Of a DNA stretch of 64,000 nucleotides, positions 1-64,000 are shown in pieces. Source of the stretch: Zopfochytrium polystomum (Eukaryota > Chytridiomycota > Chytridiomycetes > Chytridiales > Chytridiaceae); the NCBI GenBank assembly GCA_025765615.1, contig JAIVFJ010000326.1, positions 1-64,000 on the forward strand. The letters are read 5' to 3'. The notes beneath the pieces were generated by a model. It made no database searches. It saw nothing but the letters and a program-made list of their open reading frames with translations, and was not told the origin of the DNA. Each line of letters starts with the position of its first letter. The first letter of the stretch is position 1. Both the position numbers and the translations under genes were made by a program.

Positions 1-201
1 TCCTTTCCAGGTACGCAGTGACCTTTTCCTTGAGCCCGCTCTTCCCCCTCCCAAAGCCCCCTTCCATCGCAATTGTGGTTTTCGCGCGGCGATCCGCCGG
101 TTGGTCGGTCTCGAAAATCAAAGATGGGTCGTACCCACCCCACTGCCCGAGGAAGCTGTTGGAACAACAACGATTAGTGGATTCGCTTCAATACCAAAGG
201 C

Positions 202-2285
202 CTACGTGTTAACTACGTCGTCCGGTTTGGTGATTGGGGAGTTGGCCAAGTTTCGCCTCGACTTGCCCGTCATGACATCTTCAATGTCACGGTCGGTGGG
301 TAACCCCGACAGCGTATGGTGTGGATATTCGTAGTAGGAGCGTTTGTTCAAAAACACAAGGTCCTCTGACGGCAAGCGCGAGTCCTTTGGCCGCCCTGAT
401 TGAACTGCTGGAGCCCGTTTAAAGTACACGTCGTGAAGGAGGCTGGGCTTCAATGACCCCATGTTCTCCCATGATGGAGACCAAACCGGCTCACGTTTTT
501 CCACCAATTTGGCCGTGACGCCTTCAACGAAATCGGGCGTTCTCTGAATTGAGTAAAGTGGAGAACAAGCTTAGAACACTTTTAAAGAAAAGAGTAAGAG
601 CTTTTGAAAATTACCAGGAACTCTTTCGCCATGTTGTACTCCATCCTGAGGCACTGGGCGAAGTCCAATTTACGCCCTTGGCGAAGTTGGAGGAGGGTGA
701 CCTTCGGGCGATTAGACTTGAAAACGATGCGTGGCCCACCTCACCTTCAGACTTGTCGGAGACATTTTCTTTAGCGTCGTGAGAGTATCGTTGGCCCATG
801 CGGTATTCTTGAAAATCAATTTCGGTTAAGTCAAACACGATCGTGTCCAAAGGCAAAGGCAAACCTCGCTTTCCAACGCGTTGACAATTTCTTCAATACT
901 GTCGTACTTGAAGCAACGGTTGATTACCTCTGCAGTTTCTCCGCCCAATGACCAGGTCTGCCACTTTTTCAACGGTTGGTCCACTGAATTGAATGAAAGT
1001 ACTAGTCAAATTTTCCAAGCTCTCCTCTAACGAGCCAGAATTACATTGTGCACTCACCGACGTATTCCTCCAAAACCATGTTGATAACGTCAAGCTCGTC
1101 CGTCTCGATTTCAGCAAGACGTGCTAGTAGAGATGGGATTTTATCGGACGGGATGTAGTGCGTGCCAATGCCGGAGAATCTATGGAGGGAATGTACTGTA
1201 AGTTTGTATTCAACCCATCAATGCAATGAAGATGAAAAAGAAAGCGTCACCTACAGCACATCTTCTCCCTTCAGCGTGGCTCCGGTAAGGGCAAGGTACG
1301 TTCCCAGCTCGCCGTCAAGTCGAGGAAGGAAGAAACTTCCCCCGACATCCGGAAAGAGGCCGATCGCGGTTTCAGGCTTTAGATTTGTGGTAAGGAAATG
1401 TCGACTTCGTGAGCAACTCAACTACCATTGCAAACCGAGTGTTTTCAGTGACAATTCTGAAAGGTGCGTGGACAGACAGCCCTACACCACCGCCCACTGA
1501 TCACGGACGAACGATTGTGAGAGGCTTCGGTGAGAAGTCGCGTCGGAAACGTTCATTTTCGTGCTCAACTGGTAATGCCATTCATGAGGCTGATGAAAGG
1601 CTTTTTAAGAGTTCCAATAAGGTGATTGAGCTGGTACTCGTCCTGGAAAAATTTGAGTGCTTCCGCAATTTCTTCGGGTCGGCGCGTCGATGCCTTTGTC
1701 ACAACATCTGGTTCGTTGGGAGACATCGTCAGAATATCTGTTGAGGGTTTGCTTCGAGCGAGGTTGCAACCTTTCACGTCTCCACCAGCGCAGAAAGCAC
1801 GGCAGCCTTCAACGCCCATCAACAAAATGACTTTGCACTGGTCCGAGTCATCCCAGGCCTGTGAAATCAACCGCGTTGCCATAAGCAGCGAGCATGTCTG
1901 AGCGTGAAGGAGAAAAAATTGACCCTCACTTTCAGCTGTGGAGTCATAAGCTGGATCATATTCAAGTTCAGCGAGTTGAGGACTGCGGGCCGGTTGAGGA
2001 CAAAAACTCGAAGATTCTGCGATCGCCGGGCGAGCACAGCGGTTTGTGGTTGTTGTCCATCAGCTGGCTGTGCATCTGCTCCCGCCGTTGAGAATCGGGC
2101 GGATGAAGGCTTGGCACTAAAGGACGAGATCGCCCGCGTTGACGACGAAGTCTGCGACAGAACGACAGCTGACACTGCAGCGACAGGGCTGCGGTAACGG
2201 GCGGGTCAGCCATTCGCGACGGGGCAGCGACAACGAAAGCGCCGAGCGGTTTCCGGGCCGCCATTCTCAAGAGGCGCTGGAGCAT
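202..2285 (-). CDS. HIBCH: 3-hydroxyisobutyryl-CoA hydrolase, mitochondrial (10 exons)
   Basis: Crotonase-fold hydrolase of valine catabolism that releases 3-hydroxyisobutyrate from its CoA ester in mitochondria. Family motifs lie in order on the minus strand: [11 protein letters not shown] near the N-terminus, AFCAGGDVK and then [12 protein letters not shown] (oxyanion-hole segments), [13 protein letters not shown], and [10 protein letters not shown] infer exons 2285-2235, 2151-1930, 1858-1570, 1496-1426, 1376-1255, 1179-1058, 983-865, 807-745, 701-615 and 543-202. All phases agree and give about 495 residues, in the usual range for fungal members. The long exon frame has no usable early ATG, so I start at the ATG at 2285. 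That gives an Arg-rich mitochondrial presequence, but uses an 83-bp first intron with a weak donor. A further 63-bp intron just after the GGDVK motif is possible. Family assignment is firm; the first exon is tentative. Confidence 0.85.
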
Positions 2286-2422
2286 TGCCTTTCTTTTTTC
2301 TTTTTTTCCTTTTTGTTCTTCTTCTTCTTCTTCCACTTCTTCTTGTTTTGATACGTATTTCTTTTTTTCGTTTTTTTGTGTTTCGTCGTCCCTTCGTCGT
2401 GTTCCTTCCACCGCTCGGAAGT
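2286..2422 (-). promoter_or_regulatory. Short intergenic region with pyrimidine/purine tract (putative HIBCH promoter)
   Basis: Only 137 bp separate the proposed HIBCH start from the stop of the upstream APC5 gene on the same strand. The plus strand here is almost pure T/C (2290-2360), so the coding strand is a GAA-rich purine tract. No TATA box is visible. Its role as a promoter is inferred from position only. Confidence 0.35.
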
Positions 2423-3535
2423 CTACGCCGATTTCATCCATTCCAGAAAGGGATCGCTCGGCGGCGCGACGCGCTGGTGCGCGATCAGCTGCTCCAACTC
2501 GGCAATGCGCACCGCGGCCGCCGTGGCCGTGTCCAGCGGCGCTTCCGTGTCCTCGCCGGCTTGGAGTCGCCGCACCTCCTCCAGCAGGTGGCACATGCTG
2601 AGATTCCCCTCGAGGTCCCCCGCCTTTTCGAAAACTGTGGCCATTTCCAGCAGACACGCGAGGTCAAAATGGAGAGGTGCAATCGCAAGAGGAATGCTTA
2701 CGAGATAATGCGCGACGACAATGTCCCAATACTGTGTCCCAAGTGAAGCTTTCCTTCTCAAAGCGGGAGGCCTGGTCTCCTATGTCCATAGTCTCATCCG
2801 CTGCTGCATTACCAACCTCCGGCCCTTCATGAGCCAGAATCACCTCCGCCTTACACTCCGCAAGAGCGCGCTCAATTGCAGCCAAAGTGCCCAAGTCTAT
2901 AGTTGGAACAGCTGCAGGATCACTAGTCGTGGCAAGATCATTTGCTCCGATTCGCTGTGACGCTGTCCTCACAATGTTTAGAGCTCGGCCAGGCAAGCCT
3001 GGTGAGCCGCCGCGAAGCATATGATACGCCACTAAAATCGCTGCTCTACAGTGCAGCTCCACCGGATACGGCTTCTTGGTAAGAAGCTGACGAGCAGTCA
3101 GCAAGTGAGGAAGAGACGTTGTATCCGTAGTGTTATCAGCGTTCTTCAATCCTTCGTTAGCAAGTCTGGCCAGGTACATGACGTAACACCCTACCATGAT
3201 CAGTTGCGCCAGACGGAGAAGAGCCTCAATTTTGAGCTTCTGATATTGCCTCTTTTCGTTTGCTTGAAGTTCCTCGACAAGGGTGAAAAGGATTTGGTGA
3301 GCCTGTCGAGATAGCAGAAAACAGACTGCGTCAGTGAATTACCTCGTAGTCATATTACGCTTACCGAATCGGGAGACTCGAATTTCTCCAAATAGGCAGC
3401 CTCTTCCATAAGCGCTACCAGTCTCCACTCTTCTTTGTAGGAGCCCGCGACGTGAAGCTGCGGAATCAAACAACGGGCCGTTCGCAGTTGGCACCTTTAA
3501 ACCAAAGACGTTCTTGAAATAAGTCGGGCACAAAA

Positions 3536-3568
<33 letters not shown>

Positions 3569-5947
3569 AGAAGGAAAGGTCAATTACTGGTTCAAAGCCC
3601 GCCGAAAAAATAGGTGAAGAGATGTCCATATCCATTCCCGAGACTGAGGGATGTGAGAAAATCGCGGGTACATTTTGCGAGCTTCATCGAGGTGCAGGAG
3701 AGCGTCCTCAAATCGTCCTGACGCTCCGGCCTTTGTGGAAGTCCATTAAGTTGTTACAAAACAAAATAAAGTGGCACCTGCCGTGCGAGCAAGCATCGAT
3801 TTGAAGCACTGATTGTCGCCACGCCACTTGCATCTAAATCAACTCCGCTCGTTGCATTCACTTGAGACAAGATATTTGTACCTTAGGTAACGAACATAGA
3901 GTATCAATTATTTTGTTGCAAATTCGATATGGCACGGCAGTACCATACAACTCCCACAATCTGGCAGTTGACTCTTGTATAGCTCGGGTGGACTCAAAAG
4001 TGCCAGTGTCAGGTTCCGTGGAACGAAGGGTGGATGCCTTGACGGAGTAAAGCTCGTTGATGATATTTTCTGAATTTTCTCCCTGGTTTAGAGCACTTGT
4101 TATTGAGAATGAGAAAATTCGAACACGAACGAGTGCGCTGAGAAGCTCAATGCGCGAAAGCTGAGCCTCGTGCTTGAGGTTGGCCAATTGGGGGTTATCT
4201 TTGCACATTTCCACAACAATGCTAAGTAGCTCCAATTGCGACGGTTCTCTGCGTAGAAGAGCGAGCGCTTCCTTCGGCGCATCACCTTTGAGCTTGCTCA
4301 TCCACCTGAGAGGGAAGGCAGGAGTGAAAGGAGTTGTGGTAAACTTCATCGCTTGACTGCTAACATACAACAAGGCGAAAGCAAGGCAGTCATTATCTTT
4401 CCGGCTTCGAGCGGAAGAAACACAGGATCGAAGGTTCTGCAGCATCGCAAAAAGAAGAGAAGATTAGCTTCGGTGCTTAAAAACAGCCACACTCGCAACC
4501 ATTATTGCTTCATCATAGTGCCCAAAAGAAGCATGAAGAATTGCGAGGTCCAGCAACGCATATTGGAAATTGTTCCTGTCGGGTCGTCATTGTCGTCCAA
4601 CAGATTTCGCAGAAAAAGGAGTAGAAAGAACGAACGCATTTCCGAATCGTTTTGAATAGTCGTAAAAACGGTGGAGACTCTCCTCAGCATCATTCAAATT
4701 CCCGGTCCGCATTGCGATCAAAAACCTTGCCGCCGAAAGCCTTTAGAGCAAATCATGGCAAGAACTCCTCAGGAGGGAGAAATTACTTTAAGTAGTGAAC
4801 CCGCTCCATGCTCGGGTTCAATGAATGAAGCTTGGTTATGTTTGCGATCAAGCCTTCAGGAGGATGAAGCCCGCTGGTTTCTTCCACGTCGTTCAGCTAG
4901 AGGAGTGAACATTCTGAGTTGCATTGCTAACCTCGCATTACTTGAAAGTCCAAGTACGCAGCCGCGTCGTCGGAGGGAATAGCTAAAGAGCAATGTCAGA
5001 CTGAACGCCTCTTCGAGACAAAAGCAAGGTTGGAAACCATCGTGTTCCTGTCGTAGGGCGGCGCGCAAAAGGATAAGACCAATGGCCTCCCAGCGAAACA
5101 GGTTCGCGTTTCTAAGCTTTATATCTTACTTCCACAGAGTCCTGCGCACCACACTGCAGCGCCGCTTTGAAGTTCTCAATTCGCTTGAATGCGTCGCTGA
5201 GATCTCCAAAGTCTGCTTCGTGAAAGTCAATCACCATTCTTCGCACGAAAACCCCTAGTTCGCTTGAATATCTCTTAGCGATTGTTAGTGGCAAACTAGG
5301 TGATGGGTGGCTCTCACGAAATGAAGGACTTCGTTCTACCCATTTTACAGACGTCAGTCACAATCAAACCGTCCGAACCATCCCTCAAGCTCACATTTGT
5401 CATGATCTCCCCAAGATCCTCTCCAGGTTTAGTTACAAGACTATCGGCCAGGTGTACGAAGTCCAGCATGGCATTTAACGACTCAATTTCCGATAGCTAA
5501 CCGAAAGTGCGAGACGAGAGCGAGAGAATCCGTTCAGCGCAGTCACGGCAGCGGGGGTTAGGGGATTATCCAAACCAAGTCAAGGACGATTTCGAAGAGC
5601 GACAAAGAGTGGTCGCCAGATCGCGCGTCGCGCAGGAGCGGAGCTGTGGATGCACTTCGAGTGTCAGTACCGGCCTCCTGTATATCTATCCTGATTGCGC
5701 ACAGCTCGCGTGCAAATGATCTGGTGCGATTGGAGCCGCCTTCTTCGTTGATGCATTTTCCGTTATCGCCGTCTCCGTCAAGCCCGGCCACCACTGCCGA
5801 CATCGCGACACCACGGAGGAGGGCATCGAGGACAACGCGCTTGGACCGCGGTGACCATCCCCCGCCGCCCTCGGTCAGCGCAAACTGGCGTGCGAACTTG
5901 TTGGCAACGAGCAGCCACGTAAACCGGTGCGGCGTGAAAAACCTCAT
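2423..5947 (-). CDS. APC5: Anaphase-promoting complex subunit 5 (multi-exon)
   Basis: TPR-containing scaffold subunit of the anaphase-promoting complex/cyclosome, the nuclear E3 ligase that drives mitotic exit. Pieces on the minus strand match the family in order. The N-terminus begins MRFFTPHRFTWLL at 5947. The ELGVFVRRM block lies near 5250. HYLxALSAARFLIAMRTGN is followed by the hallmark NNFQYALLDLAILHASFGHY near 4560, then KDNDCLAFAL near 4405. The last exon ends at 2423. Supported exons include 5947-5576 and 5496-5395, then one ending at 5130 before a GTAAGA donor. The others were not all resolved. The acceptor near 5320 is ambiguous, and the middle TPR part between about 3860 and 2760 was seen only as open segments. 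A 24-A run at 3532-3555 must lie in an intron. Identity is well supported; the exact model is not. Confidence 0.8.
3532..3555. repeat. Poly-A homopolymer inside APC5
   Basis: Twenty-four consecutive A residues on the plus strand, followed by an A/G-rich stretch. On the coding strand of APC5 this is a T run, consistent with an intronic pyrimidine tract. Confidence 0.9.
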
Positions 5948-6117
5948 CCTCCTCTGAATGGTTTTTGGACAAACGAGAAAAGAAGAAAAAACTGGAAAAG
6001 TCTGTGCGCCATGCTGGGCCTCCCAAACAAAGAAGAACAAAAAAAAAAAAAAAAAAAACGGAAAAAAAGAAAACTACATGTAAAAATGAAAAAAAGACGA
6101 GAGACACACCAGTCAAG

Positions 6118-7881
6118 TCACTTAGCGGCCGGGTTCTTGTCCTTCAGTTCGGCGAGGTGAGCTGTTCGGTTTTCACGGGAAACCACTTTAACGTTAGCCC
6201 ATCCGTTCCAGATGTAGCCCACTAGATCACTGCGAAGATATTTTCTCACCCAGGACTTTCGCGAAATTGCCGTCAGATCCGAAGTCCTCGTACGCAAACA
6301 AGTAGAGCTTGGAGACTCCCATCCCCTCGCTTGCCTTCAAAAAGTTGCCCAAGTTCTCCTAAGTATGCAGAGTCGGGTCAGGGTCAGCCAAGCCCATTGC
6401 ACAGCCGAACACAAGCAAGCAAGCAAACCTTGTGAACAAAAGTAAACTTTCCGCCTTTGGACTTGGCAGGGAACGCAGGACGGAGTGCCGTGGCCAATCT
6501 GTGATGATCTGCAGTCAGAGCTCATCGAACCAAGCTGTATCGCTGTGCGAAATAGAACTTCAAAGTGTTCAAGGCTAGCTCACTTGCACAGCACTACGCC
6601 ATCCCGAAGACAGTCTGCGAAAGGCTTGCCGCTCTTCAAACCATCGTCATCCACAAGGCTCAGAACCCACTCTCTGATAGAAGCCTCGTTCGCAGCGGCT
6701 GCTTCCAAATCTACAGTCTCCACCAGAACGTGATCCAGCACAACGCTGTTGGTCTTGCTTTCAATGACCACACTGTTAGTCTTGCTCGACGAACTGTCCA
6801 CCACGACGCTGTTGGTCTTGCTTCCTGATCCCGTAGCCGAGCTGCTGCTGCTGCTGACAACGCTAGACACGCTCGCAACGCTGTCTGTGGATCCACCAAC
6901 GGAGCTCCGGCCGGGCACAGGTCGCAGCTGCACAGGGGGTGGCGCACCTTCTGTCGCGGAGGATGGTGTAGAAGCAGAGGAGGCAGGCTTTGGCGCGCTG
7001 CTTTTTCGAAGCATGGACGGCTTCGGCACTCCACCCCCTGCAAAGGGATTGAAACCACCGCCAAACGCGCTGACTCCTCCAATTTTACGACGGAACGCCT
7101 CGGGGTCCTTGGTTGGAGTCACAGCAGCCGCGTCCTCAGTAGTCCCTTCCGAAGGCGCCGCGCCATCGATTCCTGCAGCGGCGATGGCCGTTGCAGGTTC
7201 TGTGGTGGGATCAGCTGGGCTCGCTTCAGAGGAGCTCGTTGTATTTGTGTCTCTCCCAGTCCCTGCAGCGCGGCGTGGGTGTGCCCGTGCCTTCGTTGCC
7301 TGTTTCCGTGCGTAAAAGTTGTATAATTGGTGGGATGTTTTGTTAGGGACCAATGTGAACCTTCCGCTTACGTGGGAGAGCTTGCTGCCGCCCGTGCTCT
7401 GTGATAGCGAGTCCAAAGCGTTTCTATCATCAATCTTTTTCTTCAAGGACGCGACCTCGGCCTCAAGCTCAGCAACACGGTCTTTGAGCCGTAGGATTTC
7501 TGCATCTTTCGTCTCCACGCTGGTAGGAGAGTCGGTGCTGTAGTCTTTGGTAACCAATGGATCACCGCCGTTCTCGTTGGGTTCGACTGTATCGCTCCCT
7601 TTGCCAGGCGGGTCAGCCTCATCGCTCTGAGGAAGATCTGTCGAGGTTGCTGCGGTTGCTGGATTACCATCGCTGGCACTTCCCTCAGTGGAGGCGATGA
7701 CGTCCTTGGCCAAATCTGCTGCGACGATTGACGCTCTCTCCTCCGCTGCAGAGTCTGGTGCGCCCGCAATCCCTCCGTCTTGGACCGCGGCCTCTGGTAT
7801 CTCTGCATGGCTTGTGGCCGAAGCACCATTGGAGTCATTGCCCACATCGATGCTAGCCTTCGTTGTGTTGTCCTCGCTCAT
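6118..7881 (-). CDS. Calponin-homology (transgelin-like) domain protein with coiled coil
   Basis: Predicted actin-associated cytoplasmic protein of about 482 residues. From the ATG at 7881 it has an acidic Ala/Ser/Thr-rich N-terminus, a coiled coil of heptad type (ILRLKDRVAELEAEVASLKK), a Ser/Pro-rich linker with a thrice-repeated KTNSVV motif, and a C-terminal CH domain. In the CH domain IREWV and LRDGVVLCK are followed by a GKFTFVHKENLGNFL segment and the terminal LKDKNPAAK. Inferred exons are 7881-7372, 7299-6584, 6498-6429, 6358-6250 and 6161-6118, with all phases consistent. The first intron (7300-7371) is in frame, with a GTAAGC donor, a CTAAC branch site and a CAG acceptor, so reading through it would add 24 residues. 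CH domains of this single type bind actin or regulate its bundling. The substrate partner here is unknown. Confidence 0.75.
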
Positions 7882-8207
7882 TTGGCCTCACTTGTTTGAA
7901 GAAATTTCCACTGTGTTCAGAACACCGTCGCTAACAAGAGGCAGGAGCAGCTTGGCCCGCAAGCCACCACTATCCAACAGACGCAACGAAGATACCAAAA
8001 AAAAAAAACCTCCTTCCCACCAGCAACTGAAAAATAAACCGATGGTCGGTGCGAAGAAGGCGCAGAACCCACCACAATCCTGAACACACATATAAAGAGT
8101 AAAATGGAAGTAATCGCCAATAGAGGGACAAACCGCGAATGGAAGCAATCAAAAAGAGTGACAAAGGGAAGAAGCGTCGCTCGGGAAATGGATCAGTACC
8201 GACTGCA

Positions 8208-8939
8208 TCACAGCATCGCGCTCCACACAGCCGCAACCACAGCAATCGCCCACATCCAAACTCCCGGTCTTGAGGAGAAAACATCGCCAGACATGCTGGA
8301 CGACATGGCGGTGACGTTCGTGTTGACACCAGCGGGAGCTCCATTCGCACCAGCCGACGCCTTCGGCGCCGCAGATGTTCCGCCTGCTCCGGCGGCCGGC
8401 ATACCGTCCACGGTCACTTCAAGGACAAATTTCATTCCCTCCTGACAGTGATCGATCTTGCTGCACATAATATAGTACGTCCCAACGCCTTGATCAAAGA
8501 GTATAGCGGGAGAGACATTGCCAACAGGGTAGTTTGGAAGCGACGCATTCTTCGAGAATTTGCAGTTGTTGAAGTCGTCCAGTGTGTCTGCAGAGGCGAT
8601 TCCATGGTCGGCACGAAGGTTGAATTGAATCTAGCTTTTCGATTAGGCGCACGACAGGTACGGTGCGAGGAAAGGCAGGTAGGTACATACCGCATCGTTC
8701 AAAGCAATGACGGAGGGTGGGTTCATGAATCTGGGAGGGTCATCGGCAGATGCTGTAATCCATTTCGAGGGGTTCAGCGGGTTGAGTGGAAAAAGATAGA
8801 GCGAATGCAGGAAGGGCATCCGGACTCAACTGTCAACGATGTAATAGTTCGCGGTGGCTGCTGCTGCCTGCGGGATGGAGGCTGCGAGGGCGAATACCGC
8901 GAGGGCTGCGGCGGCGGCAAGGCGAACAACGGCGAACAT
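8208..8939 (-). CDS. Secreted GPI-anchored cupredoxin (extracellular serine-rich type)
   Basis: Predicted cell-surface copper-binding protein of about 197 residues. The start at 8939 gives a clear signal peptide (MFAVVRLAAAAALAVFALAA). The mature part contains a cupredoxin fold ending in CSKIDHCQEGM, that is Cys-x4-His-x4-Met, three of the usual type-1 copper ligands. A probable upstream His lies in the LRADHG segment. An Ala/Gly/Pro-rich stalk and a terminal hydrophobic segment (WMWAIAVVAAVW) after small residues fit a GPI-anchor signal. Inferred exons are 8939-8831, 8752-8691 and 8630-8208, with phases consistent. Fungi carry many such proteins; roles in wall remodelling or redox have been proposed, but the function is not known. 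It is the last of four minus-strand host genes before the repeat block. Confidence 0.75.
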
Positions 8940-9344
8940 TTGGGGATGTGATTAAGGATTGCACCGTCCGAGGATAGATGGATCGAAAGAGAGAAAAAAA
9001 AGTAAAAAAATTGCTCTATGTTTTATTGGAATTTCTTTCTTAAAAAGGAGGTGGAAGCGTGCGGCCAACGGAAGAGGCGGCTGGAGACAGAGAGACAAGC
9101 GAGCGTGTCAGCATGCGGCCAGCCAACCGAAACCGGAAAAATTCCCGACCGCGTGCGGCCGCCACAATAACAGACTTTGAACCACCTGGTTCACACAATT
9201 TTTTTTCTCTTCAAAAGGTGAGGCGCTTTTCTGCACGAGCATTCCACCACACTGGAGGCAGCGAATGGTTCCCTCCACAGGACAGGATACGAAAGCGGCG
9301 CTTGAACGACAAAAATCTGGCCAAGGATCATCTGCGCAGGTGAG
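8940..9344. other. Intergenic region without a recognisable gene
   Basis: Presumed 5' flank of the cupredoxin gene. Short A runs near 8994-9010 and moderately GC-rich sequence are visible, but no ORF with recognisable content. It ends where the decayed retroelement sequence begins. Confidence 0.5.
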
Positions 9345-9930
9345 TTACGTCTTCTGAAGTCCCAAAACCACCATATTGTCTGCTAGAGCATTCTCCAAGT
9401 TTCCTGCAGAATAAGGGGTGCAAAGCAATCCGGACGTGATTTTCCAGTGTAGTTGGGAGTTGACTTCATGGGTGCTGTTGCAGCCAGGAGTGTACACCAA
9501 AGCCGCTAAAATTTCCCTCCCCACCCACAGCTGCTGGAATATCATCGATCCCAAATGTACAAGCTCCATGGGTTATTGGAAGGGATTTGGATTGGAAAAC
9601 GTGTGTGCATTGGTGGCCAAGCTTGGAATCTCTGCACAGAACTCGCACCCAGTGCCTTCAACTCTTCCAAGATGTTGATGGATTGAGGTAGCCTTTGGCT
9701 CCGGCCTATGGGTGACTCCTGGCTTGCAGCAGTCACAACAGTTCCTTTCCATGTGGTGAACGTATGCCTTGTGATAACCAAACCAGTAGCGTGGCCTATC
9801 CCCACAACAAGGGGAGCAAGAGTGGTTTTGGTTGTCGTGGGTGTTGCAACCCCTGTTGTTGTCATTCCTGTAGTTCCTTCCTTGGTGATTGTTTCGTTCT
9901 GCTTGCTCAAGGTCATTGCAACCTCCTTGG
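9345..9930 (-). pseudogene. Decayed gag of LTR element family B, 3' part
   Basis: The minus strand matches, with many substitutions, the plus-strand sequence at 49020-49400 in this window. Shared features include the stretch around the CYDCHKPGV-like zinc-knuckle remnant and the LEELKALG segment. The gag is broken by insertions and continues at 10643-10714 and again at 17803-18759. It is no longer translatable. Confidence 0.7.
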
Positions 9931-10642
9931 TGCTAGGTGTCAGGAACAGGGCAGGACAGGACAAGGCAGACAAGGAACTGAGAGGAGTGATGATTGTATT
10001 GGAAACAATAATTCACTTGAGGGATGGGACAGGTCCCCCATCCCCTTTTTATACCTTTTGAGTGTCTTCCTTGTCAAGACTCAAAGAAAGTTCCAGAAAG
10101 AGCAATTAGTAATACAATGATACCAATGATACCAATGACAACAAGACAAGTCAGGAAAGCAAAGAAGGTTCCAGAAGGTTCCATGAAGGAATGGTCTAGA
10201 AGGTTCCAGAAGGTTCCAGAGGGTGATTCATAACACTAGGCGGAACGGACTGGTTAGCAACAAGAGGCACAAGACGGACCTGAACCGATTGTGACTGTCA
10301 GTTATTGTTCTCACAATGCCCATGGGAGAGCGAGCCATCGCCAATGCAGACCTGGGCACTGGCTTGTGCTGATGACAAATACTCGGAGTATTAAGTGGAA
10401 CGGAAACCCAGTGTTAACAGTTTTCCTCCTCCTCTGCTCAAGCAGATAATATAGGAGAGGTTTTTACCCTGTGCCAGTCACGCTGGCCTAGCAACTATTA
10501 CAGCGTGCATATCATCATCATGTATCAATAATTCAAAACAGAGTTTTTTCTCTTTCTCTCCAAGTTGGGGAGAAGGACCACCCACAAACACACATCTTCA
10601 CTTCATTCACTCTTTCCACTCACTCAGAGTAGACTGTTTACA
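9931..10642. mobile_element. Solo LTR (family LTR-2) inserted in family B gag
   Basis: The sequence starts TG and ends CA and is flanked on both sides by CTTGG (9926-9930 and 10643-10647), a 5-bp target-site duplication. It interrupts gag sequence that is contiguous in the 49-kb relative. It contains its own nested insertion at 9938-10235. Related LTR sequence occurs at 19602-20636 and 46386-46797 in the opposite orientation. Confidence 0.75.
9938..10235 (-). mobile_element. Chromovirus solo LTR nested in LTR-2
   Basis: Reverse-complement copy of the 308-bp LTR of the chromovirus at 31999-37213, including the TATA-like box and the AAGTGAATTAT start region. It is flanked by the 5-bp duplication CTAGG (9933-9937 and 10236-10240). 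No internal sequence remains, so it is a recombination product. Confidence 0.85.
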
Positions 10643-10714
10643 CTTGGTTATGGTCACTTCGGTGGCGTCTATCATCTCAGTTGTCATTGTTGTCACAGTG
10701 GTTGTTGGCCCCTT
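10643..10714 (-). pseudogene. Family B gag fragment between two insertions
   Basis: Short piece of the same decayed gag. It matches, in reverse complement, the region near 49000 (the GTCACAGTGGTTGTTG stretch). It ends at the CCCTT target site of copia A. Confidence 0.65.
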
Positions 10715-11503
10715 TGTTGGTGATTGCACCTGGCGTGTCAGAAGGGCACCAACAGACTTGAGTCGGCGTGGAGCGATAAAGCTTGTTTAGAGCGTGAGCC
10801 CTTCTCTTGTTAAGAGCGAAGCGCCCTTTGTTGCCAAAGTAGATGGAGAGCCGATGCTCTCAGACAGATTGGTCTTGTTTAGAGTGCAGAGCACACCCTT
10901 TTCTTGTAAGAGCGAAGCGCCCTATACGAACGAGGTATCGACCTAAGGTAGAACTTGAAGAGCTTCGCAGGTCAAGGTAGAGGGTATGTTGACTCAGATA
11001 AGAATAATGGTTTTTGTTTGTTGTATTTGAGGGTAGAGAGAGAGCAGGCAGATGTGATCAGGATCTGGGATGATGCTTCTCTGGAGCTGCTGGGGCTCCC
11101 CCTTTTATACTGCAGGTGGTCTCAGGAATCAGACTTTGGTGATAGCCTTTTAGCTCTGAGAGATAGAGTTTAGACTTTGAGGAGTCAGGAGGCAGGCATG
11201 ACATCATTGTTGCATCACGCTGATTTGGCCAGAACTTCCATGGAGTTATGTGTGCAAAGAAGTAAGTCAGGCTCCCTGTCAAGCTCCTATAATCATTCCT
11301 ATCAAATTGCAAGAGTGAAGCACACTGATGTGGTCTACCCAGACTGGGGATTGAAACCACCTCTAAGCACTCGTACAGTGTCAGAGATTGAGAAAGTGTA
11401 GATGACACTTGGATCAGTCCCTATGCCATCTTAACTTATCGTTTCTCTTGAAGACAGGTCAGAGGATCTTAAAAGGTGTAGGTAATGTGTGCAAACTCCA
11501 ACA
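10715..11503 (-). repeat. Copia A 3' LTR
   Basis: 789 bp, bounded by the inverted ends TGTTGG and CCAACA, and nearly identical to 17014-17802. It contains an internal repeated motif around GAGCGAAGCGCCC (twice). Confidence 0.9.
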
Positions 11504-11672
11504 CTCCCCCTCAATTTGAGAGGTATTGATTGCTCAGGTACGCGAGAAAATTGCCTGCATATGCAGTACCAACCTCGTAGCTGGAGTTGAACCAGCGCAA
11601 CATCTCATGACGAATATACCAGAAAACCTGCAAAAACACTGATATATCGCTTGGACTGTGAGCACGGAACAA

Positions 11673-14600
11673 TTAAAAGTGTGTAGGGCTGTGTTGAAGC
11701 GGTAGAATACTGTTCCCTGTGAGATCAGCGTAGCTTGCTAGCCCCAGAAGTGACATGAGCTTTGAATGTCTCGTTGCCGGAAGTGGTTTGGTGAGAATAT
11801 CTGCCACCATTAGATCCGTTGGACAATATCGCAGCTCTATATGCTTCTTCTCCAAATGGTCCCTCATGAACTCGAGACGAACATCAATATGCTTAGTATT
11901 CCCATGATGAATAGGGTTTTTAGCTATAGCGATAGTTGATTTGTTGTCTTCATTCACAATCGTGGGTTTAGAGATATCGAACCCAAGTTCGCTCATCAAC
12001 TTCCTGAGCCAAATTGCCTCTTTGAAGGCTTCCGCAAGGGAGTAATATTCAGCTTCAGTTGAAGATAAGGCTACTGAGGATTGCTTTTTGCTGTACCAGG
12101 TGATTGCTGCTCCAGCAAGTATGAATACATGACCGGAACGCGACTTTCGGCGTGGTTCTTCAGCATAGCTGGCATCAGCGTAGCCTACTGGTTGTGGTAT
12201 GCCAACAGCATGTTCAACAGCCTCTAACGAGTCATTCGTTACTATTTGAAGTCCGGAATTACAGTTGGAAGTGTAGAACAAGCCAACGTCGTATGTTCCG
12301 CAGAGGTATCGAAGCAGGTGTTCAAGTGCCTTTTGGTCAGAGAAAGTCGCTTTTCCTTGATACTGTTGCAAGGCGTATACAGCATGTGCAATATCTGGAC
12401 GAGTTTGATTAGCAACATAGGCTACTTTCATGAGTGTACTAAGGAATTGATCCTGTTCTCTCTTGTCAAGAAAGCCAGATGCGTCGTCATGAACCCATGA
12501 TATGGACATTGGTGTCTGTTTAACCTTTGGGATGATTCCTGTTCCCCAAAGATTACATTCTTCAAGAATGCGCAGAATATAGTTCTTTTGGCCTAACCAA
12601 ATACCATTACTTATCCGTTCGACCTCGAGCCCAAGGGCGTAGTTGAAGCCAGGATTTTCTTTGATACTGTAGCGACTGCGAAACTTATCTTTGACATCTT
12701 GGATGATATCCTGGGATTTACTCACAAGAATCACATCATCCACATGCACTGTTGCTAGGCAGAGTATAGTGCTGTCTGGATTTTTTCTTGTGTAGAGGCA
12801 GTTGTCTGATTTGAGTTGTTCAAAGCCAATTTCAAGTAGAAAATCTCTAAGCATTTGGTACCATTGGCGACCAGATTGGTGCAGCCCATAAATACTTTTG
12901 AGAAGTTTGCATACTAGAAGAATGTGGTCAGCTCCTGTTTTCTCAAAACCAGGGGGCTGTAGCATGAAAATGTCGCGATCAACAGTGGCATTGAGGAATG
13001 CCGTGTCTACATCAAGGCTTTCGAGGAACATTCGAAAAATAGCCGCTAATGCAAGTACAGTGCAGACAGATCCATTTTTGACAACAGGAGAAAATGTTTC
13101 GTCATAATCTATGCCTGGGATTTGAGTGAATCCTTTTGCTACAAGCCTTGCTTTGAAGCGTAATAGGAAACCGTCTTTGTCAAGTTTGTAGGCGAAGACC
13201 CATTTCGGCTTAATAGGCCTTATACCATCCGCTTTTGGAATTAGCTCCCATGTTTTCTTATCCATAAGAGATTTGAACTCGCTGTTCATTGCTGCCATCC
13301 AAAACTTTGCGTATTTGGAATTCATGGCTTCTCCATAAGAGATTTGAACTCGCTGTTCATTGCTGCCATCCAAAACTTTGCGTATTTGGAATTCATGGCT
13401 TCTCCAAATGTTGAAGGAAGCGGCGGCAAATCTCGGAGATGTAATTTCTCTGTGGGAAACACAGTTACTGAATCCTCATCAGTGGTTGCCAATAATGCCT
13501 TCATGCGATGGAAGAGTTCGCGGAATTGAAGCCTTGATACTCGCTTGTTGCAAATATGGGCAACCATTGCACGCAAGTACCTTCTTGCATAAAAGGACTT
13601 TGGATGGTCCGCTACTTTTATTTGAATTTCAGGTATCTTAGCTGTGAGGCTATAGTCATCTCTTTCCTCCTGCTCTGGTTCAGATTCAGAGTCTGAGTAG
13701 AGAGTATCTCGTTTCAGATCTAAGTCGACAATGAGAGAAGGTTGGATTTCTATCTCGCTTGATTCCTCGCTCTCAGATTCAGGATCTGAGGAGTCATCAT
13801 TGGAGTTGATTTCCCAAAACTTGTTGAGTTGAGCCCGAGTTGGGCGTTGAGGACCGGAAGTTACTCGGATGGAACCCAAGTCTTTAAACAGGTCTTTGAC
13901 TTTGCAGTCTAACCCTGGGAAGATATCTTCATGGAATTTCACATGGTACTGCTCAGTGATCATACGCCCTGCAAGGTCATAGAGGACTGCAAGTCTATTT
14001 CCTTTGAAACCCAAAAAGATTCCCAGCGTTCCCTTCCATGAGGTCATACGGCGTTTTTCCTTAGGCGTTTTGAATATCGCCAAACAACCAAATGTGCGTA
14101 GATGGTTGAGTGTAGGAAATGAGCCAAACCAGCGTTGGTAGGGTATAGCTTTTGTGGTTTTGTGAAGAACTCTGTTTTTGATGTATGCCGCATAGCACAG
14201 GGCATAGGGTAGAAATGAGTGCGGAAGTCGCGACTCCAGTAACATGCACGCTGACATCTCCTTTATTATTCCAATCTGCCGTTCTACCAGTCCATTGAAT
14301 TCCTTGGTGTAAGGAGGACTGGGTTCAAGCATGATGGGTGGACTTCGCTGGGATGCCCAAACTTTGAAGGAGTTCACTGAGTAAAGTTCACCACCGTCAC
14401 AGCGGATAGCAGCTACCTTTTTACTGTGTTGTAGCTCAAAGCGTTCCACAGTTCTCTTGAAGCGTTCAGGTGCTTGCTTCTTCGACGTCAAGAATTCTAT
14501 GTCTATCCATCGAGAGAATTCATCGACGACTATCTGCCAGAACTTCTCTCTCCTTCTGCCCTGGACCGGCATCTGGACAAGGTCGGTGTGTAACCGAGAG

Positions 14601-15706
14601 AGTACTTCCGTGCTCGTATTGTCTGTCGAGTAAATTGGCTTGGCCCTTATCTTCCCAAAATCACAAGTTATACAGGGGTAACGAAGTGCGTTTGGTATGA
14701 TAATATTCTTCCCTTTATTCACAAACTGCAAAGTATTGCCAATAATTCCCAATGCAAGATGCCCATAGCGGCGATGCAATTTTTGCGCAGAACTTGATGC
14801 CGTGTCAGTCTGCGTGGAAGTAGAGACAGTGGGGTAAGCGATGCGTCGCCCCTTACTGAGTTGTGAAGAGAAGTTTGGAAGTTTACCTTCAGAGGCGTCC
14901 CTCGTATAGGCGTATTCCGTGTCTGCATCCCCCTCCCATGTATTGGCGTTCGAGCCAGGGAGCTGCAGGGTGACGTGGTACATTCTGTTGAATTTTTCGC
15001 CAAGAACGTATTCTGAGTTCCCCAAGAGGAGAATGGCAGAGTCTGGCTGGAAGATCAGATTTCCCCCCGTCGTGTCCAGGAGATGGTTGATGGAAACCAG
15101 GGTGTCTGAGAAGTCGGGTACGTAGTACGAGTTCTGCAAGACGGTTGTGAAGTCACCAGCCCGAAGATAAAAATCCCCGACACCAGCGGCTGGTGTGTAT
15201 GCTCCTTCGGCCGTTTGTATTAGACGGCTACAAGGTTGCAGATTGCTGAAAAGTGCGAGAATAGGTGACATTGTTGTTGTGGCACCTGAATCAAGAATTG
15301 CTTCGTAGATGCATTCTGAGGCAATAGCAGCGTTGTCGTTGGCAATTCCACAGTGTTCGCTGTGTGGACTGTTTGGAAGTGCTTGATATATCTCCTCCTC
15401 GTCGCCACTGAAAAGTTCATCCTCTGAGAAGTCAGAGAGAGTTGTTGTGACGGTGATTGGAGGTGACGGTGTGCGACTGTGTATAAGAATCGGGGTTTCT
15501 GGCCTAGCGCACCAAATGTCTCGGGCAGAGAGTGCCCTTATCGGAAAGAAACTGGTCAAGCGCGCCGGAGTCCTCAAGGGCCTCGTTTGCTTGCTCCCCT
15601 GTATCCATCTTCCCAAAGTCGAGAGTAAGGTTTGTAAGCCACGTGGTGTCCGAGTCAGGGTTTGAAGGCTTGCCCGTGTGCGCAGTGGTTGGGGCAGGGC
15701 TCTCAA
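11673..15706 (-). pseudogene. Copia A pol, split by a 71-bp tandem duplication
   Basis: The polyprotein encodes protease (AILDSGATTTM), a GAG-pre-integrase motif (LHRRYGHL), an integrase core (LVERQIGIIKEM), reverse transcriptase (FKARLVAKGFTQ; VHVDDVILVS) and RNase H ending with the DILTKPL motif. The upstream part (15706-13322) and downstream part (13373-11673) are each open. They lie in different frames because a 71-bp unit at 13261-13331 is duplicated at 13332-13402. Without that duplication the frame would run on. Otherwise the gene looks intact, so the copy is probably non-autonomous despite its young LTRs. Confidence 0.85.
13261..13402. repeat. 71-bp perfect tandem duplication in copia A pol
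   Basis: Unit 13261-13331 is repeated exactly as 13332-13402. The length is not a multiple of three, so it shifts the pol frame at the start of the reverse transcriptase region. Confidence 0.95.
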
Positions 15707-17005
15707 GTATGTGCACAGTTGTAGAAGGAGTCTCAGTCATCTCCTCATCCAACACCTCATTTATGTTTGAAGTGCTTCTGAAGATTTTGACTTTTGATTT
15801 AGGCTTTCGCTGATTAACCTTTAGACTTTTGGAATTAAACTTTAAACTTTTGACTGATAAGCTTTCAGAGCTTAAATCAGATAAGCTTTCAAAGTCTAAA
15901 ACCTTAGCCTGATTGGCTTTATCAGTTCTGGCCTTGGCTCCCCCCTCATCTGGTTGTTTTCCTTTCACGTTAGCAGCATGTGCTTTTGTGTCAGGAGAAT
16001 TTTTCCGTTTTTGCTGCTGCGGTAGCTGCGCGTTTGGCTGCAGTAAGGCATTTGTCTGGTGTGTGCTCAACCCAGCGACCATGGATCTTGCATGTCCCTC
16101 CTTGACCAATAGGCCTATCTTTCTCCAGCGAAACCTTCTTCGAGGTTGGAGTGTCAGCGGCTGGCGCCTTTCGCTTCGTTGCTTGCGCAGACGATGCTTT
16201 CTCCTTTCCGTCGTGAGCTTGCTGGTAAAGAATGTGAGCAGCTTGGACATCGTCCAGAACTGCAGCCTTTGAATCATAGCCTCCTGCTCGGCGACCAAGT
16301 TGCAATCGCAGGCGTACAGAGTTGAACTCATCGGCATTAGGCAAGGATTTGTAGATTGCATAAGGTACGAGTGACAGGAAACTGTTTTTCGCTCCTTCGC
16401 ATCCTGCTGTTGTGCACGTGAAGTATTTCTCATAGTCACTGCAGATGAGCTGGATTGTGGAGAACCATTTACGTTCTGCGACATGACCTGATGGCTTCTG
16501 CAAGGCTCATGAGTGTAGAAACCCATTTGAAACCTTCAGCACCGTTGTGGTCGTTTGCAGCATAATATGTATTCAGCCACACAAGTCGTTCATGGACAGT
16601 ATTGATCTTTTCCCTCTCAAGGTGGTCAACGTCCTCCTGGCGGCAGCAGGCGTTGAAGCCTGCAAGTGCTTTGGAGTGTAGTTGCTTGTGTGCAGTGTAG
16701 TCTCGCCGAGTCTTTGCAACGAGTCCATTATAGTCCACAAGTGCGGCATTGAAGGTTTGCATAGCAGCAGTGTGTGCTGCCTTCTGCGCGTCTGTTGCCT
16801 CAGCAGGGAGGACAGCAGGTTTTGCAGGTGCTCGATAACCCATGATGCGACTCATGAATATGGCAATGGTTGGAGCAAGAGAGTTCACAGCCAAGAATTC
16901 ATCTGCACCGAGAGATCGAAGATGCTCGAGGATGACAGTGTCGCGATGACGCGTCCACGCCGTGTAGGACACACCGGAAAAACGAATGGGGTTTGCACTT
17001 GCCAT
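15504..17005 (-). pseudogene. Copia A gag region, several frames
   Basis: The ATG at 17005 lies eight bases inside the 5' LTR edge and begins MASANPIRFSGVSYTAW. Open segments at 17005-16469, 16503-15991 and 16526-15504 follow each other in different frames. Together they have the size and composition of a copia gag with a C-terminal basic/serine-rich tail. A Cys/His segment (CKIHGRWVEHTPDKC) near 16070 looks like a zinc knuckle. Two frame changes separate gag from pol. They may be lesions, sequencing errors or recoding sites; I cannot tell which. Confidence 0.6.
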
Positions 17006-17013
17006 CTTCTTTG

Positions 17014-17802
17014 TGTTGGTGATTGCGCCTGGCGTGTCAGAAGGGCACCAACAGACTTGAGTCGGCGTGGAGCGATAAAGCTTGTTTAGAGCGTGAGCCC
17101 TTCTCTTGTTAAGAGCGAAGCGCCCTTTGTTGCCAAAGTAGATGGAGAGCCGATGCTCTCAGACAGATTGGTCTTGTTTAGAGTGCAGAGCACACCCTTT
17201 TCTTGTAAGAGCGAAGCGCCCTATACGAACGAGGTATCGACCTAAGGTAGAACTTGAAGAGCTTCGCAGGTCAAGGTAGAGGGTATGTTGACTCAGATAA
17301 GAATAATGGTTTTTGTTTGTTGTATTTGAGGGTAGAGAGAGAGCAGGCAGATGTGATCAGGATCTGGGATGATGCTTCTCTGGAGCTGCTGGGGCTCCCC
17401 CTTTTATACTGCAGGTGGTCTCAGGAATCAGACTTTGGTGATAGCCTTTTAGCTCTGAGAGATAGAGTTTAGACTTTGAGGAGTCAGGAGGCAGGCATGA
17501 CATCATTGTTGCATCACGCTGATTTGGCCAGAACTTCCATGGAGTTATGTGTGCAAAGAAGTAAGTCAGGCTCCCTGTCAAGCTCCTATAATCATTCCTA
17601 TCAAATTGCAAGAGTGAAGCACACTGATGTGGTCTACCCAGACTGGGGATTGAAACCACCTCTAAGCACTCGTACAGTGTCAGAGATTGAGAAAGTGTAG
17701 ATGACACTTGGATCAGTCCCTATGCCATCTTAACTTATCGTTTCTCTTGAAGACAGGTCAGAGGATCTTAAAAGGTGTAGGTAATGTGTGCAAACTCCAA
17801 CA
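17014..17802 (-). repeat. Copia A 5' LTR
   Basis: 789 bp, with the same ends as the 3' LTR. Gag starts within ten bases of its inner edge. Confidence 0.9.
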
Positions 17803-18759
17803 CCCTTGACGCCAGTTGTGGTTGTTGCAGCAGTTCCTGCAGTCTTCCTTTTCATCTGCCTCAAGGGCAGTCAAGACAGCAGTAAGCTCATCCATGATGT
17901 TCTGTAGATTGTCAAATCGGGTGTCATTGTTTCAAAGTGCTGCCACAAATGGTCCAAAATGGCTATGAGCTGAGCCCCACGCGAGGTCTGTGCGCAGTTT
18001 GCTCTGCAGTTTGCGCACAAACTCATCAAGTCTGTTCTGGACATGACCTTGGATGAATAATTGCTGAAGTCGCTCAATCTCACACACATAAGAATTCAGA
18101 TCTTGGAAACGCAAGGGGCCTTGAGTGTCTGTGTGCGTAGTTGCAACCCCGACCATCCATTTTCAAAATCATCAATTGAGCTGGATGGGTGGGCAATGTT
18201 GAATGTTCGGCAAATGGCAGCCGCACAGTCTTGATAGAGGTGAATGTTGCAGCAGAGCTCAACAAGTGTGAGGTCTCTGGGAGCCTGATCATCACAGCTG
18301 ACCAAGCTGTTTTATTCTCCTTAAGGTAGCATGCATCTTCAGCACAGCATTCATGAACTCTGATGAAGTCATGATGTGATGCTGAATCTGGTACTTGACA
18401 GTTGCTTCGACAGCCACAACTGGTCCAGCATTTGCTTGCTCAGCAACAGTCGGTACATAGAGATAGTTTGGTGAGAGTGTTTCACCAGCCTTTGGCTCTG
18501 GTGTGCTGTGCCCACCATTTCAACAGTGCAACCAGAAATGCCATCCATCCCACTGATCCTTGGGTAGGTGTGTGACGTACGTATGGTAGGCCTCCTTGTT
18601 GCAGAAAGGTCTCTCAAGAGGGAATAGGTCCGTCTGTGTTAGGTCCTGAATTCCGTTTTCACCAATAACCTTGATCTGAAGGTTGCTAATAAAGTCATTG
18701 AATTCTGTCAGTGGCTTGCCAGTGAACATGCCAACAAATGAGTTTAGGTTGGACGACAT
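17803..18759 (-). pseudogene. Family B gag, 5' part, decayed
   Basis: The minus strand from the ATG at 18759 reads MSSNLNSFVGMFTGKPLTEF and continues through several frame breaks. The plus-strand sequence from 48093 encodes nearly the same start. This is the right-hand half of the gag split by copia A. Upstream sequence (18760-19060) matches the leader at 47955-48092. Confidence 0.75.
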
Positions 18760-19601
18760 TGTGTTGTGTGTAGTGATGATTCTGTTGCAGGAGAAAATCA
18801 GTTGCTGGAAATATTTGGAGGAGTTCCTTGACAGTCTGGCAGTGACAAATAGTGACTCTTGGAGTTGTTTGATGCTGTACTTGATGGAGAAATGGTCCAG
18901 GATAGAAGATGTGTGTTGCACACAATGCTTGTTGCAAGCTGATTGATGAAAAATTCTGAAATCGGAATGGCAGGTTGGCACTGTTGAATAGTGACTGTGT
19001 GCCGAATTTCAGGCTGAGGATCAAACTTTTGGTGGTGTTTTCCTTTGGAGAGTGTAGAAGAGCGGAATAGAGAGAACTTAGAGCAATTTGGTGTCCAGCA
19101 GGGGTGACTTCTCACACAAGAAAGGACAAAATTGTGGTTGGAGGTAGTGGTAGTTCGACTTTTTGGACCCCCTTATCAAAATCTCTTGTAGCTCCTGCTG
19201 TAGCCGTCGAAGCGCAGCGCTTTAGGTATCAATTGAAAGAGCAGAAGCAGGCAAATACAGGTGTGTAAGGGGGTTCTATGATCACTTCTCCTTGTTGCAA
19301 CAATGTCACTCAAAGTTGAGGAAGCATTTTTGACTTCAGTGATCAATCAAATTCCGTAAAGACAATGTTGAGAGCTCTGTGACAGCTTGTCCGAAAGAAG
19401 AGATTCAGGGCTTTTGAATGCACTATACCAAGCCCGGATTGGATGACAGGGTCGGCTGGGAGAGGGTGTTGAAAATTTTGGGCCTCCCAAACGAAATGGT
19501 TTCTAAAGTTGAGCTATGCTGATTCTGTTTGTTGAAGGTAGTAGAGTGTTTTTCCAGAGCTAGAATCTGTGGTTGATGCAGCCAGATAGCTGGCACGCTG
19601 A
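18760..19601. other. Family B leader and unrecognised flank
   Basis: The first 300 bp match the leader before the plus-strand gag at 47955-48092. From about 19060 to 19601 I recognise nothing: there is no long ORF and no clear repeat. Confidence 0.4.
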
Positions 19602-20636
19602 TGTGAAAACAGTCCACTCTGAGTGAGTGAGTGGAAAAAGTGAATGAAGTGAAGATGTGTGTTTGTGGGTGGTCCTTCTCCCCAACTTGGAGAGAAAGAG
19701 AAATAAAACTCTGTTATGAATAATTGATACATAATGATGATATGCACGCTGTAATAGTTGCTAGGCAAGCGTGACTGGCACAGGGTAAAAACCTCTCCTA
19801 TATTATCTGCTTGAGCAGAGGAGGAGGAAAACTATTGTGAGACTACAACAAGGTCTCAGTGATAAAGTCTAGGGATTTTATTCGCAAAAACAAGCGTACC
19901 TGTCATAAGGGTTAAGGATTGGGACTAATTATTATCCCTGGTTCTTTAGTTTCCAAGGCGTTATCAAAGTGTATTTGCGGCTAACCCGTCTTTATTGTTT
20001 GGCCTCCTATTACTACTTTCGTCTTAACAGTTTCTCAACATATTTTCTTTTTTGGTGACTGACAGAGACTGTCTGACTGCCTGGGGATGGGGTGCCTGAC
20101 AGGCCGTTCCCTCTTCTCTCTCTCTTCATTCTGCGGTTGTGTTGCGCCCTCAGGAGTGCCCTTCCGTTTCCCCTCACACCAGCCCACAGCCACGCGAGTA
20201 ATCGGTGCTCCCACACCGATCCTTCAGAGGATTGTCCGATCCCTCAGAGGATTGTCCCTCTGAATGTTCATTCTTTGTGTTTGAGACCCCTGTTAGACAG
20301 ATCAGTAGGGATACTTCGTGGACTAGGCAACTAGTAGGGTTGAAACACCCCCTAGACAACAGCCCAATAAAGTTAGTTTTAGCCTATTATTTGCTTTCCC
20401 TCACTCTAGGGCCCAGATCCCAGGGTCAAAGGAGTGAGTATAGTCTCACATGTTAACACTGGGTTTCTGTTCCACTTAATACTCAGAGTATTTGTCAACA
20501 GCGCAAGCCAGCACCCAGGTCTGCATTTGCAGTGGCTCACTCTCCCATGGGCGTTGTGAGAACAATGACTGACAGGCACAATAGGTTTGGGTCTGTCTTG
20601 TGCCTCTTGCTGCTAACCAGTCAGTTCCACCTAACA
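19602..20636 (+). mobile_element. LTR-2 copy interrupted by another LTR
   Basis: Two blocks, 19602-19835 and 20451-20636, match in order the LTR-2 sequence at 46386-46797 and, reversed, 9931-10642. They carry shared stretches such as CTCTCCTATATTATCTGCTT and CCCATGGGCGTTGTGAGAAC. The ends are TG and CA. No convincing target duplication is seen. Confidence 0.65.
19836..20450. mobile_element. Insertion with 10-bp inverted termini (probable solo LTR)
   Basis: This 615-bp segment begins TGTGAGACTA and ends TAGTCTCACA, a perfect 10-bp inverted pair. It interrupts LTR-2, which is continuous in its other copies. The TG and CA ends favour a solo LTR of an unseen family. Flanking 5-mers (ACTAT and TGTTA) do not match, so the mechanism is not proven. 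Confidence 0.55.
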
Positions 20637-21340
20637 GCTCTCACACGTAAACACTGGCGTGTTCTTGTCTCACAAAGTGGTATGTTGTTCGGGCCTCTCA
20701 GTCTTCAAATCAAGCAGTGGAAGTAAACCCAAAGCAATTGGCACCCTCTTCAAAGCAAGACAAAGGAAAAGTCCACGACTGCTTCTGCAAGCAGGGTAAG
20801 AAGAGCTGCTGTCCAAACGTATCTAACGTTTGCAGTTGGTGAAACCCGAAGAGTCAGTGCCAAAGTGGTCACTGGTTTTGCGAGAGTTTAGCGTCTGCAA
20901 GTGATATGGGAACTGAACCTAAGCCTGCAGTTAGAGATTTCTAACTGTGACCCAACCGCTGTCCTAAGCGGCGTATGGTTAAGCGATATCACTGTTATCC
21001 TAACTGGAAAAAGTTTGGCAGTGGAGCGTTGGCCGCACTTTGAGGCCTGCCTTGCGAGACCAGCATGACCTGGGTTTTCCCGCCATTGGACATTTTTCCG
21101 CAGGTTTTGGGGATACCCCCAAGCCGCACACCAAAAGTGAAAAGATTTCGTGGCCCACCCGGAGCGGAGTTGGTGCGTTTTTCTTTCCGCCCCGTGCGGT
21201 CTGTCTTCAAGCAGCGTAGTAAGGCCAGGCAGGCAGGCAGGCAGACAGACAGACAACCTCAAAGAAATCTTCCAGAAAAGGAGAGAAAGGAAGGGTTAGG
21301 AATGAAAACGGAAACAAAACAAAATAAAATACAAGTTCCA
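20637..21340. other. Intergenic region and 5' flank of the iron permease gene
   Basis: No recognisable gene. A short (GGCA)n/(GACA)n microsatellite lies at 21225-21256. The frame upstream of the chosen permease start is open back to 21065, so an earlier start is possible. Confidence 0.4.
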
Positions 21341-22895
21341 ATGATGGCGGGGGGTCGTCCAGCACGCCACCGCCGCCGAGAGCAGAGCTTTGTCGTTGTT
21401 TTCGGGCGGTGGTTCGCGGTAGCGGCGGCGGCAGCGGCGGCGGCGGCTGCTGCGGTTGCTGGGACAGGTGGGGCGGCGGAGGGACGTTTCGTGACCCTGT
21501 CCTCGGATCGTTCCTCCGCTCCCACCCCCGCCACTGCTCCAGCCGCTGCCTCCCACTCCCTCTCGTCCTGTATTTCTACTTCTTCCTCATCACCTCTGCT
21601 TGCCTCATTGTCGTCGACTGTGGTCGACAGCACTCGTTCGGAAACCTCTTCCAGTGCAGCTAATTCCGCTGCTTCTTCATTACCCTCTACCTCGGCGCTT
21701 TTCGCGCGATTCCTTCCCCCATTCGTCATTTGCTTCCGCGAGGCAATCGAAGGAGTCATTGTCGTTTCGCTCTTGCTTCATTTCATCAGTCACTCGCTTT
21801 CTCCAACGCCGCTTCTCGCGTCCGACTCCTTCGCCGACAAGCTCCTAATCTTGCGCCGGCGGCTGCAGCGCCACGTGTGGATTGGTGCGATCACCGGTCT
21901 CATTGGTACGCTGGCAGTCGCTGTTAGCGTTATAGCTGGCGTACGTGGAGTGGCCGTTTGGGTCAACGGCCAGTCTGGAGCGTGGGCTACGTTCGCGCTG
22001 GAGGTCTTCGCCGTTGTGTTCCAAACCTATCTAGCTGTCAAGTTTTTCAAAATGGCACGCGAACGTCGGGGTGTCCGCCGGAGGTCGCGCCCTGGCCCGT
22101 CACCGGAAAATCCGTGGCACGGAGATTCAGGAATCCATGCAGAGTGGCAGCAGTCGCTGGACTGGCATGTACAAGTCGAACGGGAGGACGCTCGAAAGGA
22201 CATTGAAGTCTCTAGGCGATTCCCGTTTGTCGGGGTCGCTGCCACTGTAGTTTTCCGTGAAGGCGTTGAAACGGTCGTGTTCCTGCTTGGGGTAAAGTCA
22301 CGTCGCTTTGGTGAACAATGCTCACATTTCCTCTGGCGTTCGGCCTCGGCTGTTCCTCGCTCAGATGACCACTCGGTCAGACGGGGCCTTTTCGTCTTTG
22401 ATTCTTCCGAGTCTTTGCGGAGTTCTGGTAGCGGTTGGCCTCGGCGTTGTGATCCATAACCGCAATCGGCTTTCAAGGAAAACAGATAGTCTCGACCTTT
22501 CACGGTTTTTTCGCGTCTCCGCTCTTCTCATGCTTATTCTATCGGCATCTCTTCTTTCCTCGACAGTCGGAGAGTTCCAGGAGTCACTGGAGAGCTCAGC
22601 CGACTTCGACCAAAGTCTGCTGTGGAATCTAAGCGAATGTTGCGACGAAGAGACGGGGCCCTGGATCTATCAGATTGCTGGGGCTCTACTGGGCTGGCGC
22701 GCCAAAATGAGTTGGGTGGTAGCAGGGCTGTTGTTGGCGTATTGGGTGGTGGTTGTTTGGATCGTTTGTGGCTCCTCAATTTCATCTATTCTGAGTTGGG
22801 CACGCGCGATAGCCTCGCCAAGCCGGCGCGTCTCCACAATACCACGCTGGCACCGTATCATCGACGCGGAAGCGGAGATGCTTCGCAAAGAGTGA
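21341..22895 (+). CDS. FTR1-family high-affinity iron permease
   Basis: Plasma-membrane Fe(III) permease of the OFeT family, which normally acts with a multicopper ferroxidase. Two REXXE-type iron motifs are visible: REAIEG in the first hydrophobic block (about 21738) and REGVE near 22260. They are followed by several further membrane segments (LIAxLPSLCGVLVAVGL type; SWVVAGLLLAYWVVVVW). Exons are 21341-22291 and 22365-22895. The 73-bp intron splits the coding region right after the second motif, in phase 0. From the ATG at 21341 the product is about 493 residues. The first 130 are Ala/Ser-rich low complexity and atypical; another in-frame ATG is at 21302. No ferroxidase gene lies in the window, although typical fungal loci pair the two. 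Confidence 0.8.
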
Positions 22896-22899
22896 ATAA

Positions 22900-24766
<1,867 letters not shown>

Positions 24767-25194
24767 AACGCGAGCGGAGCCTCCTCAGAGAAATACACTC
24801 CCCACATGCGCGCGTTTTTTAAGCATTTTTGTTAAGTGCAGTTTATCTGTATTTTGTTTTTATTCGTCCCGCTCTTACCCAGTTTTCTTTTTCTGACCAA
24901 ATGCTGATGAGGTGGTGATGTGAGGAGGAGCGGTGGAATTTTGGGGCAGGCTCTTGTTTCTTTTTTCTTTCAATCCTGTCTTTCATTCTTTTGCAGTGGC
25001 AGTATTGTGTTCCTTGTTTTTGTGCCGAACAATGAAGCAATGTCGTGAACTATCTGTCAGTAGTCACGACGGAAGGGATTTAAGCGGGAGTACTACATAT
25101 CACGCCAGAGAAAAACGATGATGGGGCCGTTACCACTCTGAGCTACTACCGAGAATAATATATTTTGAATACACTGCGTAGGATGGTGCTGGGG
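24767..25194. other. 3' flank of EF-1alpha
   Basis: T-rich 3' untranslated and intergenic sequence between the convergent EF-1alpha and PH-protein genes. No gene is seen. Confidence 0.5.
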
Positions 25195-27037
25195 TTAAGC
25201 CCCTCCGTCTCTGGCACCAACACTTACGCTCTCCGCTGCCGCGGCACGCGCAGCCCTTTTCGCCAGAGCTCTCTGCAGCTCGTTTGCCAAAGAGGCCGGA
25301 CCCTCACCCGCATTGCCGCAACCGAAGCCGATGGCGCCGGTTCCCTTGCCGCTCGATTGGGTGCCAAGACTCGACCGAACCGAAGCCGAAGCTGAAGTCA
25401 GCAGCTCGTCCGAAAAATTCCGGACCCCAGCCCCCACCCTACCGGCGTCGCACAGCGCAGCGGATGTCCTCGGCAGTCCACCCACCCAGTTTGATTTCCT
25501 GTGCAGCGCAAAGGTTGGCCCGGCGCTACCCGCCAAAGCTGTCGCCAGGCGTGGCTGGGTCGTTTCATCAAGCGACGACGAAGCGCTGGCGACCACCGTC
25601 TGGGACGAACCCCTCTCCGACTCTTGCGCTGATTGCGAAAGAGGTTTGAATGATGATTGAAGTCCGTCCCGTGATGCAGAAACCAGGCGCTCCAGGCTAC
25701 ATGTATACGATGCTCGTCGGGCCGGAGGACCCGCCGCGACCCGGCCTCCGTGCCCCCCTGCGACCACCATCGCTACACTGCCTCTCCGCGTGCCCAATGC
25801 TCCCGTTGGCTCAGGCTCATCAGCCTCTAAAACTACCGCTGGCAGTACCAATCCTGGCCCCTTTGTTGTCCGCGTCCCGCCGGCTGCAGCTGTACCGGCA
25901 ATGGCGGTACCATTCCTTTCACCCGCAGCTGCGGCCGTCCACCGAGAGGCCACCGACGATGCCACCGACCATTCGGAGGTACCACTACTTGAGCGGGACC
26001 GTGCTGCGCACACGGCTGCATCAGGGAGCACAGGTATACCGTGCGGCCACTGGACCGCAGTGGGTAAAGCGACCGTCTGCAGAGCTGAAATTGTCCCGAT
26101 GGGTGTTGCGCAGTTGGTGTTCGTAGCCTGGTGTGAAAAGAGCGAATCGCCTGAAACAACGGTACCATTACTTCGCGGCGCCATGAATAGACCACCTTGT
26201 TCGTTGGTCAGGCGCAGCCGCCGCGCCGCCGCACGCCAAAAGCGGGCCTGGGAGGCTTTTGCTTCCGCCTCGCCCGAAAGAAGTGCGACGCGAGCTTGCA
26301 ACTCGCCGCTCGGAGCTTGCGGACGGACCCCGGTCGCTTCTCCTGCGTTGCCTCCCCCTCCCACGCCGCCGACAGCCTCGCTCATCTGCAGACGTCTGCT
26401 CCTAACCTCTTTCTCGAGCTCATCCGCGAGTGCGTCTGCAGCAAGATAAGAAGCAGCGGCTGATAAGTGCGAGTGGGCCTGGGCTGCAGAGGCGATGGAG
26501 GGGAAGGCGAGGAGAACTGAGGCGTGCGTGTGGAGGTCAGTGACACGGATGATGCGGCGCGGTGAGCGATGCGACTTGTACGTGTCGAGGAGCTGCGAGT
26601 GGATCGACTCAAGCGGAATGTCATGCAGAGCTTGTGTGGAAGTAGCTGCCTCTGGTGGTGTATTCTGTTCTCTGTCAAATTAAAGAAGAACAATGTTGAC
26701 TATGGCGCACCTTTAAGTGAATGAGGAAGCGACCTTCAATGACAGCGACGTAACGATGAGTCCAATTCCGTGATGTAGACTGGCGGAGAAAAATGTCAGT
26801 CTTGTTGCAAGTCGCCTGGAGCGTTGCTTTGCGCACCTTAACCCCTCCGTTCACCAAATCAACTTTGACTTGCACTATCTGCGACAAAAGCAGCTTCTGT
26901 GGGGTCGGACGCGGCATCATCACCGCTCCAATGAGACGCCGGATGATCCGCAGCTGGTTTGTGTGGAAACAGGGAGCAAGTAATGCCTGAATTGTCCAGA
27001 AGCCCTTTTCGCTTGTTTTTTTGTTTGCTATGTACAT
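25195..27037 (-). CDS. PH-domain protein, low-complexity C-terminus (partly resolved)
   Basis: Minus-strand pieces give a pleckstrin-homology domain. A strand pair VDLVNGGVK joins across an intron (26838-26777 region) to STSRNWTHRYVAVIEGRFL. This is followed by IPLESIHSQLLDTYKSHRS and RVTDLHTHASVLLAFPS, then a helix ending ADELEKEVRSRRLQ. The remainder (26385-25195) is an Ala/Ser/Gly-rich tail ending with a basic Ala-rich helix. The splice between HLK (26713) and the next exon (near 26675) does not give a clean phase in my reading. The strand arrangement resembles PH domains that follow Sec7 domains in Arf GEFs, but no Sec7 domain is visible upstream. The first ATG at 27037 may not be the true start. 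The PH call is reasonable; the family is uncertain. Confidence 0.5.
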
Positions 27038-28361
27038 TTGGATTTCCAGTCTTAGGTCCAGGGCCGAGCTACGAGCTAACCCGACCCCAAATCTTGCAAC
27101 ACGCCGCCAGCATCAGGATTGTGCTAGAGGATTAATTGACGTGTTTGCAAGCCTTGAATTGCTTTGGGACAGAGAAAGTTAAAGGTCTTCATAGAATAAG
27201 ACTCCCCAAATCCAAGGCAAATAGAAACAGAAAGAGGCAAAACGCAAATTTCCCTGACGAAGAGTAATCAGTCAGCGCTGACTGATAACTCCTTCTCAAG
27301 CGAGGTCGATGGGAGTTGAGCCCAGGATTTGTGCATTATGAAATATCCCTTCCCCTGGGCCAATGCTAAGTTTCAAATTGATATGGCGATACCGATAAAT
27401 GTCGCTATTTTCTTATCGTGACACGCCCATAGCGATAAGCCAAGGCGCCATCTATTTAGCAAATTCCCGTCTCCTCGAATCTTAACGCACAAATCTGCCT
27501 AAAAGAAAAATATCTCCAATCACCCAACGATCCTTAATTTGTTCTCTCCGAACTCAGACGCTGCCAACTATTTCACGAATCATTCAGCTCCAGAGTAAGC
27601 AGATCTTGGAGAGCTCTGACCCAGTCTCCAATCCCCATTCTGTTGTTGGAGCCAGCTGGTGCCATCGGTGCGCACCCTGCGACCCAGTGTGTACAGATGT
27701 TCCTGCCACTGGTGAACCTTGCATCTCACAGCAAGGCATTGCAAGGCACCCTCGTCACAGGTGAGGGAGGTTCTTGTTCTGACTTTGGTTGGCTGTCTGT
27801 TCAGTCCAAGCAGAGTAGGCAGCCCTTGCTCAAGGGGGTTAAACCACTCACCATGGGACACACAAGGCCTCTCCTTGCACTAATTCCGCGAGTGACAAAG
27901 CTACTCCCACCTATGGCCGTTCAGCAGTGACTCCCACTTACAAGTGAAGAACAAGGGAGGGTAGGACAGGTAAAGTTGAGATCGCAATGTGGCGGGCTGA
28001 GATCGCGGCCTCCGGCTGCAACAGATCCAGATATGACAGTGGCAAAGCCGACGCGGGTAATCTTGGCAAAGGGGTGGGTTGGGGAGGATCTGGTAAGGGA
28101 AAGGAGAGGAATCTGAGGACGACAGGCTGTTGAGCCTGCGACCTCAAATAAAAAGAGTATACCCTGCTTTTTTTAACTGATAACTTGTGAGGATTATCAA
28201 TTTAACTCAACCAAACAACTTTTCACAAAAGTGACATAACACGGCTGGACCCCATTTCTTATTATTTTCATGGGTTATTATTGTCCCTGCAAGCCGAACC
28301 ACTGAGATTTGGACTGTCTCTTAGCTGCGGCCATGTATATTGTTCATGTTATTATTACGCA
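27038..28361. other. Region without a recognisable gene
   Basis: Short ORFs only, none with familiar content. Simple AT-rich patches lie near 27390-27550 and a T run near 28168. It may hold the promoter of the PH-protein gene and old repeat debris. Confidence 0.4.
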
Positions 28362-28600
28362 CTAAGTCACTGGCCGAATGGCTTAGGCTGCTCTGCACTA
28401 ATGGCAAGAGGCCCTCTAGCTCAGCGGTGTAGAGCGATCCCTTCAATGGGAAAGGTGCTAAGTGACCTGCTGGCAGTCACTGACTGAATGATGAAGAAAT
28501 GCTAAGTTCTGTACAATGACTAAGCCTTGCCCTCCTCACTTTTGGAAATGGATTAGGATGACGTGCTTCAGTGGTAGAAGTACAGAGTCCAGGTTTACAC
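28362..28600 (+). other. Three successive tRNA-like half sequences
   Basis: Around 28367 the stretch CTGGCCGAATGGCTTAGGC looks like the A box and D arm of a Leu/Ser-type tRNA, followed by an anticodon-like stem. At 28412 TCTAGCTCAGCGGTGTAGAGC has a D stem (GCTC/GAGC) of another type. Near 28566 GCTTCAGTGGTAGAA resembles a third. None is followed by a B box (GGTTCGAxxCC) or a matching acceptor strand, so they are not complete tRNA genes. Possibilities are tRNA pseudogenes or the head of a SINE. Confidence 0.4.
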
Positions 28601-29880
28601 AGAGCTAACACAGAGCTGCTGCATAATCTACCATGATGAAAGGCCTCATGAAAGGGTTGAGATCATCGGGTTTTTTCTCCTTTCTTCATTGATGATTGTA
28701 CTTAATTTTTTTGTCAATACATCGCTTCAAACCAGGTCTCTCAAGGTGATATGAATGAGTTGGCTGGTCAGGTATTATGTGGTCGTATGGCCTCTCTGGT
28801 ATTTCTCCCTGTCCCTGGTGATGGTTCCTTTGGCCTTTGGTGGGCCTGGTTCACTGGGTTCAGACCCTCTTCCTTTCATGCTAATACCTGTCGTTGTCTT
28901 TGGTGTCTTCCTTGTGTGTGGGAGTGGGTATTGACCTTCCTTGCTTCTAAGTCAGGTTATTCTCTCTGGCCTGGTGAGGCAGAGGTCTGTCTCCTGGTAG
29001 GATGGAGCAAGAAGAGTCCCACTGTCTCCCACCCTGGTTGCACCCTCTTCCTTGGATTGAGTTGGAACACTCTCCTTGGAGTGAGACAAGTTGTGTCTGG
29101 TTCTGTTAAGTGGAAAACAGTTCTGATTTGGTTCAACAGGCACCTCTGCACACTAACTGTTCCTTGTGTCTGCCCTTTGTCTCTCCAACCCCCTCCAACT
29201 CAGGGTTTGACTTGTTGTTTATTTCTTTTGTTGTTTCTTTTGATGGGTTGTAGTGGCTTGTCACTCCCCTTACCGATTCAGTCAGTCTTACCGAACCAGT
29301 GCAATATTATGTCTGTTCCTCACATAGTTCGGACCTTCGCCAAATAGTACATTTACTATGTCCGTTCCCTTTGTCTATGTGTGTCTACTTAATTGGATTT
29401 TGTCCTCTGTTGTCTGTCTTTGACCCTGTCCGCTGCAGTCATGCTCAACAGGGTCTGTCCACCCCTCAGACACATCTCTGCAAAGTTGCTTCCACCGGCA
29501 AAGTTGTTTGGCCGAGTCGGACCAAGAGGGCTCCAACAGGCGCCATGCGCCTGTCTCCATCGTAGACAGACTTCATTCCCTTCACAGGCCCGTGCTCGCC
29601 ATATTCGATGCGGAACAGGTGCTTCACGCCTGCCCGCCTCCCATGTGGACAGACTGCTCTGCCTCCAACAGGGATGAGACAGGTGCTCCATGCCTGTCCC
29701 CCGTTGTCACTGACTCCCTCTGTCGCCCACAGGGTATCCCCTTCATGGGGCCAGTGGCACAGTAGATCACCGCTGCGCCAAGGACCCTTCATGGGACCAC
29801 CCTAACGCCAGCTCTGTCCACAGCGCAGCTGCACAAGTTGCCACAGTTGGCGACATAAGAGACAAACCCTTAAGATAATA
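28601..29880. other. Pyrimidine-rich region, no gene recognised
   Basis: The plus strand is T/C rich, with a 198-codon open frame from 28751 of no recognisable content. A loosely repeated unit containing ACAGACTGCTCTGCC-like words lies at 29560-29720. The region ends near 29880, where base composition turns AT-rich. Confidence 0.35.
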
Positions 29881-30189
29881 GCCTGACTCAATAGTCAGTT
29901 ACTCGCTTCACAACTCACAACGCACTATGTAAACCTGTACACTCTGTAAAAGACTAAGTTACTCACTGTCGCTCGTAGTATTTCAAATCAAATTCACAAC
30001 ACATTCTAACTCGAGCACCTTTCTCTTCCACTGGTAGGAAATTTAAGATAGTTGAATCGAGTTTTGCTAGTTTTCCCCTGTTGTAACTGACAAGCGTTGC
30101 TCCCAAGTGTAGATAAACTTGTGCCGAGTATCGAGTCGCTGTGAGTGGATGACTCAAGTGTTGCGAGGGTTGTGCGATGACGTGTCGAT

Positions 30190-31014
30190 GTTGCTTTCAA
30201 TACATTCACGCTCATGCTATTACCAGCTTGTTTATATAGCTGTTGAGGACTTGTTTGAATGGCATTGGAAAGCCTTGAAGTAATAAACATTCAGTCGGAG
30301 TAAGACATCTATTGTACGTTGTGTGATATGTTTTATTTTGTGTTGTTAAGGTTGGACATATATTTTTCACTGGATAACAATAATTAACTTTAAGAGGTTC
30401 ATGATTAGTCTTATTCAAATTTTGTAGTAATGCTTGATTTGTACAAACGTTTGTATGTATTGTCTTGTGTAGTATAAATTCATCCAAATCTTGCACTGGT
30501 CCTTCAGGTGGTTTCGTAAAATCTCTTATTAAGATGTCATTCTTTATACCTATTATAAAAATCCGAACGCGGTTTTGAGGTATACCATAATGACGTGCAT
30601 TTAATATAATTGGATATAAAGAAGATTATAAGATTTTTTCCATCTTCAATGCTCACAAAGTTACGAACATTTTCTAGTATGAAAACATTTGGTTGCTTCT
30701 TTTATTACATCAATACAATGGAACATTATATTGCTACGAAAATCTTCAGACCCTCTTTGTCGACCTGCCAAACTAAAAGGCTGACATGGAAATCCACATA
30801 CATATAAATCAATGTCAGGCCATTGAGAATGATCACGTTCAGTAATGTTTTCGTACATTATTTGAGGATGGTAATTAGCAAGTATACTTTGGCGAGCGTA
30901 TTTATCTCTTTCACATGACCATTTATGTTGGAATGGAATTTTCAGTTGTTTAAGTGCTTCAATAGGCGCTTCACTACCAGAACAATCAGTTCCAATCGTA
31001 AGTGGTGTAGTCAT
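30190..31014 (-). pseudogene. C5 cytosine DNA methyltransferase, decayed (copy 1)
   Basis: From the ATG at 31014 the first 118 residues are intact and carry motif I (IGTDCSGSEAPIEALK) and the catalytic motif IV (GFPCQPFSLAGRQRG). Further motifs follow in other frames: VI (FILENVRNF) at about 30690, VIII (ARHYGIPQNRVRIFIIG) near 30590, IX (CLTPTECLLLQGFP) near 30270 and X (KQAGNSMSVNVLKA) near 30220. The spacing between VI and VIII is too short, so there is also a deletion. At least three frame breaks make it a pseudogene. The compact single-domain layout resembles bacterial, phage and giant-virus enzymes rather than fungal DNMTs with extra domains. The gene lies in an AT-rich island unlike its surroundings. 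Confidence 0.85.
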
Positions 31015-31104
31015 TAAAATAACTTATAATTAATTTTTAAATATTATAAGTAAATACAACGATGCTAGCTCATGTATACAATAATGAATTACAAGACTTG
31101 AAAA

Positions 31105-31460
31105 TATGAGTAAACAAATTCTTTAAAACATTTACACTCATGCTATTTCCTATTTGTTTTCGTAAATGTGAATTGCTAACCACTTGTTTAAAATTTGAAT
31201 TAAATCCTTGAAGTCGAAATTTTCATTAACTGTAAGAAAACGTTTATACTTTGTTAAATAGTAAAGTGATTTGGTTGTGATAGTTGACAACAATTTAACA
31301 TTGCGTTTCCAAACCCTGAACAAGATATAACATAATTATCTAACGAACCACATTCTATCATTAATTCATTAATCACCAAATGTTTTTTAACACCTATGAT
31401 GAAAACCCTTTCTCTGTTTTGTGGAATACCATAATCTCGAGTGTTTAGCGCAAATTGGTT
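31105..31460 (-). pseudogene. C5 cytosine DNA methyltransferase, C-terminal fragment (copy 2)
   Basis: On the minus strand, motif VIII (LNTRDYGIPQNRERVFIIGV) at about 31455-31390 is followed by a frame-broken stretch and motif X (KQIGNSMSVNVLKNL) near 31145. Related to copy 1, but clearly diverged from it. Motifs I-VI are absent: the sequence stops at about 31460, where non-AT-rich repeat DNA begins. The two copies lie head to tail on the same strand, as in tandem methyltransferase genes. Confidence 0.75.
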
Positions 31461-31539
31461 GTAAGAGTGTCGTGAGTGTGTGGCTGATCGGTGGTATGGT
31501 GGTGCTTCGAAACACGTGTGTAATAATGGTTTGTTTTTA

Positions 31540-31998
31540 CATGGAGTGCTTCATATCCAGTTGCTCTGCTGAGGGTTGCCCAGCTGACCCCTATTTATAG
31601 CAGGGTGCGGGAGGCAGTTGATAGGCAGAGGCACAGCCTCGAAGGCATCTCCAATGCCTGTGAGGCAAAGAGTACGGAGACGTTCAGGTGGTCCACCACT
31701 GGGAGATGGGAGACAATGACACCCTGTTGCATCACGCTGATGTGGCCAAAACTCCATGGAGTATGTGAGCAAAGAAGTGATAATGGCTCTGATTAATTCC
31801 TGTCGAATTGCTGGCGTAAAGCACAATGATGCGGTGTCTGGCCGGTGGATTGAAACCTCAGGAACCTTACCAAGCACTCGCACAGTGCGCTAATACCCAC
31901 AGAGGAGTAAGAACAGGTCAGAGAATCTTGAACAAAGAATTTCTGTCTTTTCGCCATATTTTGCATTTTCAGGATACTGAAATGAAAGGGAGGTAGGT
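31540..31998 (-). mobile_element. Diverged copia A-like LTR remnant
   Basis: Shares scattered words with the copia A LTR in the same order, including GCATCACGCTGATxTGGCCA, CTCCATGGAGT and CACTCGxACAGTG. Clearly older than copia A itself. The chromovirus inserted at its right end, duplicating TAGGT. Confidence 0.6.
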
Positions 31999-32306
31999 TG
32001 TTATGAATCACCCTCTGGAAACCTCTGGAACCTTCTAGAACATTCCTTCATGGAACCTTGTGGAACCTTCTGGAACCTTCTTTGCTTTCCTGACTTGTCT
32101 TGTTGTCATTGGTATCATTGGTATCATTGTATTACTAATTGCTCTTTCTGGAACTTTCTTGGAGTCTTGACAAGGAACACTCTCAAAAGGTATAAAAGGG
32201 GGATGGGGGACCTGTCCCATCCCTCAAGTGAATTATTGTTTCCAATACAATCATCACTCCTCTCAGTTCCTTGTCTGCCTTGTCCTGTCCTGCCCTGTTC
32301 CTGACA
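31999..32306 (+). repeat. Chromovirus 5' LTR
   Basis: 308 bp, starting TGTTATGAATC and ending CCTGACA. It contains a TATA-like box at 32191-32197 (TATAAAAGGGG). The R region probably starts at 32226, about 35 bases downstream. Confidence 0.95.
32191..32197 (+). promoter_or_regulatory. TATA box of chromovirus LTR
   Basis: TATAAAAG lies 35 bases upstream of the AAGTGAATTAT segment that is complementary to the primer site. This spacing makes 32226 a plausible transcription start. Confidence 0.7.
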
Positions 32307-32308
32307 TC

Positions 32309-32319
32309 ATAATTCACTT
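32309..32319 (+). other. Self-complementary primer binding site
   Basis: ATAATTCACTT lies two bases after the 5' LTR. It is the exact reverse complement of AAGTGAATTAT at 32226-32236 in the LTR, and the match stops after exactly 11 bases on both sides. Tf1 of fission yeast primes reverse transcription with the first 11 nt of its own RNA at the same place. No tRNA 3' end complement starting TGG is present here. Confidence 0.8.
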
Positions 32320-32346
32320 CACCCTCTCCCACTACTCTCTGCCATC

Positions 32347-33270
32347 ATGTCTGACCCAAACAACACCTTCCCTGATGCAACAGCCTTCCAAGCCTTGATG
32401 GACCAATTACAAGCCCTTTCAAGACAGACACACCAACTTCAAGAACAAGTCCTTCACCAGCAGCACCAGCTTCAACAACAACTTCACCAACAAGAACATC
32501 AAGCTCTTCCCCTGCCTCAAGCCAACCAAGCAAGAGAGCCCAAGGTTCCCAGCCCTGACAAGTTCACTGGGCTGGCCAAAGACCTTAGGAACTTCATGGC
32601 CACTGTGGAGAATGTCATCCTTCTCCAACCTTCAAGATTTCCCAGTGAGCAAGTCAAGGTTCTTTTCACAAGCACCCTCCTGTCTGGTCAAGCTCAATCA
32701 TGGTACAGATCTCTCCCAAGCACACCCACCACCCTGCAAGAGCTCTGGGAGGGGCTGGAAGCTACCTTTGGTGACCCCTACGCATCTTGGACAGCAAGAT
32801 CCAAGCTCAAGCATATCAAGCAAGGAAAGCAATCTTGTGTGGCCTACACCAACCAATTCAAGCAACTAGCCAGAGACTCTGGATACAATGATGCAGCTCT
32901 GATGGAGCTGTACCATGATGGTCTCCATGAGTCTATCCAAGACATGCTCTCCCAGTCTCTGCACATCCCTGAGACCTTGGAAGAGTACATTCTCCTTGCC
33001 ATCAAGATTGACAACAGACTCTACTCCAAGAGGCTGAAGCAAAGACAAGTAGGAACTACATCAAGACCTACCCCAGTTCCTCAAGCTCTTACAGTTCCTG
33101 AACCCATGCAAGTGGATGCAGTTGAGACACTTCCTAAGGGTCCTCTGAGCCAAGAGGAGAAAACAAGGAGGGCCCAGCAGGGACTGTGTTTTTACTGTGG
33201 CTCCAAGGAGCATGCTGTCAAGGACTGCCCAAGGAAGAAGCACCCAAACTCCCAGGTCCAGGCTCACTGA
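32347..33270 (+). CDS. Chromovirus Gag
   Basis: Capsid and nucleocapsid protein of 307 residues that packages the element RNA in virus-like particles. A Gln-rich, heptad-like N-terminus (about residues 14-62) precedes the retrotransposon gag core (SGQAQSWYRSL, then SYVAYTNQFKQLA-type helix). One CCHC zinc knuckle (CFYCGSKEHAVKDC) lies near the C-terminus. It ends 85 bases inside the pol frame, and Gag is the product made when the ribosome does not shift. The ATG follows a pyrimidine-rich leader. Confidence 0.93.
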   Translation: MSDPNNTFPDATAFQALMDQLQALSRQTHQLQEQVLHQQHQLQQQLHQQEHQALPLPQANQAREPKVPSPDKFTGLAKDLRNFMATVENVILLQPSRFPSEQVKVLFTSTLLSGQAQSWYRSLPSTPTTLQELWEGLEATFGDPYASWTARSKLKHIKQGKQSCVAYTNQFKQLARDSGYNDAALMELYHDGLHESIQDMLSQSLHIPETLEEYILLAIKIDNRLYSKRLKQRQVGTTSRPTPVPQALTVPEPMQVDAVETLPKGPLSQEEKTRRAQQGLCFYCGSKEHAVKDCPRKKHPNSQVQAH

Positions 33271-36200
33271 GGGGCAATTCCCTGGACCCTCCTCCAAGCT
33301 GCCCCTGTTTCATCACCACCACCAGCACCACAAACACCTCAGATTCCAAGCCCCACCAACTCACCATGGATGTCAAGATTCAACTCTCACCCAAGTCAAC
33401 CATCACAACCAAGGCCCTTATAGACTCTGGATCATCCTGCAACATCATTGATGCCACCCTTGCCAAGTCTTGTGCCATTCCTACGATCAAGAAATCCACA
33501 CCTCTCAAGGTCCACTTTGCCAATCATGCTCTGTTCAAGGAAATCAGCCATGAAACCAAGCTAAACCTCCACATCCAAGACTTTCCACCATCCATGGTCA
33601 ATCTGGAAGTATTGGATCTTGGCTCACCCACATTCTCTGTCATCCTGGGATTACCATGGCTGCAAGCCCAGAACCCTGCCATTGATTGGGTCACTGGTCA
33701 AGTCCAACCTCCACCAATTGGAACAGTCACCCAAAACTCAAGTCAAGCCCCCAAGTCTCATGCTCTCAAGCCCTTGATTCAAGATTCACAGCCAGCCAAG
33801 ACTCCAGTTCCACAGTTCACAGTTCACAGTCAAGATTCAAGTAGAGCTCATAGAGCTCACAGTCATGGCCATGACTCTTGTTCACAGAACCCACAGTCAA
33901 AGATTCAAGTACCACAGTTCACAGTCCACATTCAAGATTCAAGTTCCACAGCTCACAGTCTTTGCCAAGAACAGAACTCTCAGTCAAAGATTCAAGAATC
34001 ACAGTTCCCAGTCAAGATTTCAAGCCCCACTGCTGAGGAGCACGACAACCTGGACCCATCAGACCTTTTGCTGGCATCCAAGCTACCAAAAGAATATCTC
34101 CCTTATGCTGATGTGTTTTCCAAGACCAAGGCAGACCTGCTACCAGCTCAGAGGCCTTATGACTGTGAAATCCCACTCAAGGATGAAACTTGCAGCCCAC
34201 CTTTCAAGCCACTGTACCACCTCTCTCCACCAGAAGCCAAGGCCCTCCAAGAATACATTGAAGAAATGCTGAACAAGGGATTCATCCAACCTTCCAAGTC
34301 ACCAGCTGGAGCTCCCATCTTTTTTGTCAAGAAGAAGGATGGGGGACTGAGACCCTGTGTGGACTACAGAGATCTCAATGAGATGACAGTCAAGAACCGC
34401 TATCCACTGCCTCTCATCTCTGAATTACTGGACAAACTGAGCCATGCAAGGATATTTTCCAAGATTGACCTCAGAGGTGCCTACAATTTGGTCAGAATTA
34501 AGCCCCAGGATCAATGGAAGACTGCCTTCAGATGCAAATACGGTCACTTTGAGTACTTGGTTATGCCCTTTGGACTTACCAATGCTCCAGCTATTTTCCA
34601 AGGCATGATGAATGACATCTTCAGGGATATTCTGGACCTTTTTGTCATTGTCTACCTGGATGATATCCTGGTATTTTCATCTGACACTGCAAGCCATATG
34701 GGACATGTCAAGACTGTCTTGGAGAGACTCAGACAGCATCACCTCTATGCAAAGCTGGAGAAGTGTGAATTCCACAAGACCTCCATTGAGTTTTTGGGGT
34801 TCATTGTGTCTGACAAAGGGATCTCCATGGCACCAGACAAGATCCAAACTATTCTTGAATGGAAGGCTCCAAATTCCATCAAGGATGTTCAAAGCTTCCT
34901 TGGATTTTGCAACTTCTACAGAACCTTCATTGCCAACTATTCTGCCATAGCCAAGCCTCTCACTGATCTCACCAAGAAGACCACCAAGTTTGAATGGACC
35001 CCAGCAGCAGAGCAAGCCTGGCTAGCTCTTAAGACAGCAACCACAAGTGCACCACTCCTTAAGCATGTGGATCCCTTGCTTCCCTTCACCTTGGAAACTG
35101 ATGCCTCAGACTATGCCCTTGGCGCTGTTCTGTCCCAGCCAAGCTCTCAGGAACCCTCTGCTCCTCTGCATCCAGTGGCATATTACTCCAGGAAGCTGAA
35201 CAGTGCTGAGTGTAACTACACAGTCCATGACAAGGAGTTGCTTGCAATTGTGGAAGCATTCAAATTCTGGAGACACTACTTGGCTGGTTCTAAAGGCATC
35301 TCTGTCTATTCTGATCACAAGAACCTCACCTTCTTCAGGGCAAGGAGGTTGCTCAAGCAGAGGCATGCCAGGTGGGCTGAACTGCTCTCTGAGTATGACT
35401 TTAAGCTGTGCTATTCTCCTGGCCACCTTAACACTGTGGCTGATGCCCTGTCAAGAAGAACAGACCTTGCACCTGAAGGGGGAGATGGTTTCACCCCACC
35501 ATCCAAGACACACCTTTCATTGCTTCCTGACAGTGTGTGGGCCCATGCTATTTCCAAGGACCCCAAGCCTCACAAGATTCAAATCAGCCAAGAAGAGGAA
35601 AAACTTGAGATACTCAAGACAAGGCATGATGCAGCAACAGCTGGACACCCAGGAGAGCACAAGACATATGAGCTTGTTTCCAGAGACTTCTACTGGCCAG
35701 GCATGAGGAAGTACATCAAGAACTATGTCAGCAGCTGTGAAACCTGTCAAAGAAACAAATCCAGCAGACACAAGCCCTATGGACTTCTGGAGCCCCTCCC
35801 AATTGCCATCAGCCCTTGGTCATCAATATCCATGGACTTCATTGTGAAACTGCCCCCATCCCATGGATTTGACTCTATCCTTGTTGTCATCTGCAGAAGG
35901 ACAAAGTTGGCCCATTTCATCCCCTGCACTGAGAATATAGATGCACAAGGAACAGCAGACCTGTTTTTGCAGCACATATTCAGGCTCCATGGGCTGCCTC
36001 AGTCAATCGTCAGTGACAGAGGACCACAGTTCAGATCTCAATTTTGGAAAGCACTCACAGCAGCCCTTGGAATCAAGTCTCAACTGTCAACTGCTTATCA
36101 CCCTCAGACTGATGGACAAACAGAAAGAACAAACCAGACTCTGGAGCAGTATTTGAGGTGCTATGTCAGCTATCAACAGGATGATTGGCCCACCCTCCTT

Positions 36201-36905
36201 CCACTGGCAGAATTTGCTCTCAACAATTCTCTCCACTCAAGCACCCAGCTATCTCCTTTCTTTGCAACCTATGGCTTCAATCCAAGAGGAGATCTTCTAG
36301 GACAAGAGACCCTATCCAATGTCCAAGCTCCTGCTGCGGCTTCACACTTACATAAGCTCAAGATCATCAGCACCTTCCTGGACTCCACCCTGAAGCAAGC
36401 CCAAGAAGATGCCTCAAGATTTGCCAACACTCACAGAATGGACCATGACCTTGCTGTGGGTCAGCAAGTTTGGCTTCTGAGGAAGAACTTGCAGACCAAA
36501 AGACCAAGTCCCAAGCTAGACAACCTCAAGTTGGGTCCTTTCAAGATCTTGGAGCAAATCAATCCAGTCACCTTCAAGCTGGATCTCCCTGCATCCATGA
36601 AGATCCACCCAGTTTTCCATGTCAGCCTTTTAGAGAAGTTTGTGGCCAATTCCATTCCAGGCAGAGTTGTTCCTCCTCCTCCTCCAGTTGAGGTAGAAGG
36701 TGAAGAGGAATTTGAGGTTGAACAAATCTTGGATGCCAAGTGGTTTGGAAGAACACTCAAGTTCCTTGTTAAGTGGAAAGGTTACTCAGATGCTGACAAC
36801 ACCTGGGAGCCTGAGTCAAACCTCACTCACTGCCAAGACCTTCTGCTCGAGTTCAAGACCAGGTACCCCACCAAGTTGCAGAAGAGGCCTAAAAGGGGGA
36901 GATGA
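33186..36905 (+). CDS. Chromovirus Pol (protease, RT, RNase H, integrase, chromodomain)
   Basis: The open frame is 1239 codons. The true product is probably a Gag-Pol fusion made by -1 slippage at 33243, not initiation at the ATG at 33186. Domains in order: aspartic protease (ALIDSGSSCNIID); reverse transcriptase (ALxxYLDDILVFS, with the YLDD active site near 34660); RNase H (TLETDASDYALGAVLS); and integrase with an HHCC zinc finger (GHPGEHKTYELV, CETCQRNK) and a D,D-35-E core (SDRGPQFRS; AYHPQTDGQTERTNQ). The C-terminal chromodomain (EVEQILDAKW; KWKGYSDADNTWEPESNL) binds modified histone H3 in related elements and steers integration. The stop codon TGA (36903-36905) directly abuts the 3' LTR. 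Confidence 0.95.
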   Translation: MFLLWLQGACCQGLPKEEAPKLPGPGSLRGNSLDPPPSCPCFITTTSTTNTSDSKPHQLTMDVKIQLSPKSTITTKALIDSGSSCNIIDATLAKSCAIPTIKKSTPLKVHFANHALFKEISHETKLNLHIQDFPPSMVNLEVLDLGSPTFSVILGLPWLQAQNPAIDWVTGQVQPPPIGTVTQNSSQAPKSHALKPLIQDSQPAKTPVPQFTVHSQDSSRAHRAHSHGHDSCSQNPQSKIQVPQFTVHIQDSSSTAHSLCQEQNSQSKIQESQFPVKISSPTAEEHDNLDPSDLLLASKLPKEYLPYADVFSKTKADLLPAQRPYDCEIPLKDETCSPPFKPLYHLSPPEAKALQEYIEEMLNKGFIQPSKSPAGAPIFFVKKKDGGLRPCVDYRDLNEMTVKNRYPLPLISELLDKLSHARIFSKIDLRGAYNLVRIKPQDQWKTAFRCKYGHFEYLVMPFGLTNAPAIFQGMMNDIFRDILDLFVIVYLDDILVFSSDTASHMGHVKTVLERLRQHHLYAKLEKCEFHKTSIEFLGFIVSDKGISMAPDKIQTILEWKAPNSIKDVQSFLGFCNFYRTFIANYSAIAKPLTDLTKKTTKFEWTPAAEQAWLALKTATTSAPLLKHVDPLLPFTLETDASDYALGAVLSQPSSQEPSAPLHPVAYYSRKLNSAECNYTVHDKELLAIVEAFKFWRHYLAGSKGISVYSDHKNLTFFRARRLLKQRHARWAELLSEYDFKLCYSPGHLNTVADALSRRTDLAPEGGDGFTPPSKTHLSLLPDSVWAHAISKDPKPHKIQISQEEEKLEILKTRHDAATAGHPGEHKTYELVSRDFYWPGMRKYIKNYVSSCETCQRNKSSRHKPYGLLEPLPIAISPWSSISMDFIVKLPPSHGFDSILVVICRRTKLAHFIPCTENIDAQGTADLFLQHIFRLHGLPQSIVSDRGPQFRSQFWKALTAALGIKSQLSTAYHPQTDGQTERTNQTLEQYLRCYVSYQQDDWPTLLPLAEFALNNSLHSSTQLSPFFATYGFNPRGDLLGQETLSNVQAPAAASHLHKLKIISTFLDSTLKQAQEDASRFANTHRMDHDLAVGQQVWLLRKNLQTKRPSPKLDNLKLGPFKILEQINPVTFKLDLPASMKIHPVFHVSLLEKFVANSIPGRVVPPPPPVEVEGEEEFEVEQILDAKWFGRTLKFLVKWKGYSDADNTWEPESNLTHCQDLLLEFKTRYPTKLQKRPKRGR
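33243..33288 (+). promoter_or_regulatory. -1 ribosomal frameshift signal (gag-pol)
   Basis: The heptamer C CCA AAC at 33243-33249 is in gag frame and fits X XXY YYZ. Slippage gives CCC AAA in the pol frame. After a 5-nt spacer, GGTCCAGG (33255-33262) can pair perfectly with CCTGGACC (33281-33288), an 8-bp GC-rich stem with an 18-nt loop. Heptamer, spacer and stem all lie in the only place where both frames are open. Confidence 0.75.
36888..36902 (+). other. Polypurine tract of chromovirus
   Basis: AAAAGGGGGAGA just before the stop codon and the 3' LTR is the expected primer for plus-strand DNA synthesis. It is encoded within the last pol codons. Confidence 0.8.
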
Positions 36906-37213
36906 TGTTATGAATCACCCTCTGGAAACCTCTGGAACCTTCTAGAACATTCCTTCATGGAACCTTGTGGAACCTTCTGGAACCTTCTTTGCTTTCCTGA
37001 CTTGTCTTGTTGTCATTGGTATCATTGGTATCATTGCATTACTAATTGCTCTTTCTGGAACTTTCTTGGAGTCTTGACAAGGAACACTCTCAAAAGGTAT
37101 AAAAGGGGGATGGGGGACCTGTCCCATCCCTCAAGTGAATTATTGTTTCCAATACAATCATCACTCCTCTCAGTTCCTTGTCTGCCTTGTCCTGTCCTGC
37201 CCTGTTCCTGACA
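36906..37213 (+). repeat. Chromovirus 3' LTR
   Basis: 308 bp, one visible base different from the 5' LTR (attgTatt versus attgCatt), followed by the TAGGT target duplication. Confidence 0.95.
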
Positions 37214-37218
37214 TAGGT

Positions 37219-37950
37219 CAAACACAGAAGAATTCAAGTGAAGACTGAAATGGAAAGGGTTGTCTGGCTGTCTTATGGTTATCTCTCTCCCTCTCTCTCT
37301 GTTCATTTTCATTTATTCTTGATAACAGTTGAGCTCTAACACTTTTGAAAAATTTTTCTTACTTTGATCCGAAACATTTGTGAATAGTTTTACAGTTTGG
37401 AAAGGAAAACTTCACTCTCAACCCTGTTGGCTATGGACCAATTACTCTTAAACTTTCTAACAGCATCGCCTTGCGAATCTCCTTACCTCTATTTACAAGT
37501 AAAGTGGCATCCCCTAGTCGATACCAAAGTAATAACTGGCGAAAGCAGGAAACCCTGTTTTCCACTAGTGATTGGCGGAGGGGGTTTATTTTTTGAATGT
37601 TGGTGGGAAGCCATCCTTGTCAGAAAGTAGCATCCTTTTGTTTGTCTTCTTTCTTTTTTTTTTCAAATTTCTCACGAGAAAACGACAAAAACAAGCCCCC
37701 TGTCAGGTCCCCAATCAAATCAGGCTTTGTTTGGGGCTGGTTCAGTCAACCACCAATCAACTGGTGCGAGTTTCTCACACTCACCTTTTTTGGTATTGTC
37801 TTCCGCATTCCTCTGTCCCCATGGACTGCCAAGTTTCCCATCGTTTTTGCAAGACAGCCGACCGACAGACAAGTGACCTGCCTTGCCACCCTCGCCTTGC
37901 TTCTTGTGGGTGGAGGATTTTTTTTGGTGGCGAAGGATACATTGACTACT
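37219..37950. other. Upstream region of the P450-lipoxygenase gene
   Basis: Non-coding, with a CTCTCTCT microsatellite near 37286 and a T run near 37650. No gene is recognised. The chromovirus sits 740 bp upstream of the TATA box. Confidence 0.45.
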
Positions 37951-37957
37951 ATATAAA
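37951..37957 (+). promoter_or_regulatory. TATA box of the P450-lipoxygenase gene
   Basis: CTATATAAAGGGGCGG fits a strong TATA element about 145 bases upstream of the ATG at 38098. A start about 30 bases downstream would give a leader of roughly 110 nt. Confidence 0.6.
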
Positions 37958-38097
37958 GGGGCGGCCACCCAGTCAACAAGCCTGTCCCTCGAATTTTTCC
38001 CTCTTTTATTATCTTGTCGAGTGGCTGGTTGCTGCTCGACCTTCAGACCACCCCGACCAGCCATCCCACTCCACGCACCGCGCGTTGCACGCATACG

Positions 38098-39533
38098 ATG
38101 AGCACTTACGCGTCGGCGACGGACCATCACGTCGTAATCCATGCAGTCAGCCCCCCAAAAAACGTCAGCCCTGGATACTTCCAGGTCGCACTTGCTGTAG
38201 TTGCTACGATTCTCATAGCCCCCGCTTTGATTGTCACTATTCCAATCGATGCGCTCTCGTTCTACCTGTTTAAAACGATGCCCTTCCTGAATTTGTGGAA
38301 TGCATTCAGAGTCTGGCAAATCAGGCACCATCCCGACTCCACTCTGCTCTCGGCCGTAACAGACTCCCTTGGATTTTACGATTTCCTTGATCTTGTCGTC
38401 CTCAGTGGTGGTGAAAGAAGCGTTATTTTCGCAAAGCGCATGAAGAACGATGGAGGTTTCTGTTTTGTCATGTTCCGTGGTTTTTGGTTATCGAAACATG
38501 CGGACGTCGCGAAACTGCTCACTGGTCCCCAGAACCGCTCGAATCTCATTGGTACTTGGCAAATGGAAGTTCCTTTAGTGATGAGCCCGATTTCCCCTAT
38601 ACTCTTATCGAACCCATCTGACGCGCACAGTGCTGTTCGCGGTCTCCTGACGGGCGGGACCGTGGGGAGCGAAGACGCGCAATCACGGTTGAAGAATGCG
38701 TCGAGCGTCCTCGCGCCTATCGTGAAAGAATGGCTTACGTACAAGAAGCCCCTCGATGGGGATTTCCTGGCTAAGATCGTCTTTCGTTGTATCATGAAGC
38801 TTCTCTTTGATTCCGAGCCAACGGAGGATATTTTGAAAAGCGTGTCCAAGTATAGGCTGGTAATTGAACTGACTTTGTACCTTCCCTCTTGGCTAACGGT
38901 AAAAGCAGCTCACAACAGGAGTTCTCGTCCCGCGCTTCGCTCACGCCTTCACTGGATATGCAATCGCCAAAGGTTTAAAGAAAGCATCGCACTATTGTAT
39001 CCCACTCGCTGCCTCTTCGTGCCGACACTCAGTTTGTTTCGAAAGCTGCGGATGTTGGGATTATCAGTGACGATGCTTGCGACACAGTGACGGATCTGCT
39101 CCTCTTTGCCGGAGTTATTGGTACTTCACACTTGGTCAACGACGTGTGTAAGCGACTAGATGAGAACAAAGCGGAAAGGGTGCCGTTGTACCGCGAAAAT
39201 CCCTCAAACTTCATCTACGAATGCTCGCGACTGAATCCACCAGTCACTTCTTTCACCACCTTGTGCTCAAGGCCCACGGTAGTTGAATACCATGGACGCG
39301 AAATGGAGATACCTGCTGGAACCCCAGTAGCCGGTTGTTTGAGCAATGCCAATATCGACCCAGCCTGCTGGGGCGAGGATGCTAAAGAGTTTAATACTCA
39401 CCGTGATTACTCGAAGCTCGTTACTTGGAATGGCTTGCTGTCCACTGGTCCTCGAATTTGTCCCGGCTTTGACTTGTCCAAAACAATCGCCCTCGAGCTC
39501 TCCTCGGCTTATGCGGGCTGCGTAAACGTATGA
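38098..39533 (+). CDS. Cytochrome P450 domain (CYP74-like), N-terminal part of a P450-PLAT-lipoxygenase locus
   Basis: Heme-thiolate domain. The ATG at 38098 is followed by a hydrophobic segment (about residues 28-55), so it may be membrane-bound. The C-terminal half has the K-helix ExxR (ECSR, 39219-39230), the segment NIDPACWGEDAKEFN, and the heme loop GPRICPG with Cys at 39459. The DLLLFAGVIGTSHLVND stretch aligns by position with the I-helix of hydroperoxide-metabolising CYP74 enzymes. It lacks the usual acidic-Thr oxygen-activation pair, as expected for enzymes that use a hydroperoxide instead of O2. Likely introns are 38862-38920 (GTAATT donor, CTAAC branch, CAG acceptor) and 38974-39033. 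The heme-end frame reaches a stop at 39531, one frame away from the lipoxygenase that continues at once. CYP74-like is an inference; P450 is firm. Confidence 0.75.
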
Positions 39534-41624
39534 AATCACAATCTTCACTGGTGCCTCTGGCGATGCCTCGAGCGATTCAGATGCTGTACTGAAAATATTC
39601 GGAACGAAGGGCAACACGGCGGAATTGCAATGGCCAAAAAATGACAAACACAAAAGAGGCGAGATCGAATGTTTCTCCTTTCCTCGACAAATCGACGTTG
39701 GAGAAGTATTGAGTGTGTCATTCTGGCGGAAGGAGGAGGACTTGATTGACTTCAGTCCGAACTGGTTCGTCGACAAGCTGGAGGTGACGAAAATTGGCGA
39801 CGGCCCCAGCAAGACTTTCAAATTTCCATTTTACAGTTGGGTTCCAACTACCCCAATCACAGTATTCGAAGGGCGAGCGTCTACGGTAACGCAAGTAGAA
39901 GAGAGCACGACTAGATTCCAGATCCGCGCGAAATATTTGAAAGAGAAGCAGAAGGAATATTCCTTTGTTACGCATCACAAAGATCTAGGGGAATGGGGGT
40001 CCACATTGCCAACGGCCACACAGCTAGATGCACGTGGTGACATTCCTTTAGCCGAAAAACCACTGAAAGAGGAGAAAGATGACTTCAGTATTTCTGTGAA
40101 GGATGCGATCGCCAATGCGGGATTCAGCTATGTGTCGCATGTGGCCGCGAAAACACTTGATGAATACGTCGCCAACACGGCCATTCCAAACCTCATCCAG
40201 GAAAAGCAAGATGTTCGACTTCCCGACAGACCGGGATGGCGAACCGACGTTTCCTTTGGAAATATGATGATTGCGGGAATGAATCCGGTTCAGCTGAAAG
40301 TTGCGACCGAGATCCCCCCCGATTTCGCTGTTACGGATGCCATGCTCCCTCAAGGGCGCACTCTCGCCACAGAGCTGCAAAACAAGCGCCTGTTTACGCT
40401 CGATGACGACTTCCTTGTGTCCATGGCTGGAAAGCACATAGTTGGTGATGAAACCCGGTACCTAGCGGTCCCATTTAGCTTGTTCCACGCTGATGCCGCT
40501 GCCGGACTCAAACTCCTGCCGATTGCTATTCAAATCGACAGGAAGAGAGGCTGTCCCGTATTCACTCCAAAGGACGACCCGTGGGATTGGTTTGCTGCAA
40601 GACTGTAAGTGCTTCTTTAAATTTCGTGCTGGTAGTAAACGGCCGTTTCAGCTTCCTTTTGAATTGTCACTTCCAAATTCACCAATTTCGCGCTCACGCT
40701 CTGTGGTGCCACTTGATGCAAGAGCCCGTGTCAATATCTCTAAATCGCATGCTGCCTCCTTGTCACCCGATATATAAATTGCTGCGACCGCATTTTCGTG
40801 GCTTGGCCTCTATTAACGCCAAAGCCCGCGGGTCCTTAGTTGCCTCTGCTGACCGGCAGTCTCTGTATTCCAAACAAGGTGACGTGATGACAGTTGGCGC
40901 AACTGGAAATATCAAGGTCGCCCAGCTGGCATACGCAAAGAACACTTATGAGGGAATTTTCTTCCGCAACCGGCTTCGAGAGACCGGTATCCTGGACGAT
41001 ATAGCTATTGGTGACCACCCATACCGCGACGACGGCTTATTGCTTCTCGAAAGCATCGAAAAATACGTTTGCAAAATTGTTGACATATATTATCCCACAG
41101 ATGCCTCAGTTGCAGCTGATATTGAGCTGCAAGCTTGGGCGCGCGACGTTGTTACTGAGGGAAAAGTAGTCGGATTCCCTGGAAACGGCGCCATAACGTC
41201 GAAAGACATGCTTTCGTATATTTGTTCCAACATCATATTCATCGGCGCTGCCTTCCACGGAGCAGTCAACTTCGCTCAAATCGTGTTCGCTGGAAACGTT
41301 GCAAACATGCCTGGATCGTTATTGGCACCTCCTCCCACCGAGAAAGGAAAACTGACAGAAAAAGATATTCTTGCGATGCTCCCGTCCCACGGTGCGGCCC
41401 TTATTCAGATTGGATTGCTCATGATTTTGTCCACGAACTCGACGGAAAGGCTGGGGCACATCCCGCAGGAGCTCTTCGTTGATGAAGCAGCGTTGAAAGC
41501 TCAGAAAGAGTGGAGAGAGGATTTGGAAAATGTCGAAAAAACCATTCAGATGAGAAATTTGGGACGGGCTGAGACATACAATGGATTCTTGCCCTCTGTC
41601 ACCCCGAACTCGACTGCGATCTAG
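39530..41624 (+). CDS. PLAT domain plus iron lipoxygenase, C-terminal part of the same locus
   Basis: Dioxygenase that makes fatty-acid hydroperoxides. The frame opens directly at the P450 end with a PLAT/LH2 beta-sandwich (YEITIFTGASGD; KIFGTKGNTAELQWP), which binds membranes. The catalytic domain begins near 39850. Iron-ligand motifs are present: His-x4-His in HQFRAHALWCH (His at 40680 and 40695), HGAVN (His 41256, Asn 41268), and a terminal Ile (PNSTAI). A 47-bp intron (40605-40651, GTAAGT donor) joins FAARL to the helix with the first ligands. The PLAT-lipoxygenase part is about 680 residues, the normal size. Most described fungal lipoxygenases lack PLAT, so this is closer in layout to animal, plant and oomycete forms. 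It has no start codon of its own at the junction, so a fusion with the P450 is the simplest reading. Confidence 0.85.
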
Positions 41625-42435
41625 GGTCTTTCACTCACTCCTCCCGTCCCAATCCCATGTTAGCACTTTAACCGTTTCCATTTTAGTCATGCCCCACATC
41701 ATTTGGACTTTCTTTTGAACCCATTCCGTTTCTGAGAAAAAAAATTTCGTGATGCCGTTGTCAGTTCACTGGTTCCGATAATTGACCATTCGTGCTCGTG
41801 GAGACAACGCAAAACAATAAGTTGACATGCCCTTCCACTTGACGAATCAGTGTTGCTGGAACAAACGAATTCCAAGAAGTCGCAATACACCTGATTTATC
41901 AAAGAGACCGGGCAAACAATCAGGGTGCCTTAACACTTTAATCCTTTAACAGTCATTGTGCTGCTGGCGGCACAGTGACTGACTTTTCCGCCATTACAAA
42001 GAAGAAATGCACCAAAACGAAACAAATCCTCGTGAAACTTTAGTATGCTGTAGTCCTGCAAATGCAGTCTAAATTAGCTTGCTCGTTTTGTTAGTGAAAA
42101 AAGTTGTGTCAAACCAACGAAACTGAAAGTGCCACCAATTACAACCTGCCTGCTCGCCACGTCTGTGTGCCACAAAAAGAGCGATCCTGCAACATCGCTG
42201 CGATTCCCAATCGCGATTTTTAGCATGGAGATAGATCCAGCAAGCATGCATCTGTGGACACCTCACCCTGTCCACAACTCCCTAAAATCATTTAATTCTT
42301 TCAAAATTTTTGTGGCCAGATTTTGTTGAAATCCGAGTTCCCACCGGCGTGATGGAGCACGGTGGAAGGCAAGTGACAAGTCAGGTCTCCGCTTCCATTC
42401 CTTCTTCTTGATACTCTTTTGTCGAATATGTTCCT
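41625..42435. other. Intergenic region, no gene recognised
   Basis: AT-rich sequence with no ORF of recognisable content. Presumed 3' flank of the lipoxygenase gene up to the first copia fragment. Confidence 0.5.
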
Positions 42436-43643
42436 CACGTCATTTTGATCTTGTCTCCAGGATTTTCTTGTGACGTTGCAGGTATCGTCTTGGTTTCTCA
42501 GTTGAGTCAACCAGTCCAAGTAGAGTCCAGCCTTCATAGACCATGTCACATCCATGTGGCTTGGTGAGGAGGTCTGCAAGCTGGTTCATTGAGAAGACAT
42601 ACTCAGCTTGCACAAGTCCTTCCTCAACAAGTGACCAAATGTGGTGGTACTGATGGCGGATGTGCTTGGAATGATCAGTGTAAAGGTTGTTAACTGTCAT
42701 GTGGATTGATGGTGTCTTGTAGGCAATGATCAGTAGCTTGAGGGGATGCTGAATTGATAGGTGGAGGTTGCTGATGGCCTCAAGTTCCCAACCAAGCTCA
42801 CTGAGTGCAATGTACTTTGCTGCTGTGGACGAAGTTGGGACAGTTGCTGATCTTGTTGACTTCCACACTATGGCTCCCCCTGCTATGCTATCTGTGAGCA
42901 AGAGTCGTGGCAGGAGTTGTATGATGCATCAGCATAGCCAACAACTTGGTTGTTCCTGTCTGAGCTGTAGCAAAGTCCAACTGTGGAGGTGGCCTTGACA
43001 TACCCTACAACATCAAGTAGCTCATGCCAGTGCCAGATGCACAGATCTTGAGCAAAGGAACCAAGCAAGCTGACACTGAGTGCCAGGTCTGGTCTTGTTG
43101 ATGTTGCAGCATAGTTGAGGCTGCCAATCACACAGAGGTACTCAGTGCTGTCGACGCTCTCCTCACTTGGGTCGGTGGAGTGCCAGTCGCAAGGGGTGAG
43201 GTTGGCTGTTACTTTGAGTGGTGTGTTGCAAGGTGTCACAGGTCCGTGCTTGGCCTCAAAGTGCAAGAGGAAGTTCCAGAGGAAGTTAGCCTGATGGAGA
43301 ATTGTGAAGTTTGAACCACGAATGACTTCCATTGAGAGAATGTAGCTGAGTTTTCCCAGTTCTCAAAGCTTGAACTCCATCTTGAGGTCTGCAACGGTCT
43401 CCTTGATGGTAGCAGTGAGACCAAAGAGTGGAAAGTTGCCGACATACACCAGAATGAAGCAGAGCCCGCACTTGGTCAGGCGCCAGAAGAGGCAGGGGTC
43501 TGCCAGGCTCTGAGCAAAGCCTTTTGACCAAAGGTAGAGGGCTAGACGTCGGTACCAAGTCCGTCCTGATTGACTCACCCCATAGAGACCTTGAGTAGTA
43601 GGCACACTAGTCTGGGGGAAATCGATATGCCAGGTGGTGGTGC
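42436..43643 (-). pseudogene. Copia fragment (family E), reverse transcriptase and RNase H
   Basis: Minus-strand open pieces carry a reverse-transcriptase end (GLYGVSQSGRTWYRRLALYL near 43560, then a broken YVxN box) and the copia linker STRPDLALSVSLLGSF (43110). RNase H follows, with YADASYNS and the terminal QLADLLTKPHG (42570). Several frame breaks show decay. The 5' end is cut off at 43644 by an LTR-C copy. It is distinct in sequence from copia A and copia D. Confidence 0.8.
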
Positions 43644-44437
43644 TGATGAAATTCCACCCAGGACTGGAGGGACTTGGTGTGTGTGAAGAGGAACAGAGGG
43701 AGAGAGAGTGCAGTGATAATGGAGAAGGGAGAGGAGTGAGGAGGTAGAGAAAGAAGAGAGGAGTGAGTGGGCAGAGAGGGACGAGAGAGCAAGTAGAGGA
43801 AGAGAGATTGACTTGTTTTGCAATGGATTCTGTCAAACCAGCAAGGAGGGGGTTGGATTCCTTGTTTCATCTCTGTGAGAGGTTGCTGCTTTTATACTCC
43901 TGCAGGTTGGAGCCATCAGAAAACAGTGGGAGGGGTGGACTGCACTGGGCAGACCACAGAAATGAGATAAAACAGGCTGAGCACCAATCCCCAGCCTGGG
44001 CTAAGTACCCATTCAGGGCTGAGTACCACCCAGTGCTGGGCATCACTCAGGGCTGAATACCAGCCAGGGCTGAGTACCAGCCTGGGCTGAGCACCACCCA
44101 GGGCTGAGTACCAGCCTGGGCTGTGCACCACCCTGGGCTAAGTACCAGCCAGGGCTGAGTACCACCTTGGGCTGAGCACTTTGTCTGGGCTGAGTACCAC
44201 CAGGAACCAATTTACAGCTTGTTTGAGAAACAGTTGCTTGTAAATTGGTTTGGTTGTTTCCAAATCAGGAAGCTTGTTTGGGAAACAAGCCGCTTTTTTC
44301 CTTGTTTTTAGAAATCCAATGATTGGTGCAATCTCTGGTGAGCTCTGTTCTTATCTCACTTTTAGAAATGCAGTGATTGGTGCAATCCCTGATTCCTAAA
44401 TGCCTGTTGCATTGCTCAGATTGCACAGCACAGAAGC
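43644..44437 (-). mobile_element. LTR-C copy, truncated
   Basis: Begins TGATGAAATTCCACCCAGG like the full copies at 54093 and 58666 and follows them to about 44437, where similarity stops. It includes the GA-rich block, the TATA-like box (complement of GAGTATAAAAGCAG) and the GGGCTGAGTACCA tandem repeats. Confidence 0.75.
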
Positions 44438-44460
44438 CAAGGTCAAGCTCCCACCACCAC

Positions 44461-44813
44461 TGTTATGAATCACCCTCTGGAAACCTCTGGAACTTTCTAG
44501 AACATTCCTTCATGGAACCTTGTGGAAACCTCTGAAACCTTCTGGAACATTCCTTTGTGAAACCTTGTGGAACCTTCTGGAACCTTCTTTGCTTTCCTGG
44601 ATTGTCTTGTTGTCATTGGTATCATTGGTATCATTGTATTACTAATTGCTCTTTCTGGAACTTTCTTTGAGTCTTGACAAGGAAGACTCTCAAAAGGTAT
44701 AAAAGGGGGATGGGGGACCTGTCCCATCCCTCAAGTGAATTATTGTTTCCAATACAATCATCACTCCTCTCAGTTCCTTGTCTGCCTTGTCCTGTCCTGC
44801 CCTGTTCCTGACA
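44461..44813 (+). mobile_element. Chromovirus solo LTR with internal duplication
   Basis: A 353-bp copy of the chromovirus LTR, about 45 bp longer because the GGAACCT-rich 5' part is partly repeated (44520-44575). Flanked by ACCAC on both sides, although this lies in a (CCA)n tract, so the duplication is not unique evidence. TATA and primer-complement segments are retained. Confidence 0.8.
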
Positions 44814-46160
44814 ACCACCACCACCTTCAGTAGTGTACACCACAGCAGCCCAATCCATCAATCTGCCAGAATAGCGAATTCTTTCAGGATCTAGCCCGAG
44901 GTAGCGTTTCACATCAGCAAAGAACCCAGTCTCGTTCACGGCAGTCAGTGTGTACTCTGGCACTCTCTGCCATACCTGTGGCACGGTCACCAGGAATTGC
45001 ATCACGTTGCTGTCACAGTCAGCCACACCATTCGATGATCCTGTCGTACAGGTGGAGCTTGAGTCACACCCTTTCACCCATCCTGTCCCAGTTGCGTTAT
45101 TGCAGCATTGTCCATTGAGTGTATAGCCTGTGGTACAGTGGAAGTACCTGGTGCCATTAGCTGCCATGAACCAACCGCACTAGCTGATTCGACATATATA
45201 TTTCGTCGCTTCCACCTGCGCCTGGAAGTAGCCAGGATAGTCACCATCAGAATCCAGCTTTCTGAACTTGGAGACTGCATCAGTTACATTCGTCATAACT
45301 CCCCTGGGTAGTGTCTGCCCCTGTCACTGTGCTGGTACTGAGTCTAAGTTCAGTAGGTTGTAGTCTGCAAACTGATCGCAGTATGCGTTAGTGATGTCCC
45401 TGTCTAGCATTGGTAGCTATCACTGGTTGTATAGTCTGTATTGATGCTAGCATGTCAATCGACCATTCCATCGTGCCGGCGTGATTCATTGCTGCCACCT
45501 GTTGTCTCCTGTATTGCTTCTCATCTTCTGTGATATGCGCTCCCCATTGGTTACCATAAGTACCAATCATAGACCTGGACTGGGTGCTGAAGTACCGATT
45601 GAAGTGTTCCTCATACAGTCTTACATACTCATCAATCTTGGGCTGCGTCCATATGCCTCCTGTCCCAGCACAGGTGCCAGCATCTTCTACTTGCGATGAG
45701 AACATACAACCACGCAAGGTGCATCCTGTGCTTGACATTCTAAAACTGCACGGATAGTGGGCGATACCAAGTGTGATCTTGTTGCTTGGGCACCTGCTGA
45801 CAAGCTGGAAACTAGGCACGGGCAGAAATGCGTGGTGTCTGAGGTAGTACCCAGTGAGCGCCTGGTGACATGGGTAGACATCGACACTGGAGCTGAATTC
45901 AGTCCGCATGTAGTGATGGCACAATCCTCTGTGATAACCACAACACAATTGGGCAGGTGCTGGAAGCATGGGCCGGAATGGCTGCAATCGGGACGCATGA
46001 TTTCGATCCCACTACAGTCACTTCGAGCGTATGCACTGTACGACAGTTACAGCAGGCAGCCACAGCTGAGGAGATGCTACCTCAAGTACCTAAAAGAATT
46101 CGTTGGGCCGGATTGTCTATGGGTTGTGCTGCTGTGGAGATGGAGGTAGTGCACTACTAA
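44814..46160 (-). pseudogene. GH18 chitinase-type gene fragment between retroelement ends
   Basis: Minus-strand pieces match the C-terminal half of fungal GH18 chitinases of the LysM/killer-toxin-like subgroup. A Cys-rich piece (STGCTLRGCMFSS; DAGTCAGTGGIWT) precedes the last barrel strands (GNQWGAHITEDEKQYRRQ; HAGTMEWSIDM near 45470). A downstream module then begins ETGFFADVKRYLGLDPERI (44930). Frames change several times, and the catalytic DxxDxDxE strand is not present, so this is a dead fragment. The right edge (46164) runs into an inverted copy of sequence found at 49437-49590. A short duplicate of its left end occurs at 49590-49660. Confidence 0.65.
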
Positions 46161-46163
46161 AGG

Positions 46164-46330
46164 TGGTGGTGGTGGGAGGTTGATCTTGGCTTCTGTCAGT
46201 CTTGTGTTTGTCTTTATACAAAAATGTTACAAGGACCATCACTTGCAAAATGCTGCAAGTCATCCTTGCAGAGCAGTATCAGGTCAAAGCTCCTGCACAC
46301 TGCTTACACCAAAAGACCCAAAATTAACAC
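46164..46330 (+). repeat. Inverted-repeat arm next to the GH18 fragment
   Basis: Reverse complement of 49437-49590 with few differences. Shared words include GGTTGATCTTGGCTTCTGTC and GACCATCACTTGCAAAATGC. Part of the family B 3' region. Confidence 0.8.
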
Positions 46331-46385
46331 CCCCCCTAAGCTGTGGGCAGGAGCAAAGCCCAGCACGGAGGAAAACCTTATGAAG

Positions 46386-46797
46386 GCAGTCTACTCTGAG
46401 TTAGTGAGTGGAAGGAGTGAATGAAGTGGAGATGTGTGTTTTTGGGTGGTCCTTCTCCCCAATTTCGAAAGAAAGAGAAAAAAAAAATCTGTTATGAATT
46501 ATTGATACATGGTGATGATATACACGCTGAAATAGTTGCTAGGCAAGTGTGACTGGCACAGGGTAAAACCTCTCCTATATTATATGCTTGAGCAGAGGAG
46601 GAGCAAAACTTTTGACACTGGGTTTCTGTTCCACTTAATACTCGGAGTATTTGTCATCAGCGCAAGCCAGCGCCCAGGTCTGCATTGGCGGTGGCTTGCT
46701 CTTCCATGGGCATCGTGAGAATGATAACTGACAGTCATAATAGGTTTGGGTCTGTCTTGTGCCTCTTGCTGCTAACCAGTCAGTTCCGCCTAACAAC
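46386..46797 (+). mobile_element. LTR-2 copy, 5' end truncated
   Basis: Matches the LTR-2 parts of 19602-20636 in the same orientation, from AGTCTACTCTGAG to CCGCCTAACA. No insertion is present at the point where the 19.8-kb copy is interrupted, except small changes. Confidence 0.7.
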
Positions 46798-46865
46798 TTA
46801 AGCCATAGTCAACTTAAGGAAACCGAACACTGGAGAAAGAAGAATCACAAACATGTATGGCTGGC

Positions 46866-47954
46866 TGTTGAGATTCGACCCACGGGGTACACTACGCCTG
46901 TTACTGATGATCCCTTTGAGTACTCCATCCAATCACATTGGATGGGGTGTTTGAAGGGCTCAGTGGATTCAATACTTGAATGGGGCGCTCGGAAGGGCTA
47001 ATCTGTTCTCAATAAAAAGAGATAGGCAAAGGCAGCTGTTGTTCTAGCTTTGTTCATCCTACCAGTAGGAACAATGCAATTTGAACATGTACAAAAATGC
47101 TCAAACTACGCACTCTGCACATGTAACACAGCACAGCAAGCATGCAGAAGCAGTGTACCACTGCCTTATGCTCTGGAATTCCGCTCCCTGATCTGGAATT
47201 CCGCTCTCTGCATCGGAATTCCGCTCCCTGATCCGGAATTCCAGCTTTCCTGCTGTGCTGTGCAATCTGAGCAATGCAACAGGCATTTAGGAATCAGGGA
47301 TTGCACCAATCACTGCATTTCTAAAAGTGAGATAAGAACAGAGCTCACCAGAGATTGCACCAATCATTGGATTTCTAAAAACAAGGAAAAAAGCGGCTTG
47401 TTTCCCAAACAAGCTTCCTGATTTGGAAACAACCAAACCAATTTACAAGCAACTGTTTCTCAAACAAGCTGTAAATTGGTTCCTGGTGGTACTCAGCCCA
47501 GACAAAGTGCTCAGCCCAAGGTGGTACTCAGCCCTGGCTTGTACTTAGCCCTGGGTGATGCCCAGCCGTGGGTGGTACTCAGCCCTGAATGGGTACTTAG
47601 CCCAGGCTGGGGATTGGTGCTCAGCCTGTTTTATCTCATTTCTGTGGCCTGCTCTGTGCAACCCACTGCTCCCTCTGTTTTCTGATGGCTCCAACCTGCA
47701 GGAGTATAAAAGCAGCAACCTCTCACAGAGATCAAACAAGGAATCCAACCCCCTCCTTGCTGCTTTAACAGAATCCAGTGCAAAACAAGCCAATCTCTCT
47801 TCCTCCATTTGCTCTCTCTTCCATCTCTGCCCACTCACTCCTCTCTCTCTCCATCCTCTCACTCCTCTCCCTTTTCCATCATCACTGCTCTCTCTCTCTC
47901 TCTCTTCATCCCCACACACACCAAGTCCCTCCAGTCCTGGGTGGGATTTCATCA
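46866..47954 (+). mobile_element. LTR-C copy, plus orientation
   Basis: Runs from TGTTGAGATTCGACCC to GGGATTTCATCA, the same ends in opposite sense to the copies at 54093-55337 and 58666-59897. It has a polyadenylation-like AATAAA (47012), fewer GGAATTCC repeats, and a TATA-like GAGTATAAAAGCAG at 47702. It lies directly against family B gag leader. Flanking 5-mers do not match. Confidence 0.75.
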
Positions 47955-49436
47955 CACATCTTCTATCCTGGGCCATTTTCCCATCAAGTATAGCATCAAA
48001 CAACTCCTAAAGTCACTATTTGTCACTGCTGCACAACTCCTCCAAATTTTCCAGCTTTCCCCTGCAACAGGATCATCACTACATGCAAACCAATGTCGTC
48101 CAACCTAAACTCTTTTGTTGGCATGTTCACTGGCAAGATGCTGACGGAATTCAACAACTGTATTAGTAACCTTCAGATCAAGTTCGTTGCCAAAAAAGGA
48201 ATCCAGAACTGAACGGAGACAGACTCGAGAGGCCTTTCTGCAATGAGGAGGCCTACCATACATACGTCACACATCTACCCAAGGATCAGTGGGACGGATG
48301 GTGCACTGTCCACCACAGCCAAAGGTTGGCAAAAAACTCTCACCAAACTATCTCTATGTACCAACTGTCACTGAGCAAGCTAATGCTGGACCAATTGTGG
48401 CTGTCAAAGCAACTGTGATGTCTCAGATTCAGCATCACATCATGACTTCATCAGAGTTCATGAATGCTGTGCTGAAGATGCAAGCCACCTTCATCAAGGA
48501 GACCAAACAGCTTGGTCAGCTTTGATGATCAGGCTCCCAGAGACCTTGCACTTGTTTGAGCTCTGCTAAAAAATTCACCTCTATTGAGACCGTGTGGCTG
48601 CCACTCGCCGAACATTCAACAATTCCCCCGCCCATCCAGCTTGATTGGAGATTTGAAAACAGATCGTTGGGGCTGCAGCTATGCACAGACACTCAAAACC
48701 CCTTGCGTTACCAAGACCTGAATTCTTATGTGCGCGTGATCAGGCAACTTCAGCAACTGTTCATCCAAGGTCATGGCCAGAACCGACTTGATGACTTTGT
48801 GCACAAACTGCAAAGCAAACTGTGCACAGACCTCGAGTGCAGCTCAGCTCATAGTTGTTTTGGACCATTTGTGGCAGCACTTTGAAACAATGATGCCCAC
48901 TTCAACAATCTACAGAATATCATGGATGAGCTTACTGCTGTCTTGGCTGCGCTGCAACAACTGCAACTGGCGTCAAGTGGGCAACAACCACTGTGACACC
49001 AATGACAACCACAATGATAGATGCCACCAAAGTGACCACATCCAACGAGGTCACAATGACCCTGAGTAAGCAGAACGAAACAATTGCCAATGAAGCAACT
49101 ACAGGAACGATAGCAACAGGGGAAACCAAAACTGCTCTTGCTCCCCTTGTTGGGAGGACAGGCCCTGCTACTGGTGTGGTTACCACAAGGCATACATTCA
49201 CCACAAGGAATGGGACTGCTATGACTGCCACAAGCCAGGAGTCACCCATAGGCAGGAGCCAAAGGCCACCTCAATCCATCGACGTCTTGGAAGAGTTGAA
49301 GGCACTGGGTGCGAGTTCTGTGTGGAGATTCCAAGCTTGGCCACCAACGCACACACGCACAAGTCTGAGCACTGCCTGCACATGTGCCAACCCAATGCCA
49401 TCTCAGCCAGGCTCCAAGCGCAGCACTTCCCTGTTA
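47955..49436 (+). pseudogene. Family B gag, plus-strand copy, decayed
   Basis: The leader is followed by an ATG at 48093 reading MSSNLNSFVGMFTGKMLTEF, then many frame breaks. A zinc-knuckle remnant (CYDCHKPGV in one frame, about 49220) and the LEELKALG segment follow. It is the closest relative in the window of the minus-strand gag at 9345-18759, and it shows the uninterrupted order used to date the insertions there. Confidence 0.75.
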
Positions 49437-49590
49437 GTTTTGGGTCTTTTAGTGTAAGCAGTGTGCAGGAGCTTTGACCTGATACTGCTCTGAAAGGATG
49501 ACTTGCAGCATTTTGCAAGTGATGGTCCTTGTAACAGTTTTGTATAAAGACAAACACAAGACTGACAGAAGCCAAGATCAACCCCACCAC
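49437..49590 (-). repeat. Inverted-repeat arm of 46164-46330
   Basis: Family B 3' sequence ending in a (CCA)n tract, followed by about 70 bp of the GH18 C-terminal fragment (GTAGTGTACACCACAGCAGC). Same junction as the one at 44437-44890. Confidence 0.75.
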
Positions 49591-49659
49591 CACCACCTTC
49601 AGTAGTGTACACCACAGCAGCCCAACCCATCAATCAGCCATCATAGCGAATTCTTTCAT

Positions 49660-51660
49660 ACAAAACTGTTACCCCATCCCAATCACTTCCCCCTTGGTTT
49701 CAACAAAATCCAATCAGTAGAAGGGGTTGTACGCTTTTCAGATCTGCCAACTTCGTGGAGCGATCACGGGCGCTACAGACATCAAACAGCAATTTTGTTA
49801 CTACCATCGGAAAGCTCTTGATCTCCTCTTTCCAACGAACCTTCCTGATCTCGGATCAGACGCTCCTACGTTGCGTACACCACCTCTGTAGTTGGCAATC
49901 ACTTTTCCAACTTCAACCTCCATTTGCTGGCCTTCCAGACTCCCCCAGCCAATCCCAAGCTATCATTCGAAAGGCCTGCTTCTGGACTACACAACTGTCA
50001 CCAACAGGATCCCAAAATCACTCTCCTTTGTGATAAGCGATGACTTTTTCCATTCAGGGTCACCAGATTACCTCCAACCCTCACCATTAATTTTTGATTT
50101 TTTGTCCCCAATTGGAGACAACGACCCCCCCCCCCCCCTACCTGACACACACCAAGCTAACAAACCAATTTTTCATCTGCCGCAACACCACCTTCGCAAC
50201 ACACCCAAAATCCAACGAAATCCCTTCAAACTTGGCACACATAATCGTCCTGAGAAAACAACATGACTACTGACTCAACCAATCACATCAACGCAGAGCA
50301 GAACGATGCAGTTGATCCACTAGACCTCCGCAACACTGGAACCTGTCTCATCAGAGATGGACCATTCCAAGGACAGAGATTCCAATTGGTGCCTCATGGA
50401 CCAGAGAAAGGAACTTTGTTTCCTGGTACACAGAACCAAATGCTCATTGCTGTCTAATTATTCGTCGCCACATCTCTCGAGCCCTTCTCACCCAAATCAC
50501 ACCTGTTCGAAACTTTGCTTACAAATTGGTTGGCAAATTAGAAATAATTTGCTGCACAGCAGACCAGGGACTTGCAAAGGAGATCACTGACGACTTTGAA
50601 CGCATCAAAATGGAACCAACTGAAGCCTCAGATGCCTTCATTACCTGATTCACTGAAGCATACCATCGAGTCGACAGCTTTGCAAAATCAGCAGCTGGAG
50701 AACTTCTCCATTGTATTTGCCCTTTCCAAAAAGTTGTTTGAATCTTTGTTGGCTCACTGGGCCAAAGCCTGTTGGATATGGGAAAAGGAAAAGTTTTTCT
50801 TGTTGTCAGCAACCGAGCTCCTCAGATAACAAGTTAAGCCAAACTAATCTCACTCTTCAAAAACCTGTTTGACAAAACAACTCTGATAAGCAACACATTG
50901 AGCTGGTCGATCAAGCAACAATCACTCAGCTACTACTGCACCAGAAATCACCACACCAACTGTTACTATCCTGGTTATCTGCCTCTTCATATTGATTGAA
51001 CAACAGACAGCAGAGGTCCTCAATAAACCAACTAGCTCCATCAACTAATAATCAATCTGCTAAGTGTTTTTTTGCTCTTCACTTTTGATATGCATCAATG
51101 TGACTGCCTTTATCCTCTCAACATACAGCCATGCAGTCTCCTGTCAGTAATGATTCATCATTCCATGAACATCAACACAGGCATTTCAGCTTTTGGAGAC
51201 CTGCACCACTAACAACTGCCCCTGTTCCCTTTTAATAATACTTACTCATTTTCAACAGGGCATAACAAATTAGGAATTAATGATATGGTGTTTTCCTCGT
51301 CTATCAACCCATGGAGTTGGCAGTTCAATTTCTGGATTCCCTGATACAATTTTCATTGACATGGCCACCTTTTGAGATCAGAGTGTTTTCAACCACACTG
51401 CAACTCTCACTATCAAACATATTAGTGATTGGGATGACCAATAGTTACGCAAGTGCCAACTTTCACAACCATGGCAACCTTGTGCAATTTCCTCATGACT
51501 TTGGACTCTGTTACATCAGGCTAAGCCTCTCTTTATCTTTGCTCACATAACTTCAGTCAAAGACAATTTGCTGTCCATTCATTGATTGAACCAGGGACTG
51601 GTTGAGTAGTTTAACGATCCTCTAACAATTTTGCCAGTGCAACATGAAACATCATCTTCC
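49660..51660. other. Decayed retroelement-like sequence, no intact gene
   Basis: C/A-rich plus strand with short ORFs (for example 50263-50457) of no recognisable family. A 13-C run lies at 50128. Composition resembles retroelement gag debris, but I find no diagnostic motif. Confidence 0.35.
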
Positions 51661-51780
51661 ACTTAGGGGGGAGGATGCAAGGGATAAGTGAAAGATGATC
51701 ACCAGCACTGTATTGCCAATTAGATGGAGGATGCTTGGAATAAGTGAACGATGGTCATCAGCACAGAGTTGCATAGTGGT
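51661..51780 (+). repeat. Polypurine tract and imperfect ~57-bp tandem repeat
   Basis: TTAGGGGGGAGG (51664) precedes two imperfect copies of a unit starting GAGGATGC and containing AAGTGAA-GATG-TCA-CAGCAC words (about 51669 and 51727). The tract followed by TG could mark the start of a 3' LTR of an otherwise unrecognised element. Confidence 0.45.
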
Positions 51781-53090
51781 CTCAGCATTGATTGGCACCA
51801 ACTTGGCATGGCCTTCTTGGAGCCAGGCTGCTGGCTTGGGAAAACGCTCTATCCATTTTAGCCAAATGAGTCTGGACTCAGGAGTCAAACTATGGAATAC
51901 TGTTTTATTGCTGGGCTTACTTGACCCTGGCTAGGGACCTTAACTCACACATATTGACTGCTTCAGCTTTTATACACAGACATACTAACACACTGCACCA
52001 GGTCCCACATCACAGGAAATTCCACTGCCATACCTGAGTCTTCACCTCAATTGCATCACTCTGATGAATTATCCTAACCAACTTCTCTGACAAAACACAA
52101 TGTTCCTTGAAAATAACTTTGGCTCATTCCAAGGAGTATCAACATTTATCTTTATTGGACACTCAGCACAAACACTTTTTCAGAGCAAACTATAAACAAG
52201 CTAACCTTGCAAGATTGCTGAAGTTCCATTCTCATCTGAGATTCTTCCTTTGCTGAACCAAATCTAACTGACTCTAGATTTCAAACAGCTCTTAATAGAG
52301 TCACTCCAGAATAGCTATGTTCTTTGAATGCCTCATTCATTCATGCAGTATAACCAGGATCTGGAAGCTTCAGAGATTGCCCTCAACGTTTGTAATCTGA
52401 CCAGAAACTTAGTGGTTCTGGCTTGGATGTTAGACTTGACAAAAACATTCTGCTGATTCTTTTACGAGGCAGAGTAGAAGACATCGGGCTAAGTCTTTTT
52501 TCCCTTTGCTTGCAATAACACTCTTCTACCAGCATTAATTCACCACATCACTTGTAAACTAAAGGCAAATCATCATCAAACAATCAAGCTCTGTGGAAAC
52601 ATCTGGATATACTAACTCTCACTAATGCTTTCTACCACTAACTTTGTCTCTATCTTTATTCTCCACTCTAGATCAACAAAAACAATAATCAACCACCTCA
52701 TAGTCAAACAGTCACAATTACTACATCATCAAACTATTCAAACTTCAGCAGTCTAAGCAAAATTCAGGAAAATCTTCAACCATTCATTACCGCAGATCAG
52801 CTTCAGAAACAACACCAACATCACCACTTTGCTCCATTCAGTCACCAGTCACCTTGAACCATTTTTGAACCTGAATTTTGCCAGTTGAACAAGTTGAATT
52901 GGAATTGCTTTCAGTTTTCTGTAGCCTCAACAAAGTCAGACAAAGCATCAACCATTCCCCACAGCAGAGTCACTCCAGAAAACAACAACTTCCTCCATTC
53001 AGTCAGCATTCAGCTTCAGCAATCAGAATTGGAAGAAGTCAAACTGGAATTGGTAAAAAGGATCAACCACATGGTAATCCACAGCGAAAG
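51781..53090. other. AC-rich sequence without a recognisable gene
   Basis: The plus strand is rich in CAA/ATC words, with only short ORFs. Probably old repeat sequence. Confidence 0.35.
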
Positions 53091-53530
53091 TGAATCGAAT
53101 AACGGTGTACAGCTCTGGTGTTGGAGGTGACGGCACGACGGGTTGGATTCTGTGCTACTGCAATTAACGTCACCCCCAGTGGGCCTTACTGGGAGCACTA
53201 TAGGCATGACTGAGGAAGGCTGGACTGATGTGGCAGGACTGGCAATGTAAATCAACCGAAGGCCCACGAACACCGAAGTCCCAGCTTGTAGGCTTGTGCG
53301 GCCCGGACCTGTGTCAGAGGAGGTGGAGTCCTGAGCAGGGAGCCCATTCCGCAAGGAGTACCAACCAGGAGACAGTTATTCTCCTGATGTGCCCAGGCGA
53401 GACGCGGGGGAAAGCGTTGAGGGCAAGCTGTGTATGGGGGAGTGGTCGCCTCACCTCATAGGGTACTGGGGGAAGCCCAGACCATCATCGTGCGGAAGGC
53501 TCACCTGTGCAGAGTTTTCTCTCGTGCTTT
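53091..53530. other. GC-rich block of unknown nature
   Basis: About 440 bp that stand out from the AC-rich surroundings by G content (for example GGCGAGACGCGGGGGAAAGC at 53396). No ORF is convincing, and no match to other parts of the window was noticed. Confidence 0.4.
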
Positions 53531-54092
53531 CTTTTATGTGCAGGGTATCTTAGAAAATCTGAACTAATTTTCCCTAAAGTTTCTTAAAGTTAAAACCATC
53601 ACAAGTAGATTCTATTTCTCTACAACCACAAAACAAACATAACACTTTAAAATTTGGAATCCACCACAAACTTCTTACCTTCAGGCGAAATTCCATCAGA
53701 ACCGCACCAGCTGTCAGCACCATCTGACAACTCTGCAAAGTACAGCTCATGAAGTTATTGAACAACCCACGAATGTCAACAAAACCTGGAACAAATGGGC
53801 CTACAAGGTCAAACTTGTGAAGACAGCAGCATTGAGTGCTTCTATGCACAGCTCATGGCTAAGGGCCCCACTTAGTGTCATTGCATTTATATTCAGAATA
53901 CTCACTCAACTCTTTTCCAAATCAATAGTCCTTGTTAACTCACGGAAATGGCTGCCTGAATCAACTGGGTCACTGACACAGTTGATATCAGCAACACGTA
54001 CCTCAACAGCATATTTTATGTGCCAATCCGCATTGAGCAGTTCATTACCACTGCACTGACTGCTGGAGTTGAACAGCCACCTAAATCAAACA
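53531..54092 (+). pseudogene. Gag-like remnant, unclassified
   Basis: Short plus-strand pieces, such as a segment reading NSIFYVPIRIEQFITTAL near 54010, resemble gag helices. They are too broken to assign, and the LTR-C insertion at 54093 cuts them off. Confidence 0.3.
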
Positions 54093-55337
54093 TGATGAAA
54101 TCCCACCCAGGACTGGAGGGACTTGGTGTGTGTGGGGATGAAGAGAGAGAGAGAGAGAGAGAGAGCAGTGATGATGGAAAAGGGAGAGGAGTGAGAGGAT
54201 GTAGAGAGGAGAGAGGAGTGAGTGGGCAGAGATGGAAGAGAGAGCAAATGGAGGAAGAGAGATTGGCTTGTTTTGCACTGGATTCTGTTAAAGCAGCAAG
54301 GAGGGGGTTGGATTCCTTGTTTGATCTCTGTGAGAGGTTGTTGCTTTTATACTCCTGCAGGTTGGAGCCATCAGAAAACAGAGGGAGAAGTGGGCTGCAC
54401 AGAGCAGGCCACAGAAATGAGGTAAAACAGGCTGAGCACCAACCCCCAGCCTGGGCTAAGTACCCATTCAGGGCTGAGTACCACCCAGGGCTGGGCATCA
54501 CTCAGGGCTGAGCACCAGCCAGGGCTAAGTACCAGCCTGGGCTGAGCACCACCCAGGGCTGAGTACCAGCCTGGGCTGTGCACCACCTAGGGCTAAGTAC
54601 CAGCCAGGGCTGAGTACCACCTTGGGCTGAGCACTTTGTCTGGGCTGAGTACCACCAGGAACCAATTTACAGCTTGTTTGAGAAACAGTTGCTTGTAAAT
54701 TGGTTTGGTTGTTTCCAAATCAGGAAGCTTGTTTGGGAAACAAGCCGCTTTTTTTCCTTGTTTTTAGAAATCCAATGATTGGTGCAATCTCTGGTGAGCT
54801 CAGCTTTTATCTCGCTTTTAGAAATGCAGTGATTGGTGCAATCCCTGATTCCTAAATGCCTGTTGCATTGCTCAGATTGCCACAGCACAGCAGGAAAGCT
54901 GGAATTCCAGATCAGGAAGCGGAATTCCAGTGCAGAGAGAGGAATTCCAGATCAGGAAGCGGAATTCCGATGCAGAGTGCGGAATTCCGGTGCAGAGAGC
55001 GGAATTCCGATGCAGAGAGCGGAATTTCGGAGCATTGCGCAGTGGTACACTGCTTCTGCATGCTTGCTGTGCTGTGTTACGTGTGCAGAGTGCGTAGTTT
55101 GAGTGTTTTTGTGCATGTTCTAATTGCATTGTTCCTACCGGTAGGATGAACAAAGCTAGAACAACAGCCGCCTTTGCCTATCTCTTTTTATTGAGAACAG
55201 ATTAGCCCTTCCGAGCGCCCCATTCAAGTATTGAATCTACTGAGCCCTTCAAACACCCCATCCAATGTGATTGGATGGAGTTCTCAAAGGGATCATCAGT
55301 AACGGGCGTAGTGTACCCCGTGGGTCGAATCTCAACA
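54093..55337 (-). repeat. LTR-C, 3' LTR of copia D copy 1
   Basis: 1245 bp from TGATGAAATCCC to GAATCTCAACA. It contains a GA microsatellite (54147-54166), a TATA-like box in minus sense (54341-54350), degenerate GGGCTGAGTACCACC tandem repeats (54430-54660) and a 20-bp GGAATTCCGATGCAGAGAGC tandem array (54898-55027). Confidence 0.85.
54898..55027. repeat. 20-bp tandem array in LTR-C
   Basis: About seven units of GGAATTCCgatGCAGAGAGC with small changes. Similar arrays at 59478-59600 and, shorter, at 47178-47245 show copy-number differences between LTR-C copies. Confidence 0.85.
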
Positions 55338-58300
55338 CACCCCCGCAATAGAAAGAGAGGGGGCAACTGTTTCTCCTGGAGTACATGGCTGTCCAACAAT
55401 GCCAGCCAAGCAGTGGGACTCGAACCCACCCATGCACTCCCCTACACTTGTGAAAACCTGCATGAACCCACAAGTGTAGCTGGAGAAGCCAGAGAGAGCC
55501 TTTAGACTAAGCGTTGTGCTGATTTGAGCGTGGGCACCACGCTTACACCTTGGAGGTCGGCGAGACTGCAAATTCCCATCAGTGATGCAAGCTTTGCATG
55601 TTGAGCTGCGGGAAGAGCTTTGGTGAGAAGGTCAGGCAATCATCATGTCCGTTGGGCAATGAATGAGTTGAACCTCCTTTTTCTCCAAGTGGTCCCGTAT
55701 GAAATGCAACCTCACGTCAAAGTGTTTGACCCGACCATGGTGTATTGGATTCATAGCAATAGCTATGGTTGAACGATTGTCTTCAAAAACAGTAGTGGGC
55801 TTATTTAAATCCATACCCAGCTCCTGGAAGAGCATTCGTAGCCAGATTGCCTCTTTGATGGCCTCAGTAAGGGAGAAGTATTCCGCCTCAGTTGAGGACA
55901 AAGCGACAACTGATTGTTTCTTGCTGTACCATGTAATAGCACCCCCCGCAAAGCATGAACACATGCCCTGACCTCGACTTGCGTCCGTCCTCTTCAGCAT
56001 AGCTGGCATCAGCGTAGCCATGTGGTTCATCCCACTCTGGGTAAGAAATACCCGCAGCTTTCTCTACCTCTGGGAGCGTTGCATTGGTGATGCATGTCAT
56101 CTGGGAGTCTCCCTTTTGGTAGAAAAGTCCATGATCCCAGGTAGCGCGGACATATCGCAGCAATCTGTCAAGCGCAAGGGAATCTGAATGGGTTGGAGTG
56201 GACTGGTATTGTGCAAGTGTATTCACAGCATACGCAATGTCAGGGCGCGTCAAGTTTGCAAGGTAAGCAAGTTGCATGAGTGTGCTTCGGAAGTATTCCG
56301 ACTCTTTTTGTGGAAGTTTTCCAGAGTCCACATCGTGCATCCATGTCGTGGACATGGGAGTTGCTTTGATTTTGACAGGTAAGCCTTCATCGTCACACCA
56401 GTAGTTTGCTTCCTCCAAGACATGCTGTGTGTAGTTTTTCTGTCCAATAAAGATTCCATCTTTGATTTTCTCAACTTGGATTCCAACAGCAACTTTTGGG
56501 TTGAGGTCCTCGCGGATTTTGAACTTTGATTTGATCAGAGAAAGAATTTTGGCAATTTCTTCTTCAGTGTGACTGAAGATGAGGATGTCATCTACGTATA
56601 GAGTGATGATGGTCTTGACCTTTCCATCAGGGTGCCTTTGCACAAAGACACAGTGGTCAGTCTTCAATTGCGTAAATCCAATTTCCACTAGGAAGTCGCG
56701 GATTGTTTTGTACCACTGTCGACCAGACTGGTGCAGTCCGTACAGACTCTTCCTGAGTAAACAGACAAGAAGTATCCCGTCTGCACCACTTATCTCAAAG
56801 CCTTCTGGTTGTTCCATGAAGTTTTCAATGTCCAGTTTGGCGTTCAAGTATGCGGTTTCGACATCAAGGCCTGCAAGTATGAGGTCAAACAGCAACGAGA
56901 TAGCAAGGATTGCCCTTATGGAGGAGCTGCGGACGACAGGGGAGAAGGTCTCATTGTAGTCCTGACCAAAGATCTGAGTGTAACCCCGACCAACAAGGCG
57001 AGCCTTGAAGCGTTCAAGGTACCCTTCACTGTCAAACTTGTAGGCAAAAACCCATTTGGGCTTGAGTATCTTACGCCCTTTAGGTCGAGCCACTAAGTCC
57101 CAGACATGCTTTGATGTGATCGAATTGATCTCTGAGAGTTGAGCTGCCTTCCAATACTTTGCAAAAGGAGAACGCATGGCCTCTTTATGTGAAGCAGGGA
57201 GTGGTGGTAAGTCCCGCTGGTGGATCCTTTCTGTTGGATATGCTGTGACTTCCTCCGGCTCAAGCACAGTGTATGCTTTGAGCGTTTGGTAGAGTTCACG
57301 AAATTGTCCCCGTGCTATCCGTAGTTTACGAATTCTTGCAGTTAAAGCGCGGAGTGTTTTCCGACTGTAAGTGGAAGGACTTGTGGCAATTGATGGTTTT
57401 GTTCGTAGTTTACAAAGGTTTGCCTTCAATGCCAGGTAGTCACGTAAACCTGATGGCTCTCGTGGTATGATTGGGGGATTTGTTGCCTCCCCTGTTGACT
57501 CTGGCAAAGCTAGAATGTCAGGGGAAGTTGAGCGCTCCCTTGGAGGGATTTCCTGTTCATCAGGTATTGACTCTGGTTCAGAATCAGAAGCGTCGTATAG
57601 CATACCCGGCTGTAGATCTCCCCCCTGTGATTCTGCAGGTGGTACATCGTCTTCTTGTGAGTCAAACAGAGCGTCAGGATGTGCCACATCTGGATCAGTG
57701 GACATAGCGGGGGTATGCAACGAGGAGGAAAGATATTGGAAATCCTGAGCTGTGGGTTGGACTGGTCCCCATTCCTTCAAGCGGGAGTCATGAAGGAACT
57801 GTCTCCAGTTCCGCACAATGCCAGGAAAAACATTTTCGTGAAAGGAGACATGGAAGTGTTCCGATATTCTCTGAGTTTTCAAGTCGTAGACTACTGGAAG
57901 AGTGTTTCCTTTATACCCTAAGAATATGCCTGGCGCCCCTTTGTCAGGATGTTTAAGCGTTCGCTTTTCCTTTGGGATACGGTGGATAACCAAACAGCCA
58001 AAGGTGCGGATGTGATCAACATTTGGCTTTTCACCGTACCAAGCTTCATAAGGTGTTTTCTTAGTGTAAGAGTGGTAAACCCTGTTCTTGATGTATGCTG
58101 CGTAGCGGACTGCATACACAAAGAAAGAGTGGGGCAATCGTGACTCTAAGAGCATGCAGTGTGCCATGTCTTTGAGAGTGTTGACCTGACGTTCTACCAG
58201 CCCATTGAATTCCTTGGTGAATGCAGGACTAGGTTCTAAAACAATAGGAGGATGCCGAGTATTGGCCCAAGTTTTGAATTCTCCATCTTTGAAGATTTCC

Positions 58301-58665
58301 CCCCTGTCACAGCGCACAGATGTGATATGTTTGCCATGTTGTTGTTCAAACCTTTCGATCGTAGACCGGAATCTTGTGGGCGCGTCGGACAAAGAGTTGA
58401 GGAACTCAATGTCAAGCCAAGCGGGTTGACTCTTCCACAACCAGTTGCCAATGTTTTTCACCATGGTGTCCACGTGCGGGCAGTGGGACAGCATCAGTGT
58501 GTAAACGACCAAGCAGTGTGGTGTTTGGTCTGGAAGTGGAGTGGATAGGCGAAGCTTTCAATTTCCCAACATCACATGTCACGCAGGGAATGTCATGAAT
58601 GAGGAAAAAATGAATGACCAACTTTATTCAGATTTGACCAAGTACGCTTCAAAGAAGATAAAGAC
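55338..58665 (-). mobile_element. Copia D copy 1, partial (integrase to RNase H)
   Basis: The minus strand encodes the integrase core (LVERQVNTLKDMAHCMLLES), reverse transcriptase (RFKARLVGRGYTQ; LYVDDILIFSH) and RNase H (HGYADASYAEE; SSTEAEYFSL) in one long 874-codon frame, 58512-55888. One-base insertions in a C run (about 55945) and at 55633 break the RNase H end, so the tail lies in another frame. At 58665 the element is interrupted by LTR-C, within the GAG-pre-integrase segment that is complete in copy 2 (KKFGHLSLSSLKRTWSN). Protease and gag of this copy are not seen in the window. Confidence 0.9.
55413..55479 (-). other. tRNA T-arm-like element and hairpin near the copia D 3' end
   Basis: GTGGGACTCGAACCCAC (55413-55429) is a perfect tRNA T-arm: 5-bp stem, 7-nt loop and B box GGTTCGAGTCC on the minus strand. 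Just upstream in element sense, CTACACTTGTG (55442-55452) and CACAAGTGTAG (55469-55479) form a perfect 11-bp hairpin. The pair lies between the pol stop and the 3' LTR. Both parts are conserved at 59973-60039 in copy 2. Confidence 0.55.
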
Positions 58666-59897
58666 TGATGAAATCCCACCCAGGACTGGAGGGACTTGGT
58701 GTGTGGGTATGAAGAGAGAGAGAGAGAGAGAGAGAACAGTGATGATGGAAAAGGGAGAGGAGTGAGAGAATAGAGAGAGGAGAGAGGAGTGAGTGGGCAG
58801 AGATGGAAGAGAGAGCAAATGGAGGAAGAGAGATTGGCTTGTTTTGCACTGGATTCTGTCAAAGCAGCAAGGAGGGGGTTGGATTCCTTTTTTTTTTTTT
58901 TTTGATCTCTGTGAGAGGTTGCTGCTTTTATACTCCTGCAGGTTGGAGCCATCAGAAAACAGAGGGAGCAGTGGGCTGCACAGAGCAGGCCACAGAAATG
59001 AGATAAAACAGGCTGAGCACAAATCCCCAGCCTGGGCTAAGTACCCATTCAGGGCTGAGTACCACCCAGTGCTGGGCATCACTCAGGGCTGGATACCAGC
59101 CAGGGCTAAGTACCAGCCTGGGCTGAGCACCACCCAGGGCTGAGTACCAGCCTGGGCTGTGCACCACCCAGGGCTAAGTACCAGCCAGGGCTGAGTACCA
59201 CCTTGGGCTGAGCACTTTGTCTGGGCTGAGTACCACCAGGAACCAATTTACAGCTTGTTTGAGAAACAGTTGCTTGTAAATTGGTTTGGTTGTTTCCAAA
59301 TCAGGAAGCTTGTTTGGGAAACAAGCCGCTTTTTCCTTGTTTTTAGAAATCCAATGATTGGTGCAATCTCTGGTGAGCTCAGTTTTTATCTCACTTTTAG
59401 AAATGCAGTGATTGGTGCAATCACTGATTCCTAAATGCCTGTTGCATTGCTCAGATTGCACAGCACAGCAGGAAAGCTGGAATTCCAGATCAGGAAGCGG
59501 AATTCCGGTGCAGAGAGAGGAATTCCAGATCAGGAAGCGGAATTCCGATGCAAAAGGGGCGGAATTCCGGTGCAGAGAGCGGAATTCCGGAGCCTGGGGC
59601 AGTGGTACACTGCTTCTGCATGCTTGCTGTGCTGTGTTACATGTGCAGAGTGCGTAGTTTGCGCGTTTTTGTGCATGTTCTAATTGCATTGTTCCTACCG
59701 GTAGGATGAACAAAGCTAGAACAACAGCCGCCTTTGCCTATCTCTTTTTATTGAGAACAGATTAGCCCTTCCGAGCGCCCCATTCAAGTATTGAATCTAC
59801 TGAGCCCTTCAAACACCCCATCCAATGTGATTGGATGGAGTACTCAAAGGGATCATCAGTAACGGGCGTAGTGTACCCCGTGGGTCGAATCTCAACA
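58666..59897 (-). repeat. LTR-C, 3' LTR of copia D copy 2
   Basis: 1232 bp with the same ends as the copy at 54093-55337 and high similarity. An A/T-rich difference (a T run at 58889-58903) and fewer 20-bp units distinguish it. It begins inside the internal part of copy 1, so copy 2 seems to be inserted in copy 1. The left target sequence would be AAGAC (58661-58665); the right flank is outside the window. Confidence 0.8.
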
Positions 59898-62800
59898 CAC
59901 CCCCGCAATAGAAAGAGAGGGGGCAACTGTTTCTCCTGGAGTACGTGGCTGTCCAACAATGCCAGCCAAGCAGTGGGACTCGAACCCACCCATGTACTCC
60001 CCTACACTTGTGAAAACCTGCATGAACCCACAAGTGTAGCTGGAGAAGCCAGAGAGAGCCTTTAGACTAAGCGTTGTGCTGATTTGAGCGTGGGCACCAC
60101 GCTTACACCTTGGAGGTCGGCGAGACTGCAAATTCCCATCAGTGATGCAAGCTTTGCATGTTGAGCTGCAGGAAGAGCTTTGGTGAGAAGGTCGGCAATC
60201 ATCATGTCCGTTGGGCAATGAATGAGTTGAACCTCCTTTTTCTCCAAGTGGTCCCGTATGAAATGCAACCTCACGTCAAAGTGTTTGACCCGACCATGGT
60301 GTATTGGATTCATAGCAATAGCTATGGTTGAACGATTGTCTTCAAAAACAGTAGTGGGCTTATTTAAATCCATACCCAGCTCCTGGAAGAGCATTCGTAG
60401 CCAGATTGCCTCTTTGATGGCCTCAGTAAGGGAGAAGTATTCCGCCTCAGTTGAGGACAAAGCGACAACTGATTGTTTCTTGCTGTACCATGTAATAGCA
60501 CCCCCGCAAAGCATGAACACATGCCCTGACCTCGACTTGCGTCCATCCTCTTCAGCATAGCTGGCATCAGCGTAGCCATGTGGTTCATCCCACTCTGGGT
60601 AAGAAATACCCGCAGCTTTCTCTACCTCTGGGAGCGTTGCATTGGTGATGCATGTCATCTGGGAGTCTCCCTTTTGGTAGAAAAGTCCATGATCCCAGGT
60701 AGCGCGGACATATCGCAGCAATCTGTCAAGCGCAAGGGAATCTGAATGGGTTGGAGTGGACTGGTATTGTGCAAGTGTATTCACAGCATACGCAATGTCA
60801 GGGCGCGTCAAGTTTGCAAGGTAAGCAAGTTGCATGAGTGTGCTTCGGAAGTATTCCGACTCTTTTGTGGAAGTTTTCCAGAGTCCACATCGTGCATCCA
60901 TGTCGTGGACATGGGAGTTGCTTTGATTTTGACAGGTAAGCCTTCATCGTCACACCAGTAGTTTGCTTCCTCCAAGACATGCTGTGTGTAGTTTTTCTGT
61001 CCAATAAAGATTCCATCTTTGATTTTCTCAACTTGGATGCCTAACAGCAACTTTTGGGTTGAGGTCCTCGCGGATTTTGAACTTTGATTTGATCAGAGAA
61101 AGAATTTTGGCAATTTCTTCTTCAGTGTGACTGAAGATGAGGATGTCATCCACGTATAGAGTGATGATGGTCTTGACCTTTCCATCAGGGTGCCTTTGCA
61201 CAAAGACACAGTGGTCAGTCTTCAATTGCGTAAATCCAATTTCTACTAGGAAGTCGCGGATTGTTTTGTACCACTGTCGACCAGACTGGTGCAGTCCGTA
61301 CAGACTCTTCCTGAGTAAACAGACAAGAAGTATTCCGTCTGCACCACGTATCTCAAAGCCTTCTGGTTGTTCCATGAAGTTTTCAATGTCCAGTTTGGCG
61401 TTCAAGTATGCGGTTTCGACATCAAGGCCTGCAAGTATGAGGTCAAACAGCAACGAGATAGCAAGGATTGCCCTTATGGAGGAGCTGCGGACGACAGGGG
61501 AGAAGGTCTCATTGTAGTCCTGACCAAAGATCTGAGTGTAACCCCGGCCGACAAGGCGAGCCTTGAAGCGTTCAAGGTACCCTTCACTGTCAAACTTGTA
61601 GGCAAAAACCCATTTGGGCTTGAGTATCTTACGCCCTTTAGGTCGAGCCACTAAGTCCCAGACATGCTTTGATGTGATCGAATTGATCTCTGAGAGTTGA
61701 GCTGCCTTCCAATACTTTGCAAAAGGAGAACGCATGGCCTCTTTATGTGAAGCAGGGAGTGGTGGTAAGTCCCGCTGGTGGATCCTTTCTGTTGGATATG
61801 CTGTGACTTCCTCTGGCTCAAGCACAGTGTATGCTTTGAGCGTTTGGTAGAGTTCACGAAATTGTCCCCGTGCTATTCGTAGTTTACGAATTCTTGCAGT
61901 TAAAGCGTGGAGTGTTTTCCGACTGTAAGTGGAAGGACTTGTGGCAATTGATGGTTTTGTTCGTAGTTTTACAAAGGTTTGCCTTCAATGCCAGGTAGTC
62001 ACGTAAACCTGATGGCTCTCGTGGTATGATTGGGGGTTTGTTGCCTCCCCTGTTGACTCTGGCAAAGCAAGAATGTCAGGGGAAGTTGAGCGCTCCCTAG
62101 GAGGGATTTCCTGTTCATCAGGTATTGACTCTGGTTCAGAATCAGATGCGTCGTATAGCATACCCGGCTGTAGATCTCCCCCCTGTGATTCTGCAGGTGG
62201 TACATCATCTTCTTGTGAGTCAGACAGAGCGTCAGGATGTGCCACATCTGGATCAGTGGACATAGCGGGGGTATGCAACGAGGAGGAAAGATATTGGAAA
62301 TCCTGAGCTGTGGGTTGGACTGGTCCCCATTCCTTCAAGCGGGAGTCATGAAGGAACTGTCTCCAATTCCGCACAATGCCAGGAAAAACATTTTCGTGAA
62401 AGGAGACATGGAAGTGTTTCCGATATTCCTCTGGGTTTTCAAGTCGTAGACAACTGGAAGAGTGTTTCCTTTATACCCTAAGAATATGCCTGGCGCCCCT
62501 TTGTCAGGATGTTTAAGCGTTCGCTTTTCCTTTGGGATACGGTGGATAACCAAACAGCCAAAGGTGCGGATGTGATCAACATTTGGCTTTTCACCGTACC
62601 AAGCTTCATAAGGTGTTTTCTTAGTGTAAGAGTGGTAAACCCTGTTCTTGATGTATGCTGCGTAGCGGACTGCATACACAAAGAAAGAGTGGGGCAATCG
62701 TGACTCTAAGAGCATGCAGTGTGCCATGTCTTTGAGAGTGTTGACCTGACGTTCTACCAGCCCATTGAATTCCTTGGTGAATGCAGGACTAGGTTCTAAA

Positions 62801-64000
62801 ACAATAGGAGGATGCCGAGTATTGGCCCAAGTTTTGAATTCTCCATCTTTGAAGATTTCCCCCCCTGTCACAGCGCACAGATGTGATATGTTTGCCATGT
62901 TGTTGTTCAAACCTTTCGATCGTAGACCGGAATCTTGTGGGCGCGTCGGACAAAGAGTTGAGGAACTCAATGTCAAGCCAGCGGGTTGACTCTTCCACAA
63001 CCAGTTGCCAATGTTTTTCACCATGGTGTCCACGTGCGGGCAGTGGGACAGCATCAGTGTGTAAACGACCAAGCAGTGTGGTGTTTGGTCTGGAAGTGGA
63101 GTGGATAGGCGAAGCTTTCAATTTCCCAACATCACATGTCACGCAGGGAATGTCATGAATGAGGAAAAAATGAATTACCAACTTTATTCAGATTTGACCA
63201 AGTACGCTTCAAAGAAGATAAAGACAGGTGACCAAATTTCTTGTGAAGAGCTCGGACTGCTTCAATGTTCTGAGGGTTTGGTAAAGGGTCTGGGTCAGTT
63301 TGACTTAAAGTTGGGGTTGCAGTTTGCAAAGGAGCAGTTTGCTGTTGCGACTCACCTGGGGCGTCCCCCGAAGGAGTCGGGCGCGTCCCTTCCAAGTTCT
63401 GCCCTGTCGAGACCAGTATGTCCCGTCAGAAGAGAAGGGTCCACAACATAGACATTCCCTGTGTCCCTGTGAGCAATGGTAAAGTCTGAACCATGTACCC
63501 GAGGATGCAATAGGGCTGTGGTCTGCTGTGAAAGTCACGTTGTGACCTGTCTGCCGCACGATTTGCTGAACCGAGAGTAGAGTGTCTGAGAACTCTGGCA
63601 CATGAGCGAGTTCCTCATGATGAGAGCTCTTCCGTTAACGAACAGGGTGAAGTCGCCCACCCAGTGGCAGGTTGAAAGCCGTCAGCTGTTTGATCTGCTG
63701 GGAGGTGGCCGCAAGTTTGTGAAGTGCTCTTCACAAGGCGACATTGTCCTGGGATAGCCCCAGAGTCAAGGATGACCTGGTGTGGGTTGCCCTGCCAGCA
63801 AGTCTTGCCATCAGCGCAGTCTCGTAGATGCGGCGGTAGGTGATGTTTGCGGTAGAGGAAGCGCCCAGATTCGTACATCACTTGTAGCACGACTTTTGAG
63901 AAATGTGTCAGTGATCCAGTCTGGATCCATTCATTCTGCCGTCAGAAGTGTAACTGTGAGTTCCCTCAAATTCCTCCTCCACCTCAACGGCCTGGCATGT
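59898..64000 (-). mobile_element. Copia D copy 2, running off the window
   Basis: The minus strand carries the same pol as copy 1, reaching further upstream: the GAG-pre-integrase motif (63240), protease (VILDSGA near 63770) and a zinc-binding-like segment. The pol stop is at 60062. At least six small insertions or deletions relative to copy 1 break the frame, near 60865, 61040, 61968, 62035, 62420 and 62862. Most lie in homopolymer runs. Gag and the 5' LTR lie beyond 64000. Confidence 0.88.
59973..60039 (-). other. Second copy of the T-arm-like element and hairpin
   Basis: The same 17-base T-arm palindrome and 11-bp hairpin as at 55413-55479, unchanged, although nearby bases differ between the two copies. 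Confidence 0.55.

Follow-up and report, generated by a model that had tools for sequence, protein, structure and literature searches.

A conserved P450–PLAT–lipoxygenase architecture in the chytrid Zopfochytrium polystomum: a probable two-step oxylipin synthase in a possibly broken gene copy

To our knowledge, single-chain synthases that both make a hydroperoxide and convert it occur in two forms, the catalase–lipoxygenase (LOX) fusions and the fusions of a cyclooxygenase-like dioxygenase with a P450 (DOX-CYP). The first form, in which a catalase relative supplies the heme domain at the N-terminus, is exemplified by the coral AOS–8R-lipoxygenase (Plexaura homomalla, PDB 3dy5) and by the catalase-LOX of cyanobacteria. 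The second is fungal and encompasses the Ppo enzymes, linoleate diol synthases, DOX-AOS and DOX-EAS; according to the parts of PMC13049297 consulted here, the cyclooxygenase-like heme dioxygenase comes first, the P450 carries the motif HxCxG and is self-sufficient, and a hydroperoxide is the intermediate. Members of the CYP74 clan (plant and animal AOS, HPL, DES and EAS) act on LOX hydroperoxides as separate proteins. A Chem. Rev. survey of octadecanoids mentions fusions of LOX with catalase and of P450 with a heme dioxygenase, and names no chytrid in the part covered. In the open-access literature, among the matches listed, we found no description of a P450–LOX fusion; this search covered the starts of abstracts together with parts of PMC10813956, PMC8124189, PMC11719350 and PMC13049297. 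The P450–PLAT–LOX architecture is, as far as searched, undescribed, in line with an earlier sequence-only reading of this DNA that knew of no described example of the order.

A P450–PLAT–LOX reading occupies positions 38098-41624 on the + strand of a 64-kb stretch of Zopfochytrium polystomum DNA (the window, to which all coordinates refer). The sequence-only reading had placed the three domains side by side in one locus, and Pfam recovers them in this order on the + strand, where all parts of the fusion gene lie. A TATA box (TATATAAA, 37950-37957) is located 148 nt 5' of the start codon ATG 38098, which opens a first exon of 254 codons (38098-38859) assigned to the N-terminal half of the P450 by alignment with four related proteins introduced below (P0001-P0004). 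This exon encodes a hydrophobic stretch near the N-terminus, with VALAVVATILIAPALIVTI at residue 30. It is followed by an inferred intron of 49 nt (38860-38908, GTAATT...GCTAAC...AAGCAG, with GCTAAC as a branch-like site) and by a second exon (38909-38984) that runs to a first +1 frame jump at about 38976-38984. The C-terminal half of the P450 (38985-39528), identified by Pfam, alignment and motifs, contains the I-helix LLLFAGVIGTSHL (39096-39134), the ExxR motif as ECSR (39219-39230), PPV (39237-39245) and the heme motif GPRICPG (39447-39467), whose Cys codon lies at 39459-39461. Frame analysis places another +1 frame jump where the P450 meets PLAT (39519-39533, more closely about 39519-39530), and the PLAT/LH2 domain begins there (39529-39846; PF01477, 58.2 bits, residues 1-106).

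The first part of the LOX (39847-40604, by Pfam and frame reading) is separated from the second (40652-41624, by Pfam and metal ligands, with the stop at 41622-41624) by an inferred intron of 47 nt (40605-40651, GTAAGT...TTTCAG), removal of which gives WFAARLFLLNCHFQIHQ, a stretch that aligns without gaps to the relatives. The second part scores 147 bits against PF00305 and the first 17.5 bits, below the cut-off of 23.6. All LOX metal ligands are present in the window, comprising three His (40680-40682 and 40695-40697 in HQFRAH, 41256-41258 in HGAVN), Asn (41268-41270) and the C-terminal Ile (41619-41621, in NSTAI). For the P450, the piece 39087-39533 reaches 22.9 bits against PF00067, whose cut-off is 22.8, and the piece 38098-39090 taken alone matches no Pfam family. 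The introns inferred in the window measure 47, 49 and 52 nt, the last of these in an EF1-alpha gene whose best PDB matches are 1f60, which we take to be the yeast EF1-alpha structure, and 5o8w.

The joined window reading, with X at the jumps, was used as a protein query (8000 candidates scored, E <= 1e-3) and returned four proteins with 29–63% identity to it. The closest are P0001, a partial protein from Nowakowskiella sp. JEL0078 (63% identity over 85%), and P0002, of 1102 aa, from Nowakowskiella sp. JEL0407 (49% over 93%); the genus belongs to the Chytridiomycota, Cladochytriales, and no paper carrying both strain names was found in the open-access literature. Judged by these closest relatives, the EF1-alpha matches and the intron lengths, the DNA would be that of a chytrid close to Nowakowskiella. 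The remaining two are P0003 (35% over 82%) and P0004 (29% over 96%). Pfam identifies PLAT and LOX in all four, whereas its P450 cut-off is passed by P0004 only, P0001 and P0002 falling below it and P0003 giving no match. In a second search, for which a segment of the P0003 LOX served as query (E <= 1e-10), 15 proteins came up: P0003, P0002, P0004, P0006, P0005 and ten other LOX proteins (P0007-P0016), two of which, P0009 and P0010, presumably resemble catalase-related–LOX fusions by their N-termini, in which Pfam names no catalase-related domain. P0005 (622 aa, 64% identity to P0003 over the searched part) has no P450 part. P0006 (1064 aa), in contrast, is a further fusion; Pfam names no P450 in it, yet its residues 1-321 score 29.8 bits against a P450 profile (best of 1000 shuffles, 5.1), with ETIR and GTRMCPA at the positions aligned with ExxR and the heme motif. 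Since P0001 was not returned by the second search at E <= 1e-10, these protein searches miss true relatives and the spread of the fusion found here is a lower bound. A wider protein search with an alignment (A1) returned P0002 only. Screens with two short patterns, which do not prove absence, gave 154 pattern matches in prokaryote contigs (A1) and 41 in viral contigs (alignment A2), none of them confirmed.

The order P450–PLAT–LOX is thus found in six proteins, the window reading and two from Nowakowskiella included, and the adjacency is a real, conserved domain architecture. The sequence-only reading had taken the locus for one fused gene with heme (P450) and LOX parts and had counted absence of the adjacency from related genomes against itself; the order proved to be conserved, recurring in five other proteins, and chance adjacency was rejected on this ground. 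That two separate, adjoining genes have been mistaken for one is hardly credible. The raw P450 frame does stop at 39531-39533 without joining the PLAT frame, as two genes would have it, but all five relatives are single-protein fusions, and the 22 residues from the heme Cys to PLAT are identical in number in P0001 and P0002. Nor is the LOX built to start alone, because the PLAT–LOX frame has its earliest ATG at 40264, 246 codons in and well inside the LOX, and because the TATA pattern seen at 37950 next occurs only at 40771, with none at the P450/PLAT junction. A two-gene arrangement was rejected accordingly, and the earlier statements that the junction has neither a new start codon nor a promoter agree with these observations.

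The claim that the P450 runs straight into PLAT held only in part. The distance from the heme Cys to PLAT is indeed short in the window, at 22 codons and one nucleotide, but the P450 and PLAT frames are not joined in the raw DNA, where TGA 39531-39533 terminates the P450 frame and TAA 39523-39525 closes the PLAT frame upstream. Joining them takes two introns and two +1 frame jumps, which the uninterrupted run described earlier had overlooked. At both jump sites the relatives are uninterrupted. We therefore scored intron solutions against P0001. For the first jump, the 929 frame-restoring GT/GC-AG solutions (32 single-intron and 897 double-intron) reached at most 863, with a 19-nt GC-AG intron, compared with 889 for the frame-jump reading; the 32 single solutions and 24 double solutions with GTA/GTG donors were also inspected individually. 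The 49-nt intron at 38860-38908 belongs to the best solution, and the 47-nt intron at 40605-40651 is separate from it. At the junction, none of the 33 single-intron solutions, of which 22 keep the heme motif, scored above 408, compared with 483. For neither jump did a tested intron solution score as well as the frame-jump reading.

The jumps are either assembly errors or real lesions, and the window copy of the gene is possibly broken. A pseudogene, meaning a fusion that once worked and was then disrupted by the two jumps in surroundings rich in retroelements, has an appreciable probability, short of even. Besides the jumps themselves, for which no intron solution scores as well, this reading draws on the Ty3-type element directly upstream of the fusion gene, on ORFs downstream that we read as copia-like, and on the EF1-alpha gene (459 codons) and a 1255-codon Ty3-type ORF, both free of jumps; since these two are unbroken, sequence errors are not everywhere. 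It is opposed by the retention of all catalytic residues; moreover, the two jumps aside, the coding sequence, about 3.4 kb long, contains no further stop. The indels of a nearby retroelement pair also leave room for assembly error: two near-identical copia-type elements (54999-58671 and 59559-63231) show 35 substitutions between them, plus 10 indels that are each 1 nt long, although decay of the elements could explain these indels too. A pseudogene in the window is compatible with a working two-step synthase in the intact relatives.

Within the fusion, the P450 domain is divergent. The heme Cys, the ExxR motif and the Arg that follows are invariant in all six proteins; the heme motif is RxCPG, or RxCPA in P0004 and P0006. 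The domain is hard to place by similarity. For the window P450 alone, the best PDB match is CYP74A, non-significant at E 0.042 over 66 residues; with a five-row P450 profile, CYP74A ranks 21st among the PDB matches (E 3.4e-4) and is presumably the first non-bacterial entry. P0004 alone matches what we take to be bacterial-type P450s at the top, and the P0006 P450 has no credible PDB match. Among NCBIfam families, the first of the five P450 domains scored far below all cut-offs, and the others gave best E-values of 2.7e-10 (CYP119) and 6.9e-10 (P450_cycloAA_1), each family being matched by one or two of the five rows. Structure models for P0002 (4 alignment rows, mean pLDDT 39.6) and P0004 (16 rows, mean pLDDT 67.0) are confident, in the latter, in the LOX and of low confidence in the P450; in fold searches, the best 50 of 1166 Foldseek matches and the best 50 of 1000 chains by VIA-align were all LOX.

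A CYP74-like identity, as the sequence-only reading had suggested, is not supported by comparison with the features of that clan. The ERR triad is present (E315, R318 and R376 of P0002, all invariant), as is PPV in all five alignment rows, with VPV in P0006; both are weak evidence for CYP74, however, because the triad is common to most P450s and PPV occurs in other P450s too. The parts of PMC8124189 consulted give as CYP74 features an I-helix Asn and a nine-residue insertion at the heme domain. By visual alignment with the motif of AOS given in the consulted part of PMC13049297, the position of that Asn is Gly in the window and P0001-P0004, and the AGGASVP stretch of P0006 contains no Asn. The insertion is absent as well, the heme loop being short in the window, P0001-P0004 and P0006, while in the match to AOS 95 profile positions correspond to 106 residues. 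As both features are missing, CYP74 membership was rejected and the P450 is not filed there.

The heme Cys and the first PLAT strand are 22-28 residues apart in five of the six proteins and 82 apart in P0006. P450s usually have about 50 or more residues after the Cys, the last strands of which form part of the pocket wall; the short stretch therefore means that these usual strands are missing or replaced, so that PLAT serves in their place unless they were simply lost. Such an ending could indicate a non-catalytic P450, an N-terminal domain with a structural or heme-binding role that would position or regulate the LOX. The weak or missing Pfam matches, a P0004 heme loop that is shorter by three residues and a domain somewhat less conserved than the LOX all lean the same way, and a precedent exists in Aspergillus 10R-DOX-1, whose P450-like partner is described in the consulted part of PMC13049297 as devoid of the heme-thiolate ligand. 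We nevertheless consider a non-catalytic role unlikely, given the invariance of Cys, ExxR and the following Arg and the equal conservation of P450 and LOX between the window and P0001 (66% each).

An ordinary monooxygenase, which would use O2 and a reductase to hydroxylate a fatty acid or the LOX product, is more improbable still. Monooxygenases make up most of the PDB entries closest to the profile and to P0004, and the heme loop has canonical length in the window and P0001-P0003. On the other hand, the acid of the oxygen-activating acid-threonine pair is missing in all six proteins, which bears out the earlier remark that the P450 lacks this pair; the domain is physically fused to a source of hydroperoxide; and Pfam finds no reductase domain in the window pieces, P0001-P0004 or P0006.

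We favor the reading, at a probability of roughly 70%, that the gene specifies a single protein, a two-step oxylipin synthase, although this copy may have ceased to do so recently. Its C-terminal PLAT-lipoxygenase would bind the membrane and oxygenate a polyunsaturated fatty acid to a hydroperoxide, which would pass from the LOX site to the P450 site. There the N-terminal P450, self-sufficient in that it would need neither O2 nor a reductase, would split the O–O bond at the heme and rearrange the hydroperoxide to an allene oxide, epoxyalcohol, diol or aldehyde, so that the protein probably turns its own hydroperoxide into a signal or defence compound. We infer both activities, the membrane binding and the transfer between sites. 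The Ala of INAKARG (40824-40826) presumably occupies the Coffa-Brash site, where Ala goes with S stereochemistry, and the LOX may accordingly be S-specific. Against the two-step synthase stand the short stretch after the heme Cys, the low confidence of the P450 models, the two jumps of the window copy and the divergence of the P450, for which the Pfam cut-off is passed only by P0004 and the window piece 39087-39533.

We assessed the relationship of the LOX domains in a tree of 17 rows, comprising the window, the five fusions, P0005 and 10 non-fused rows, two of which are the presumed catalase-like fusions and four on long branches, with no named animal reference. A single clade with 100/100 support unites the window with the five fusions and P0005; within it the window pairs with P0001 (96/93) and then P0002 (100/100); deeper forks are less supported (88/83 and 87/91). 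This topology fits one fusion event followed by descent. A bolder proposal, which we hold at close to but under even odds, is that this is a third independent, self-contained dioxygenase–hemoprotein oxylipin synthase, in which a non-CYP74 P450 was fused before a PLAT-LOX prior to the split between chytrids and the lineages of P0003, P0004 and P0006, and in which the PLAT sandwich, beginning in five of the six members at the place expected for the last P450 strands, may help to seal the P450 pocket and guide the hydroperoxide. If true, P450–LOX would be a third form of such synthases, the pairing would have evolved repeatedly with unrelated heme partners, and chytrids would possess a complete lipoxygenase pathway in one protein. 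Such a P450 would allow O–O bond cleavage to be studied in an enzyme that lacks the CYP74 asparagine, and the intact natural relatives from Nowakowskiella are directly expressible.

The fusion would act in the manner of both the coral AOS–LOX and the fungal DOX-CYP enzymes but is a member of neither group. Its LOX is of the animal type (5-LOX, 11R-LOX, 8R-LOX), with PLAT, the metal ligands and the C-terminal Ile, and the window LOX matches these enzymes at E about 3e-76; unlike them, it is fused to a P450 and falls in its own clade among the 17 rows, which hold no named animal reference. Its P450 resembles CYP74 in the ERR triad, PPV and the proposed action on LOX hydroperoxides, but is part of the LOX chain. 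Like the DOX-CYP enzymes, it is fungal in the window and unites a dioxygenase and a P450 in one chain, with a hydroperoxide as the predicted intermediate; here, however, the dioxygenase is a non-heme lipoxygenase placed last, and the heme motif is RxCPG or RxCPA. Pfam finds no N-terminal cyclooxygenase-like heme dioxygenase in the window pieces, P0001-P0004 or P0006, and Ppo membership was rejected, as the LOX is not a cyclooxygenase-like dioxygenase and HxCxG is absent. Membership in the catalase–LOX group was likewise rejected on the P450 motifs and on the absence, by Pfam, of a catalase domain from the same pieces and proteins, the N-terminal heme domain here being a P450 with a cysteine ligand. 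By analogy, our best reading is of a bifunctional synthase that would work like the coral AOS–LOX, with a P450 replacing the catalase-like domain.

The fusion gene, in which P450, PLAT and lipoxygenase domains are combined, lies directly 3' of a Ty3-type LTR retrotransposon (31985-37191, + strand). Its end repeats, each 300 nt long, are 98% identical to each other, and the ORF of 1255 codons encodes protease, RT, RNase H, integrase and a chromodomain as identified by Pfam. A near-identical pair of copia-type elements lies on the - strand (54999-58671 and 59559-63231); in pairwise alignment they differ over 3668 aligned bases by 35 substitutions and 10 indels of 1 nt each. One copy carries an 889-codon ORF, whereas the reading of the other is spread over several frames.

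The EF1-alpha gene (23335-24766, + strand; 459 codons) contains a single intron of 52 nt and is adjoined on its upstream side by an FTR1-type iron permease (21044-22895, + strand), the two frames of which are probably joined via an intron. EF1-alpha is well suited as a marker for the placement of the organism. A partial gene of the enoyl-CoA hydratase/isomerase family (1565-2059, - strand; ECH_2, 61.9 bits) apparently extends into other frames.

Among the other lipoxygenase proteins recovered, P0012 (587 aa) is assigned by its source record to a Leptospiraceae MAG. Two further proteins, P0009 and P0010 (889 and 893 aa), possess long N-termini, in which a Pfam search named no catalase-related domain. 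Their lipoxygenase domains cluster with each other in the 17-row lipoxygenase tree (support 100/99), and their N-termini appear similar to a catalase-related domain.
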